Below are positions 1 to 64,000 of a stretch of 64,000 bases of DNA, one piece after another. How positions within the stretch are numbered: the stretch's first letter is position 1; the number at the start of each line of letters is the position of its first letter. Below the pieces are notes generated by a model. That model had not been told where the DNA came from. It searched no databases and saw nothing but the letters and a program-made list of their open reading frames with translations. Position numbers and translations under genes: made by a program. Source of the DNA: Adenophora triphylla var. japonica (taxonomy: Eukaryota > Streptophyta > Magnoliopsida > Asterales > Campanulaceae); assembly GCA_022495995.1 (NCBI GenBank), contig JAFEMH010000756.1, positions 310,001-374,000 on the forward strand. Direction: 5' to 3'.

Positions 1-1185
1 CATTGGTAAAGCCCTCCTTCTCAAAACCCTAAAATCCTCTTTTAACTTCTTGTTCATCTTGTTCTTCTCACTTGGATCTACTTGATGTCTTGTTTAACTT
101 AAGTTTTGACCTAAGATGGTCATCTTGAAGTTCATCTTCATGAATGACCATCTCAAATGGTCTACATTTTAAATCTCTAAATTGATTTTTCTCTTTAAAT
201 TCATCTTTACAAAGATCCCCTCTCCCTTTGCAAAGGATATGTTTAAACCCCATAAATTCCCCAAGGATGACTTGAGTTTTGATAACCACTTGGCACAAGG
301 TAGTGGAATCAAGTCTAGGGATGAAAATGGGGTGAACATAGATGCAAACCCCCCAAAAATCACATTTCTCCTCAAGAACATCTTGCTGTCCAGTAGCATT
401 GTTCTGAGAACTCAGTCCATTTTCCTATTTTTTGGACCCAGTAAAACTTGGAATTGGGTGTTGACTACAAAATACTTTTTGTAGCCAACATCCAGAGCTT
501 TCCAGACATATTTTTAATTTATTTTTTGCGTGAGTAAAACTCCTTTTTTCAATTTTTCTTTTAGAGGCCAGTTCATCAGCTTCTGGAAATCCAGATTTCA
601 GATCTGAGATTTCCAGAAGGTTTTGACCCCTCAAATCATCTCCAAAATGAAAAGTTCTTTTACAGAAACCTTTTTTAAGGTGTTTTTAACATTTTTCATT
701 CCCGGACTTTTCCCAGATTCTGGAGTTTTCAAGCCCTAAAGTCCATTTCAAAGTCAAGGGCCAACTGTCTTTTTCATTCTGGCAGAAATGGTTTTCAACT
801 TCCGAAAATCTTTTGAGTGCCAAATCTCAACCCAAAAATCACCCAAAAAATCATGGGATCAGTTTAAAGCCTTAAAAAGAGCTCCCAATTTTTACTTACC
901 TCAGTTTCAACTTATTTTGGCCAAAACACACACACACACACGCACACACAACAAAGGATTTTGAATGTTTGGAAGACTCGTTTTTACGAGGCGTTCCGGG
1001 TGCACATTAACGTCCTTCCCGGCACGTAACATGACCTCCGAACCTAAATCTCTGATCTCGGGCTTTTTTCAAAGTTTTGGCCTTCAAAATTAAAATGGCG
1101 TGGCGACTCCGTTTTTCCGGTTTTATTTGGTTTTTCAAAGAAACGCAAAAATCGAAATTTTCCCGCGAATGGCAACATCATCACA
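1..1185 (+). repeat. RE1 5' LTR, left part missing
   Basis: This matches, in direct orientation, 11814-13050 and, in reverse complement, the LTRs at 20439-22133, 31780-33477 and 54249-56102. It ends in CATCATCACA immediately before the primer-binding site. It contains a CA microsatellite near 930-950 and the conserved U5 block (about 960-1070) with the hairpin CTCGT/ACGAG. The first roughly 600 bases of the LTR lie outside the window. Confidence 0.88.
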
Positions 1186-1186
1186 G

Positions 1187-1204
1187 TGGCGACTCCGCTG
1201 GGGA
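1187..1204 (+). other. RE1 primer-binding site
   Basis: TGGCGACTCCGCTGGGGA lies one base after the LTR end. The same sequence occurs at the same place in RE3 (reverse complement, 31761-31778) and, with changes, in RE2 (14512) and RE4 (50027). The form resembles the primer-binding sites of Tat/Ogre elements. Which tRNA it matches was not checked. Confidence 0.8.
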
Positions 1205-2466
1205 CTAAGCTTTTTCTAAAAAAAATGATATTTGGTATATTGGTGGAAACCATTAAACTTCCCGTTATCGCCTCCTAACACGAGTCGGGGATAAATTGTG
1301 GTTTAACAATCCCACGTACCGGTATCATCGTTTTCAAAAAAAAAAAAGAAAAAGCTTTCGAGGGTCAAGCTTCCGTCCCGACATTTGAAAATTCTTTGTT
1401 TTGTGTGTGTTTATTTTTGCACATTTTTCGTGTTTGTTTTGGCCGCCTCGGAAAAAGTCAAAATTTTGACTGTCGGAATAATGTCCCTAACTGTCGGAAT
1501 TTCCGTGCTTACGTGCTTATGTGCTCATAAAAAAAATTTCAAAAAAAAAAAAGATTTTTCAAAAAAAAAGAAAATTTCCAAAAAAAAAATCATGCATCAT
1601 ACTTTTTAAGACACATAAAAAATTTTCTATTTTACTCGTAAAAGAAGATAGATCGTTGCACACTACGCGCACGTTGACCGTACACCGCACACTACGTCCT
1701 TAACCCGGAAATCCTTGTCGCGGTCCGTTTGGTCTTATTACGCCTCTCGGACGAGCACGGGACTACCCAAACATCCCATGGAGCCTCGTGTCGACCATGC
1801 ACTTGTCCGTGACACACTTTGTCCGAGACCCGGTTGGTTTTTAGTCCGGGTCCGTGTCATGCCCCTGTCTGTGTATAGACCTTTCCTTTCAAGCCTTTGT
1901 CGGCATACCGACTCAATATCTTCGGGTCCCTAATCGCCGAAGTTCGCCGGTTTTCCGCCGCAGACTTTGACCAAGATATTGACCGGCGCCTTGACTTCGG
2001 CTCGGCGGCACAAATTATACATCGACTCCCAAAGATGACACCGAGTCATCAAGGATTAATGATTATTCCATGCCTAATTACGGCCTAATTGACGACAAGT
2101 CAAGATCAATCGTGGACATTCATCGGTCCGAATCATGCCGACTTTATCGTCGAGCTCTCGGACATGATCTTGACTTTGACGTCGGCCTTTGTCCGTAATT
2201 TACATCGAATGCTCATTAAGACTGGATTACCCGCCGACTTCTAGGATCGTTTTCTTTCGGCCGGTGGGACCCGCTTGCCCTATAGGACCCTCGCCCGGGC
2301 CGTCCACCCCGGGAGGTCGAAATACAGTGGAATACGAGGGGCTTATAGACGTAGTGACGGGGCCCACCGATCCAGAATCGAGTAGTTCGAAAAAAAATAA
2401 GAGCAATCTTTTCCAACCGATTAGGTTAATAAAACGTGTTTTAAGTAAACATGAACAAATAATCGC
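1205..2466 (+). other. RE1 untranslated leader
   Basis: Non-coding leader between the primer-binding site and gag. It has A-rich runs near 1530-1600 and a segment at 1650-1720 that matches the leaders of RE2 (about 14865-14950) and RE4 (50270-50420). A strongly conserved block follows at 2270-2450, containing the stem-loop at 2294-2313 and the motif AAGAGCAATCTTTTCCAACC. Short ORFs here are not conserved between copies. Confidence 0.7.
2294..2313 (+). promoter_or_regulatory. Leader stem-loop upstream of gag (RE1 copy)
   Basis: Arms CCCGGG (2294-2299) and CCCGGG (2308-2313) are self-complementary around an 8-base loop. Equivalent stem-loops sit in the same context in RE2, RE3 and RE4. The flanks CTATAGGACCCTCGC and GGGGCTTATAG are conserved. 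A role in RNA packaging or dimerisation is inferred from position and conservation only. Confidence 0.55.
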
Positions 2467-4754
2467 ATGTTGCATGAGCCTAAGAGCCCAAACACCTACC
2501 CTCCTTCAATTCCCGCCATCCGAACCCTCGTGTCTTTCCCCGCAGCCTCCGCGTAAAGCTTGGTTTCGGGCACCGGTCACCGTTTAATCAGTTGGGAAGA
2601 GTCAAGTGCCTCATCGCCTTCGCCGTTTGTTTCAACTCCGGGTTTCGAGAATGTCTCGCATCAGCCTGGTAACGAGGGGGACAACGTCACTCCGCCTCCC
2701 GGACTCCTCTCAGGCAGAACAAGAATGGAATCGCTTAGCGGTAACGTATGAGAATGCGACAGAAGCACGCTGAATAGCCTTATCGAGGTTATTAAGAGCC
2801 ATGGTTTGGCCGCCACCTCAATCCCGATGGCACCTTCACTGTGGAAGAAGAGGATGACCCCAATCCCAATCTCGGTCGCCCCGATTACTCCAGATGCCAC
2901 CACCAACCTCCTTCGGTGCTACCAGTAACACATGTTCCTCGATCTCTGGGTCGACCACCGGATCCATGCAGCCCCGATGGGACGAATCGGTTCACAGCTC
3001 CTCGGTGGGGGCAAAGTCGGTGCGGAATGTCCTCTCATGGTTGGGATACCTCGGAATGCCACAGCAGATTGGAATCCCACCTCGGTTCGGAACCGATCAA
3101 TCCGTACCTTCACATCAATGGCCACAATTTGGAATGCCGCCACAATGCGGTTCTGGGCCACAGTCAGGAGCCCCTCCTCGAGAATGGTACTGCCCGTTCG
3201 GTTGCTCCTCACACGCCTTTCACAAATCCATTCACTCGTACTTCTATGGGTTATCAAGCCTTCATCCCGGATTCATCCGAATCACCAGACCACAGATCCT
3301 CTCAGTTATGCATCCTCGCCACAACCACCATGCAATTCAACAACCAGGACAAAGAACCCGCACTTAAGCCTACTTATGGGCCTCACTCCGAAAATCCAAG
3401 CCATATGGCTACCCCAGATCTGCCTCCATCTTCTCGATTGGAAGCCAACAAAGAAGTCGCCGGGTTCTATCCTTTTGCCCCAGCTCCTACCTACACTCCC
3501 CTGTAATTTGGGCCAAGGACAGGTTTTCACCTATGCTCCGGATATGGTATTCCTTCCACCAATGCACCACCAACAGCTAGTCCTCTTCCTAGCTCAAATA
3601 TCGGCTCAGAATTCCCGCTCCGCCTTTGGATCCCCAATTGGCTTGGTTTATGGAGCAACACAAGGAAATGAAAGCAACAGATTGCTGAATTGACCGCCAA
3701 AAAGAACACCGCTTCTTCGGCCTACGTATCCCGACTCGATTGTCCCCCCCGCCTCACAAGTTTGTGATGCCCACTCGAATTGTTTGACGGGAGTGCATGC
3801 CCTAAAACTCACTTGGACACCTATACTTTGGCAATGAAGGCTAAGGGATGCACAAACCAGCAATTGGCCGATTACTTTAGTCTCTCTTTGAAGTCGTGGG
3901 CTTTGAAATGGTTTTTCCGATTGCGGCTGAAGCTAGGGCTACTGGGAACAAATTACCAGTACTTTCACGTATAAGTATAAAGCCAACTTGGAGTGGGAGA
4001 CAAACAGAGTTGACCTCGCAAACAACGATGCAGCGCCCTAATGAGAATATTGGGGATTTCTATAAGAGATGGAACTTAAAGCTCGGAAATTGAAATGGCC
4101 ATTCCTCCCTCGACGAGGAGCAAGTTAGACATCTTTCGGTCATGCTTGAAGCCGCATTTGAGAGCTTCCCTCGCCCACTTCCCCTACGCCGACTTGCGTG
4201 CAATGGTTAATTCCGGGCTAAGTTTGAAAAGGCTTACAATCGAAGCTACCTGATCAGCGCACCTCGGCCACGAATATCGGGCTCCTCCCTCCAAAACTAC
4301 TCTCACTTTCGCTTAAAGGCAAAGAGGCGATCGGCTACGCGGGACGGGACTGTAACAATGCCACTTCCTTTGTTCCCAAGAAGCCCGATGCATCCAGATC
4401 CCGCTCCAAGACTTGAGAAACTTTGGGATGCCTTTGAGTGATATCTTCGTAGGTTTGGTGAGAGAAGGTTTGCTCCGGCCTTTGGAAAATTATCGCCCTA
4501 GAAACCCTAACGCTCCTTGGATACCTCCAAGCATTGTGCCTTTCATCGGTACCATGGGCACTCGACGGATGATTGCGTCCCCCGAAAAGGCCATCCAAGG
4601 GTTGATTGAGCAAGGGAGATTAGAGATGCCCGAAGGACCCAATACTATCAATAACCCGCTCCCTAACAACATGAGTGTCAACATGATCGAGTTTGGTGGT
4701 TCAAGCCTTGTGGGCACAATGGAGTTTGACTCTGTCCCTTTGCAAGGTCAATAA
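2467..4754 (+). pseudogene. RE1 gag pseudogene (Retrotrans_gag type)
   Basis: Decayed capsid polyprotein of a Ty3/gypsy element. The start is placed at 2467 because that ATG aligns with the intact RE4 gag start at 51208. Recognisable pieces occur in shifting frames: a Pro/Gln-rich N-terminal region (about 2560-3510), the core domain with ACPKTHLDTYTLAMKAKG (3780-3974) and NENIGDFYKRWNLKLG (up to 4093), and the C-terminal part with GMPLSDIFVGLVREGLLRPL, then IQGLIEQGRLEMPEGPNTI (4413-4754). Several frameshifts and stops separate them. The out-of-frame stretch after KWFFR is also present in RE3, so at least that lesion predates the split of the two copies. It is not expected to make Gag. Confidence 0.8.
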
Positions 4755-7700
4755 ACCGGCCATCGCAGTGCAATGAAGATGGTTGGATTGAGCAAAAAGT
4801 TGCCAAGGAAATCCCGATGGAAAGGTCTGCAATAGCTCCGTGCCTCGGCAGTCGAAGAATAGATGCATGGTTCAACAAAGAAAGAGCGGCTAGGACCTGG
4901 GGCTACCTATCTTTAAAATAGTCTTTTGAGTCAACCTTCGTAGGTTCTAGTACTTTTCTTTCACCTAAGTCCTTCCTGGACATTTGTCGTTGTAGTCCAT
5001 TTTGGACATAGTGGTTAAGTGTCTAATTTTTAATATAAGTCTTTTTTCTTTTCTTGCTAGACTCGAGACATCATTTGCGCACCCACTTTACACTTAATTG
5101 AAATGGTTTTATCCAAAATGATCACTTGTGCTGCTCAACCACTAATTCTTCAAAAATGATTAATATTTAAACTAATCGGAGTGAGAAAATCAATTGATAT
5201 CCTTCCCAAATTGGGGCTTACCAACTCCCCATCTTGCATCTCATATGCTCACATCCCTTTCATCATCATCATCTCGTTGCTCGATGAATTTGCATGGATC
5301 TTTTCTCATATAAAGCTTAAGCAAGCAATGAAGACTTAATCTCGTAGGGATTGCGGTTGAAACCTTTCACCCATAGGAAAGCCATTACCTCACCCTTACC
5401 AAACACTACCCTCTCATTTCAAGATCGGCGTGTTTTGAAACCCGGTTTAGCCATCATTTTTGCTCCATACTGAGAGAAAGTCCAAGCGAGCCCGAGAAGT
5501 TAGCTTCGAGAATCGGCGATGCGCAAATTATCTCAAGCCATGAAGGAAGGACAAAGATAATCCTCAACTCCTCGTGAAGCTTTCCAAGTCAAAAAAAAAA
5601 AAAAAAAACAAAAAAAACAAAAACAAAAAAAACAAAAAAAAAACAAAAAAAAAAAAGAAACAAAAAAAAGAAGGATTTTAAAATCCTCACAATCTCGGAT
5701 ATAATTCCAAGCTCCTCAGAAGCCTTCCAAAAAAAAAAAAAAAGAAGAAGAACTCAAAAGTCCCCGACATCTCAAGAAGCTCTCCAATGATCAAAAAGGA
5801 GCCTGAATTCTCGCAAGATCGCAAAAAGTTGTCAGTCGCTCGGACTTCCTCTTATCATTACCTTAAACCAATCCCAAGCCATCCTCTCAATTTTGGAGGA
5901 TACTCCCATCACCATTACCCTTGCCCTTGGCCAAGTCAAAATCTGACCTCTCATTCTTGGAGGCAATCAATCTTCCTCGCCATAGATTTCCCAAACACAT
6001 CCCCGCGAGCCAACCTCTCATCTTTAGAGGTTCAGTCAGTAAAAGGCCTAGCCGACCTCTCATGTCAAGAGGTCATAATCTCCCAAATCACCCGATAGCC
6101 GATCGAAGCCCAGAAACCCAACTACAGTCCCTACCTGGATAGCAGCTTCATTCTAATATCCTCGATGTCGGGATCAAATTAATGCTTCATTGCTTGCTTA
6201 AATTGGAAGCTAATCCATTTTGGTTCAAAATTACCAATCAAAGATTGTGCAAATTCAACCCTTCCCTTCATGTGAGCATATTTCATTTCTCCTCACAAAC
6301 ACTTGCCGTGGATGTCCCACTGGGGCTTCGCATCCGTGTGTTTCATGGACACTCTAAGGGGATATGTTATTCAATCCTCCAAATCCTCAAAATCCCCAAA
6401 GGTCCTCGGACCCTGAATTTCAACATCCATTCTCTTTTCATTCGGGATAGGCCCGAACTACGGCGACCCTGAGCTCTTCATAATGGAGGGAACGTAGGCA
6501 ACCGAAATGGTCCTGGTCGAAATCACAAACAAATCTCAAAAAAAAAAAAAAAAAACCCGGTCTCATCAAGGATCGACCCTATACACTTTCCGCCCCTTCC
6601 AAGCTTGATTTTCGATATCGCTGGTTTTCTCCTTGTGATTAATCAAAATATTTGTTCATATCGATTTAGGGATTGAATAATCCCGAACATTAACAGTGGT
6701 TTTAAGCAAGTGCCTTGTGATCATCATGAATAAGACAAGTTTTCAAGTGTCTCGACAAGTCTTCTCTCTCTCCATCATAGGAAATAGAGCCAAACACTGT
6801 CTTTTCGTCTCGGGGGCTTCCATACACTTTTCCACACCTTGTGATGCTTATACTCTCTCAAAAGAGTCAAAACCAAAAGCGAGAGTGTCATACACAAATT
6901 CGGGAGACATTCCCATCTTTTCAAAAGATATGCCCCCGCACGTAAACATTTCGAGTCTTGTCCGAAGAATCGGTTGACTAAGGTCTCGAAAAGATGGGTT
7001 CCCCTCTCGTAAGACTACTCAATTTCTTCATGCCGGGGCTTGCTAAGCGGTTCTCCTGCTGTGATTTTCTCTGTGCTGCCTCTTCAAGCCGGGCTTATAT
7101 AGTCATCTTTGGGTCCACGTCGGGTTCTTCACCACGAGATAGACTCGCCAAATCGCTTCTTCAAAATCTGGACTTTGCCTACTCGGGATCCTGGGGGCTT
7201 TGTCAAGATGGTCTTTTGGACCCGGGAATTTTATCAAGAAAGAAAATTTCAGCCTTCAGAACTTGGTACACGGCAGCTCTTCCCCGTAACATCGGAATTC
7301 AAGATCAAGGTTTCTCCGGCATTAGCATTCCATCAAATCATCCTCGAACAAGGTTTCGGCCAAAGTCACAAACTCACCCAAATGAAAGAAGCGTCGCTCG
7401 TATCAACGTTGGCCCCTAAAGTCTGTCGGCATTAGCCTTCAAATGACCAAGAATTGAGAGGAAAGTTTCAATCACTTGAGACCCAGGGATCCGAATCCAA
7501 TCTCATAAAATTGAGGTCCATGTGATATTGCTAACAAAACCTCATCAACAACCGCCGTTTAAATCGCGATCGAGGGCTTTCATCCCCACTTCTCGCTTCA
7601 AAATATGTTCCAAACGGTCTCCGGACACATAACCCTCTCATCACCACGCATCCCCACAAAAATCTCTCCCAAGGGGGCTCGTAGCATGCACAAAACTTGA

Positions 7701-8097
7701 GTCAATAGGAATAATCCTAAATCATCGAAGATCATAAATCATAATTTTCTGCCCGGGAAGCTTAGGCTAAGTGCATCTTCGAAAGCAAGTAAATGCATCA
7801 TCCCATAATCATGGTTCCATGCATGCATCTGTCATCATGAATGCCGTATATGCATCTTCCTCTTCATTGCCGAATGCAGGAATTCAAACGTGAAATCAAA
7901 TCCCCTTTTTCGGCAAGGATGATCTTCACCAAAGACGACCTCCAATGAATGAAGACGCCCTCACAACATCTACAGTTTGGCAAAGACAAGCTCACGGCGT
8001 CTCGCAACTTGCTAAAAGACGACCTCCAATGTCCACAAATGGATGAAAACAGCCCCCAGCTGAAGACCACCTCCAGCTGTCCTACAATTCCGGTCGT
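4755..8097 (+). other. RE1 non-coding 3' region
   Basis: About 3.3 kb without convincing coding sequence. It begins with the junction block GGGGCTACCTATC (about 4900) that also follows gag in RE2 (33930) and RE3 (28175), so gag is joined directly to the post-integrase region in all three. It contains A-rich tracts (5588-5660 and 5727-5745), a 6-bp-spaced pair of CCTCTCAT-type repeats near 5945-6070, and the conserved CTACG/CGTAG stem-loop at 6458-6497. ORFs here are short and differ between RE1 and RE3. Confidence 0.65.
6458..6497 (+). promoter_or_regulatory. Conserved 3'-region stem-loop (CTACG/CGTAG), RE1 copy
   Basis: Outer arms CTACG and CGTAG enclose an inner CTC/GAG pair. It is followed by GCAACC. 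Copies at 26608-26646, 34917-34955 and 57727-57764 keep both stems with different inner sequence. See the finding on this motif. Confidence 0.55.
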
Positions 8098-8630
8098 AGA
8101 CGCCAAGTTCTCGAATACAAGTCGGTCGAGACGCCCAGGTTCTCAAAATGCAAATCGGTCGGGGACGCCAAGTTCTCAAATGCAAATCAAATGCCAATCG
8201 GTCGAGAGACGCCAAGTTCTCGAATACAAGTTCGGTCGTGACGCCCGAGCTCTCAAAATGCGAATCAAATGCCAATCGGTCGAGGAGACGCCAAGTTCTC
8301 GAATACAAGTCGGCCGGGGACGAGCCTCTCAAAATGCAAATCGGTCGTGACGCCAAGTTCTGGAGATGCAAATCAAATGCCAGCTTGGTCGAGACGCTTA
8401 GTTCTCACAATACAAATTCGGTCGGAGACGCCAAGTTCTCAAATGCGGCTCTCGGTCGTGGACGCTGCTCAAATGCAAATCAAAATGCCGCCGGTCGAGA
8501 AGACGCCAAGTTCTCACATACAAATCGGTCGAGAGACGCGAGTTCTCTAAGGCAAGAAGGTCGAGACGCCCAAGCTCTCCAATACGATGCGGTCGAGACA
8601 CCAAGTTCTCAAAAGCAAGAAGTCCCAATG
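8098..8630 (+). repeat. RE1 tandem array 1 (about 32-bp units, core GACGCCAAGTTCTC)
   Basis: Degenerate head-to-tail units with the cores GACGCCAAGTTCTC and AAATCGGTCG. The same monomer forms the array at 24160-25005 in RE3 in reverse orientation, where it is much more regular. RE1's copy carries many irregular short insertions. ORFs across the array are by-products of repetition. Confidence 0.85.
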
Positions 8631-8904
8631 TGAATACAAGCTCGACCACCTCTGAGGTTGACGATCACAGTGAATGCGAGACTCAACCAAACTCCTCCTT
8701 CAGGTCAAAATGCTTCCAAGACAGTGACAAATCGTCGGCGGCTTCGTCCCCACGAACAACTTAACAACTCTTCATCAACGTCAGCCCGTAGCCTCGGTCC
8801 TTCCAGCGCAACTACGGGTGCTGTGCGGCACAAAGACAAATATGACCTACTTTTCCTAAAGCATATCTTAGTCAACTACTTTTCTAAAAGAACATTATCA
8901 TCGA
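8631..8904 (+). other. RE1 spacer between arrays 1 and 2
   Basis: A single-copy spacer of about 270 bp between two tandem arrays. I see no gene, promoter or repeat in it. Confidence 0.5.
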
Positions 8905-9745
8905 GATCATAGGGCGACTTCCCCAAATGATCAAGCCAAAACCTTAGGGTGACTTCCCCACAAGCTCTGATCAAACCATAAAGGGCGACTTCCCAAAATA
9001 GTCGAGATCACATAGGGTGACTTCCCAAAAATAGTCAAACCGTGGGCGACTTCCCAAAACAAGTCGAGATCAAGCACATAGCGAAGGCGACTTCCCAAAG
9101 CTTGATCAAACCATAGGGCGACTTCCCAAAAATAGTCAAACCAATGTGGCGACTTCCCAAAAATAGTCAAACCGTAGGGCGACTTCCCAATTCCCCCGAA
9201 ACAAAGTCGAAACCGTAGGGCGTGACTTCCCCAAAACAGTAGCCAAAACCGCGGGCGACTTCCCAAAAATAGTCAAACTCGTAGGGCGACTTCCCAAAAA
9301 TAGTCGAGATCATAGGGTGACTTCCCAAAACAAATCAAACCAAAGGGCGAGGCTTCCCAAAATAGTCGGATCATAGGGCGACTTCCCAAAAATAGTCAAA
9401 CCGTAGGGCGACTTCCCAAAAATAGTCGGATCATAAAAGCGGGTGACTTCCCAAAAACAGTCAAACCATGTAGGGGGGCGACTTCCCAAAAATAGTCAAA
9501 CACGGGCGACTTCCCAAAAATAGTCAGATCATGGGCGACTTCCCAAAGCATAGTCAAACCGTAGGGTGACTTCCCAAAAATAGTCAAACCAGCAGGGGCG
9601 ACTTCCCAAAATAGTCGACCATCGTGAGGCGACTTCCCAAAAATAGTCGGATCATAAGGGCGACTTCCCTAAAATAGTCAATCCCTCGGGTGACCCGCGA
9701 GATACCGGTCAATCTCTGGTCGACTTCCCAAAATGATCGGATGCA
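8905..9745 (+). repeat. RE1 tandem array 2 (about 28-30-bp units, core GGGCGACTTCCCAAAAATAG)
   Basis: Around 28 irregular units containing GCGACTTCCCAAAAATAGTC followed by AAACC or GGATCAT. The counterpart in RE3 is at 22565-23190 (reverse complement, core TTTTTGGGAAGTCACCCTA), which is regular. Unit length and spacing vary here because of scattered one- to six-base insertions. Confidence 0.88.
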
Positions 9746-9869
9746 TCGGCGGCTTCCACGGATCTGATCAATCCTCGGGTGGCTCCCAAATCTTCCTCTT
9801 GACAGACGTTGATCTTTCGTAAGTCAATCCCGAGTCTTCCCTGAAGAAGAACACCTTCAAATAGCCTCC

Positions 9870-10475
9870 ATCAATTTGTACCGAACCTCCATTTAAGTTC
9901 ATGTACTCTGAACTAAGTTCCCATTTAGGTTCATACTCACGACCAGATCTAACCATTTAAATCTCAACTTAGGTTCGTACTCTCGAACTAAGTCTCCATT
10001 TAAGGTTCATACTCAGCCTCCGAACCGAACCTCAACTTAGGGATTCATACTCTGAACTAAGTTCCCCGTTTAGGTTCATACTCTGAACGAGAAATCTCAA
10101 CTTAGGTTCATACTCTACGAACTAAGTCTCCATTTAAGTTCATACTCTGAGCAGGAACCAGAACAAAAATCTCAACTTAGGTTCATACTCTGAACTAAGT
10201 TCCCATTTAGGTTCATACTCTAGGAACCAAATCTCAACTTAGGTTCGTACTCTGAACTAAGTCTCCATTTAGGTTCATACTCTAAACGAGCAAGACCTCG
10301 AAACTTAGGTTCGTACTCTGAACTAAGTTCCCATTTAGGTTCATACTCTGACGAACCAAATCTCAACTTAAAGGTTCATACTCTGAACTAAGTCTCCATT
10401 TAAGGTTCATACTCTGTGAACCCAGAACCTCAACTTAGGTTCATAACTCTGAACTAAGTTCCCATTTAGGTTAAA
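9870..10475 (+). repeat. RE1 tandem array 3 (core GGTTCATACTCTGAAC)
   Basis: Alternating units with cores AGGTTCATACTCTGAAC, TAAGTTCCCATTTAGG and AATCTCAACTTAGG, giving a composite period of roughly 90 bp. I found no counterpart in RE3, so this array was gained by RE1 or lost by RE3. Spacing is irregular. Confidence 0.82.
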
Positions 10476-10503
10476 TACCCTCTCGAAGAAATTTCCCGGC
10501 GGT

Positions 10504-10695
10504 TAAAGCGTAAGACCGAGTGCCTGAGAAAGATAACGAGATCCCCGTATCTTTCATCAAAATCTTCCACGGCAAGTTAAACGTAAGACCGATCTCCCCG
10601 AGAAAGATAACGGAATCCCGTATCTTTCATCAAAATCATCCCCTGACGAGTAAAAGCGTAAGACCGATTTCCCCAGACGAATACGTCGATTTTCC
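10504..10695 (+). repeat. RE1 tandem array 4 (about 60-bp units)
   Basis: About three partial units containing GCGTAAGACCGA, CGAGAAAGATAACG and CCCGTATCTTTCATCAAAATC. Within a unit, AAAGATA and TATCTTT are inverted and could pair. No counterpart was seen in RE3. Confidence 0.7.
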
Positions 10696-10737
10696 CAGCT
10701 AGAGCTAACTTGACGAAATCTCGAGTAAATTTTTGAA

Positions 10738-10775
10738 CTACGGCAGGAAGCTTGATTCCCACTCGGGATACGTAG
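10738..10775 (+). promoter_or_regulatory. CTACG/CGTAG stem-loop between RE1 arrays 4 and 5
   Basis: Outer arms CTACG (10738) and CGTAG (10771) enclose TTCCC-ACTC-GGGA. A second, weaker copy is at 11066-11100, between array 5 and the polypurine tract. The same motif punctuates the arrays of RE3. Confidence 0.5.
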
Positions 10776-10889
10776 GTAGCCTATCGTTAGTCCAGAAACC
10801 ACTCGACCAAAATGGTCATCCTTTCCTTCGGCGACGGACGTAAGGGCCGATCCTTTCAAGCAAAGTCCACGAGAGGACCATCTATCCCC

Positions 10890-11020
10890 CACCATCAAGT
10901 TCGAGCACCTAAACGCCATCTCCCAGGTTCGAGGCACCTAAAACGCCATCTTCCAAGGTTCGAGGGCACCTAAAACGCCATCATCTTCAAAGTCAGGCGC
11001 ACTACAAAACGCCATCATCT
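10890..11020 (+). repeat. RE1 tandem array 5 (about 30-bp units, core CACCTAAAACGCCATC)
   Basis: Four imperfect units with the cores GGTTCGAGG, CACCTAAAACGCCATC and TTC. The same monomer forms a 15-unit regular array in RE3 (23245-23710, reverse complement). In RE1 it is last before the LTR; in RE3 it comes before array 2. Confidence 0.78.
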
Positions 11021-11210
11021 CCGGGTTGATACCTTAAAAACAATCATTCCCTGTCAAAGACCGAACTACTACCGGCCACATTCCCACTCTGGATACGTAG
11101 GTAGCACTCTATCGCTAGGTTCAACCACTCGATCACTTGATCATCCTCACAAATATGGAGCCTATTTTATCGACGACCCCGGCCCGCTTCCTTCGAAAGC
11201 GCCGTCGCCA

Positions 11211-11218
11211 GAGGGGCT
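11211..11218 (+). other. RE1 polypurine tract
   Basis: GAGGGGCT lies just before the right LTR. The identical tract precedes the RE3 3' LTR (reverse complement at 22136-22143). Its position fits the plus-strand priming site of LTR elements. Confidence 0.65.
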
Positions 11219-11220
11219 AC

Positions 11221-12781
11221 CCGTAAGTGCTCCAATTTGAGTCAGCTGGCTGGCTGCTAGAAAGTTAACGAAAAGTTTTAACATTTCTAACATGATTTCT
11301 TAAACCCTATTCCTAACATTTCTAACCAAAAGTGAGGGTAGATTAGGAATTGCCATTTAAAGATAAACAAGGAAAAGAATTCCTCAAAAGCAAAAGAAAT
11401 TGGAAAAATCCGAATTGGGCAAGTTGAAAAACATAAAGTCTTTGGAATTTTGAATTTTATTCTTCCCTGTCCAAAAGCACCGCAGCCTCGAGATGAACAA
11501 GTGACACGCCTCTCACGGGAAACCCTCCTCCGCGGACACTATATGTGACACATTTCCAATTGTCCCTATAAATTGGAACCCTCCTCTCTCGCCTTTTAAG
11601 GGGGAATTTGATCACAGCAACGAGAACGGTTCCGGCGAAATATAGAGAGAAAACAAAGTGGGAATCCCTTGATTGCACACCTTTTCCTCTTTGAATCTTT
11701 CCTCAATCAAATACCAAAAACACCAAACCTTGATACTCACTCAAAGCCCAAACTTACCAAATCTTGATATTCCTCAAGTCAAATTCCAAGCCTAGGGAAG
11801 ATAGAGGTGTCACCATTGGTAAAGCCCTCCTTCTCAGAAACCATTTAAAATCCTCTTTTAACTTCTTAGTTCATCTTGTATTCTTCTCTCACTTGGATCT
11901 ACTTGATGTCTTGTTTAACTTAAGTTTTGACCTAAGATGGTCATCTTGAAGTTCATCTTCATGAATGACCATCTCAAATGGTCTACATTTTTAAATCTCT
12001 AAATTGATTTTTCTCTTTAAATTCATATCTTTACAAAGATCCCCTCTCCCTTTGCAAAGGATATGTTTAAAACCCCATAAATTCCCCAAGGATGACTTGA
12101 GTTTTGATAATCCACTTGGCACAAGGTAGTGGAATCAAGTCTAGGGATGAAAATGGGGTGAACATAGATGCAAACCCCCAAAAATCACATTTCTCCTCAA
12201 GAACATCTTTTGCTGTCCAGTAGCATTGTTCTGAGAACTCAGTCCATTTTCCTATTTTTTGGACTCCAGTAAAACTTTAGGAATTGGGTGTTGACTACAA
12301 AATACTTTTTGTAGCCAACATCCAGAGCTTTCCCAGACATATTTTTAATTTTATTTTTTGCGTGAGTAAAACTCCTTTTTTTCAATTTTTCTTTTTAAGA
12401 AGGCCAGTTCATCAGCTTCTGGAAATCCAGATTTCAGATCTGAGATTTCCAGAAGGTTTTGACCCCTCAAATCTATCTCCAAAATGAAAAGTTCTTTTTA
12501 CAGAAACCTTTTTTAAGGTGTTTTGAACATTTTTAATTCCCGGATTCCCTTTTTTCCCAGATTGCTGAGTTTTCAAGCCCTAAGAAAGTCCATTTCCTAA
12601 AGTCTCAAGGGCCAACTGTCTTTTTCTATTCTGGCAGAAATGGTTTTCAATCTTCCGAAAATCTTTTGAGTGCCAAATCTCAACCCAAAAATCACCCAAA
12701 AATCACATGGGGATCAGTTTAAAAAAGCCTTAAAAAGAGCTCCCCAATTTTTACTTACCTCAGTTTCAACTTATTTTGGCC

Positions 12782-12816
<35 letters not shown>

Positions 12817-13050
12817 CAAAGGATTTTGAATGTTTGGAAGACTCGTTTTTACGAGGCGTTCCGGGTGCACATTAACGTCCTTCCCGGCACGTAACATGAC
12901 CTCCGAACCTAAATCTCTGATCTCGGGCTTTTTTTAAAGTTTTGGCCTTCAAAATTAAAATGGCGTGGCGACTCCGTTTTTCCGATTTTATTTGGTTTTT
13001 CAAAGAAACGCAAAAATCGAAATTTTCCCGCGAATGGCAACATCATCACA
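11221..13050 (+). repeat. RE1 3' LTR
   Basis: About 1830 bp. The expected first bases TGTAAGTGCTCC read CCGTAAGTGCTCC here, and the LTR ends in CATCATCACA. A TATA-like TATAAAT at 11567-11573 sits in a promoter-like context that is conserved in RE3. A CA microsatellite lies at about 12787-12813 and the U5 block at 12815-12935. Over the 1237 bases that align with the left LTR it carries dozens of one- and two-base insertions absent from the four sister LTR copies, which looks like consensus error or unusual decay. Confidence 0.9.
11567..11573 (+). promoter_or_regulatory. TATA box of the RE1-family LTR
   Basis: CCCTATAAATTGGAACCC is conserved in the RE3 LTRs in reverse complement (around 21797 and 33140). 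It lies at an expected U3 position, about 350 bp into the LTR. It was recognised by motif only. Confidence 0.5.
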
Positions 13051-13091
13051 CCTCCCCAAGTATTTTCTCCCTCCTCCAAGTTTTCCCTTCC

Positions 13092-13099
13092 TATAAATA
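13092..13099 (+). promoter_or_regulatory. TATA box of the RE2 LTR
   Basis: TATAAATA is followed by a C/T-rich stretch (CTCCTCCTCCCCTTC), typical of a plant LTR promoter start region. The RE4 LTR has TATAAATA in a similar setting at 49033. Confidence 0.55.
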
Positions 13100-13589
13100 C
13101 TCCTCCTCCCCTTCATTTTCCATATACCATTTCTCTCAAGTGAGAGTGCGACGGATAAGAGCAGTCATGATCTCTCCACCCCATGGAAAAGGCTTGTCTT
13201 TCTTCCGCTCTTTGGGGGCCCTCGTGCTACTCGTCGGCGGAATTCTCTACTCTTCGGGGGCCCTCGTGCTACTCGTCGGTGGATTGTGATACAAGCTAAA
13301 CCGACCCAAGTCGAAACGCTGCCCAAATCCCTAGGTTCCTAAACACCAAATAAAAGGGAAAACTCTGTCCAAACACTTCTGAAACACCTTTCAAACACCT
13401 TTTCGTATTTCGTATACGTCCCCCCGAGTCAAAGAGTCAACACCAAATTTGGTAAACTCTCACTCTCAAAATGTAGACGTAACGCCATCTACGGGACTCG
13501 ATACATTTTAGTCCCTAATCATCTTCTCTCCCGTAAGAGAAGTAATTTCAGGTTGAAACGGCGTTCAAGTCCCGTTTTTACGTTTCTGT

Positions 13590-13905
13590 CATTTACAGTC
13601 CGGATCGTTCGATCCGTTGATCGCACTTTTTACCGTCCGAACCGTTTGGTTCGTGATTGTCATTTACAAGTCCGGATCGTTTGATCCGTTGATATTGCTA
13701 TTTACTTTACGCTCTTTACAAGTCCGGATCGTTTGATCCGTTGATATCGCTTTACTTTACGCACTTTACAAGTCCGAGTCGTTTGGCTCATCGATCGCAT
13801 CTTTATAAGTTCGGATCGTTTGATTCGTTGATACCGCACTTTCAATACTATCATTTACAAGTCCAAACCGTTTGGTTTGTTGATAGTATTTACTTTCCAA
13901 TGTTC
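13590..13905 (+). repeat. Tandem hairpin array in the RE2 LTR
   Basis: Seven units, each with a 5-6-bp hairpin around a four-base loop, GTTT in six and GTTC in the first. Hairpins are at 13601-13616, 13638-13653, 13673-13688, 13725-13740, 13775-13790, 13812-13827 and 13864-13879. Arms vary in a paired way: CGGATC/GATCCG, CGAACC/GGTTCG, CAAACC/GGTTTG, and near-pairs GAGTC/GGCTC and CGGATC/GATTCG. The units also share CATTTACAAGTC or CTTTACAAGTC. They lie downstream of the TATA box, so they would be transcribed. Confidence 0.75.
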
Positions 13906-14511
13906 GAGCCACAAAATGACTCGTTGATCGCATCTTACTTGCCATCATTTTCATCAAAATGGGTAACATCATAATGCCCGGTTCAAAACCAAAAGTTCTT
14001 CATTCGAACTCCTTTTCAAACTCTCTCAAAATCGACGTTTGCCACGTAAACGCTCATTTCCGTCTCAAAACCGACTTTTGTCATTCAAACGCTCTTTTTT
14101 ATCAAAATCAACATTTGTCATTCAAACCAAGATTAAAGCTTGTCATTCAAGCTCATTTTCAAAAGTAACACGAACACACACATACGCACACTTTTCGAGA
14201 AAGGTAGAAAGACTCGTCATACGAGGTATTTTGGGTGATCTCAATATACTCTTTCCGAAACGTAACGTGATCTTCGAACCTAACAATCTCTGGTCCTTTA
14301 AAGCCTTTTGTAAAGTTTTGGCTACCAATCAAAACGTCCCATTTTTAAAGCCTTTTCCAAGTTTTTGCTACCAATAAAAACGACCTTATTTTCAAAGCCA
14401 TTTTCAAAGTTTGGGCTCATAATACAAAACGGCGTGGCGACTCTCTTTTCCAAGTGAAGTCCATTCGAAAGAACCGCTCGCCGCAATTTACGCGATCCGG
14501 GCAATTTCAGT

Positions 14512-14529
14512 TGGCGACTCCGCTGGAGA
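14512..14529 (+). other. RE2 primer-binding site
   Basis: TGGCGACTCCGCTGGAGA lies two bases after the LTR end CAATTTCA. It differs from the RE1/RE3 site at one base (A for G near the 3' end). Confidence 0.75.
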
Positions 14530-15729
14530 CGGAACATGTTTTTCAAAACTGCCGTTGTTTTAAAAACATTTTGTGGGTCAAACTTTCGTTTACCCTTCCT
14601 CGTTTTCGTGTGCGTGTGTGTTTTCTTTAAGATTCGTGTTACTTCTCTTTTCTTTTCAAAAAAAAAAGGAAATTTCAAACAGCTACGATTTCAAAACATT
14701 GGACTGTTTCAAAAAAAAAGATGTTGCTTTTAATCTCTTTCAAAATCATAACATGTTCGTGCATTTCCGTTCATACTTGATTCTTTGTGCTATATTTTGA
14801 ACTGGGCATAAATTCTTTAAAACACATTCTGAAAATCTCTATTATACTCAGAAAAAGAATTTAGTGACCGCACACTACTTGCACTGATGCCTCGGTACAC
14901 CGCACGCTATGCACACCTGCTGCCTCGATACACTGCACACTACGACCCGTAACCCGAGATGACCGTTCAGTTGCAGCTCGGTTGGTCTGCCAGACAACTT
15001 TCGAGCGCTCACGGGGTCGTCCCAAACAGCCCATCCTAGCCCGTGTAAGCCATGCACTCTTTGTGTCACACTTCGTCTAAGACCCCGGTTGGTTTTTGGC
15101 TTAGTACGTGCATAAAGCCCAAGTGTATGTTTTTTTACACCGGTCTCCCTCACAAGTCAAACTTAAAAGTCAAGACCGAAGGTCGTTCTTGACCCGAAGT
15201 CTTAGCTTTTTCGACCTTGACTTTGACGCAGAGCCATGCCGAAAAACATACCCGAAGGTTCAATGTGACACCGTGTCATCAAACCCTCAACGTATGCATC
15301 ATGCTAGCCACAACTTGGCCAACGCTAAAAGCTAAGGCCCTTCATGCAAGGGAGTCAAGAGAGGTCATGCCGAAATTTTGGCACGATTTCTGCCTTAACT
15401 TAAGGATGTTGACTTTGACCGTGACCCGCATGTCACATACGTTGAAAGTTTACATGACCAGCTAGCCTTAAGTTCACTTTTCCCTTTGTCGGTGGAACTC
15501 GCTTGCCTTATAGGACCCTCGCTCGGGATTGTCCGTCCCGGAAGACGATTTACAGTGTGAAAATGAGGGGCTTATAAACGTAGTGCCGAGATCCACCGAT
15601 CCAAGCCCTAGGGTTAGTTGCGAAAAAGAAGAGCAATCTTTTTCCCAACCATTTAGGACTCGAGAAAAACGTGTTTTCGCAAACTTAAACATTTAATAGA
15701 ATAACAATTGCATGGTCCTATCTCGGGAA
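14530..15729 (+). other. RE2 untranslated leader
   Basis: Non-coding. It holds segments shared with the other leaders: the CACCGCACGCTA repeat region (14870-14945), GGTTGGTTTTTGG (15085) and a conserved block at 15500-15690 with the stem-loop at 15524-15540 and AAGAGCAATCTTTTTCC. In RE2 this block is separated from gag by the 3.5 kb array; in RE4 it lies about 190 bp from the gag ATG. Confidence 0.65.
15524..15540 (+). promoter_or_regulatory. Leader stem-loop (RE2 copy)
   Basis: Arms CGGGA (15524-15528) and TCCCG (15536-15540) enclose the loop TTGTCCG. The stem differs in sequence from RE4's CCCGGGG/CCCCGGG yet still pairs, while the loop keeps TGTCC. Confidence 0.5.
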
Positions 15730-18700
15730 TCTTTCAAATAGTGACCTTCGCGGTCCAATCTCTCAATCGCGACTTTCCTTGGTTCGATATGTCATATCTC
15801 GACCTCGCGGTCCAACTCTCAATCGCGACCTTCCTCGGTCCGATATTCATATTCTCGATCCTCTCGGTCCAATCCTCAATCGCGACCTTCCTTGGTCTCG
15901 ATATTCATATCTCGACTCCCCTCGCGGTCCAATCCTTAATCGCGACCTTCCTCGGTCCGATACTCATATCACGACCCTCGCGGTCCAACTCTCAATCGCG
16001 ACCTTCCTCGGTCCGATATCTCATATTCTCGACTTCTCGGTCCAACTCTCAATGCGACCTTCCTCGGTCCGATACTCATATCACGACCCTCGTGGTCCAA
16101 CTTCAATCGCGACTCTTCCTCGGTCCGATATTCATATCTCGACTCGCGGTCCAACACTCAATCGCGACCTTCCTCGGTCCGATACCTCATATCACGACCC
16201 TCGCGGTCCAATCTCAATCGCGACCTTCCTCGGTCCGATATCTCATATCTCGACCCTCGCGTCCAATCCTCAACCGCGACCTTCCTCGGTCCGATATCTC
16301 ATATCGACTCTCGTGGTCCAACTCTTAATCGCGACCTTCCTCGGTCCGATACCTCATATCACGACCCCTCGCTGTCCAACTCTCAATCGCAACATTCCTC
16401 GATCCGATATCTCATATCACGACCCTTCGCGGTCCAACTCTCAATTGCGACCTTCCTCTGTCCGATATCTCATATCTCGACCCCTCACAGTCCAACTCTC
16501 AATCGCGACCTTCCTCGATCCGATATCTCATATCTCGACCCTTGCGGTCCAACTCTCTATCGTGACCTTTCTCGGCTCGATATCTCATATCTCGACCCCT
16601 AGCGGTCCAATCCTCAATCGCGACCCTCACGGTCCGATTTCAAATCACGAATCTCGACCTTCGCGGTCCAACCCTCAATCGAGACCCTCACAGCCCGATT
16701 TCAAATCTCGAATCTCGACCTTCGCGGTCCAACCCTCAATCGCGACCCTCACGGTCCGATTTCAAATCTCGAATATCGACCTTCGCGGTCCAACCCTCAA
16801 TCAAGACCCTCACGGTCCGATTTCAAATCTCGAATCTCGACCTTCGCGGTCCAACCCTCAACGAGACCCTCACGGTCCGATTTCAAATCTCGAATCTCGA
16901 CCTTCGCGGTCCAACCCTCAATCGAGACCTTCGCGGTCCGATTTCAAATCTCAAACTCGACCTTCGCGGTCCGATCTCCGATCTCCTATCGAGACCTTCG
17001 CGGTCCGATCTCAAATAGTCGATCCCGACCTTCGCGGTCCGATCTCCGATCTCCAATCGAGACCTTCGCGGTCCGATCTCAAAAAAGTCGATCTCGACCA
17101 TCGCGGTTCGATCTCCGGTATCCAATCGAGACCTTCGTGGTCTGATCTCAAATAGTCGATCCCGACCTTCGCGGTCCAATCTCCGATCTCCAATCGAGAC
17201 CTTCGTGGTCCGATCTCAAATAGTCGATCCCGACCTTCGCGGTCCGATCACCACTCACTTATCGAGACCTTCGCGGTCCGATCTCAAAAAGTCGATCCCG
17301 ACCTTCGCCGTCTAATCTCCGATCTCCAATCGAGACCTTCGCGGTCCGATCTCAAATAGTCGATCCCGACCTTTGGGGTCCGATCTCCGATCTCCAATCG
17401 AGACCCTCACGGTCCGATCTTAAAAATTCGATCCCGACCTTCGCGGTCCGATCTCCAATCGAGACCCTCAAGGTCCAATCTCAAATAGTCGATCCCGACT
17501 TTCGTGGTCCGATCTCCGATCCCCAATCGAGATCTTCGCGGTTCGATCTTAAATAGTCGATCCCGACCTTCGCGGTCCGTTCTCCGATCTCCAATCGAGA
17601 CCTTCGCGGTCCGATCTCAAATAGTCGATCCCGACCTTCGCAGTCCGATCTCCGATTTCCAATCGAGACCTTCGCGGTCCGATCCTCAATCTCCAATCGA
17701 GACCTTTGCGGTCCGATCTCAAATAGTCGATCTCGACCTTCGCGGTCCGATCTCAAATAGTCGATCCCGACCTTCGCGGTCCGATCTCCGATCTCCAATC
17801 GAGACCTTCGCGGTCCGATCCTCGATCTCCAATCGAGACCTTCGCGGTCCGATCTCAAATAGTCGATCTTGACCTTCGCGGTCCGATCACCAATCGAGAC
17901 CTTCGCGGTCCGATCTCAAATAGTCAATCCCGAACTTCGCGGTCCGATCTCCACTCTCCTATCGAGACCTTCGCGGTCCGATCTCAAAAAGTCGATCCCG
18001 ACCTTCGCGGTCCGATCTCAAATAGTTGATCCCGAAGTCCGATCTCCGATCTCCAATCGAGACCTTCGCGGTCCGATCTCAAATAGTCGATCCCGACCTT
18101 CGCGGTCCGATCTCCAATCTCCAATCGAGGCCTTTGCGGTCCGATCTCAAATAGTCGATCCCGACCTTCGCGGTCCAATCTCTGATCCCTAATTGAGATC
18201 TTCGCGGTCCGATCTTAAATAGTCTATCCCGACCTTCGCGGTCCGATCTCCGATCTCCAATCGAGACCTTCGCGGTCCGATCTCAAATAGTCGATCCCGA
18301 CCTTCGCGGTCTGATCTCCACTCACTTATCGAGACATTCGTGGTACGATCTCAAAAATTCGATCCTGACCTTCGTGGTCTAATCTCCGATCTCCAATCGA
18401 GACTTTCGCGCTCCGATCTCAAAAAGTCGATCCCGACCTTCGCGGTTCGATCTCCGATCTCCAATCGAGACCCTCACGGTCCGATCTTAAATAGTCGATC
18501 CCGACCTTCACGGTCCGATCTCCGATCTCCAATCGAGACCCTCACGGTCCGATCTCAAATAGTCGATCCCGACCTTCGCGGTCCGATCTCCGAGCCCCAA
18601 TCGAGATCTTCGCGTTCCGATCTTAAATAGTCGATCCCGACCTTCGCGGTCCGATCTCCGATCTCCAATCGAGACCTTCGCGGTCCGATCTCAAATAGTA

Positions 18701-19250
18701 GATCCCGTCGCGGTCCGATCTCCAATCGAGACCTTCGCGGTCCGATCCTCGATCTCCAATCGAGACCTTCGCGGTCCGATCTCAAATATTCGATCTCGAC
18801 CTTCGCGGTCCGATCTCCAATCGAGACCTTCGCGATCCGATCTCAAATAGTCAATCCCGACCTTCGCAGTCCGATCTCCACTCTCCTATCGAGACCTTCG
18901 CGGTCCGATCTCAAAAAGTCGATCCCGACCTTCGCGGTCCGATCTCAAATAGTTGATCCCGACCTTCGTGTTCCGATCTCTGATCTCCAATCGAGACCTT
19001 CGCGGTTCGATCTCAAATAGTCGATCCCGACCTTCGCGGTTCGATCTCCGATCTCCAATCGAGACCTTCGCGGTCCGATCTCAAATAGTCGATCTCGACC
19101 TTCGTGGTCCGATCTCCGATTTCCAATCGAGACCTTCGCGGTCCGATCTCAAAAGTTAATCCCGACTTCGCAGTCCGATCTCTGATCTCCAATCGAGACC
19201 TTCGCGGTGCGATCTCAAATATTCAATCTCGACCTTTCACGGTCAAAACT
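15730..19250 (+). repeat. 3.5 kb tandem array in the RE2 leader, monomer drifting from 57 to 61 to 68 bp
   Basis: Every unit is built on GACC, a 5- or 6-base centre such as TTCGC, and GGTCC, so GACC/GGTC forms a short dyad. Units of about 57 bp (centres TTCCTC and CTCGC) run to about 16615. Units of 61 bp follow to about 16950. After that comes a 68-bp unit made of two 34-bp halves that each end in GACCTTCGCGGTCC. Long ORFs across it (for example 15779-17155) come from repetition. I find no such array in RE1, RE3 or RE4. Confidence 0.9.
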
Positions 19251-19379
19251 TTAAATCTTGACCTTGCACGGTCCAATTTTCGATCTCAAACTTTCAAAGT
19301 CCAATCTTTTCTGACCAGTGAGGATCATTAGAAAGCGTGTTTTAAAGTAGTAAATTCACGTCGCACGAGCCTTAAAGCC
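19251..19379 (+). other. Short leader segment between array and RE2 gag
   Basis: Contains the motif GATCATTAGAAAGCGTGTTTTAA followed by CGAGCCTTAAAGCC (each quoted in part), which resembles the segment just upstream of gag in RE1 and RE4. The ATG that starts gag in RE4 is not present at the aligned position here. Confidence 0.45.
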
Positions 19380-20438
19380 TTGAGCCAAATACCCATTCCG
19401 AAAACTAAGCCATGCCTTTCGTTCCCTGCAGCAAACAGAGAGTGGTTCAAAAATTCGGGTCAGCGCCTCGCCAGAATTACAGTAACGGCAGCATCAGACA
19501 GTTCTTCAGTTGTCTCAGTTTCTTCAGCCAGACTCTCCAATATGTCAAACTCACCGAGAAATCGTGACGGGAATGGAACCCCGCCACCGGTAACAGATAT
19601 GACACTGGAAGAAGCCATCCGGGCTTGTGAGGTTCACAAGAAACAGAAAAAGGATCAGCAGAATTTCATGGTACAACTTCTGAATGAGCGAGGTATAGCA
19701 GCTATCCCCCAGCCAGATGGTACTTTCGTCCTAATCGAGGAAGACGATCCTTCACGATCAGCTCCCCAAACCTTCAACCAGGATCCTCCACCGTCAAGCT
19801 ACGGGAATCCTTCAAACCAAGGAAACAACCGACCGGGGCTTCATACTGCCACCTCTCAAAGCACCCCTGTCATATACGTCCAAGCCAATAATACCCCTTT
19901 CACTCAATACAACCAGCGCAGCGCTGGACCATCTCAAACTGATCCCAATATCTCTCAAAATCCTCCCGTGTTCACTTCCTTCTCTCAATATGCCCAAAAT
20001 TCACCCGGTTTCCCCCACATAACCTTTCCGATCCATTACTTCGGGCAGCCTGCATTCGTTATAGCTGCTTCATGGCCTCAAATCCCTCAATTTCCACAGT
20101 ATCCACTAAATTATACTTCGTTCCCTCAAAACCCGTTTGTCCAACCCCATATCATGGTTCCCTCCAACAGTGGACCTTTGGTTACAGGTTCCAGCAGCCC
20201 AGAGGTTTCTATCGACCCACATGTGGTTATGCCGGCAGAACAGAAGGCAGACGAAACTACGGAAGAATTTTACAAGGAACAGAGCCAGAAGTTTCTGAAA
20301 TCCTGAAGTCACTGCCCGAGGATGAGCAAGTGAGAGCCTTCGAGTCATGTTTGAAGCCATCAGTAAAAGCATTAGTCGGCCATCGCTTCTGCCTTGATCT
20401 CCGAGCCATGGTCGACACGGGTCCCCCATCTGAGAAAG
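19380..20438 (+). pseudogene. RE2 gag, 5' portion, interrupted by RE3
   Basis: Gag of the same type as RE4's. The N-terminal half is open (19380-20306): ANREW motif, a Glu/Lys-rich segment with EEAIRACEVHKKQKKDQQ, then Gln/Pro/Ser-rich sequence. There is no ATG at the aligned start; the first in-frame ATG is at about 19541. Most of the central capsid domain is missing: the sequence passes from the Pro/Gln-rich part straight to ETTEEFYK. A frameshift near 20290 then leads into the frame carrying LPEDEQVRAFESCLKPSVKA and LDLRAMVDTGPPSEK. RE3 is inserted at 20439. With one TSD copy removed, the reading frame continues in phase at 33483. Confidence 0.8.
20434..20438. repeat. RE3 target-site duplication, left copy (GAAAG)
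   Basis: GAAAG immediately precedes the LTR terminus TGTGATG at 20439 and is repeated at 33478-33482 right after the other terminus CTTACA. Five bases is the usual length for Ty3/gypsy insertions. Confidence 0.92.
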
Positions 20439-22133
20439 TGTGATGTACCCGATTTTTTTTGTGAAAATCAAACGGAGTCGCCACGCCATTTTTGTTTTAA
20501 GGGCCAAAACTTTGAAAAAAGCCCGAGATCAGAAATTTAGGTTCGGAGGTCACGTTACGTGCCGGGAAGGACGTTAGTGTGCACCCGGAACGCCTCGTAA
20601 AAACGAGTCTTCCAAACATTCAAAATCCTTTGTTGTGTGTGTGTGTGTGTTTTGGCCAAAATAAGTTGAAACTGAGGTAAGTAAAAATTGGGAACTCTTT
20701 TTAAGGCTTTAAACTGATCCCATGATTTTTTGGATGATTTTTGGGTTGAGATTTGGAACTCAAAAGATTTTTGGAAGTTGAAAACCATTTCTGCCAGAAT
20801 GAAAAAGGCAGTTGACCCTTGACTTTGAAATGGACTTTAGGGCTTGAAAACTCCAGAATATGGGAAAAGTCCGGGAATGAAAAATGTTCAAAACACCTTA
20901 AAAAAGGTTTCTATAAAATAACTTTTCATTTTGGAGATGATTTGAGGGGTCAAAACCTTCTGGAAATCTCAGATCTGAAATCTGGATTTCCAGAGACTGA
21001 TGAACTGACCTTTAAAAGAAAATTTGAAAAAAGGAGTTTTACTCACGCAAAAAATAAATTAAAAATATGTATGGAAAGCTATGGATGTTGGCTACAAAAA
21101 GTATTTTGTAGTCAACACCCAATTCCAAGTTTTACTGGGTCCAAAAAATAGGGAAATGGACTGAGTTCTCAGAACAATGCTACTGGACAGCAAGATGTTC
21201 TTGAAGGAAAATGTGATTTTTGGGGGATTTGCATCTATGTTCACCCCATTTTCATCCCTAGACTTTATTCCACTACCTTGTGTCAAGTGGTTATCATATT
21301 CAAGTCATCCTTGGGGAATTTATGGGGTTTAAACATATCCTTTGCAAAGGGAAAGGGGATCTTTGTAAAGATGAATTTAAAGAGAAAAATCAATTTGGAG
21401 ATTTAAAATGTAGACCATTTGAGATGGTCATTCATGAAGATGAACTTCAAGATGACCATCTTAGGTCAAAACTTAAGTTAAACTAGACATCAAGTAGATC
21501 CAAGTAAGAAGAACAAGATGAACAAGAAGTTAAAAGAGAATTTTAGGGTTTTGAGTAGGAGGGCTTTACCAATGGTGACACCCTATCTTCCTAGGCTTGG
21601 AATTTGACTTGAGGAGTATCAAGATTTGGTGTTTGGCTTGAGGAGTATCAAGGTTTGGTGTTTGGATTTGTGTTTGGAGTGAGATTGGGAAATATTCAAG
21701 AGAAAATGGTGGCAATCTAGAGATTCCCACAGTTTTCTCTCTATATTTCGCCAGAGTTTCGTTGCTGTGATCAAAATGTCTTGTGTAAACTGAGATAGGA
21801 GGGTTCAATTTATAGGACCCTGTGAGAAGCAAAGATGTCCGCGCGGACAAGGTAGGTGGCGTGCACTGTTCACTTCGCTGCTGCAGGCCTTTTGGACAGA
21901 AGGAATAATCTTTTTGAAAATTCAAACTGTTTGTGTTTTTCAACTTGCCAATTCGGGTTTTTTCTATTTCTTTTGCTTTTTAGGATTCCTTTTTTGGTTT
22001 AACTTTAAATGGCAAACCCTAATCTACCCTTGCTTGGTTAGAAAGGTTAGAAATTGTTAGAAATGTTAGAAATGTTAAAACTTTCGTTAACATTCTAACG
22101 AAAAAGCTACCAACTCAAATTGGAGCACTTACA
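20439..22133 (-). repeat. RE3 3' LTR
   Basis: 1695 bp. On the minus strand it starts TGTAAGTGCTCC and ends TACATCACA. It carries a TG/CA microsatellite near 20633-20652, the U5 block with CTCGT/ACGAG at 20525-20625, and the TATA-like site (reverse complement of CTATAAATTG) near 21800. The large region 20800-21540 shows chance ORFs in both strands, none conserved as protein. Confidence 0.93.
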
Positions 22134-22135
22134 GT

Positions 22136-22143
22136 AGCCCCTC
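22136..22143 (-). other. RE3 polypurine tract
   Basis: GAGGGGCT on the minus strand, directly before the 3' LTR, as in RE1. Confidence 0.65.
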
Positions 22144-22564
22144 GGCGACGGTGCTTTCGAAGGAAGCGGGGTCGTCGATAAGAGTAAGGCTCCATGTTTG
22201 ATAGGATGATCAAGTGATCGAGTGGCTGAACCTATTCAATAGGCTACCTATGTATCCCGAATGGGAATCAAGCCGGTCGTAGTTCGGGTCTTTCGACTAT
22301 CTTTAGTCGTCAACCCTGGAGTGACTGTTTTAGGATGTCAACCTGGCGAGCGAGTTCTACAGTCGATTGCTGAAAGAAACTCTGCTGGGGATAAGAAATG
22401 ACCCTCTTTGGTCTGATGGCTAGGGTTGTATATCCGCTCTGCTGGGGATAGGAATGACCATTTTGGTCTGGTGGCTGAACCTAATGATAGGCTACCTACG
22501 TATCCTTAAGAGGAATCAAGCCATTCGTAGTTCGGGTCTTTCGACTATCTTTAGTCTTCGACCC
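22144..22564 (-). other. RE3 spacer with two CTACG/CGTAG stem-loops
   Basis: Between the polypurine tract and array 2. It holds two copies of the conserved stem-loop (22248-22282, with one arm mutated to CTATG, and 22496-22530, intact). It also has a duplicated segment GCTCTGCTGGGGATA (about 22377 and 22436). No coding sequence was recognised. Confidence 0.6.
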
Positions 22565-23190
22565 TACTGCTTTAGGAAAGTCGCCCTAAGATTTGACTAT
22601 TTTTGGGAAGTCACCCTATGATCTGACTATTTTTGGGAAGTCACCCTATGATTGACTATTTTTGGGAAGTCACCCTATGATCTGACTGTTTTTGGGAAGT
22701 CACCCTATGATCTGACTATTTTTTGGGAAGTCGCCCTGTGGTCTGACTATTTTTGGGAAGTCACCCTATGATCTGACTATTTTTGGGAAGTCACCCTATG
22801 ATCTGACTGTTTTGGGGAAGTCGCCCTATGGTTTGACTGTTTTGGGGAAGTCGCCCTATGGTTTGACTGTTTTGGGGAAGTCGCCTTAAGATCTGACTAT
22901 TTTTGGGAAGTCACCCTATGATCTGACTATTTTTGGGAAGTCACCCTATGATCTGAGTGTTTTGGGGAAGTCGCCCTATGGTTTGACTGTTTTGGGGAAG
23001 TCGCCCTATGGTTTGACTGTTTTGGGGAAGTCGCCCTAAGATCTGACTATTTTTGGGAAGTCACCCTATGATCTGACTATTTTTGGGAAGTCACCCTATG
23101 ATATGACTATTTTTGGGAAGTCACCCTATGATCTGACTATTTTTTGGGAAGTCGCCTTGTGATCTGACTATTTTGGGGAAGTCACCCTGG
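22565..23190 (-). repeat. RE3 tandem array 2 (about 28-bp units)
   Basis: About 22 units, read on the plus strand as TTTTTGGGAAGTCACCCTATG, alternating with the variant TTTTGGGGAAGTCGCCC. Blocks of three variants recur (22805-22890 and 22955-23040), suggesting segmental duplication inside the array. Homologous to RE1 8905-9745. Confidence 0.9.
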
Positions 23191-23244
23191 TAATGGTTCC
23201 AGTTTGTCGAATTAGGGGATGATTGCGATTTATCGCTTTTCTCG

Positions 23245-23710
23245 TGTTGTGTGTGATAGCGTCTTAGGTGCCTCAAACCTTAACGATGACATCTTAGGGG
23301 CCTCGAACCTTGGAGATGACGTCTTAGGTGCCTCGAACCTTGATGATGGCGTCTTAGGTGCCTCGAACCTTGATGATGGCGTTTTAGGTGCCTCGAACCT
23401 CGATGATGGCGTTTTAGGTGCCTCGAACCTCGATGATGGCGTTTTAGGTACCTCGAACCTCGATGATGGCATTTTAGGTGCCTCGAACCTTGATGATGGC
23501 GTCTTAGGTGCCTCGAACCTCGATGATGGCGTCTTAGGTGCCTCGAACCTTGATGATGGCGTCTTAGGTGCCTCGAACCTTTATGATGGCGTCTTAGGTG
23601 CCTCAAACCTCGATGATGGCGTTTTAGGGGCCTCGAACCTTGATGATGGCGTTTTAGGTGCCTCGAACCTTGATGATGGCGTCTTAGGTGCCTCGAACCT
23701 TGATTTGAAA
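23245..23710 (-). repeat. RE3 tandem array 5 (30-bp units)
   Basis: Fifteen or so highly regular 30-bp units containing GGTGCCTCGAACCT and GATGATGGCG. As 30 is divisible by three, the array stays open in more than one frame on both strands. That explains the repetitive ORFs (23219-23713 and 23280-23606), which I do not regard as genes. Homologous to RE1 10890-11020. Confidence 0.92.
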
Positions 23711-23839
23711 TGATTTCCTTTGATGGTTTAGGATAGATGGTCCTCTAGTGGACTTCATTTGAAGGGATCGGTTTTACGTCTGCTGCCGAAGGAAAGGATG
23801 ACCGTGCTGGTCGAGTGGCTGGACCTAATGATAGGCTAC

Positions 23840-23875
23840 CTACGTATCCTTAAGAGGGAATCAAGCCGGTCGTAG
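23840..23875 (-). promoter_or_regulatory. CTACG/CGTAG stem-loop between RE3 arrays 5 and 1
   Basis: Outer arms CTACG (23840-23844) and CGTAG (23871-23875) enclose TCC-TTAAGA-GGG. It belongs to the recurring motif that separates arrays in RE1 and RE3. Confidence 0.5.
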
Positions 23876-24159
23876 TTCGAAATCCACCGGGATGCTAGGG
23901 AATGTGTCTAGGATCCTGGGCCTTTTGATAATTCGGAGGCTGTCACTTTAAGGAACTAAAGCCTACGTCGCTATTTGCGGAGATAGAGATAGCTAAAGCT
24001 AAGGGTAATCATGCAACATTTGAGATATTTTGAGGGACTAACGTACCTTTGCTGTGCTTACCTGCAGGAGAGCAAGTTGCGGGGCCGTGTGGTAGTTGAT
24101 AGTGTTGAGAGTCTTGATGCATCTTTGAAAACTTGGCGTTTCTTTCCGAACTGTATTTA

Positions 24160-25005
24160 AGATCTTGGCGTCCCTGACCTACTTGCCTTTGAGAACTTGG
24201 TGCCTTTGACCGAACTGTATTTGAGAACTTGGCGTCCCTGACCGACTTGCCTTTGAGAACTTGACGCCTCTGACCGAACTGTATTTGAGAACTTGGCGTC
24301 CCTGACCGAATTGTATTTTGAGAACTTGGCGTCCCTGACCGATTTGTATTTGAGAACTTGGCGTCCCTGACCGATTTGTATTTTGAGGACTTGACGTCTC
24401 TGACCGATTTGTATTTGAGAACTTGGCGTCCCTGACCGACTGGTATTTTGAGGACTTGGCGTCTCTAACCGATTTGTATTTGAGAACTTGGCATCCCTGA
24501 CCGATTTGTATTTGAGAACTTGGCGTCCCTGACCGATTTGTATTTTGAGGACTTGGCGTCCCTGACCGACTGGTATTTTGAGGACTTGGCGTCTCTGACC
24601 GATTTGTATTTGAGAACTTGGCATCCCTGACCGATTTGTATTTGAGAACTGGGCGTCCCTGACCGATTTGTATTTTGAGGACTTGGCGTCTCTGACCGAT
24701 TTGTATTTTGAGGACTTGGCGTCCCTGACCGACTGGTATTTTGAGGACTTGGCGTCTCTGACCGATTTGTATTTGAGAACTTGGCATCCCTGACCGATTT
24801 GTATTTGAGAACTGGGCGTCCCTGACCGATTTGTATTTTGAGGACTTGGCGTCTTTGACCGATTTGTATTTGAGAACTTGGCGTCCCTGACCGACTGGTA
24901 TTTTGAGAACTTGGCGTCTCTGACCGAATTGTATTTGAGAACTTGGCATCTCTGACCGAACTGTATTTGAGAACTTGGCGTCTCTGACCGAATTGTAGAC
25001 ACTGG
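24160..25005 (-). repeat. RE3 tandem array 1 (32/33-bp units)
   Basis: About 26 units, on the plus strand GAACTTGGCGTCCCTGACCG plus ATTTGTATT. A 65-bp pairing of the GAGAAC and GAGGAC variants recurs, forming a loose higher-order repeat of about four units. The 322-residue ORF on the minus strand (24157-25125) is repetition, not a gene. Homologous to RE1 8098-8630. Confidence 0.9.
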
Positions 25006-27345
25006 AGGTGGTCTTCTACTGGGAAATGCTTTCATCCATTTGTGGACATTGGAGGTCGTCTTTAGCAAGTTGCAGACGTCGGAGCTTGTCTTTGCCAAAC
25101 TGTAGATGTTGGAGGGCGTCTTCATCCATTTGTGGACATTGGAGGTCGTCTTTGGTGAAGATCATCCTTGCCGAAAAGGGAGATTTGATTTCACGTTTGA
25201 ATTCCTGCATTCGTTAGTGAAGAGGAAGATGCATATATGACATTTATGGCGACAGATGCATGCATAGAGCCAAAAAAATGATTGTGAGAGTATCACTGCA
25301 TATGTTTGCGAGATGATGCATTTACTTGCTTTCGAAGATGTACCTAGCCTAAGCTTTTGGCAGGGAAATTACGATTTATGATTTTCAATCACCTAGGATT
25401 TTTCCTATTGATTCAAGTTTTGTGCATGCTACATGAGCCCTTGGGAGATTTTTGTGGGGATGCATGGTGATGTATGTGTCTGGAGACCTGCTTGGGATGA
25501 TTTTGAGCAAGTGGGGATGAGAACCCTTGATCGCGATTTAAACAAATGGGTTGTTGGTGAGGTTTTGTCAGCAATATCACATGGACCTCAATCTTGATGA
25601 GATTGGATTCGGATCCCGGGTCTTGATTGAAATTTTCCCTCTCATTCTTGGTCATTTGAAGCTGATGCTGACAGGCTCTAGGGTACGTTGATACGAGTGA
25701 AGCTTCTTTCATTTGGGTGAGCTGTGACTTTGGCCGAAACCTTGTCCGGAGAATGATTTGATGGAATTGCTAATGCCGGGAGAAAACTTGATCTTGAATT
25801 CCGACGCTACGGGAAGCTGCCGTGTACCAAGTTCTGAAGCTGAAATTCTTTTTTGCGACTTGATAAAATTCGGGTCCAAAAGACCATCTTGACAAAGCCC
25901 CCGGATCCTGAGTAGGCAAAGTCCAGATTTTGAAGAAGCGACTTGGCGAGTCTATCTCGTAGTGAAGAACCCAATGTGGACCCAAAGATGACTATATAAG
26001 CCCCAAAGAAGAGCTGCTACAGGAGAACCTGGGAGAACCGCTTAGCAAGCCCCAGCGTGAAGAAATTCAGAGCAGTCTTATTGCAGAAAGAGTCATCATG
26101 TGACCGAGGGGGCACCCATCTTTTCAGACCTTAGTCAACCAGTTACTGGACAAGACTCAGAAATGTTTACGTGCAGGGGCCTATCTTTTGAAAGGTGGGA
26201 ATGTCTCCCGAATTTGTGTATGACACTCTCGCTTTTGGTTCGACTCTTTTGAGAGAGTATAAGCATCACAAGGTGTGGAAAAGTGTATGGAAGCCCCCTC
26301 GCAGACGTAAAGACAAAGGTTTGGCTTTATTTTCCTATAATGGAGAGAGAGAAGACTTGTCGAGACACTTGAAAACTTGTTTTATTCGTGATGATCACAA
26401 GGCTGCTTAAAACCCTTTGTTAATGTTCGGGTTATTCAACTCCTAAATCTGATATGAACAAATATTTTGATTAATCACGAGGAGAAAATCAACTGATATC
26501 GAGAATCAAGCTCGAAAGGGCGGAAAGTGTATAGGGACGATCCTTGATGAGACCGGATTTTTTTTTTGAGATTTGTTTGTGATTTCGACCGGACCATTTC
26601 TGGTTGCCTACGTTCCCTCCATTATGAAGAGCTCAGGTCGCCGTAGTTCGGGCTTATCCCGAATGAAAAGAGAATGAATGTTGAAATTCGAGGATCTGGG
26701 GACCTTTGTGGATTTTGAGGATTTGGAGGATTGACTAACATATCCCCTTAGAGTGTCCATGAAAGACACGGATGCGAAGCCCCAGTGGGACATTCACGGC
26801 AAGTGTTTGTGGAGTAGAAATGAATTATGCTCACATCAGATTTGAATTTGCACAATCTTTGATTGGTAATTTTGAACCAAAATGGATTAGATTCCAATTT
26901 AAGCAAGCAATGAAGCATTAATTTGATCCTGACGTCGAGGATATTAGAATGAAACTGCTATCCGGTAGGGACTGTAGTTTGGTTTCCGGGCTTCGATCGG
27001 CCATCGGGTGATTTGGGAAATTGTGACCTCTTAAGATGGGAGGTCGGCTGGGCCTTTTACTGACTGGACCTCTAAAGATGAGAGGTTGGCTTGTAGGGAT
27101 GTGTTTGGGAAATCTATGGCGGGGAAGATTGATTGCCTCTAAGAATGAGAGGTCAAATTTTGATTTTGGCCGAAGGCGAGGATAATGGTAACGGGGATAT
27201 CCTCTAAAATCGTGAGGATGGCTTGAGATTGGTTTAAGGTAATGATGAGAGGAAGTCCAAGCTATCGAGAACTTTTTGCGATCTTGCGAGAATTCAGGCT
27301 CCTTTTTGATCATTGGAGAGCTTCTTGAGAAGTCGGGGACTTTTG

Positions 27346-27386
<41 letters not shown>

Positions 27387-28212
27387 TTTTTTTTTTTTTT
27401 TTTTTTTGGAAGGCTTCCTGAGGAGCTTGGAATTATATCCGAGATTGTGAGGATTTTAAAATCCTTCTTTTGAGAATTCGGAAGGCCTCTTTGAGGAGTT
27501 GAGAATTATCTTTCCTTCCTTCACAACTTGAACATTTTATGCATTGCCGACTCTCGAAGCTAACTTCTTTGGCGTTGCTTGGACTTCTCTCAATAAGGAG
27601 CAAAGGTGATGGCTAAACAGGGTTTCAAAAACATGCCGATCTTGAAATGAAAGGATATTGTTTAGTGAGGGTGAGGTAATAGCTTCCCTATGGGTGAAAG
27701 GCTTCAACCGCAATCCCTACTGGATGATCTAAACGAGATTAAGTCTTCATTGTTTGCTTAAGCTTTAAATGAGAAAAGATCCATGCAAATTCATCGAGCA
27801 ATGAGGGGATGATGATGAAAGGGATGTGAGCATATGAGATGCAAGATGGGGAGTTGGTAAGCCCCAATTTGGGAAGGATATCAATTGATTTTCTCACTCC
27901 GATTAATTTAAATATTAATCATTTCAAAGAATTAGTGGTTGAGCAGCACAAGTGATCATTTCGAATAAAACCATTTCAATTAAGTGTAACGTGGGTGCGC
28001 AAATGATGTCTCGAGTCTAGCAAGAAGAGAAAAAAGACTTATATTAAAAGTTAGGCATTTAACCACTATGTCCAAAATGGACTACAACGACAAATGTCCA
28101 GGAAGGACTTAGGTGAAAGAAAAGTACTAGACCCTACGAAGGTTGACTCAAAAGACTATTTTAAAGATAGGTAGCCCCCAGTCTAGCCGCTCTTTGCTGT
28201 TGAACCATGCAT
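25006..28212 (-). other. RE3 non-coding 3' region
   Basis: Reverse-complement counterpart of RE1 4755-8097, with the same landmarks: the T-rich tract at 27352-27408 (RE1's A-rich tract), the stem-loop at 26608-26646, and the junction block next to gag at 28170. I see no conserved coding frame. The short ORFs differ from those of RE1. Confidence 0.65.
26608..26646 (-). promoter_or_regulatory. CTACG/CGTAG stem-loop, RE3 main copy
   Basis: Positional counterpart of RE1 6458-6497, with the inner CTC/GAG pair also conserved. Confidence 0.55.
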
Positions 28213-30600
28213 CTATTCTTCGACGCTGGAGACGGGAGCTATTGCAGATCTTTCCATCAGGATTTCCTTGGCAATCTCTTTCTTAATCCAAACACTTTCA
28301 TCGCATGCGATGGCTGATTCACCGACCTCACAAGGGGGCGAGTCAAATTCCATTATGCCCACAAGGCTTGAACCACCAAACTCGATCATGTTGACACTCA
28401 TGTTGTTAGGGAGCGGGTTATTGATAGTATTAGGCCCTTCGTGCATCTCTAACCTCCCTTGCTCAATCAACCCTTGAATGGCCTTTTTCTCGGGGGGACG
28501 CAATCATCCGTCAGTGCCCATGCGGTACCGATGAAAGGCACAATGCTTGGAGGTATCCAAAGGAGCGTTGGGGTTTCTTGGCCGATAATTATCCAAAGGC
28601 CGGAGCAAACCTTCTTTTACCAATCCTCTAAAGATATCACTTTAAAGGCATCCCAAGGTTTCTCAAGTCTTGGAGCCGGATCTGGATGCATCAGCTTCTT
28701 GGGAACAAAGGAAGTGGCATTGTTAGCGCTCCCGTCCCGCGTAGCCGATCGCCTCTTTGCCTTTAGCGAAAGCGAGAGTAGTGTTGGAGGGAGGAACCCG
28801 ATATCTCGTAGGCGGTGCGGCAATGGCCGCCGATTGTAAGCCTTTTCAAACTTAGCCCCGGAATTAACCATTGCACGCAAGTCGCCGTAGGGGAAGTGGC
28901 CGAGGGAAGCTCTCAAATGCGGCTTCAAGCATGACCGAAAGATGTCTAATCGCTCTCGTCGAGGGAGGAATGGCCATTTTACCGAGCTTTAAGTTCCACC
29001 TCTTATAGAAATCCCCAATATTCTCATTGTGGCGCCGCATCATTGTTTGCGGAGTCAACTCGTTTGTCTCCCATTCCAAGTTGGCTTTATACTTATCTCG
29101 TGAAAGTACCGGTAATCTGCTCCCAAGTAGCCCTAGCTTCAGCCGCAATCGGAAAAACCATTTCAAAGCCCCCGACTTCAAAGAGAGACTAAAGTAATCG
29201 GCCAACCGCCGGTTTGTGCATCCCTTAGCCTTCATTGCCAAAGTATAGGTGTCCAAGTGAGTTTTAGGGCATGCACTCCCGTCAAACAATTCCAGAGTGG
29301 GCATCACAAACTTGTGAGGCAAGTGGGGACAATCGAGCCTGGATCTCAGAAAGCCGAAGAGCAAGAGTTCTTTTTGGCACAATTCAGCAATCGTGCTTTC
29401 ATTTCCTTGTGTTGCTTCATAAACCAAGCCAATTGGGGATCCAAAGGTGGAGCGGGAATTCCCGAGCCGATATTTGAGCTAGGAAGAGGACTAGCCGCTG
29501 GTGGTGCATTGTGGAAGGAATACCATATCCCTGAGCATAGGTGAAAACTCCGTCCTTGGCCCAAATTTCCTTGGGGAGTGTAGGTAGGAGCTTGGGCAAA
29601 GGGATAGAATCCAGCCTGACTTGCCGTTGGCTTCCAATCGGCGGGGAAGATGGAGGCAGATCTGAGGTAGCCGATGGCTTGGATTTCCGGAGTGAGACCC
29701 ATAAGTAGGCTTAAGTGCGGGCCGCCGTCCCCGGTTGTTGAATTGCATGGCTGGTTGTGGCGAGGATGCATAACCGAGAGGATACCGTGGTCCTGGTGAT
29801 TCGATGAAACCGGGATGGAGGTTTGGCAACCCATCGAACCCCGAGTGATAACCGGATTTGTGAAAGCCGCGTGAGGAGCAACCGAACCGCATTCATTCTA
29901 AGGAGGGGCTCCCGATCGCGGCCCGCAACTGCATCGTGGCGGCATTCCAAACCGTGGCCGTTGTGAAGGTCCTGATTGACGGTTCCGAACCGCGGTGGGA
30001 TTCCACCCGCTGTGGCATTCCGAGGTATCCCCAACCGTGAGAGGACATTCCGCATCGACTTTGCCCCCACCGAGGAGCCGTGAACCGATTCGTCCCATCA
30101 GCCGCAGGGATCCAGTGGTCCGACCTGCAGATCGAGGAGCATGGGTTCTCGTAGCACCGAAGGAGGTTGGTAGTGGCATCTTTGGAGCCTGGGGCGACGA
30201 AGATTAGGATTGGAGTCTTACTCTTCTCCCACGGTGAAGGTGCCATCTGGGTTAAGGCTAGCGGCCAGACCATGGCTCTTAATAGCTTCCATGAGGCCGT
30301 TTCAACCAGTGCTTCGTCGCACTCTCATCTCGTTTCGCTAACCGATTCCACCGCTGTTCGCCCGAGGAGTCCCGGTGGCGGAGTGACGTTGTCCCCCTCG
30401 TTACCCGATGCACATTCTCAAACCCGGAGTTGAAACAAACGATGAAGCCGACGATGCGCTTGACTCTTCCCAACCTGGATCAAACGGTGACCCGGTGCCC
30501 GAAACCAAGCTTTGTGCGGAGCTCATGGGGAAAGACACGAGGGTTCGGATGGCGGGATTTGAAGGAGGGTAGGTGTTTGGGCTTTAGGCTCATGCAACAT
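28213..30600 (-). pseudogene. RE3 gag pseudogene
   Basis: Decayed Gag. The start at 30600 is the ATG matching RE1 2467 and RE4 51208. N-terminal Pro/Gln/Gly-rich pieces lie at 29346-30273. The core domain is the best preserved part (29427-28864), with SACPKTHLDTYTLAMKAKG, DKYKANLEWETN and NIGDFYKRWNLKLGK. The C-terminal part is at 28928-28213, with IQGLIEQGRLEMHEGPNTI and NMIEFGGSSLVG. Frameshifts separate the pieces. A short out-of-frame stretch after KWFFR is shared with RE1. Since the LTRs are nearly identical, the reading frame was probably already broken when this copy inserted. Confidence 0.82.
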
Positions 30601-31760
30601 GCAGCTATTTGTTCATGTTTACTTAAGACACGCTTTATTAACCTAATCGGTTGGAAAAGATTGCTCTTCTTTTCGCAAACTACCCCGATTCCCGGATCAC
30701 GGGCCCCGTCACTACGTCTATAAGCCCCTCGTATTTCACCTGTATTTCGACCTCCCAGGGTGGACAGCCCCGGGCGAGGGTCCTATAGGGCAAGCGGGTC
30801 CCATCGACCGAAAAGAAAAACGATCCTAAAAGTCTGGCGGGTAATCGAGTCTTAACGAGCATTCGATGTAAATTATGGACAAAGCTGACGTCGATAGTCA
30901 AGATCATGTCCAGGGGCTCGACGAAAAGCTCGGCATGATTTGACCGATAAGCATCCACGATTGATCTTGACTTGTCGTCGCTAAGCCGTAATTAGGCATG
31001 GAATATTCATTAATCCTTGATGACTCAAAGGTCAATGCCGGGAGTCGTGTATAATTTGTGCCGCCGAGCCGAAGTCAAGGCGCCGGCCAATATCTTGGTC
31101 AAAGTCCGCGGCGGAAAACCGGCGTAACTTCGACCGATTAGGGTCCCCGAAAGATATTGAGTCGGTATGCCGACAAAGGCTTGAAAGGAAAGGTCTATAC
31201 ACGTACAGGTACGCATGACACGTACCGTACTAAAAACCAACCGGGTCTCGGACAAAGTGTGTCACGGACAAGTGCATGGTCGACACGAGGCTCCATGGGA
31301 TGTTTGGGTAGTCCTGTGCTCGTCCGAGAGGCGTAATAAGACCAAACGGACTGCGACAAGGATTTCCCGGGTTAGGGACGTAGTGTGCAAAGTGTACGGT
31401 CACGTGCGCGTAGTGTGCAAGCAAATCTATCTTCTTTTTCCGAGTAAAATAGAGATTTTTTATGTGTCTTAAAAAGGCATGATGCATGATTTTTTTTTTT
31501 TTGAAAATTTTCTTCTTTTTTTTTTTTTGAAATTTTTTTTTTGAAAATTAATGAACACATAAGCACATAATCACAAAAATTCCAACAGTTAGGGACATGA
31601 TTTCCGACAGTCAAAATTTTGACTTTTTCCGAGGCGGCCAAAACAAACACGAAAATGTGCAAAAATCAACACACACAAAACAAAGGATTTCAAATGTCGG
31701 GACGGAAGCTTGACCCTCAAAAGTTTTTCTCTTTTTTTTTGAAAAGATAAAACTTGTTTG
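30601..31760 (-). other. RE3 untranslated leader
   Basis: Reverse-complement counterpart of RE1 1205-2466. It contains the conserved pre-gag block with the stem-loop (30754-30774), the GCACACTACG segment at 31378-31425, and T-rich tracts at 31490-31545. No gene seen. Confidence 0.7.
30754..30774 (-). promoter_or_regulatory. Leader stem-loop (RE3 copy)
   Basis: On the minus strand, CCCGGGG, loop CTGTCCA, CCCTGGG: a 7-bp stem with one G-U pair in RNA. The loop is identical to RE4's. Confidence 0.6.
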
Positions 31761-31778
31761 TCCCCAGCGGAGTCGCCA
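31761..31778 (-). other. RE3 primer-binding site
   Basis: Reverse complement of TGGCGACTCCGCTGGGGA, one base inside the 5' LTR end, identical to RE1's. It fixes the element's orientation as minus. Confidence 0.85.
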
Positions 31779-31779
31779 C

Positions 31780-33477
31780 TGTGATGTACCCGATTTTTTT
31801 TGTGAAAATCAAACGGAGTCGCCACGCCATTTTTGTTTTAAGGGCCAAAACTTTGAAAAAAGCCCGAGATCAGAAATTTAGGTTCGGAGGTCACGTTACG
31901 TGCCGGGAAGGACGTTAGTGTGCACCCGGAACGCCTCGTAAAACGAGTCTTCCAAACATTCAAAATCCTTTGTTGTATGTGTGTGTGTGTGTGTTTTGGC
32001 CAAAATAAGTTGAAACTGAGGTAAGTAAAAATTGGGAACTCTTTTTAAGGCTTTAAACTGATCCCATGATTTTTTGGATGATTTTTGGGTTGAGATTTGG
32101 AACTCAAAAGATTTTTGGAAGTTGAAAACCATTTCTGCCAGAATGAAAAAGGCAGTTGACCCTTGACTTTGAAATGGACTTTAGGGCTTGAAAACTCCAG
32201 AATCTGGGAAAAGTCCTGGAATGAAAAATGTTCAAAACACCTTAAAAAAGGTTTCTATAAAAGAACTTTTCATTTTGGAGATGATTTGAGGGGTCAAAAC
32301 CTTCTGGAAATCTCAGATCTGAAATCTGGATTTCCAGAGACTGATGAACTGACCTTTAAAAGAAAATTTTAAAAATGGAGTTTTACTCACGAAAAAAATA
32401 AATTAAAAATATGTATGGAAATCTATGGATGTTGGCTACAAAAAGTATTTTGTAGTCAACACCCAATTCCAAGTTTTACTGGGTCCAAAAAATAGGGAAA
32501 TGGACTGAGTTCTCAGAACAATGCTACTGGACAGCAAGATGTTCTTGAAGGAAAATGTGATTTTTGGGGGATTTGCATCTATGTTCACCCCATTTTCATC
32601 CCTAGACTTTATTCCACTACCTTGTGTCAAGTGGTTATCATATTCAAGTCATCCTTGGGGAATTTATGGGGTTTAAACATATCCTTTGCAAAGGGAAAGG
32701 GGATCTTTGTAAAGATGAATTTAAAGAGAAAAATCAATTTGGAGATTTAAAATGTAGACCATTTGAGATGGTCATTCATGAAGATGAACTTCAAGATGAC
32801 CATCTTAGGTCAAAACTTAAGTTAAACTAGACATCAAGTAGATCCAAGTAAGAAGAACAAGATGAACAAGAAGTTAAAAGAGAATTTTAGGGTTTTGAGA
32901 AGGAGGGCTTTACCAATGGTGACACCCTATCTTCCTAGGCTTGGAATTTGACTTGAGGAGTATCAAGATTTGGTGTTTGGCTTGAGGAGTATCAAGGTTT
33001 GGTGTTTGGATTTGTGTTTGGAGTGATATTGGGAAATATTCAAGAGAAAATGGTGGCAATCTAGAGATTCCCACAGTTTTCTCTCTATATTTCGCCAGAG
33101 TTTCGTTGCTGTGATCAAAATGTCTTGTGTAAACTGAGAGAGGAGGGTTCAATTTATAGGACCCTGTGAGAAGCAAAGATGTCCGCGCGGACAAGGTAGG
33201 TGGCGTGCACTGTTCACTTCGCTGCTGCAGGCCTTTTGGACAGAAGGAATAATCTTTTTGAAAATTCAAACTGTTTGTGTTTTTCAACTTGCCAATTCGG
33301 GTTTTTTCTATTTCTTTTGCTTTTTAGGATTCCTTTTTTGGTTTAACTTTAAATGGCAAACCCTAATCTACCCTTGCTTGGTTAGAAAGGTTAGAAATTG
33401 TTAGAAATGTTAGAAATGTTAAAACTTTCGTTAACATTCTAACGAAAAAGCTACCAACTCAAATTGGAGCACTTACA
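31780..33477 (-). repeat. RE3 5' LTR
   Basis: 1698 bp, near-identical to 20439-22133. Differences noted by eye include GAATCTGGG for GAATATGGG, AAAGAAC for AAATAAC, and GAGAGAGG for GAGATAGG, with a microsatellite length change. It terminates at CTTACA, followed by TSD GAAAG. Confidence 0.93.
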
Positions 33478-33482
33478 GAAAG
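33478..33482. repeat. RE3 target-site duplication, right copy (GAAAG)
   Basis: Matches 20434-20438. RE2's gag frame resumes directly after it. Confidence 0.92.
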
Positions 33483-33862
33483 ACCCGAAGGAAAAGCATG
33501 CCCCAAACACAGAGCCATCTTACCAGTACAGAGCAGCAACTGCATTCAACCCTGCACCGGCCCTCGGCAAAGGAAAAGACACCACTGCCAACCACCCCCA
33601 GAAGGGACATCAGTCAAACAATGGGGACACATCCCAGCGAAGCAACAGCTTTTCCGGAAAGCAACCTCTCATCCGCTTCGACAAGCTAGACATGCCTCTA
33701 AGTAAAATGTTAGAGGAACTGATCAAAGAAGACCTACTCAAACCTATGGAGAACTACAAGCCAAAGGATCCCACAGCCAAGGCTGACAGCAAATATCAGC
33801 GCCTTCCACCAAGATTTCACGGGCACGTAATCGATAATCGCCTCGGTGCGATATGAAATTCG
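33483..33862 (+). pseudogene. RE2 gag, 3' portion
   Basis: Continues the gag frame broken at 20438. It contains HAPNTEPSYQYRAAT, a Ser/Asn/Gly-rich linker, then MPLSKMLEELIKEDLLKPME, which aligns with RE4 Gag residues 407-426. The knuckle region is degenerate (FHGHVIDN, with only part of the Cys/His set seen in RE4). The frame ends at about 33856, after which a further stretch with LVDDGKLKRPGKLQQ is readable before the post-integrase region starts. No protease follows. Confidence 0.75.
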
Positions 33863-34916
33863 GTTAGTAGATGACGGAAAGCTCAAGCGTCCCGGCAAGC
33901 TTCAACAACAAAAGAGCAGCCTAGAGCTGGGCTACCTATCCTCGAGATCTGTCAATTGTCTTTTGGTCAACCTTCGTAGGTTCTAGTACTTTCCTCGTTC
34001 AATCAAGTCCGCCTCGGACATTGTAGTTATCTTAAATTTTCTATAAATAAGTGTCTTTTTTCTCTTCTTGCTAGACTTGAGACATTATTTGCACACCTAC
34101 ATTACAACTAATGAAATGGTTATATCCTAAATGATCACTTGCATTGCTCAACAAATAATCTCTGGAAATAACTAATGTTCTGATTAATCGGTGTGAGAAA
34201 GTCAATTGGTGCCCTCCCCATACACTTTCCTCACCTCATAAAGGCCTCCCTCAAGCCATACACTTCCCAAAACATGTCCCCACCATCACCTTGACCAAGT
34301 CAACGACGGCGGCAAAATCAAGGAACAATAAAAGGTCACTCAACCTCGAAACATTGACCCCATGTCGACAACAACCTCGGAGCTCGCCTTCGCCCTCATG
34401 CGCATCGAGAAAGTTCAAGCAGGAGCTTGCCTTCGTCCTCAAGAACTTCAAAAAAAAAGAGAGAAAAGTTCAAACAAGAACTTAAAAAAAAAAAAAAGAG
34501 AAAAGTTCAAACAAGAACTGCAAAAAAAAAAGAAAAAAAAGAGAGAGAAAAGTTCAAACAAGAACTTCAAAAAAAAAGTGAGGCCAAGGACCCAGCACCG
34601 CCAATCAAAAGCTTGACAGATGGGCAAACAAAGTTAAAGCTCAAAGAATGGAGGTTGTCGATAACAATGGAGCAGTCAAAGCAAAGGCAAAAACACATCA
34701 TAAGCCCTTACACTACATTCTAATTCTTTCTCCCCCGGTGAAAGACGCTGATCAAGAAGCAATGGAATCACGGAAGAAGCCGTCAACAACGACTTGTCAA
34801 GGAATCACCTCAAGGCCCGTACCTCATCGTCCAAACATCCCATCCGAGCCTTTTCACCAAAAGGACCACAAATGTTCATACCCTATTCCCAAAGCCAAAA
34901 CACAGTTCAGCCAGAA

Positions 34917-34955
34917 CTACGACGACCTGAGCTCCTTACACTTAGGGGAACGTAG
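34917..34955 (+). promoter_or_regulatory. CTACG/CGTAG stem-loop, RE2 copy
   Basis: Outer stem CTACG/CGTAG with inner CTCC/GGGG (one U-G pair), followed by GCAACC. Confidence 0.55.
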
Positions 34956-35540
34956 GCAACCAGAAATGGTTCGGTCATAAACACATACAAATCCCATAAA
35001 CCCGGTCTCATCAATGACCTCCCCTATACACAGACCTTTCTTTCACACACAGCCAACTTTGATCCGCGACATCAGTTGACTTTCTTCTCACGGTTAATCA
35101 AGACATTTGTTCATATCGGGATTAATGGTTGAACAACCTGAACATTAACAAAGGGTTTAAAGCAATCTTGTGATCATTATGAATAAAACATGTTTTCAGA
35201 TGTCTCAACAAGCCTTCTTTTCCTACGATAATAGGAAAAATAGAGCTAAACACTGTCTTTCTGTCAGCAAGAGCTTCCATACACTTCTCCAAACCTCTCT
35301 ACGCTCATACTCTCCCAAAAGAGTCAAACCCAAAATGAGTTCTGGTGCGTGCATTAAACTAGGCATCCACATAAAATTGGGATTCGTTCCCACTTCTCTA
35401 AAATACGTCCTTTAGCGTATACATTACAAGCCACATCTTATACACTTTGCTTGACCAATCGAAAAAAATAAAGGACGGTTGCCTCGTCAGGCCACATGAG
35501 GTTCAACTCAAATTGGGGCTGCATCAGATTCACTCTAGAA

Positions 35541-35548
35541 TCCCCACA
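35541..35548. repeat. Target-site duplication of the foldback element, left copy
   Basis: TCCCCACA, repeated as TCCCTACA at 45915-45922 (one mismatch). Eight bases fits the hAT superfamily. Confidence 0.72.
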
Positions 35549-36128
35549 TAGGGCTGTTACACGAACCGAGTTGCTCGAACTCGACTCGGGCTCGACTCGA
35601 AAAAACTCGACTCGAATGAGCTCGATTTAAAGTTCGAGCTCGAGCTCGAACGAGAATTTTAACTCGTAAAATTTTCGAGTCGAACATGCTCGACTCGTGA
35701 GCTCGAGAAAGCTCGTTTCGAACTCGACTCGAGTTCGACTCGAAAAACTCGATAAAAACTTGAATTTTTAATTATTTATTTTCATATACACATATGTGAT
35801 ATGGCATTTATAAACTTCATTTTTGTCCACAGCCCAAGATTCCTTAGAAAGCCTTATCTTGAGCCTCATTATATAGAGGATAAAACATGGAAGTTTCATT
35901 TTTGTTTCAATGTGGGATAACTACCCATGGCCACGGCCAAGGCCATGGCCGACCAATCCCAAGGCCAAGGCCGAGCCATGGACGGCCAATCCCAACGCCA
36001 AGGCAGTCAAGGCCAAGAGCCAAGGCAGCCATGGCCAAGGCAGCCAAGGCCAAGGCCAAGGGCCAAGGCAGCCAAGGCCAAGCAAGCCTAATGTTTATTT
36101 TTTTTGAAAAATAAATATTTCATAAATT

Positions 36129-36131
<3 letters not shown>
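35549..36131. repeat. Left terminal inverted repeat of the foldback element
   Basis: Terminal TAGGGCTGT, a run of CTCGA/TCGAG-type motifs (35570-35755), then a (G/C)-rich tract of GGCCAAGGC units at 35930-36090. It pairs with 45340-45914. The repeated 6-12-bp motifs make local ORFs (35887-36114) meaningless. Confidence 0.68.

Positions 36132-36184
<53 letters not shown>
36132..36184. repeat. (AT)n microsatellite
   Basis: About 26 uninterrupted AT units. Confidence 0.95.
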
Positions 36185-36189
<5 letters not shown>

Positions 36190-36199
36190 ATATTATATA

Positions 36200-36411
36200 C
36201 TCCCTCCGTCCCATACCTACGTGCACACTTTCCATTTTGGGCGTCCCAAACCTACGTGCACATTTCCTAAAATGGAAAGGAATCTTTACTATTCCCTCCA
36301 CTCATTCTCTCTCCTATTTTATTTTCACACTCACAACACTTTCAATATAATACTCTCTCCTTAATTTACGTGAAAAGTCAAACTAGGCACCTAGGTATGG
36401 GACGGAGGGAG
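36200..36411. mobile_element. Stowaway-type MITE
   Basis: A 212-bp element with termini CTCCCTCCGTCCC and GGGACGGAGGGAG, flanked by TA on both sides (36198-36199 and 36412-36413). The inverted repeat extends about 25 bp (CATACCTACGTGC versus CATACCTAGGTGC, one mismatch). Length, termini and TA target duplication are those of plant Stowaway (Tc1/mariner-related) elements. No coding sequence. It lies in the left arm of the foldback element. Confidence 0.93.
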
Positions 36412-36413
36412 TA

Positions 36414-36562
36414 TATATAAATTTATGAAATATATTTAAATTTTGTCTAATAATAATTTTTAAATTTTTATTAAGATCATTATTTTTTATTTAAATTATA
36501 ATTTATTTATTTTTGAAAACTAAATAAATCATAAATTAAAATAAAATAAAAATAGAGTTAAT
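36414..36562. repeat. AT-rich inner part of the left foldback arm
   Basis: ATAAATTTATGAAATAT and ATTAAGATCATTATTTTTT occur inverted at 45170-45245. No gene. Confidence 0.55.
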
Positions 36563-37198
36563 TCACTACTACCACACTACTATTACTACTACCACTACTA
36601 CCACCATTACTACTACTACCACCACTACAACCATCACCACCACCACCAAAACCACCACTACTACTACCATCACTAATTCACTACTACCACTACTACCCCT
36701 ACTACCACCACCACTATCACTACCCCCACCACTACTACCACCACTACTGCTATTACCACTACCACCACTACTACCACCACTACCACCATCACCACCACAA
36801 CCAAAACCACCACTACTACCATCACTAATTCACTACTACCATTACTATCACTACCCCTACTACCACCACCACTATCACTACCCCCACTACTACCACCACT
36901 ACTACTACTACTACTACCACCACTACTACCACTACTACCACCACTACCACCATCACCACCACCACCAAAACCACCACTACTACTACCATCACTAATTCAC
37001 TACTACCACTACTATCACTACCACTACTACCCCTACTACCACCACCACTATCACTACCCCCACCACTACTACCACCACTACTACTATTACTACTACCACC
37101 ACTACTACCACTACTACCACCACTACCACCATCACCACCACCACCAAAACCACCACTACTACTACCATCACTATTCACTACTACCATTACTATCACTA
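36563..37198. repeat. ACC/ACT trinucleotide microsatellite tract
   Basis: About 635 bp of CAC, TAC, CAT and AAC triplets. Four larger units of roughly 160-180 bp are visible, each with CACCACCACCAAAACC followed by CACTACTACTACCATC and then AATTCACTACTACC. The minus-strand ORF of Ser/Gly/Val runs is repetition. Confidence 0.93.
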
Positions 37199-37588
37199 CC
37201 CTAGATCATATACTCCATACCCTAAACCCTAAACCCTAGATCATATATTCCATACCCTAAACCCTAGATCATATACTCCATACCCTAAGCCCTAGATCAT
37301 ATACTCCATACCCTAAACCCTAAACCCTAGATCATATACTCCATACCCTAAACCCTAAACCCTAAACCCTAGATCATATACTCCATACCTTAAACCCTAG
37401 ATCATATACGCCATACCCTAAACCCTAGATCATATACTCCATACCCTAAATACTAGATCATATACTCCATACCCTAAACCCTGGATCATATACTCCATAC
37501 CCTAAATCCTAAACCCTGATTGCTATACCCTAAATGCTAAATCATATATTCTAAACCCTAAACCTTAAACCCTAATTGCTATACCCTA
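37199..37588. repeat. Telomere-like degenerate array, left
   Basis: CCCTAAACCCTAGATCATATACTCCATA-type units (each motif quoted in part; unit 28-42 bp), built from the plant telomere word CCCTAAA plus ATCATATACTCCATA. It is interstitial and degenerate, not a chromosome end. Confidence 0.85.
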
Positions 37589-37589
37589 G

Positions 37590-37835
37590 CCGATGACCTA
37601 GTGGTCAAGCGACATCATGGCTTTGTATGGACTGGAAGGTCCTAAGTTCGAATCCTTGCGAGGACAGGATTTATAATAATCCCTTAAATGGGTAATTTTG
37701 TCGATGACCTGGTGGTCAAGCGGCATCATGGCTTTATATGGACCGGAAGGTCCTAGGTTCTAATCCTTGCGAGGACTGGATTTATAATAATCCCTTAAAT
37801 GGGTAAAAAAAATTTAAGATCCCTTAAATGGGTAA
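37590..37835 (+). mobile_element. Two tandem tRNA-derived SINE-like units
   Basis: Two units of about 110 bp (37590-37694 and 37701-37835). Each has a box-A-like GATGACCTAGTGGTCAAGCG or its variant, then about 50 bp later a box-B-like AGTTCGAATCC (mutated to GGTTCTAATCC in the second), and ends in CCCTTAAATGGGTAA. The box pattern fits an RNA polymerase III promoter of a tRNA-derived SINE. It is not a functional tRNA gene: no acceptor stem closes it. A family name cannot be given. Confidence 0.55.
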
Positions 37836-38088
37836 ATTTTAAAAATTTTAGGAGGGTTTTTGAGAGAATTTTCGTCTGCCTGACTGCGATGATCATAGCT
37901 CCTTCTCCAGGAATTTTTTTCTCATTCCAACCGTTGAAATTAAGCGCCTAGGTGTTGCGAACAATCCCTGAAAGTTTGAGCTCGATCCAACGATTAACGA
38001 ATCGGGAAATTGAGTTTTTCTGGGGCTGGTCGGAGCAGATTTTGGTGGATTAGCAGGTTTTGGTCATCTCTTTGGCCTGTTTTTTGCC

Positions 38089-39993
38089 ATGTCGACTGTG
38101 CATGGTGGTGGAGAACCTCCCACAGGTGGTGGGAAGGATAGGAGAGCTGGTGGGGATGGAGCTTCACGTCCGTCTTCATCGATTTCTACACCAAACCCTA
38201 ATGGGAGAGGTGCTTCTTTTTCTTATTCAGATGCGGTTAAGGGTGACAAAGGGGTAGATGGTATTCCGATCAACCCTTTTGAGGGTTTGAAAGCTCCACC
38301 AAGACCAAATGCTTGTATAGGGGGTTCGCATACATTGCTCTTGACTGATAGGGAAATTGATGCAGCTGCACAATGCTTGAAATATGCTATGGTTCTCAAA
38401 TTTTCTGCTGGTCGTCCACAACTGAAGGTAATTTTCGATCATATTCATCAGAACTGGTGCTTGAAAAAGTGTTTCAACGTAGGATTATTAGATCCTAGAC
38501 ATGTTTTGGTTTATTTGACGAATGAGGAGGATTTTTTTAAGGCTTTAGCAACGAATTCGAATGTGATTGCGAACTGTAACTTTCGGTCTTTTCGGTGGTC
38601 TTCAGAGATAGATTATACTATTGATAGCCCGATTGTTGCAGCTTGGGTTCGGTTACCAAATCTCCCGCTTCATTGGTATGCTTATTTGGAGAATATTGGT
38701 AATCTTTTTGGGGATTACGTTAGAGCAGATGAACGGACGGTTGGGTTTACACACTTTGGTTTTGCGAGAATCAATGTTGAGGTGGATGCATCCAAACCAT
38801 TGCCCGATCATGTTTTTCTTGGTACCACTAAGGAGAATTCTTTTAAACAGTCTATTGAATTTGAAGGCAATCTTGCCTATTGTGATGGATGTGGCCTTTT
38901 AGGCCATGTCAAGGGAGACTGTCGTAAGGGTCGTATGAAGCCAAGGGGTGATGTTCGGGGAGCTCGTCCTTCTACTCGACCTAATGGAGATGATGGTGAT
39001 GGGGGTGATGGGGGTCCAAAACCACCAAAGCCAAAAGCACCTACTAGAGAATGGCAAGTAGTAAACAGAAAAGGCAATAATAAGGGGACTAATAAGGTAG
39101 ATAACCCTCAGCAAGGGGAAGGGCAGACCATTGAGAAGGGAAAGGGTTTAGTGGAGACTTTTGATGGTGTGGGGTCTTCTCGCATTGAAAAGTTACAGTA
39201 TGGGGCTGTTAAGATTTTGGGCAATAATGCCAAGATGGGTAATAACGGGGATAAGAGTGAAGGCAAGGATGGAGTTGGTCCTTCAAATGTTCCAGTGGTT
39301 GTTATTTCACCAGATCAAGATAAGCAGGAAAGGGAGGCGCTCGCAAAGGCTGTGCAGATGTCCAAAGAAAATGATGGTATGGTGCACATCTCGAATCCTT
39401 TTAATGTATTAGTGGATAGCGACGGTGTAGAGGAGGAGGTTGATGAGGAGATTGATATGGATAATGTTGGGGATAAATCTAGTAATCCTACATCAGATGA
39501 TCATATTTCTGGGGTTAAAGTTGGGGATAAGGAGGTTGTTATTCGGAGGGCAGAAGAAGAAGCTAATCAGAGGGTTGTTGGTGAGCAACCTATTTGTCAG
39601 TTGAATAAAGCACCATCCTTTGTTTCAAGACCTTTATCTTCAGAAAAAAGGACACCGGAGCCTATTTCTGTCAGTTCTGAACGAAGGGATCTTGATCTTG
39701 CTACTGATGCCGATGTTAATGGGTCTGTTTCTCATGTTTCGGATTCTTTGGTGAATACAGAGAGAACAATATCTGTTGAGACTGTGGAGAAGGTGGAGAC
39801 GGGTTCAGATACTACTGCAGGATCTTCTGAGTCTTCTTACCTGGAAGGGGAAACGGTTTTTTCTCCATCTGGAACTTCGAGGAAAAGGGGGAAGAACAAA
39901 AAAGGAAAAAAGGGTAATAGGAAAGCTGTTGAAGAATCTGACCGAGTGCTTCGCAGCATGGCCAAAGGTGATGACTCCAATTCTAATAATTAA
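38089..39993 (+). CDS. LINE ORF1 protein (DUF4283-like, CCHC zinc knuckle)
   Basis: 634 residues, open throughout, starting at an ATG in good context. In plant L1 elements this protein binds the element RNA. Residues about 75-250 resemble the DUF4283 nucleic-acid-associated domain that accompanies plant LINE and retroelement ORFs. A zinc knuckle follows at C265-x2-C268-x4-H273-x4-C278. After it comes a Gly/Asp/Pro-rich linker, a long acidic, low-complexity middle and a Lys/Arg-rich tail (KRGKNKKGKKGNRK). ORF2 starts three bases after the stop. The intact reading frame contrasts with the broken ORF2. The domain name is from pattern recognition and was not searched. Confidence 0.82.
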   Translation: MSTVHGGGEPPTGGGKDRRAGGDGASRPSSSISTPNPNGRGASFSYSDAVKGDKGVDGIPINPFEGLKAPPRPNACIGGSHTLLLTDREIDAAAQCLKYAMVLKFSAGRPQLKVIFDHIHQNWCLKKCFNVGLLDPRHVLVYLTNEEDFFKALATNSNVIANCNFRSFRWSSEIDYTIDSPIVAAWVRLPNLPLHWYAYLENIGNLFGDYVRADERTVGFTHFGFARINVEVDASKPLPDHVFLGTTKENSFKQSIEFEGNLAYCDGCGLLGHVKGDCRKGRMKPRGDVRGARPSTRPNGDDGDGGDGGPKPPKPKAPTREWQVVNRKGNNKGTNKVDNPQQGEGQTIEKGKGLVETFDGVGSSRIEKLQYGAVKILGNNAKMGNNGDKSEGKDGVGPSNVPVVVISPDQDKQEREALAKAVQMSKENDGMVHISNPFNVLVDSDGVEEEVDEEIDMDNVGDKSSNPTSDDHISGVKVGDKEVVIRRAEEEANQRVVGEQPICQLNKAPSFVSRPLSSEKRTPEPISVSSERRDLDLATDADVNGSVSHVSDSLVNTERTISVETVEKVETGSDTTAGSSESSYLEGETVFSPSGTSRKRGKNKKGKKGNRKAVEESDRVLRSMAKGDDSNSNN

Positions 39994-39995
39994 TT

Positions 39996-42900
39996 ATGTC
40001 TGTTCTTATATGGAATGTAAGAGGGGTGGGTAAAGCAGGTTCCATGGATTCTCTCAATATGTTGGTTAGGCATCATCGTCCTTGGTGTTTGGTGATTTTA
40101 GAGCCTAAAATCTCTTTTTCTAGGCTCACTAAAATTGCTAAAGATTTGGGTTTTCAACATTCTTTGCATGGAAATCCTAGTAATAGGCATATCTGGGTTT
40201 TATGGAGGACGGGTTTTGATATTACTGCAGTGTCGATTTCGAAACAGCATATTACTGTCAGGATTTCGGTTAATGGTGATAATTATGGTTTATTTACTTT
40301 TGTGTATGCCTCCTGTGACCGTATGGAGAGAAGGTTCTTATGGGATGAATTGGTGCAGCTGTCTTCGCAGTTTTCTGAATCGTGGTTGGTGGGGGGTGAT
40401 TTTAATATCATTGCCGACCCTACAGAAAAGCTTGGCGGTAACTGATGGGATTTTTTGGGCATTGATGATTTCTGTAATTTTATGGTTTCCGCTGGTGTTT
40501 CTGATGCGGGTTATGAAGGGAGTATTTTCACCTGGTGTAATAATTTTCCGGTTCATTCTAGAATATGGCAAAGGTTGGATAGGATTTTGTTGAATGGGGC
40601 TTTTTCTGCGAAGCATGGCAGTGTCAAAGTTATTCATTTGCCAAGAGAGAAATCAGATCATGCCCCTTTGTTGGTTAGGATGTGTGCAGTTTCTAAGCCC
40701 AAGTGTCCCTTTATATTTCAAAAGATGTGGAAGGATCATCCTGCTTTTGAAGGTTTTGTTCGAGATATTTGGGGCAGAAATTGCTATGGGACTCCACTGT
40801 TTCGTTTGCATAGAAAGCTTCAGGATTTGCGAACTGAATTAAGGAAGTGGAATTGGGAGGTTTTTGGCAATATTTACAGAAAAATTGATTTTCTGCAGGA
40901 TGAGATTACTCATCTAGATTTTTCTCTTTAGACCGGTGGGGATGATTCTGTTGCTGCTGATTTGAAGCAGAAGTCTGATGAGTTGGCTAAGGTTCGCAGA
41001 TGGGAGGTAGAGATGAAGCGGCAACAGTCTAGACAGTTGTGGATTCAGGAGGGGGATTGTAATTCTACTTTTTTTATGCATCTATTAAGGAGCGAAGGAG
41101 GCAAAATTCCCTGAAGTTACAGCTGGCAGATGGCTCTTGGTGTGATAATGAGGCGGTCCTTGGGTAGTTGGGTGCAACTCATTTTGAGTCTATCTTTTCT
41201 TCCGGTCTGCATGAGTTGGATGAGAGGCTCTTTCAGAATGTTGAGACAGGAGTTACTGCAGATGATAATATTATGCTCACAGCTGTTTCGGAAGAGCAGG
41301 AAATTTGGGAAGCGATCAAATCCCTTAATGCAGACAGTGCGCCGGGTGTTGATGGGTTTACAGGTCATTTCTTTCGAGGTTGTTGGCCTATTATTAAGTA
41401 TGATGTTATCTCTGCGGTGAGATCTGTTTATTTTGGTGAAGCTTTGCCTAGAGGGTTCTCTTCGAATGTCTTGGTGCTTTTACCTAAAGTCAATAGGCCG
41501 ATTGGGTTTTCGGATCTGCGCCCAATTAGTCTATCTATTTTTATGAATAAAGTCATTTCGAAGATCCTTACTTTGCGTCTAGCTGGAATTCTTCCTCGTA
41601 TTATCTCTCCTGAACAGACTGGTTTTATTAAAGGGAGAGGAATACAGGAAAATATTGCGCTTGCTCATGAGATGGTTCATCGCATTGATCAAAAGGTGGT
41701 GGGTGGCAATGTTTTATTTAAATTGGACATGTCGAAGGCTTATGATCGCATGGAGTGGGATTTTTTGTTTCGCGCTATGGCTGCGTTGGGTTTCAGTGCT
41801 CCATGTATTCATCTGATTGGGAGATTGGTAAGGGGTAATTGGTACTCTGTTCGCATGGGTGGAGTTTCCCATGGGTTTTTTGCATCGTCTAGAGGGGTTA
41901 AACAGGGTGATCCTCTTTCTCCTTTACTTTTCATTATTGCCCAAGAAATTCTGTCTCGAGCTTTACACTCTACAATCCAGGAGAACGCTTTCTTGCCCTA
42001 TGAGCATGGTAGAGGAGATGTACATCTTTCTCATTTATTATATGCAGATGATATGCTCCTATTTTGCAACGGAAGGAGAAACTCTATTGAGGGGCTTCGA
42101 AGGGTGTTAACTATGTATGAGAGGGCCTCAGGTCAGTTAATTAACTTGCAGAAAAGTGGGTTTTATGTGAGTTCTAAACGTCGGCCTTTTGAAATTGAGA
42201 ATATTCGTCGTTGGTCGGGCTGTTCTCATGAAGAATTTCCTCTCAAATATTTGGGGATCCCTTTGTTTAAGGGACGGATACAGAGGCTTCATTTTGCAGA
42301 TTTGGAAAGGAAGTTATTGAGAAGGGTGGATGGGTGGAAGTCGCACTTGCTTTCATTTGGGGCTAAGGTGACTCTCATCAAGTCTGTTCTTTCTAGCATT
42401 CCCATTTATTCTCTTGGGGTTCTCAAGGTCCCTCATAGTGTGCTTCGCAAGCTAGAAAGCATCATGTCTAATTTTCTATGGAGCAATGGGGGCGAGAAAA
42501 GGGCTCATTGGGTTTCTTGGGACAAGGCGTGCCGTCCTTTGAAGGAAGGTGGTTTGGGCATTCGACATCTGGAGGATATGAACAAGACGATGTTGGCTAA
42601 GTTGGCTTGGGTTGCGACTCGAGGTAACTCTTTAGGGTCACAGTTCATTCGTAGTAAATATAATTGTCGCTTTGCTATTTCTAGTTCTCATGTATGGCAA
42701 GCGGCTTCTGCTTTTATTCCTCATCTTGAGGAATGTAGTCGTTGGGTGATTGGTAGGGGGGATGTTAAATTCTGGGTCGATAATTGGTGTGGGACAATTC
42801 TTGGTGGTCCTAAGCCTGTGGATCATATGTTATCTGTTCGAGATGGTCTCATGGTGGTGGGTGACATGCTTCAGCTTGCTCCTGCTGAATTTCATGATAG

Positions 42901-44066
42901 TATTCGTAGGGTTCACATTGATGAGAGTCAAGATGATAAAATGGTTTTCACTCTGACAAAGGCAGGTGTTTTTGAAACTTCTGCTTGGTGGGATCATTAT
43001 AGGGTTCGGAATCCTTTGGTGGATTGGGGAGGAAAGGTTTGGCACCCCAATATCCCTACGAAGGTTAGTGGATTTTGGTGGCGTGTCATGCATGATGCGT
43101 TGCCGGTGGATGCCAAATTGGAGTCGCGTGGTTTTTATGGTCCTTATCGGTGTGTTTGCTGTCCGAGTGGTGGTAGTATTGAGACTTTATCTCACCTTCT
43201 TTTACACTCTGAGATGGCACAATATTTATGGAGGCATTGGTCTTCTTTATTTGGTTTCCCTTACCAATTTACAGATATTCATGCTTTATGGGATATTTGG
43301 TGTCGAGGGCAATCAAAGAGAACACAGGTGGGATTGGTTCGCATGGGCATTATGCTTTTCTCTTGTTGGCATTTATGGAAGTCTAGATGCAAAATGGTTT
43401 TCGAAAATGTTTCTATGAATGGTCCGATGATTTTAGCAGCTGTAAAGCATTCTCTGAGGGAGATGTGTTCTTTCTTGGTTCCTAAACGGGCGCCTTCTAT
43501 AGAGGATTGTTCAATTCTGGGAAGGATTGGTCTTAAAGTTGCATCCCATAAGATTCGTAAGCTCAAATTCTTGAGATGGGAGCCTTCTATTTCTCATGAT
43601 TATACTCTTAATACGGATGGATCATCTATGAACGGTGTGTGTACAGGCGGTGGTATTATTTGGGATGCAAGGGGTGCTTTTTTTGGGGCTTTCAAGACAC
43701 TATGGCATGGGAACAAACATGCAAGCAGAGATTTTTGCTCTTAGAGACGGATTAAAGTTGTGTAGGGATCGAGGTCTTCTTTCGGTGTTGGTTATGTCGG
43801 ATTCTCTAGTAGCTGTGAGTATAGTGCAAGGAAAATTTCAAATTCCTTGGCATTATACTTATGAGCTTAATGAGTGCATTTATATGGCTAGAGGGTTTGG
43901 CATACATCATGTGTTAAGGGAGGCAAATGGGGTTGCGGACAGACTTGCAGCTGAAGCTCATATTCACCGCGAACAACGGGTGTATTCTTCGGTTCGAGAT
44001 CTTCCTAGGGATGTTCTTAATGCTCTTCGCTTCGATGAAAGTGGTTGTTATGCGATTCGGGGATGA
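39996..44066 (+). pseudogene. LINE ORF2 (endonuclease, reverse transcriptase, RNase H), broken
   Basis: The enzyme of target-primed reverse transcription. Endonuclease: WNVRGVG at the start, GGDFNII near 40392, SDHAPLL near 40657. Reverse transcriptase: 41168-43700, with PISLSIFMNKVISKIL and the catalytic YADD at 42041-42052. A C-terminal zinc-binding-like segment follows, then RNase H with NTDGSSMNG, AEIFALRDGL, MSDSLVAV and ANGVADRLA, giving the D-E-D-D set. Breaks: in-frame TGA at 40443, TAG at 40929, a frameshift near 41075, TAG at 41165, and a frameshift near 43730 that splits RNase H. It therefore cannot make one functional protein. Confidence 0.88.
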
Positions 44067-44550
44067 TATTTGGGTGTTTATGTGGCTCGGCGTTGATATG
44101 GGTCAATATGAGGTTGATAAGGCTTTTATTCAGCTGAATTTTCACTTTTTAGACTGCTGGTGGAATTTTCTGATGTGCATGGCCGTGTTCTTAGCCTTGC
44201 ACGCCCGTGCGCTGGGCCTGGGTTCTTGGGCGATCACCCAAATGGATTGTGCGGACGCCCTTGCGCCTCGGCCAGTCTTGCGCGGTCACCCTAAGGGTTT
44301 GTGCGGCCGCCCTTGTGCCACGGCCTACTTATGCGGCCGCCCTTGGTCTTGTGTGGCCGCCTTGGTCTCATCTGATGGGTTGGAGCGGAAGTGTGGGCTT
44401 TGGGCTGATGCATGGGTTGGTTTGGTGGGGTTTTGGTCATGGGCTTTGGTATTTTGTATTGTGGTTTTAGATTTGGGTCATATTCCCACTCATCGATGTG
44501 ATTTTATTATTTATCATTAATAAAATTGCCAGGTGTCGTCCTGGTTCTCT
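44067..44550 (+). other. LINE 3' untranslated region
   Basis: Non-coding, with a GC-rich patch at 44190-44360 where GCGGCCGCCCTTG-like words recur, then AATAAA and the A tail. Confidence 0.6.
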
Positions 44551-44566
44551 AAAAAAAAAATTACTG

Positions 44567-44875
44567 TACCCTAAACCCTAATTGATGTACCTTAACCCCT
44601 AAATGTTATACCCTAAACCCTAAATGCTAAATCATATATTCCATACCCTAAACCCTAATTGCTATGCCCTAAACCCTAAATGCTATACCCTAAACCCTAA
44701 ATGCTAAATCATATATTCCATACCCAAAACCCAAAACCCTAATGGCTATACCTTAAACCCTAATTACTATATCCTAAATCCTAAATCATATATTCCATAC
44801 TTATAAACCCTAAACCCTAATTGCTATACCCTAAACCCTAACTCCTAAATCATATATTCCATACCTTAAACCCTA
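44567..44875. repeat. Telomere-like degenerate array, right
   Basis: ACCCTAAACCCTAAATGCTAAATCATATATTCCAT-type units (quoted in parts: CCCTAAACCC, AAATGCTAAATCATATATTCC). It is related to, but not the same as, the left array, which has CATATACTCC. Both flank the SINE and LINE. Confidence 0.82.
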
Positions 44876-45065
44876 AATCTACATTGAAGATTTAGGGTTT
44901 AGGTTATAGGATATATATGACATTTTAGTATATGATTTAGCATTTAGGGTATGGAATATTTGATTTAGGATATGTGATATATGAGTTAAATCATTTACTA
45001 AAATGTCATATATATATATATCCTAAACCCTAAATCCTAAATCTTAAATGTAGATTTAGGGTTTA
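44866..45065. repeat. Large inverted repeat in the telomere-like region
   Basis: The left arm, about 44866-44945 (ACCCTAAATCTACATT, GGATATATATGACATTTTAG), and the right arm, about 44994-45065 (CTAAAATGTCATATATATA, AATGTAGATTTAGGGT), are reverse complements with small gaps, around a 50-bp centre. The arms read CCCTAAA on one side and TTTAGGG on the other, so the telomere word changes orientation here. Confidence 0.75.
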
Positions 45066-45914
45066 TATGATATTTTAACAAAATTATCTTAATATTTATT
45101 TTGGAAAGGAGAGTATAATAATTTTAAATTAGTAACAAAATATTTATTTTGGATAGGAGGGTATATCAATTTTAAATTAGATATTTTGATCAATAATTTA
45201 AATAAAAAATAATGATCTTAATAATTATATTTCATAAATTTATATATATATCAAAAATAAATAATATTTTTATACAAAATAAAAAATATAATACTTAAGA
45301 TGCTATTTATTTGTCAAAAAAAATAATTAGAAATTGGCCTTGCCTTGGCCTTGGCTCGGCCGTGGCCTTGCCTTGGCTGGCCGTGGCCTTGCCTTGGCTC
45401 GGCCTTGGCCTTGGCCGTGGGCCTTGCAACCTATATCCCACATCGAAATGAAAGTAGAAGTAAATGAGGCGCCGGCCGTGGCCTTGGCCTGGCTCGGCCT
45501 TGGCCGGCCCTTGCCTTGGGCGAGCCTTGCAAGAAATGAAGCAAAGCAAATATCCCACATTGAAAACAAACCAAACTAGACAAGGCGGTAGGCTATATAT
45601 GCTGAAGCTGGGCTGGGCATGGGGTAAGATTCCTTCGGCCTTGGCCGGCCATCGACTTGGCCTTGGCTTGTTTTGACCAATCCAAATATTTGTTTCCAGT
45701 AAGACTCGAACTCGGGTTGTTAAAGCTCGAAATCGAGATCGACTCAGGAAGCTCGCGATTAGCTCGCGAACAACTTGAACTCAATCGAGATCGAGTTCGA
45801 ACCACCGATTGAGCTCGATGTCGAACTCGAGAAAAACTCGAACTCGATAATATTATTACGAGTTCGAGTTTGAACACATAAAACTCGTTCGAACTCGGCT
45901 CGTTTACAGCCCTA
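45066..45914. repeat. Right terminal inverted repeat of the foldback element
   Basis: AT-rich part 45066-45310, GCCTTGGCC-rich part 45340-45550 with TATCCCACAT, single-copy part to about 45690, then TCGAG-rich sequence to the terminus CAGCCCTA at 45907-45914. Arm lengths differ from the left side because of the MITE and repeat-length changes. Confidence 0.68.
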
Positions 45915-45922
45915 TCCCTACA

Positions 45923-46129
45923 GATGACCAGCGATTCCTTCAAACTGGGGCTTCACCAAGTCATTTCTTCAGACTGGGGCTTTGCCACACGAAGAGAGCT
46001 TTTTCATTCCAAGGGTTTACTTTGAGTTCCGATTTCTGGGGCTTGTCAAAAGCATCGTTCGGCATTTTGGTTTTAATCAGAATTGGGGCTTCTCAGATAC
46101 AACTTCGACATATCAGAATCTGAAACCTC
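45923..46129 (+). other. RE2 3' region, right part
   Basis: Three to four repeats of ACTGGGGCTT or ATTGGGGCTT, spaced about 35-75 bp, continuing those left of the foldback element at 35500. No gene. Confidence 0.5.
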
Positions 46130-47325
46130 ATGACACCTCTGGACAACAGTAGCATGCAAGGGCAATTTTCTCCAGCGAGTCTTCCCTTCCTTCAAACAGC
46201 ACAGCTTCAGAACCTACAGGGGTGGGAAAGCGAAAATATCCTGCTGACACCACAGTTCAGGCATCAAGACACAAGAAAGTCTCCAATCTCGGCAACCTTA
46301 CTGCCAACAAGAAGCATAATCCCCAGAAGGATCAGCCAAAGTTTAACTTTTCAAACTTCAGAGCATGGGCCGGTAAAGGAAAGTCAAAGCCAACCGAGAA
46401 CTCGCACTCAATCAACGTGTTGACAAAGGGAGGCCACTGCCACAAGCAACCTCAAAGCAATCTGGAGGCACCACCAAAACCTATGCCTCTCAAATGTTGG
46501 AGGACCCGATCCTCACTCAGCTCAAGCAGACCCAGACGAACATTCCCCTGTGGTCCCTGCCACATCTTCATACCCTCACAAGCTCAAACTAGAAGAAAGT
46601 TTGGCCCGCACCATGGTCCCCATGGACGCAACTCCGGAAGAAGTAATCTAGATGATCAGCAACATCCACTATGGAAACATCATCACCCTCACATATTTGG
46701 ATCTGCCAAGATTTGGAGCTGACCACAATGAGCCGCTTTGCATCACTGTTCAGACTCCAAAATGAATGTCTTGCCCGCCAAGATGATGGACCTGCTTGAC
46801 ATCAAGCACATAGATTTGAAGCCTTCAGTCCACACAGTCAAGGCCTACGATTCTACTTCCCGCACAGTTCTCGGGGTTGCTACTCTAATCATCTGGTTCG
46901 GCAAGCGGATGATCCCTACCGAATTTCAAGTGCTGGACATTCCTATCACTTTCACAGCCATCCTGGGACGACCTTGGCTGCATCAAATGAACGGGGTGGC
47001 ATCCACCCTTCACCAGTGTATCAAGTTCATGCAAGGCAATGAGCTGACAACAGTCTACGGCGACAGCGTCACCACCGAGGGGACCAGCACCAACGGCATT
47101 CCAGTGCTAGAAATCAAGCATGAATTTGGACTGGGGCTCGGCAAAAGGTTACAAGGCCAACACCAAGTCATTAAAGTCAAGGACCACACTACAGTCCAGA
47201 AGCTCGGTTATATGCCAACACCAGCTGACATCAGGAAAAATAAGAGGCTCGCCAGCACCAAAGCAGTAACCCGCAAAAGGGGAACCTCCTACGACACACC
47301 CAACCTCCAACCCTTACAGCTTTGA
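46130..47325 (+). pseudogene. Tat/Ogre-like protease fragment
   Basis: 46222-46722 encodes a basic linker of the kind preceding protease. 46738-47325 matches the RE4 protease at VHTVKAYDSTSRTVLGV, PTEFQVLDIPITFTAILGRP and WLHQMNGVASTLHQCIKF. The segment where the active-site Asp should be reads SDSKMNVLP in place of the D-N-G-S of RE4, so catalysis is unlikely. After 47325 the frame shifts and continues as a Thr/Glu-rich linker (SRTEGTDSGTDSRTEE) to about 47600. No reverse transcriptase follows. Its place after RE2's 3' region suggests a separate truncated element. Confidence 0.72.
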
Positions 47326-47614
47326 CCTCGCTCGCTACTTCGTCAAAGGAACCAACAGCAGAACTGAGGGAACCGACAGCGGAACCGACAGCAGAACTGA
47401 GGAAACCAATAGTGGAACTGATGAAGATGAGAAAGAAGTCAGCACAGAGACTGCAAAAAAAAGTTGGAAAAGATGGCACAGAACCTCAAATGTTTCAAAG
47501 GACTTGAGCCCAACCCAACAAGGGGAGCATTCCTCGACGTCACTGCAATACATGGACCCGTCACCACCACCGTTCAGCATAAATACCCGTTCGAAAGGAT
47601 ACCCGACCTCGTTG
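47326..47614 (+). other. Post-protease linker remnant
   Basis: In one frame it encodes a repeat of GT(D/N)SRTEE type. In the DNA it is a short tandem of about 18-24 bp with GAACTGAGG and GAACCGACAGC (47345-47430). No recognised domain. Confidence 0.45.
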
Positions 47615-48640
47615 GGTCTATCCCGTCATCTCCCTGCGAGATCATTCCCCCGAGATTTTGCATCTCGTTATCTCCTCGTGAGATCTTTCCGATTATCTCC
47701 CCGTGAGATTCCTTTCCGAGATTCTGTATCTCGCTATCTCCTCATGAGACTCCCTTCCAAGATTCTGCATCTCGCTATCTCCCCATGAGATTCCTTCCGA
47801 GATTCTGCATCTCGCTATCTCTCCGTGAGATTCCTTTCCGAGATTCTGCATCTCGCTATCTCCCCGTGAGACTCCTTTCTGAGATTCTGCATCTCGCTAT
47901 CTCCCCGTGAGACTCCTTTTCGAGATTGTGCATCTCGCTATCTCCCCGTGAGACTCCTTTCCGAGATTCTGCATCTCACTATCTTTCCGTGAGATTCCTT
48001 TCCGAGATTCTGCATCTCGCTATCTCCCCGTGAGATTCCTTTTCGAGATTCTGCATCTCACTATTTCCCCGTGAGACTCCTTTCCGAGATTCTACATCTC
48101 GCTATCTCCCCGTGAGACTCCTTTCCGAGATTCTGCATCTCGCTATCTCCCCGTGAGATTCCTTTCCGAGATTCTGCATCTCGCTATCTCCCCGTGAGAC
48201 TCCTTTCCGAGATTCTGCGTCTCGAAATCTCCCCGTGAGACTCCTTTTCGAGATTCTACATCTCGATATCTCCCCGTGAGATTCCTTCCCGAGATTTCGC
48301 ATCTCGCTATCTCCCTGTGAGATTCCTTTCCGAGATTCTGCAACTCGCTATCTCCCCGTGGGATTCCTTTCCGAGATTCTACATCTCGCTATCTCCTCAT
48401 GAGATTCCTTCTCGAGATTCTACATCTCGCTATCTCCCCATGAGATTCCTTCTCGAGATTTCGCATCTCGCTATCTCCCCGTGAGACTCCTCTCTGAGAT
48501 TCTGCATCTTGCTATCTCCCCGTGAGATTCCTTCCGATATCCTGCATCTCGCTATCTCCCCGTGAGATTCCTTTCCGAGATTTTGCATCTCGCTATCTCC
48601 CTGTGAGATTCCTTTACGAGACTCTGCGTCTATGTAAATT
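47615..48640. repeat. 41-bp tandem array with two dyads per monomer
   Basis: About 25 copies of a 41-bp monomer containing GAGATTCTGCATCTC and ATCTCCCCGTGAGAT. Each of these is a 5-bp dyad (GAGAT/ATCTC) around a 5-base centre, TCTGC or CCCGT. Copies are well conserved. The minus-strand ORFs (48102-48343 and 48430-48738) are repetition. It may belong to the RE4 LTR, but the LTR's left end cannot be fixed because its partner is outside the window. Confidence 0.92.
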
Positions 48641-48859
48641 CTCCAATCTGGATCACCCTCTTCCGAGTTCCCGGGAAACACCGCTGACTCACTCAAATGC
48701 AGTCTCGAACACCCGGAACTCTCCAAAAAACCCTCCAAACCCTTTAAAAACCCTCAAAGGCCCAAAAAACCACCAAACAAACTAAGGGGGGACCTTTCTG
48801 GGACAAACAAACACAAAAGGACTTTTGGGGAATTCTGCAAAATTTGGGAAAAGCATGGA

Positions 48860-49011
48860 AGTCCGTACGGACCTCTTTGCATGCCATAAAGGCCCGTACA
48901 GACCTTCTTGCTACCTAATCTCATGATTACTGAATCCCCTTAAAGTCCACGAGATTCCCCTAAATCCGGGAAAACCAAAATTTTGATTTAGCATGGAGGT
49001 CCGTACGGACC
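48860..49011 (+). promoter_or_regulatory. Palindromic promoter sites of the RE4 LTR
   Basis: Sites: 48860-48873 (AGTCCGTACGGACC), 48891-48904 (GGCCCGTACAGACC) and 48998-49011 (GGTCCGTACGGACC, perfect 14-bp palindrome). The first two are 31 bp apart start to start. The third ends 21 bp before the TATA box. The same pair with the same 31-bp spacing occurs at 60101-60145 and 63600-63644. Confidence 0.72.
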
Positions 49012-49032
49012 TTCTTGCACGAAAATTTTGAC

Positions 49033-49040
49033 TATAAATA
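49033..49040 (+). promoter_or_regulatory. TATA box of the RE4 LTR
   Basis: TATAAATA followed about 25-40 bp later by a C/T-rich stretch (CCTCCCTCTTCTACTCTCTCC). Confidence 0.6.
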
Positions 49041-50026
49041 GAGGGCTCCCCCTCCCTCATTTCAGACACCTCCCTCTTCTACTCTCTCCCTAGGCCTTCT
49101 GGCTTCCCTCTAAGTCCTTCTGAGGCACTCCCGGCCCCTTTCGGTTCCTCCCGAGGCCTTCCGAGCCCCCTTGTGGTGCTCCGAAGCCTTTCCGAGCGCT
49201 CCCGAGACGCTCCCGCGCCCCCCCGAGGCACTCTTGAGGTACTCTGAGGCCTCTCGTGGTAATCCGAGGCCTTGCCTGGTCTTTCCCGAGGCGTCCCGGC
49301 TCTTTTCGAGTCAAACCGGCAACTCGGACGCACGCCGGAACTCTGCCCGAACGCAACCGACGATCCCGACGCACGCCGAACCTCTGCCCAAATCCAACCG
49401 ACGATCCCTGCGATCCCAACGCACGCCGAAACTCTGCCCGAGTGCACACCCGACAATCCCAACGCACGCCGAAGCTCTGTCCGCAGACAACCGGCACATC
49501 CGGAAGCAATCCCGCTCCGCCCCAGAACACTATCCATCCTCAAACACTATTCCCCCGCGGAAGACAGACACGAACCAACATTGGTAAGGCTTTCTTCCCA
49601 CACTATTTCAATACATTTCAATAAGCAGTGTTCAATGTAGACATCCGACACAGCATGCATTTTTAAAAGCACACACAAACACACACAACATTTAAAGAAA
49701 GAAGGGGTACCGAAAGACTTGTTTTTTAACGAGGCGACTCGGGTGAGCTCTAATATTCTAATATTCTCTTTCCGAGGAGTAACCTGACCTCCGAACTCAA
49801 AAATCTCATCACACAAAAAAAAACAGTTTATTATTTATTTTTAAACTGATGCCTTTTCTCAATGTTTTGGGCTTAATCAAAACGGCGTGGCGACTCTACA
49901 AAGCAAAACACAGCGAGACACTTCCAATGCGAACACAAAAACGCAGACGGAAAACGCGAACGCAATTCGAAAACGCCAGATGCCGGGGCGCGACCGCGCT
50001 GCCTCTCGGATCCGGGCAATTTCAGT

Positions 50027-50044
50027 TGGCGACTCCACTAGGGA
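50027..50044 (+). other. RE4 primer-binding site
   Basis: TGGCGACTCCACTAGGGA, two bases after the LTR end. It differs from RE1's at a few positions near the 3' half. Confidence 0.72.
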
Positions 50045-51207
50045 ATATTTTGTTTTAAAAAACTTTTAAACAAAACAAAAGATTTTTAAAACGATGATGA
50101 AGGTCAAACTTTCATTTTACCCCTTTCTTTAACTGTTGTGTGTGTGTGCATATGCTTTACTTTTTTATTTTACAAAAAAATAAAAATACAAAAAAATGCA
50201 TCAATATACATCTGTGCCATACATTTAAAATTCTTCAAAAAAATTATATTTTACTCAAAAAAAGAATTTTAGAGAACGCACACTACTCGCACTGCTGCCT
50301 CGGTACACCGCACGCTACTCGCATTGTTGCCTCGATACACCGCACGCTACTCGCACTGATGCCTCAGTACACCGCACGCTACGCGCACTACTGCCTCGGA
50401 TACACTGCACACTACAACCCTTAACCCGGGGTGGTCTTAGTTGCAGTTCGTTTGGCCTTCCTACGCCTCTCGGACGCGCACGGGATCATCCCAAACATCC
50501 CATCCTAGTCAAGCGTCAACCCTGCACGTTTGAGTCTTGAGTCACACTCTGTCCAGACTCGGTTGGTTTTTACCCAATCCGTGTCATACAAGCCTGGATA
50601 CATATACCATGCCGGCCATTTTCTGAGTCGAAGCTCAGAACTCAAGATCCCTTGCGCAAGCAAAGCGATGAAAGGTCATGCTAAAATCTTGACCCGATCT
50701 TGATTTTCCGAAGCTACACCCAGACGATGTTCCGTCCCGAAAATACATCCATGCCCACATGACACCATGTCATCAAGCCTTTAATACGTCAGCCATGACG
50801 ATATGACCCAGTAAACGCCTAACGTCACAGATCCCTTGCGAAAGCAAGGTAAAGAGAGGTCATGCCGAACTCTTGACCCGATCTTGACTCAGGTGTCGAC
50901 TCGGCTCACTATTCACATGGCTAACGCATTAAAACGAACATGACAGGCTCGGTCCTTAGGTTCAATTTTTTCTTTTAGGCCGATGGAAACCGCTTGCCCT
51001 ATAGGACCCTCGCCCGGGGCTGTCCACCCCGGGATATCGAAATACAGGTGCAAAACGAGGGGCTTATAGCGGCACAGATGGTCTCCACTGACCCAGGATC
51101 TAGCATAGTTGCGAAAAAGAAGAGCAATCTTTTCCAACCTACCTAGGATTCTGAGAAAACACCGTTTTAAGTAAACTAAAACAAAAAAAAGGAGAAACGG
51201 AAACCGC
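50045..51207 (+). other. RE4 untranslated leader
   Basis: Non-coding. It has four tandem units of about 32 bp at 50278-50415 (CACCGCACGCTAC and TGCCTCGGTA). Two similar segments with CCCTTGCG-AAGCAA and AGGTCATGC occur at 50650-50680 and 50830-50865. The conserved pre-gag block is at 50985-51180. Confidence 0.7.
51013..51033 (+). promoter_or_regulatory. Leader stem-loop (RE4 copy)
   Basis: Perfect 7-bp stem CCCGGGG (51013-51019) with CCCCGGG (51027-51033), loop CTGTCCA. It lies 175 bp before the gag ATG. Confidence 0.6.
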
Positions 51208-52845
51208 ATGTCACGTGAGCTTTCCCCCCTTTTTATCCCGAAAGGCCTTCCCGTGTCTAAACCTTACCCGTCACCTCCTCCAGCGAACCGAGAGTGGTTG
51301 AGAATACCCGGGAGCCGCCTTTTCAGTATTGACGTTACAAGGTCCGACAGCCCTTCCAGTTCAGTGGTCCGCACCATCCGCTACTCCCCCATGACAGGAT
51401 CAACAGATAATAGTGAGGGAAACGGAACCCCGCCACTAAGAAACCTTCAGACAATCCACCTCCATCTTCAGTATCACGCCCTCAATTTCAACAACCCAGG
51501 GTACGGGATGGTATACACTCAACTGCCTCCCCAAGACTCCCGAATGGAGATCCCATCAGCCAATCCACCTCCATCTTCGGTATCCATCCCCAAAAACGAC
51601 AATTCGCCTCAACCTACTGATCCCCACATGGCTTGGTTGATCGAGCAAATGAAGGACATGCAAGGCAAACTAGCCATTTCTCAGAAGGACTCCCTCATAC
51701 ACACTGATCTAAACAAGGTGGTCCCGCTTCCTCCAAAATTCAGGATGCCGGAAATGGAAAAGTTCGATGAGACAGAATGCCCAAAAACCCACATCGACAC
51801 ATATGTATTGGGTATGAGAGCAAAAGGGGCAACCCCTCAACAAATGGCGGATCACTTCCAGCATTCTCTCAAATCCACAGCGCTAAGGTGGTTCCTCAAC
51901 GTAAAGGCAGAAAACTGCTCCATGTGGGACCAAATCAGCGAGATCTTCCTGGAGAATTACCGCGCCAACCTTGAGTGGGAGACAAACCGCCATGATTTGC
52001 AGGCCACCGAACAAAAGGACGACAAGCCTGTGGGTGAGTTCTACAAAAGATGGAACTGGAAGCTAAGCGAGATAATGGATCCGCTTTCCAAAGAAGAGCA
52101 AATGGACATCTTCCATTCCTGCCTCAATCCTTCTCTGAGGACCTTGATCAGCCATCACTTCTATCCAGATCTCCGTGCCATGGTCAACGCTGGAACCAAG
52201 TTCGAAAAGACCCTGAGCCTTCAAAAGACAACAGCAACCCCTGCTTCGTCTTACCGCTATCGAACAAACCTGTCAAATCCATCACCTGTCCCGAACAAAG
52301 GAAAGGAAGCAGCCGGAACAGTGCACTACATCCAAAATGGATCTCAAGTAAACCGTGATCAAGCACCCCCAAGGAACAACAATCCCCCTCGCTTCCCACA
52401 GTTCCAGCATTTCGACAACCTCGAAATGCCTCTGGGCCAAGTATTCGAGGCATTGGTAAAGCGAAATCTCCTCAAACCTCTCGAGAATTTCCAACCAAAG
52501 ACTCTCAAGCCCAACATGGATATGAGCAAGCACTGCGCCTTCCACAACTACCCCGGTCACACCACCGACAATTGCTTCGTGCTAAAGCAAGTGGTCCAAG
52601 GGCTAATCAAAGAGGGAAAGTTGGAACGCCCCCGTGGCCCCAACACCATTGGAAATCCATTCCCCCGAAATGAAAAGGTGAACATGATAGCCTTTGACGA
52701 AATTCCAAGCGAGAATAAGCCTCCTGCAGTCTTCGAAATCGTCAACATGCTATCTCGCTACGACTGGGAACGTGAAACCAGAGTCAAATGGTCCCATGAC
52801 CGGGAATCTAGACAGGAACGCCCAAGGGCAAGTGTCTCCATATGA
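51208..52845 (+). CDS. RE4 Gag polyprotein
   Basis: 545 residues, intact, ATG at 51208. It forms the virus-like particle of the element. Order: Pro/Ser-rich N-terminus with ANREW (26-30), a linker with repeated NPPPSSVSIP-type text (about 118-128), the Retrotrans_gag domain at about 185-325 (ECPKTHIDTYVLGMRAKG, STALRWFLNVKAE, YRANLEWETNRHD, VGEFYKRWNWKLSEI), a Ser/Asn/Pro linker, then MPLGQVFEALVKRNLLKPLE (407-426). A knuckle-like C443-x2-H446-x4-H451-x4-C456 follows, then GLIKEGKLERPRGPNTIGNP. This layout is typical of Tat/Ogre Gag. It is the only intact gag in the window. It shares its frame with the protease, separated by the single TGA at 52843. Confidence 0.9.
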   Translation: MSRELSPLFIPKGLPVSKPYPSPPPANREWLRIPGSRLFSIDVTRSDSPSSSVVRTIRYSPMTGSTDNSEGNGTPPLRNLQTIHLHLQYHALNFNNPGYGMVYTQLPPQDSRMEIPSANPPPSSVSIPKNDNSPQPTDPHMAWLIEQMKDMQGKLAISQKDSLIHTDLNKVVPLPPKFRMPEMEKFDETECPKTHIDTYVLGMRAKGATPQQMADHFQHSLKSTALRWFLNVKAENCSMWDQISEIFLENYRANLEWETNRHDLQATEQKDDKPVGEFYKRWNWKLSEIMDPLSKEEQMDIFHSCLNPSLRTLISHHFYPDLRAMVNAGTKFEKTLSLQKTTATPASSYRYRTNLSNPSPVPNKGKEAAGTVHYIQNGSQVNRDQAPPRNNNPPRFPQFQHFDNLEMPLGQVFEALVKRNLLKPLENFQPKTLKPNMDMSKHCAFHNYPGHTTDNCFVLKQVVQGLIKEGKLERPRGPNTIGNPFPRNEKVNMIAFDEIPSENKPPAVFEIVNMLSRYDWERETRVKWSHDRESRQERPRASVSI

Positions 52846-52950
52846 TCTCTGCCACGATCAAGACACACCAACGGCTGGATCGAACGCTCCTCGGAGGAGA
52901 CTAAATCAAACGGCAGCACCGAAAGCGGTCTAGCCTTTACGGACGAAGAC

Positions 52951-53553
52951 TTGCCGATATGTGAAAATAGACATAACGAGGCTCTCCTCATCCTCATAAA
53001 GATAGAGATGTTCTACCTTCTGAACGTCTTAATTGATAACGGCTCCGCAGTCAACATCATTGCTTTGAGCACACTGAAACGCCTCCACGTCGACTGCTCC
53101 CTGATGAGACCTTCGCCCCGGATAATCCGAGCTTACGACTCCACTCCATGCCCTGTCATAGGAGTCATCAATCTGAGGATCCAATTCGACGCACAATTGG
53201 AGTCGGTGGAATTCCAAGTGGTGGACATCAAGCCAACCTTCTCCGCCCTATTGGGACGACCTTGGATACATCAGAAGAAAGCGGTATCATCTACTCTTCA
53301 CCAATGCGTGAAATTCATCAACGCCAAGGGAATCCTCGAGGTAATCCGCGGAAGCAGCACAATGGCAAGCGCTTGGCCAGCAAGCTATGACCCAGAAGAG
53401 GGTCCCGACATGAGCGAATACTCCTCTGCAGGCGAGACTCCAGCCCTGTCACGCTACAATGTGGATCCCTACATCCACGCTCTAAGCCGCGATGAGCTAG
53501 AAATCGAAGAACTCATGGGTCAAGATGACAACTCCGACCTATGCGACTGCTAA
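52951..53553 (+). CDS. RE4 aspartic protease region
   Basis: Same frame as gag; the intervening codons (52846-52950) are open, so gag and protease are one frame interrupted by TGA at 52843-52845. The active-site motif is VLIDNGSAVN (Asp at residue 29 of this ORF). The flap and C-terminal parts follow: IIRAYDSTPCPVIGVINLRI, VEFQVVDIKPTFSALLGRPW and STLHQCVKFI. D-N-G-S in place of D-T/S-G is usual in this lineage. The reading frame ends at TAA 53551, after an acidic tail. It would be made either by readthrough or from a spliced transcript; neither can be shown from sequence. Confidence 0.8.
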   Translation: MPICENRHNEALLILIKIEMFYLLNVLIDNGSAVNIIALSTLKRLHVDCSLMRPSPRIIRAYDSTPCPVIGVINLRIQFDAQLESVEFQVVDIKPTFSALLGRPWIHQKKAVSSTLHQCVKFINAKGILEVIRGSSTMASAWPASYDPEEGPDMSEYSSAGETPALSRYNVDPYIHALSRDELEIEELMGQDDNSDLCDC

Positions 53554-54243
53554 GAATGCTTGAAAGAGGATCAAGAGATGGATTCCCAGATGGAGATTGA
53601 CCGAGGATAGACCCATACTTCGCCGAAAACCCTCTTGAAAACTGGCTCATCACCAACCCGCTGGTACAGGACAACCCTCCGGCCGACACTCTCGGATCTC
53701 ACGGGGATAGCCCCCACAGCATAGTCCAATTCAACATCCCGGTGTCTGACCTAGACGAACATTGGCGCAACCTCCTCCAAAGCCTAATCAGAGAAGGCGA
53801 AATAGCCTACCCCCTCGAGTCGGACATCGTGAATGTCGTCCAAGCAAATATCCCAGATAAGGAGGCAGATTCTATGAAAATGATCAACATCAGCAAGAAT
53901 CAACTCCGAATCAGCGAATGCTTTGCCCTCCTGGAAGTAGCTCTCAGCGACTTCTATCATCAAGGTCCCCCAAGGTCCGGCAGCCACACTAATGGAGGGA
54001 CATCATCAGGGGAGCAACCAAAAACCTCCGCGATCTGGTTTGAAGTCGAACCACAGGCAAGCTATCCTCCGGGATCCCCCTCAACTGAAGAATGGCCACC
54101 AAAGCCATTGCCACCCTCTCTTGGCCTGCAGCCTGCAAAGAGTAATGAAGCCTGGTCCAATCCCTCGTCACCTAGAGTCTAGCTTCGAGTCATGTTGTCT
54201 AGGAATTCACGTCTTTTGAGTCATCTGACGGCTTTACGCCCAC
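53554..54243 (+). pseudogene. Post-protease pol linker of RE4
   Basis: An ORF at 53742-54182 with VSDLDEHWRNLLQSLIREGE and a Pro/Ser-rich tail. It has no reverse-transcriptase motif (no YxDD-type site and no LPQG block). In related elements this region lies between protease and reverse transcriptase. Here the transcriptase itself is absent. Confidence 0.5.
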
Positions 54244-54248
54244 AGATT
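54244..54248. repeat. Solo-LTR target-site duplication, left copy (AGATT)
   Basis: AGATT is repeated at 56103-56107 directly after the LTR. Confidence 0.88.
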
Positions 54249-56102
54249 TGTGATGTACCCGATTTTTTGAAATCAAACGGAGTCGCCACGCCATTTTTGT
54301 TTTAAGGGCCAAAACTTTGAAAAATGCCCGAGATCAGAGATTCGAGTTCGGAGGTCACGTTACACGCCGGGAAGAACGTTAGTGTTCACCCGGAATGCCT
54401 CGTAAAACGAGTCTTCCAAGCTTAAAAACCATTTGTTTGTGTGTGTGCGTGTGTGTGTGCTACTTTGGCCAAAATAAGTTCAAACTGAGGAAACCAAAAT
54501 TTGTGAATTCTTTATAAGACTTTAAACAAATCCCATGATTTTTGGTGTGATTTTTGGGTTGAGTTTTGGAACTCAAAATATTTTTTGAAGTTGAAAACCA
54601 ATTCTGCCAGAATGAAAAAGGCAGTGGACACTTGATTTTGAAATGGATTTAAGGGCTTTAAAACTTCATAATCTGGGGAAACTCAGAGAATGAAAATTGT
54701 TCAAAACACCTTAAATAAGGTTTTTATAAAAGAAATTTCTATTTTGGAGATGATTTGAGGGACCAAAACCTTCTTGAAATCTCATATGTGAAATCTGGGT
54801 TTCCAGAGACTGATGAACTGACCTTTGGAAAATAATTTGAAAAAGGGAGTTATACTCACGAAAGAAATAAAGTAAAAATATTTCTGGAATGCTACGGATG
54901 TTGGATACAAAAAGTATTTTGTAGTCAACACTCAATTCCAAGTTCTTCTGTGTCCAAAAAATTAGACCATGGACAGAGGTCTTAGAACAATGCTACTGGA
55001 CAGCAAGATGTTCTTGAGGGAAAATGTGATTTTTTGGGGGATTTGCATCTATGTTCACCCCATTTTCATCCCTAGACTTGATTCCACTACTTTTTGTTAA
55101 GTGGTTATCATATTCAAGTCATCCTTGGGGAATTTATGAGGTTTAAACATGTCCTTTGCAAAGGAAAAGGGGATATTTTGTAGAGATGAAATTAAAGAGA
55201 AAAATTAACTAGAGATTTAAAATATGGACCATTTGAGATGGTCATTCATGAAGATGAACTTCAAGATGACCATCTTAGGTCAAGACTTAAGTTAAACTAG
55301 ACATAAAGTAAATGAAAGTAAGAAGAACAAGATGAACAAGAAGTTAAAAGGGAGTTTTAGGGTTTAAAGAAGGAGGGCTTTACCAATGGTGACACCCTAT
55401 CTTCCTAGGCTTGGAATTTGACTTGAGGAGTATCAAGATTTGGTGTTTGACTTGAGGAGTATCAAGATTTGGTGTTTGGATTTGTGTTTGAGTGGATTCG
55501 AGGCTTGAATGTGTTTAGGGTTTGATGATAGAGTTGGTCAAAGAGAAAACAAGTAGATAACACTTAAGTCCTCTATGTTTTCTCTCTAATCCTCCTCTTT
55601 GGTGGTGGTTTAAGCTTGAGCTTGTGTGTATTTAAGAATGATTTGAGAGTGTTTGGAGTGAAATTGGGAAAGATTCAAGAGAAAATGGTGGCAATCTAAG
55701 GATTCCCACTGTTTTCTCCCTATTTTTCGCCAAGGTGCAGCTTCTGTGAGCAAATTGTGTTGTGTAAACTGAGAGAGGAGGGTTCAATTTATAGGCCACT
55801 GTGAGCTTCATTTTGATCCACGCGGACTGGATCGACGCGTGCCCTGGTGCATTAAATTCTGCTCCAGGCTTTGGACAGGAAGAATATTATTCAAAAATTC
55901 CAGCAGTTTGTGTTTTTCAGCTTGCTTAATTCGGGTTTTTTCAATTTCTTTTGCTTTTTGAGATTCCTTTCTTTGTTTATCTTCAAATAGAAATGCCTAC
56001 TTTACTCTTGCTTTGTTAGAAAGGTTAGGAATTGTTAGAAATGTTAGGGCTTTCGTTAATTTTCTAACGAAAAAGCTACCAACTCAAATTGGAGCACTTA
56101 CA
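54249..56102 (-). mobile_element. Solo LTR of the RE1/RE3 family
   Basis: An 1854-bp LTR whose minus strand starts TGTAAGTGCTCC and ends TACATCACA, flanked by AGATT. No interior sequence adjoins it, so it is the product of LTR-LTR recombination. It is more diverged than RE3's LTRs and about 155 bp longer: an extra block at roughly 55485-55640 (with GAGAAAACAAGTAGATAACA) partly repeats the neighbouring GTTTTCTC and TTTGGAGTG sequence. It interrupts RE4 between protease and integrase. Confidence 0.9.
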
Positions 56103-56107
56103 AGATT
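56103..56107. repeat. Solo-LTR target-site duplication, right copy (AGATT)
   Basis: Matches 54244-54248. Confidence 0.88.
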
Positions 56108-56399
56108 GTGAGTCCATGATCAACAATGTATCTTCTATACGCTTTCAATAAAAGGTCCGACCTTTCTAAAAATCCTTTCATTGCATCTTTAACGAATGAT
56201 GAGTTAACTAATCAAAACAGTTAATAACAATTCATCTAACAAAGAAGCAGACACATTAATTGAACGAATGCATTAAACAAACATTTAAGCATGTTATCAA
56301 ACGAGAGAAAAACCGGGCCCAAGCTGCCAAGAAAGATTTTAATAAAAGTGAACTTGGAGAAATACTGAAGAGCCAAAGAGACGCTAGTCGGTGGCCACC
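56108..56399 (+). other. Segment between the solo LTR and integrase
   Basis: About 290 bp with one short ORF (56260-56463) of basic composition. No reverse-transcriptase or RNase H motif. It probably marks the deletion junction that removed those domains. Confidence 0.45.
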
Positions 56400-57682
56400 T
56401 CATCAGAATTGCATAACAACCAGATCTTACAATACCTCAAAAACGGGAAAACCGCCTTCATGAATGAAGAAGGTCAACGCAGGGAAGGAGCCAAAGCCAA
56501 GAGCATCATGGCCCTTAAACACCTAGCCTCTCACTTGTCATCCTTGGGGACATGTTATACAAAAAATGCTACCAAGGACCACTCCTACGCTGCATCAGCC
56601 AGGAAAAAGCAAGTGAGCTCATGAACGAAGTCCACAACGGGGCTTGCGGCCCCCACATGAACGCCAGAGCCCTGATGCAAATCATTCTTCGGATGGGCTA
56701 TTACTGGATCTCCATGGAGGCAGACTGCATCCACTTTGTCCGAAGCTGCGACAAGTGTCAACGGTTCTCCAACCTCAACCATCTACCTCCTCACGATCTC
56801 TACTGCATGACTACACCCTGGCCCTTCGCCACGTGGGGAATCGACGTCATCGGAAAAATTGCTCCTCCAGGTAGCAACGGCCACGAGTTCGTCTTGGTAG
56901 CCATCGACTACTTCACCAAATGGGTCGAAGCCAAGTCCTACAAGGTGCTCACCTCCAAGAAAGTGGCACATTTCCTCAAGGAAAACATCATCTGCCGATA
57001 CGAAATCCCGAACGAGGTCATATCAGATAATGGCTCCCACTTCGAAGGTGAATGCGACAGACTGCTGGCCGAATTCAAGATCACGCGCCAGAAATCTTCT
57101 CCCCATCGGCCACAAACGAACGGCGCCGTAGAAGCAGCAAACAAGACCCTCGAACGGATCATCCGAAAAATGACCACCCGAGGACGCGATTGGCCCGAGA
57201 AGCTGCACCTTGCACTTTGGGGCTACAGAACATCAGTCAGAACAGCCACGGGAGAAACTCCATTCGCCCTAACATACGGGATGGAAGCAGTCTTGCCCAT
57301 TGAAATGGAAATTCCCTCACTCCTAGTGTTGCTGGAAAACGAAATCAACGAAGTCGAATGGCTCCGAAGCTGACACGACGAACTAGCTCTGCTAGACGAG
57401 CGACGACTAAAGGCCATGGAACACGTCCGAGCCTACCAAAACAGGATGGCTAGAGCTTTCGACAAGAAGGTCAAGTCACGAGACATCAGGGAAGGCCACT
57501 TGGTACTCAAAGAAAAGCCTCCCACTCGAACCAACCCACTGGGAAAATGGGAACCAACATGGATCGGCCCTTTCGTGGTTCAAAAGATCTTCTCCGGAGG
57601 TGCCATGAAGCTGACAGACCTAGACGGCAATCCCTTCATGAATCCAGTCAACGGAAGCAAACTTCGCAGATACTTCGCCTAA
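56400..57682 (+). pseudogene. RE4 integrase, nearly intact but interrupted
   Basis: Integrates element DNA. A pre-integrase stretch (ILQYLKNGKTAF, 56400-56545) is joined by a frameshift near 56550 to the main ORF 56552-57373. The zinc-binding residues are H28, H35, C66 and C69. The catalytic triad is D98 (WGIDVIGKI), D159 (VISDNG) and E194 (NGAVEAANK), a D-x34-E spacing that goes with SSPHRPQTNG in Tat/Ogre integrases. After an in-frame TGA at 57371, the same frame continues to 57682 with the C-terminal DNA-binding part (GPFVVQKIFSGGAMKLTDLD). One stop and one frameshift separate it from a complete frame. Confidence 0.88.
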
Positions 57683-58460
57683 AGAAGAACAGTTGTGCAT
57701 CTCTTGGCACTCCATGTAGTGTCGAACTACGCAGACCTGAGCCCTCTAGTCCGGGGAAACGTAGGCAACCTTAATTGGTCCGGTCTAAAGAACACACAAA
57801 AAAGTCAAAAGTTTGAATGTCAACCAAGACCTCCATCAAACTACACACTTTCCAAGGCATGCCCCCAACATCACCTTGACCAAGTCAAACGACGGCGGCA
57901 ACATCAAAGGACATCCGAGGGTCACTCAACGTCAAACGACTGACCCATGTCAACTTCCAAGCCAGGGGCTTGTCTTCGCCCTCACGCGCTTCAAAAAAAA
58001 AAGAGCTCGAACAAAGGCTCTCAAAAAAATAATTAAAAAATAATAAGCTCAAGCAGAAGCTACAAAAATGAGGGCCAGAGCCCGACGCCAACAAACAAGA
58101 GGCAAGGAAGCCAAGGAAAAGACCGTCAAGATGACTTGTCAAGGGATCATCCAACCTCCCATACAAATACAAAACCCAGGCGAAAGGGGATTGCCGTCAA
58201 GGCCCAGGCTGCTTCAGTCCGCAAATGCAACAGAAAAGTCCAAAGATGGACGCCATCAAGTCTCACAAATAAACAAAAGGCGAACAAGAGATCTTGCGTC
58301 TCGACAAATCTTTAAAAGTAAATCACAAATCACTAACGATTACAACATTTCTTGATGAGTTCAAGCACGGTCTACTCTCAAGTTCACAACATGCTAAAAG
58401 ACAGCTTAATACATTTAACAAATAATGTGTCTGCAATACAATGAATGGATACCTAGGAGG
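57683..58460 (+). other. RE4 3' region next to integrase
   Basis: Non-coding. It holds the stem-loop at 57727-57764, a segment shared with RE2 34240-34420 (57850-57990), and A-rich stretches with GAGCTCGAAC-like words near 58000-58060. Confidence 0.6.
57727..57764 (+). promoter_or_regulatory. CTACG/CGTAG stem-loop, RE4 copy
   Basis: Outer stem CTACG/CGTAG with inner CCC/GGG, then GCAACC. It starts 45 bp after the integrase frame ends. Confidence 0.58.
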
Positions 58461-59983
58461 TCATTTCGTGCCATCTGCGCTTGTCCCCTCGCCATTCTTC
58501 CCTTTCTTTCCTCGTCCCCGGTGAGTCTTCTTTCGCTCCACGCGAGCCAGCTCTGCATCTCTCAGTCCGAGATTAGGGGTCCTCCCCGTAGAGTCAAACA
58601 ATCCAGTAGCTCGTAGGGCTTCATTCACCCGTGCTTTGGCTCGGATCTCCTCCCTGCGAGTCTGCAAAAGAGGACCTCTCTCTGTCAGTCGGTCAACTCT
58701 GGTCTCATAGTCAAACAAAGTGTCTCCCGTAACATCCTGAGGGTCAGACCAGGCTTCGGCACTCCTAAGGCAATAGCTGCGACGGCAATCGGGCCCCAGA
58801 ATCGCTTCACGCCTGCTCCCCAAAACTACTTGGGACTGCCCAACGCACCGCTCATACCAATCCAGGTACACGGTAGTCAATACAACGCTCTCCCGACGTC
58901 GAAGGAGCACCACAGGAGGAAAAGCGGAATACTTCCATACCCTCAAGAAATACAAAAGAGCACTTGGAGCAGCCATACAGAGAGGAGCTACCTCCGCAGT
59001 AGCAAGGTCATCCCAGCCCAACAAAGGCTCCTGCCTCATCCCGAACTGCCGAGAAACAAGCGACGGAATGTAAAAGGAGGACCAAGACAAACCTGGAACT
59101 CTGACAACATAGGACCCTTCCTGCAAGGCCCTCCTAGTCTCAATCCCCCAATGCGGAACCCACCAACGGATCTGATGCGTACCAAGCTGTGCCATCCATC
59201 TCTCCCAGGCGGACTGATCCATATCCAACACAAGAGGTCGCCGAGCAAACGACCACGGGCTAAACGACGTCGGAGCCTCGGGCATAGCCTGAAGTCTCTC
59301 TCGCAGCCACAAAGTGAGCAAAGCAGGGCTTCCCCCTCTCATGAACCTATCTCCAGTCGCCAGACGATCAATGCCGTGACGGGTCTCCCCAGCACCAACG
59401 GAACAACATCCTCTCCAGCCCTGCAGTGCCCAACCACATCCAGCAAAGCATCGTCGCATACCCCAAGGGAGCTGACCATGAAAAGCGTCGCTATCACGCA
59501 CAAGGCAAATGCATCCCACGAGACATCACTCTCGTCATCGCTCATGAATCGCTCCGGCAGCGCAGAAATGTCAATGTGACCCGAATCAAAGGTCATGCCC
59601 TGTACTTCTTTCAACGAAGCCCGAATAAAGCATGCAAGCTTCACACTCACGGCGGCACCGCCAATCAAAGGAAGCGAGATGGCCTCCACCTCCGGTCCTC
59701 CCATCAAAGCTCGAAAATCCTCAAAGGTGGGGGTTACTTCATTGTAGGAGAAGCTATACACATGCCTCCTAACGTCCCAGAACCTCGCGGCAGCCCGCAA
59801 AAATTCCCAATCAGGAATCAACTCCATAAGGGACCAAACCGAGCAGAGTCAAAATCTCACCTCGAAAGCCCGCCTCTGATGCCTCATACAGTGTCGCATC
59901 CACATTTTCAGCCGCTCAAGGAAGTATGCTTGCCTCTCCTTCGAAAGCCTCGGCAAAACTTGTGGAACATACGAAGAATCCAT
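58461..59983 (-). pseudogene. Antisense gene B in RE4: DUF7745-like plant transposon-associated protein
   Basis: Opposite in strand to gag and integrase. ATG at 59983 (MDSSYVPQVLPRLS). Three blocks lie in shifting frames: 59983-59850 (RQAYFLERLKMWMRHC), 59827-59339 (WEFLRAAARFWDVRRHVYSF, VTPTFEDFRALMGG, EDVVPLVLGR) and 59519-58461 (GSPALLTLWLRERLQ, IRWWVPHWGIETR, SFYIPSLVSRQFGMRQEPL, and a Lys/Arg-rich tail). The pattern of a 'FWD...P-T-EDF...G' block and later 'RQFG' block resembles the DUF7745 family found beside plant transposons. Stops at about 59848 and a frameshift near 59360 break it. Its function is unknown. A palindrome pair lies about 120-160 bp upstream. Confidence 0.6.
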
Positions 59984-60100
59984 GGCAAAAATGAAAGTTC
60001 CTAGAGAAAATGGGGAAGAAAGCACGAAATGACTGCAAATGGGAAATGGGGGAAGTCCAGAAATCCTGAAAAAGCTTATCCTCTCCCCAAAAGCAGAAGA
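59984..60100 (-). other. Presumed 5' flank of antisense gene B
   Basis: 117 bp between the gene B start and the palindrome pair. I see no clear TATA box. Confidence 0.4.
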
Positions 60101-60145
60101 GATCCGTACGGACCTCTTTGAATGCCTAAAAGGTCCGTACGGACC
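60101..60145. promoter_or_regulatory. Palindrome pair upstream of antisense gene B
   Basis: GATCCGTACGGACC at 60101-60114 and the perfect palindrome GGTCCGTACGGACC at 60132-60145, 31 bp apart start to start. Between them is CTCTTTGAATGCC. The flanking CTTCTTGCAGCATGG also resembles the LTR copy at 48998-49020. Confidence 0.72.
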
Positions 60146-60476
60146 TTCTTGCAGCATGGCCCACAATTTTCAGCAAACAGCACAATAGCCACTGTTCCCA
60201 GCAGGACCTTGCTCCAAACTGTCCAAATTCTGGCCAAAGCCATTCCTGGAAAGCATACATTACCCATAAACGAACTCCCAGCTCACGTGGCATGCACAAA
60301 TAATAAATTAGCAACAATTCCTAGGACAAACCCCGGGAATCACAAAATACGACGTTACATCTTAAAATAAAATACTTTGCTGTGCAAATACAAGTGTTTT
60401 ATTACAGGTACTCAAAATGTCTGTTGCTAAACAAAAAAAAAACAAAAAAAATGGAAATAGGGAAAGCAAATGAGCT
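60146..60476. other. Intergenic segment between the two antisense genes
   Basis: About 330 bp; nothing recognised except an A-rich run at 60430-60450. It separates the end of gene A from the promoter side of gene B. Confidence 0.45.
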
Positions 60477-63431
60477 CTACTCCGACTCCTCATCATCGAC
60501 CTCATCAAACGTGAAGTCAGGCATGTCGCTGAACTCGCCAGTCACGCCCTCATCATTCGAATACTGAACCCCCTCCTCGGGCAAGTACTCGAAGTAATCC
60601 GCCGGATCGAGCCCGATAAGAGGATCAAAGAAGGAAGGCTCCAACGAACCCTCTCCCTGAGACCCCTGCGCCGGCAAGAACTGGTGGATGATCGGCTGCC
60701 TCCGGACCCCCGAAGACGTCTCGGCATCCATGCTATGCCGCCCCCGAAAGGGTCCTTCCTGCTGCGGCTCTGGCTCAGCTCTCGAAGGAGGAACGTCAAC
60801 AGAATGCCTCGAAGGCATCGGCTCGTACGCCGGTACACGCCGCGAAGGCCTGCAAGACAGCTTCCTCGCCATCTTCTTCGTGAAAGACCGCAGCGCCACA
60901 TAACGGTGGGTCAACGTGTCGAAGGATCTCCCCGAGACCTGCACAAGCAAACAAGCAACGAAACGCTTAGCAAAATGAATACATTCATACTCAACAAAAG
61001 AGAAAAATGCAGAAAAGATGCCAAGATGGAAAAGAGTAAGAACACTTACCGGCGCATCCGGGTCAACCCGATAAGCAGCAGGAGGCAGCTCAGGCACGGG
61101 TACCGACACCCTCCGCCTCGACGAGTCGCCCCGTACATATCTAAAGTCCGGCCCCGGCACCGAAACATCTGGGGGACGAGGTGGACCATCCCGCATCTCT
61201 CTCGCCAACACCTGTGGCGTCCTCAGCTTCCTCCTGACGAAGGATCCATACTCCTCATACAAAATAAACTCATCGGCATCCACGTCGACCAAATACCTCT
61301 CGTGCTCTATCAAATCCATGTCACGGGGATTCAGCATCCCAAAAGGTGGATCCCACGGAGCCATAGGGAGCATACCCGGGCCATGGTGCCACAAGACCCT
61401 CTCCCCCAAGTACATGACATCGCAAGTCAAACCCCGCAGCATCTTCCTCTGCGCCGTCACCACGGGACCACCCTCAAGCTCGTCGTCTCCATACCGAGCC
61501 CAGGGATACAACTCAAACTCCATCGGGCTATCTCTCCCCAGGTACTCCTGTACATCCCCGTAGGCAATGGTGAGCTTCCCTCTATTCGTCCTCCTCCTCC
61601 TCAACGGACGGGCCCAAACCTCAAAGATAGCAGATAGGCCTCATGGCCTCAAAGATCTCGATCCCACGAAAAACACCAGAAGATCTCATAAAACCGCACC
61701 TGCGACAAAAGCAGAAAAGGCTCAGTGCAAAAGAAAACAGAGAAATGACAAACTGCTAAATCAAAAACAACAGTAAACTCATACCTCCAAAGCAAAGTCA
61801 AAGCAGCCCAAAGAACTGGCCACGCCTCGGCTAAATCGGTCCAAAGAAAAATAAAACTCGGCCAGGCCCGCCTCGCCCCAAGCTATCTCGCCAATCCTCT
61901 CCAAATCCACCAAACTCTCCAGCAGAGGAAAAGGAGCCGAGGTAGCGTGGTTCGAGAACAAAGTCTCGGAGAGGGCAAACCACAAGAAGGAGCGCGCCAG
62001 CTACTCCGCTATCACCAAGCCAGTACCCCGGTGATAGGCTCCGATGTTGGCTGTAATTTGTGCCTCAACATCGCCATACAGCATGCCAGGCCCCTGCGAG
62101 GAAAAGGTGCAAAGCCCAACAGCTCAGCCAACGCCCCATCGGACATCCTGTCCCTTCATCTCACTGGCCCTCCTTTGAAGGAAAGCCCAGTAATCGCAGC
62201 GAAGTCGGTAGGAGTCACCGTCACCTCTCCCCAGCTCAAGTGGAAGGTGTGTGTGGTATCCCACCAATACTCGGACAAGCCCAGGAAGATACTCTTGTTC
62301 TTCCTCGTATCCGAAATCCCGGCCAAGTTCTCCACGAACGCGCCCAAACCAGAAGTAAATACTAGCCTCTTAGGGCTCGGCCTGCCCTCCCTAGAGATGT
62401 CCGGCAAGTGCTGCCACAACTCAACCACAGCCTCGAGCGACACCCGAGACTTCATCTTCTTGGCTTTCCTGCACAAAAGCCCCTCATCCCGCAGTAAACA
62501 CAAAGAAAGGTACGTCACAAGTGCTTAATGCAAAATACCAAAATGAAACAAAAGTCCGTCCCAACAAGGCAAAACATAAAAAAAAAAAAAAACAAAGTCC
62601 GTCCCAACACGGCAAAACAAATGTAACCCGTCACAAAACACGGCACACATTGCACATAATTTTCACATGTAACCCGTCACAAAACACGGCACACATTGCA
62701 CATAATTTCCCCATGCAGTCCGTCACAAAACACGGCACACACTATACAAATTTTCTCAACAGAGGGATTAAGCCCTACACGACACATTTTCAAAAAGCCC
62801 ATCACAAAACACGGCACACATCGCACATAAACTCCCCGCAAAAGTCCGTCCCAAAAACACGGCACACACTACGTGACACATTTTCAAAAAAGTCCATCCC
62901 CACACGGCACACTTTCAAGACAAAACCCGTCACAAAACACGGCACATGTCACACTTTTTTACAAAGTCCGTCCCTACACGACAATTTTTCACAATGTACA
63001 TACATAGAAATAGCATAGGGTACAAAATACCAAAGCATGCATTTCAAGGGGAGGCACTTTATTTTTACAAATAAGAGCTAATCTCCACATTTTTGCACAA
63101 AAATCACATATCCACAATTCTCACATGCTCAATTTCAACAATTCATTGCGAATTTCACGAAAAGCATGGCAATGACAAGAAGCCTCAAATATGCGAAGAA
63201 TTAAAACCTAGTTCTAGCATACAATAATTCGAGTAAAGAATCAAGATGAAATTGATTTCTTACCTCCCCGACGGCTCTACCTCGCATATTGTGCACCTCC
63301 GGATCCGGATACAACACATCCGGATTCCTCGACGAAGGCACGAACGAAGTGCAATTCCTTTGAAGGTCCGCCCTTTGCTCAATGGCTTCTTGACCCCGTT
63401 GACGACGACCTCTCCTTGCTCTTTTCGCCAT
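60477..63431 (-). pseudogene. Antisense gene A in RE4: plant mobile domain (PMD)-like protein with introns
   Basis: Inferred exons on the minus strand: 63431-63263 (MAKRARRGRRQ start, ends at GAG/GTAAGA); about 62468-61785 after TTTTGTGCAG, ending at GAG/GTATGAG; 61699-61050 after TTTGTCGCAG, ending at CCG/GTAAGTG; 60938-60477 after TTGTGCAG. Exon 2 carries the PMD signature (EYWWDTTHTFHLSWGEVTVT, DFAAITGLSF, then AELLGFAP, FLWFALSETLFSNH and AWGEAGLAEFYFSLDRFSRG). The last exon has an acidic C-terminus (DFTFDEVDDEESE). An in-frame TGA near 62154 and a frame change near 61650 break it. Exon 1 to 2 phase does not match with the first acceptor. PMD proteins are known inside plant Ty3/gypsy elements; their role there is unclear. 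Confidence 0.68.
62525..62985 (-). repeat. Tandem repeats inside gene A intron 1
   Basis: About eight degenerate units of 45-60 bp with CCGTCACAAAACACGGCACA or the variant GTCCGTCCCAACACGGCA. CCGT and ACGG can pair within units. They occupy most of the inferred intron 62469-63262. Confidence 0.78.
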
Positions 63432-63599
63432 TGACAAGCGATTCAAGCGAAATGCGGAAGATTTACTAAGGAATTTGGATCAAAAATGGAGTTTTCTCCT
63501 TCTCTCTCTCTCTGCTGCTCACGAAACTGGAAGAGGAAAATGGGGGTGATGCCTCATTTTTGGAACTGGTCAAAATCTGGGAACTCGAAATTGCACAAA

Positions 63600-63644
63600 G
63601 GTCCGTATGGACCTCTTTGCAAACATAAAAGGTCCGTACGGACC
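63600..63644. promoter_or_regulatory. Palindrome pair upstream of antisense gene A
   Basis: GGTCCGTATGGACC at 63600-63613 (one mismatch) and the perfect GGTCCGTACGGACC at 63631-63644, 31 bp apart start to start. The pair starts about 170 bp upstream of the gene A ATG. CTCTTTGCAAACATAAAA lies between them, close to the LTR spacer CTCTTTGCATGCCATAAA. Confidence 0.72.
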
Positions 63645-63744
63645 TCTTTACATTTTAGGGTCAAATTACTTCTTTGCCCTTATAATCTTTGCCCCTGGCT
63701 GTCCAAAGGCCTATTTCAGCAGATTCAATGCAGTTTGATCCTTA
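63645..63744. other. Short segment before the terminal array
   Basis: No gene seen. It includes CCTGGCTGTCCAAAGGCC. Confidence 0.4.
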
Positions 63745-63962
63745 ACCCAACAAAACCAACACCGGCCGTCATCGTAAGCCCGGATTTCGCCCACTAAACG
63801 GCAACACAAACACCGGCCGTCATCGTAAGCCCGAATTTCGCCCACTAAACGGCAACACAAACACCGGCCGTCATCGTAAGCCCGGATTTCGCCCACTAAA
63901 CGGCAACACAAACACCGGCCGTCATCGTAAGCCCGGACCTCGCCCACTAAACGGTAAAACAA
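63745..63962. repeat. 51-bp tandem array
   Basis: Four near-identical 51-bp units with ACCGGCCGTCATCGTAAGCC and TTCGCCCACTAAACGGCAAC. Because 51 is a multiple of three, the reverse strand stays open with a 17-residue repeat. It lies in the RE4 3' region, near the window end. Confidence 0.93.
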
Positions 63963-64000
63963 ACACAAAAGGCACAAACGCCTCCAAAACACAAATCTCA

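Follow-up and report, generated by a model that had tools for sequence, protein, structure and literature searches.

Paired palindromes at the LTR promoter and beside two antisense genes: candidate regulatory sites in a plant Ty3/gypsy family

Described precedents and the element in the window

The closest precedent is provided by the Sireviruses, Ty1/copia elements in which dyad-symmetric repeats (‘RM’) with a CGG-CCG core lie in the LTR upstream of the TATA box, also occur 5' of an additional sense gene (env), and number at least eight copies per element (PMC2829016). The element analysed here likewise carries palindromes in its LTR upstream of the TATA box and further copies 5' of two additional genes (A and B); however, those genes are antisense, the core is CCG-CGG, the element is gypsy-like, and the portion of the Sirevirus account drawn upon here describes no 30-31 bp pairing. 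In our own comparison with Table 3 of that account, the half-sites of our element, CGGAC and GTCCG, recur in HOPIE, Usier and OPIE-2/PREM-2.

Retand elements carry antisense ORFs between pol and the 3' LTR, as this element does, and a regulatory role has been proposed for them; the sections of that work considered here mention no shared promoter motif (PMC11963269). The Retand ORFs carry TRP28, whereas those described below carry plant mobile domain (PMD) and DUF7745 matches, and two Retand clusters without TRP28 have been reported (PMC11963269). TRP28 (PF04195) was not matched in the scanned pieces of our element (E<=1 in one scan, E<=0.1 in another). VANDALs are DNA transposons. In the VANDAL/VANC system, as here, a short motif is repeated in the non-coding parts of one family; there the binder is known and encoded by the element (PMC5735166). 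Finally, PMD proteins are encoded by gypsy elements across angiosperms (‘PMD-A’), again as here, in work that, in the parts considered, treats host PMD function and phylogeny rather than element promoters (PMC5418596). A text search of one open-licence library for GTCCGTACGGAC returned no paper. To our knowledge, the expression of antisense genes in plant gypsy elements is not settled.

The window (the whole 64,000-nt stretch analysed) contains one element with the following features:

49032..49040, + strand: LTR TATA box, CTATAAATA, the anchor for comparing U3 regions
50027..50044, + strand: primer-binding-site-like sequence right after the 5' LTR, identified by reading the sequence
51208..52845, + strand: gag ORF (Retrotrans_gag, PF03732, E 1e-8)
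56552..57373, + strand: integrase ORF (Integrase_H2C2 and rve)
58461..59983, - strand: antisense gene B (DUF7745), start codon at 59983, frame broken in this copy
60477..63431, - strand: antisense gene A (PMD), apparently spliced (exon 1, 63264-63431), frame broken here

The gag and integrase ORFs share one strand and the antisense ORFs fall between pol and the 3' LTR (the latter observed in other copies, beyond this window), which is the layout of Ty3/gypsy elements with antisense ORFs. The domain order and the gag and integrase families are gypsy-like, and the element is placed in one high-copy plant Ty3/gypsy family, probably of the Tat type. The pol of the window copy is broken by an LTR-like stretch, and tandem arrays are abundant throughout the element.

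Gene A matches PMD at E 1.7e-12 and 1.7e-6, its splice site having been read off the sequence; the DUF7745 match of gene B (E 5e-4) lies under the curated cut-off, and its homologue at locus L036 reaches E 1.7e-9. In piece B_2 and four pieces of gene A, the rate of change at third codon positions is about double that at first and second positions, with controls near flat; as judged from these rates, both antisense genes are under coding selection. With a gene B piece as query, a protein database gave no relative at E<=1e-3 (63 candidates); the structure predicted for a gene B piece was unusable (mean pLDDT 34.5), and for the L036 gene B no solved structure was related at E<=1. Viral contigs yielded no relatives via two patterns or three proteins, and prokaryote contigs yielded two Streptomyces places.

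The palindromes in the window and across the genome

Seven GGTCCGTACGGACC-like palindromes are found in the window, all inside this element, three pairs of them lying within 54-bp units:

48859..48912, + strand: 54-bp unit in the LTR U3, with a homologous pair in other LTR promoters; palindromes at 48860 (48860-48873, first member, 1 mismatch) and 48891 (48891-48904, second member, 2 mismatches)
48998..49011, + strand: P1, the TATA-proximal palindrome of the LTR, 0 mismatches
60100..60153, + strand: 54-bp unit in the gene B flank, 118-162 bp 5' of the start codon; palindromes at 60101 (1 mismatch) and 60132 (0 mismatches)
63599..63652, + strand: 54-bp unit in the gene A flank, 169-213 bp 5' of the start codon; palindromes at 63600 (1 mismatch) and 63631 (0 mismatches)

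All seven positions reported in an earlier note on this DNA were recovered, with 31 bp separating the members of each pair (48860/48891, 60101/60132 and 63600/63631), as were the perfect LTR copy, whose end is 21 bp short of the TATA box (49033), and the location of two pairs upstream of the antisense genes. Dinucleotide shuffles of the window gave a mean of 1.28 matches at <=3 mismatches (largest 6; seven reached in 0/100) and of 0.077 at <=2 mismatches (maximum 2; a pair within 100 bp in 0/300). When 115 near-palindromic 14-mers of the window were compared after removal of matches with alike flanks, just two families kept at least seven places, the GGTCCGTACGGACC-like palindrome and a GCCATGG/AAGGC simple repeat, although 7-10 places are reached by several further families as well if matches with alike flanks are left in.

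Each pair belongs to a copy of a single 54-bp unit (identity LTR versus B 46/54, B versus A 45/54, LTR versus A 41/54), and the 31-bp pitch has thus not been seen three times independently. Past the unit, no homology was found among the three flanks, bar a marginal B/A score equalled in 7/200 shuffles. Random placement of three such units put one in each promoter window (windows fixed post hoc) in 4/200,000 trials, or in 70/200,000 when limited to non-coding DNA. The unit has one strand sense throughout the three places and so runs inverted, relative to transcription, at both antisense genes; a directional cassette flipped to face the antisense genes was accordingly rejected for the window. 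The individual palindromes are without direction. By origin, each pair is probably a dimer of a 31-bp monomer that was copied inside the element in direct orientation.

A count of exact pairs across the 2.48-Gb source genome gave 9,176 with spacers of 16-18 bp and 273 with spacers of 0-15 bp; a reversed-pattern control gave 0 in both classes. Among 50 listed places, a hand count found a pitch of 30 bp at 23, 31 bp at 25 and 32 bp at 2, in a search that admitted those three values alone; the ‘exactly 31 bp’ of the earlier note describes the three pairs in the window and not the genome, and in sampled pairs the pitch is constant at 31 only in gene B flanks. The 50 listed places include five triplets (LTR, gene A flank, LTR), and in 5/5 (L018-L022) the pair in the middle lies next to exon 1 of gene A. 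In twelve 3' stretches (L018-L029), whose choice was guided partly by A pairs and never by B pairs, a pair precedes gene A in 10/12 and gene B in 11/12; the two stretches without a gene A pair have no match to A exon 1 either. The idea of one promoter module for sense and antisense transcription holds to the extent that the pair is shared by the LTR promoter and both 5' flanks and recurs elsewhere; a fixed pitch of 31 bp and a unit flipped toward the antisense genes are not supported, and the SBP link (considered below) is weakened.

Spacing and sequence change at the LTR promoter

At least four palindromes, spaced by about 100, 30/31 and 107, are found in 29/32 LTR rows (from 27 distinct LTRs, five of which contribute two rows each), and P1 ends 19-20 bp before CTATAAATA in 30/32; the rows were required to hold an exact CTATAAATA, which excluded clusters in L008 and L019. 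The outermost site is missing in 3/32 rows, the LTR of the window included. The length from P4 to the TATA box is 270-272 bp in 11/11 non-redundant LTRs. In these 11 LTRs, the two palindromes that were not used for locus finding (P1 and P4) diverge by 0.025 per site (38/1540) versus 0.172 (1984/11561) in the remaining U3, a roughly 7-fold slower change in a comparison that demanded four sites at <=3 mismatches and is biased toward conserved sites. The indel/substitution ratio of U3 (0.153) is below that upstream (0.317) and similar to that downstream of the TATA box (0.134). Upstream of a TATA in a further LTR-like family there is likewise a perfect variant palindrome.

A proposed shared factor and its alternatives

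The reading that we prefer, at a probability of about 0.7, is that a plant Ty3/gypsy family uses the palindromes as conserved cis-regulatory sites, bound by a putative dimeric factor that would place its promoters under joint control. The palindrome module is probably a real cis-regulatory module, and its distribution suggests one DNA-binding factor acting on the LTR promoter and on both antisense flanks. Such a factor, presumably a dimer, would recognise TCCG/CGGA as inverted half-sites, along with the adjoining bases. In U3 it would occupy four sites whose distances from the TATA box are set; upstream of each antisense gene it would occupy two sites, some three helical turns from one another, and these pairs may act as promoter elements. 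The factor could thereby switch the sense transcript and the PMD and DUF7745 antisense genes on or off together. TATA patterns scanned on the minus strand near genes A and B were not found.

It is more likely that this factor is a host protein than one made by the element. The latter, a doubtful alternative, would have the palindromes bound by the element's own PMD (A) or DUF7745 (B) protein, for auto-regulation or anti-silencing, by analogy with VANC/VANDAL. The coding selection on both genes and the presence of the same sites at A, B and the LTR agree with it, and there are precedents: VANC21 binds its own element at short motifs in non-coding regions (PMC5735166), and the PMD proteins MAIN and MAIL1 are required for gene expression and transposable element silencing, with a common promoter motif in the genes that depend upon them (PMC7156037, PMC9899485). 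However, the window does not contain that ‘DOWN’ motif in the form given for one promoter (CATGCAGTTT), and the motif was rejected as the identity of our site; the sole shared part, CATGCA, occurs in 14/25 distinct spacers; the scanned pieces of A and B gave no match to a DNA-binding domain of Pfam; and the variant palindrome of the other LTR-like family would be unexpected for a private system. A self-circuit in which the antisense-encoded PMD or DUF7745 protein recognises the pairs in its own flank, the sister flank and the LTR, and so switches many copies jointly in both sense and antisense transcription, is unlikely; in a weaker form, the GTCCG/CGGAC half-sites would be a code that this element has in common with copia Sireviruses and the other LTR-like family, read by one host factor.

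An improbable explanation is that the pairs are remnants of a decayed, functionless 31-bp minisatellite spread within a repeat-prone element. All seven copies share a 31-bp monomer start with an asymmetric tail, the three units share an orientation and tandem arrays fill the element. Moreover, in a motif-blind set of gene B flanks (20 copies plus the window) the two palindromes are no conservation outlier: their conservation (0.79 and 0.77) falls within that of neighbourhood parts (0.63-0.84), they rank about 109th and 141st of 431 14-bp windows, and both lie within one mismatch in 7/20 copies. Indels touch the pair block in 2/20 copies of that set (median of other blocks 10; 16/267 blocks match it). 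Decay alone would not, however, be expected to keep site number, TATA spacing and slow substitution in the LTR palindromes, nor to return pairs to the same three places.

With a likelihood about as low, the sites might be targets of SBP-box (SPL) host factors, as the earlier note supposed from their GTAC core. SPL proteins do bind GTAC (PMC7822796). The centre is TA, giving GTAC, in 181/189 exact GTCCGNNCGGAC sites of the window and sampled loci, a set whose loci overlap and were mostly picked via the TA form. In the motif-blind gene B flanks, however, positions 3-12 are at their least constant in the centre (31/38 sites, the others C or G), some copies having CG, TG or CA; there are also 24 CG..CG and 54 CA..TG pairs, so that the core is variable rather than invariant. 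The sequence TNCGTACAA, which we take to be the SBP consensus, occurs nowhere in the window, and the proposed link is weakened on both counts.

Least probable of all is a stem formed by each pair in sense or antisense RNA with a role in RNA processing or small RNAs, for although folds of -18 to -34 kcal/mol are predicted for the three pairs on both strands, and complementary centres (CA..TG, 54 places) exceed like ones (TG..TG and CA..CA, 16 places), any palindrome in two copies folds likewise, the CA..TG places are mostly one B-flank spacer type (probably a single subfamily), RNA covariation is unconvincing, and the LTR sites lie 5' of the TATA box, beyond the 5' end of the sense transcript.

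Because the sense promoter and the antisense flanks have a site in common, one bait sequence would serve for a direct test of how the antisense genes are expressed. With 9,176 exact pairs in one genome, a single factor could meet very many copies of the element. If the binder were the element's own PMD or DUF7745 protein, a role would be gained for proteins of unknown function; the same half-sites in copia Sireviruses, for their part, hint at a common plant factor serving unrelated elements.

Palindrome pairs and the genes they flank

Seven GGTCCGTACGGACC-type palindromes are found in the window, all within 48860-63644; in shuffled sequence the mean was 0.077 matches at up to two mismatches, and a pair within 100 bp arose in 0/300 shuffles. 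The three pairs at a 31-bp pitch (the start-to-start distance within a pair) that the earlier note had placed at the LTR, the gene B flank and the gene A flank were confirmed in the window. They correspond to three copies of a 54-bp unit, 76-85% identical and in one strand sense, whose palindromic positions differ in 10/84 comparisons versus 20/78 elsewhere in the unit (Fisher p 0.027, the comparisons not being independent). All seven palindromes carry an A at position -1 and a TYYTT tail followed by GCA, with one exception per base. The members of the LTR pair end 158 and 127 bp before the TATA box (CTATAAATA), and an additional palindrome ends 20 bp before it; the B and A pairs lie 118-162 and 169-213 bp, respectively, on the 5' side of the start codon. 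Tandem arrays of 46-bp and 51-bp units (62618-62962 and 63751-63966) occupy, respectively, a presumed gene A intron and a position 5' of the gene A pair.

The simplest reading, to which we assign a probability of roughly 70%, is that the palindromes form the cis-regulatory site of a dimeric factor; such a site, present both at the sense promoter and in the flank of each antisense gene, would allow a single signal to reach the sense promoter, gene A and gene B, and so to regulate them jointly.

Features of the Ty3/gypsy-like element
51208: start of gag
54249-56094 (-): LTR-like stretch that interrupts pol (relatives at 20439-22133, 31780-33477 and 11056-12979)
56552: start of integrase

A long pol ORF is missing between 53553 and 56552, probably because of the LTR-like stretch. 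Two genes lie downstream of pol on the opposite strand, and the element's 3' LTR is beyond the window. Gene A, an apparently spliced plant mobile domain (PMD) gene, gives PMD matches at E 1.7e-12 and 1.7e-6, its PMD frame in the window copy being interrupted by one stop and one frame change. Gene B of the window copy, interrupted by frame changes, matches DUF7745 at E 5e-4, below the cut-off; in L036, a fetched copy whose open frame is longer, the match lies above it (E 1.7e-9), and a sub-threshold PMD match covers the same residues.

Differences by codon position, window copy versus 10-12 other copies
Gene A exon 1: 0.171/0.112/0.328
Gene A PMD parts: 0.149/0.138/0.302 and 0.150/0.072/0.285
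Gene A C-terminal part: 0.182/0.161/0.338
Gene B piece B_1 (weaker third-position excess): 0.125/0.098/0.157
Gene B piece B_2: 0.120/0.117/0.227
Third gene B piece: 0.091/0.154/0.094
Three non-coding controls (near flat): 0.133/0.108/0.149, 0.113/0.141/0.140, 0.100/0.100/0.125

The excess of the third gene B piece falls in another position, as expected where the frame of the window copy is shifted. Judged by these codon-position differences, both antisense genes look like real genes.

Site number and spacing in the LTR promoters

Promoters with an exact CTATAAATA in the window and in fetched stretches L003-L037 (palindrome clusters lacking it, in L008 and L019, were left out) gave 32 rows, representing 27 distinct LTRs (five were fetched twice). 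At least four palindromes, spaced by 98-101, 29-31 and 105-108 bp, are present in 29 of the 32. The gap between the innermost site and CTATAAATA is 19-20 bp in 30 rows, and three rows have no outermost site. The window's LTR is among those three, and so probably derives from a four-site promoter that has lost one site. One LTR (L021:8332-8612) has five palindromes, the fifth near the TATA box, and deviates from the common spacing at the last interval; this suggests a gain of sites in addition to their loss.

Rates were compared in 11 non-redundant LTRs drawn from 27 four-site instances. Of the palindromes, the innermost and the outermost had played no part in locus finding; together they show 0.025 differences per site (38/1540) versus 0.172 (1984/11561) in the rest of U3, a contrast that is an upper estimate because the four-site requirement favours conserved sites. 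The outermost site lies 270-272 bp from the TATA box in 11/11, but LTR spacing alone is weak proof, because the indel/substitution ratio of U3 (0.153, half of the 0.317 upstream) is similar to that downstream of the TATA box (0.134). In a 20-row U3 alignment, mean pairwise identity is 0.96 at the innermost site, 0.69 at the outermost (absent in three rows) and 0.72 outside the motifs.

Recurrence and pitch in the source genome

Exact pairs occur at 9,176 places in the 2.48-Gb source assembly with a spacer of 16-18 bp, and at 273 with one of 0-15 bp (reversed pattern, 0 in both cases). Among 50 listed places, 23 have a pitch of 30, 25 of 31 and 2 of 32 (counted by hand; spacers of 16-18 searched). 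The fixed 31-bp pitch claimed earlier holds for the window and for the gene B pairs sampled, and genome-wide gives way to 30-32 among the places listed. Five triplets among the 50, spanning 15-17 kb, read as a gene A flank between two LTRs. In all five (L018-L022) the middle pair is next to a gene A exon 1 match; an exact TATA box is present in the gene A-proximal LTR of four triplets (L019 lacks it), and the far LTR was judged by its like spacer. Exact GTCCGCGCGGAC pairs (spacer 15-21) number 24 genome-wide, 24/24 at pitch 31, including nine with an unlike spacer (G000:C242:63275-63317 and eight similar places). Pairs with CA..TG centres number 54, mostly with the B-flank spacer type, and those with TG..TG or CA..CA centres 16. 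Of the 25 distinct spacers that separate exact pairs in the fetched loci, 14 contain TGCATG/CATGCA, an RY-like core. In two Streptomyces records (L001:6978-7019, L002:1609-1650), GTCCGTACGGAC palindromes occur as a pair, 30 bp apart; they are probably unrelated.

Twenty stretches were fetched, twelve aimed at element 3' parts (L018-L029) and eight around other pairs (L030-L037). Among the twelve, a pair lies 5' of gene B in 11 (11/11 at pitch 31; L027 is without gene B), as it does, also at pitch 31, in L036. A pair lies 5' of gene A exon 1 in 10/12, at pitch 30-32, a count that is not independent, the stretches having been chosen in part by their exact A pairs; L025 and L026 have neither this pair nor an exon 1 match.

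A motif-blind set was assembled from a protein search that used a piece of gene B: the 150 most similar of 44,480 candidates were scored, and 20 copies were selected by eye. Two recognisable sites at pitch 31 are present in 19 of these flanks (L048 lost one), and both are within one mismatch in seven. The case for selection on the gene B palindromes is weak, resting mainly on recurrence and pitch, because in this set they (0.79, 0.77) are no more conserved than their surroundings (0.63-0.84), ranking about 109th and 141st of 431 14-bp windows; in the motif-chosen set (13 rows) the figures are 0.97 versus 0.75-0.93. Indels fall in the pair block in 2/20 motif-blind copies (median of other blocks, 10; 16/267 blocks likewise). 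All 38 B-flank sites end in ACC. Conservation holds in 33-36 of them at positions 3-6 and 9-11, in 31 at the centre, and in 22 and 28 at positions 1 and 2. In some copies (L042, L049, L053, L054, L056) the central TA has become CG, TG or CA.

Known systems and the candidate binder

Palindromic LTR repeats that recur 5' of an additional gene are already known: in Sirevirus (Ty1/copia) they precede the TATA box and appear again 5' of env, and some hold CGGAC and GTCCG half-sites, as here, but in the opposite order (PMC2829016). Retand has antisense ORFs between pol and the 3' LTR with a proposed regulatory role, which carry TRP28 rather than PMD and DUF7745 (PMC11963269). No description of a gypsy element with a palindrome module common to sense promoter and antisense flanks was found in the searches of open-licence papers, and this arrangement may represent a new variant.

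As the binder of such a site, a host factor is favoured, because a GTCCGCGCGGAC palindrome with a ATCTTTGC tail also precedes the TATA box of another LTR-like family. Two near-identical copies of that family in the window (21837 and 33181, -) carry it in perfect form, 22 bp before TATAAAT; it is decayed in both further copies aligned, and is therefore a lead only. A binder encoded by the element itself is possible. That the palindromes are a decayed 31-bp minisatellite without function seems rather improbable. Should they be the site of a dimeric factor, one encoded by the element would be the more interesting answer.
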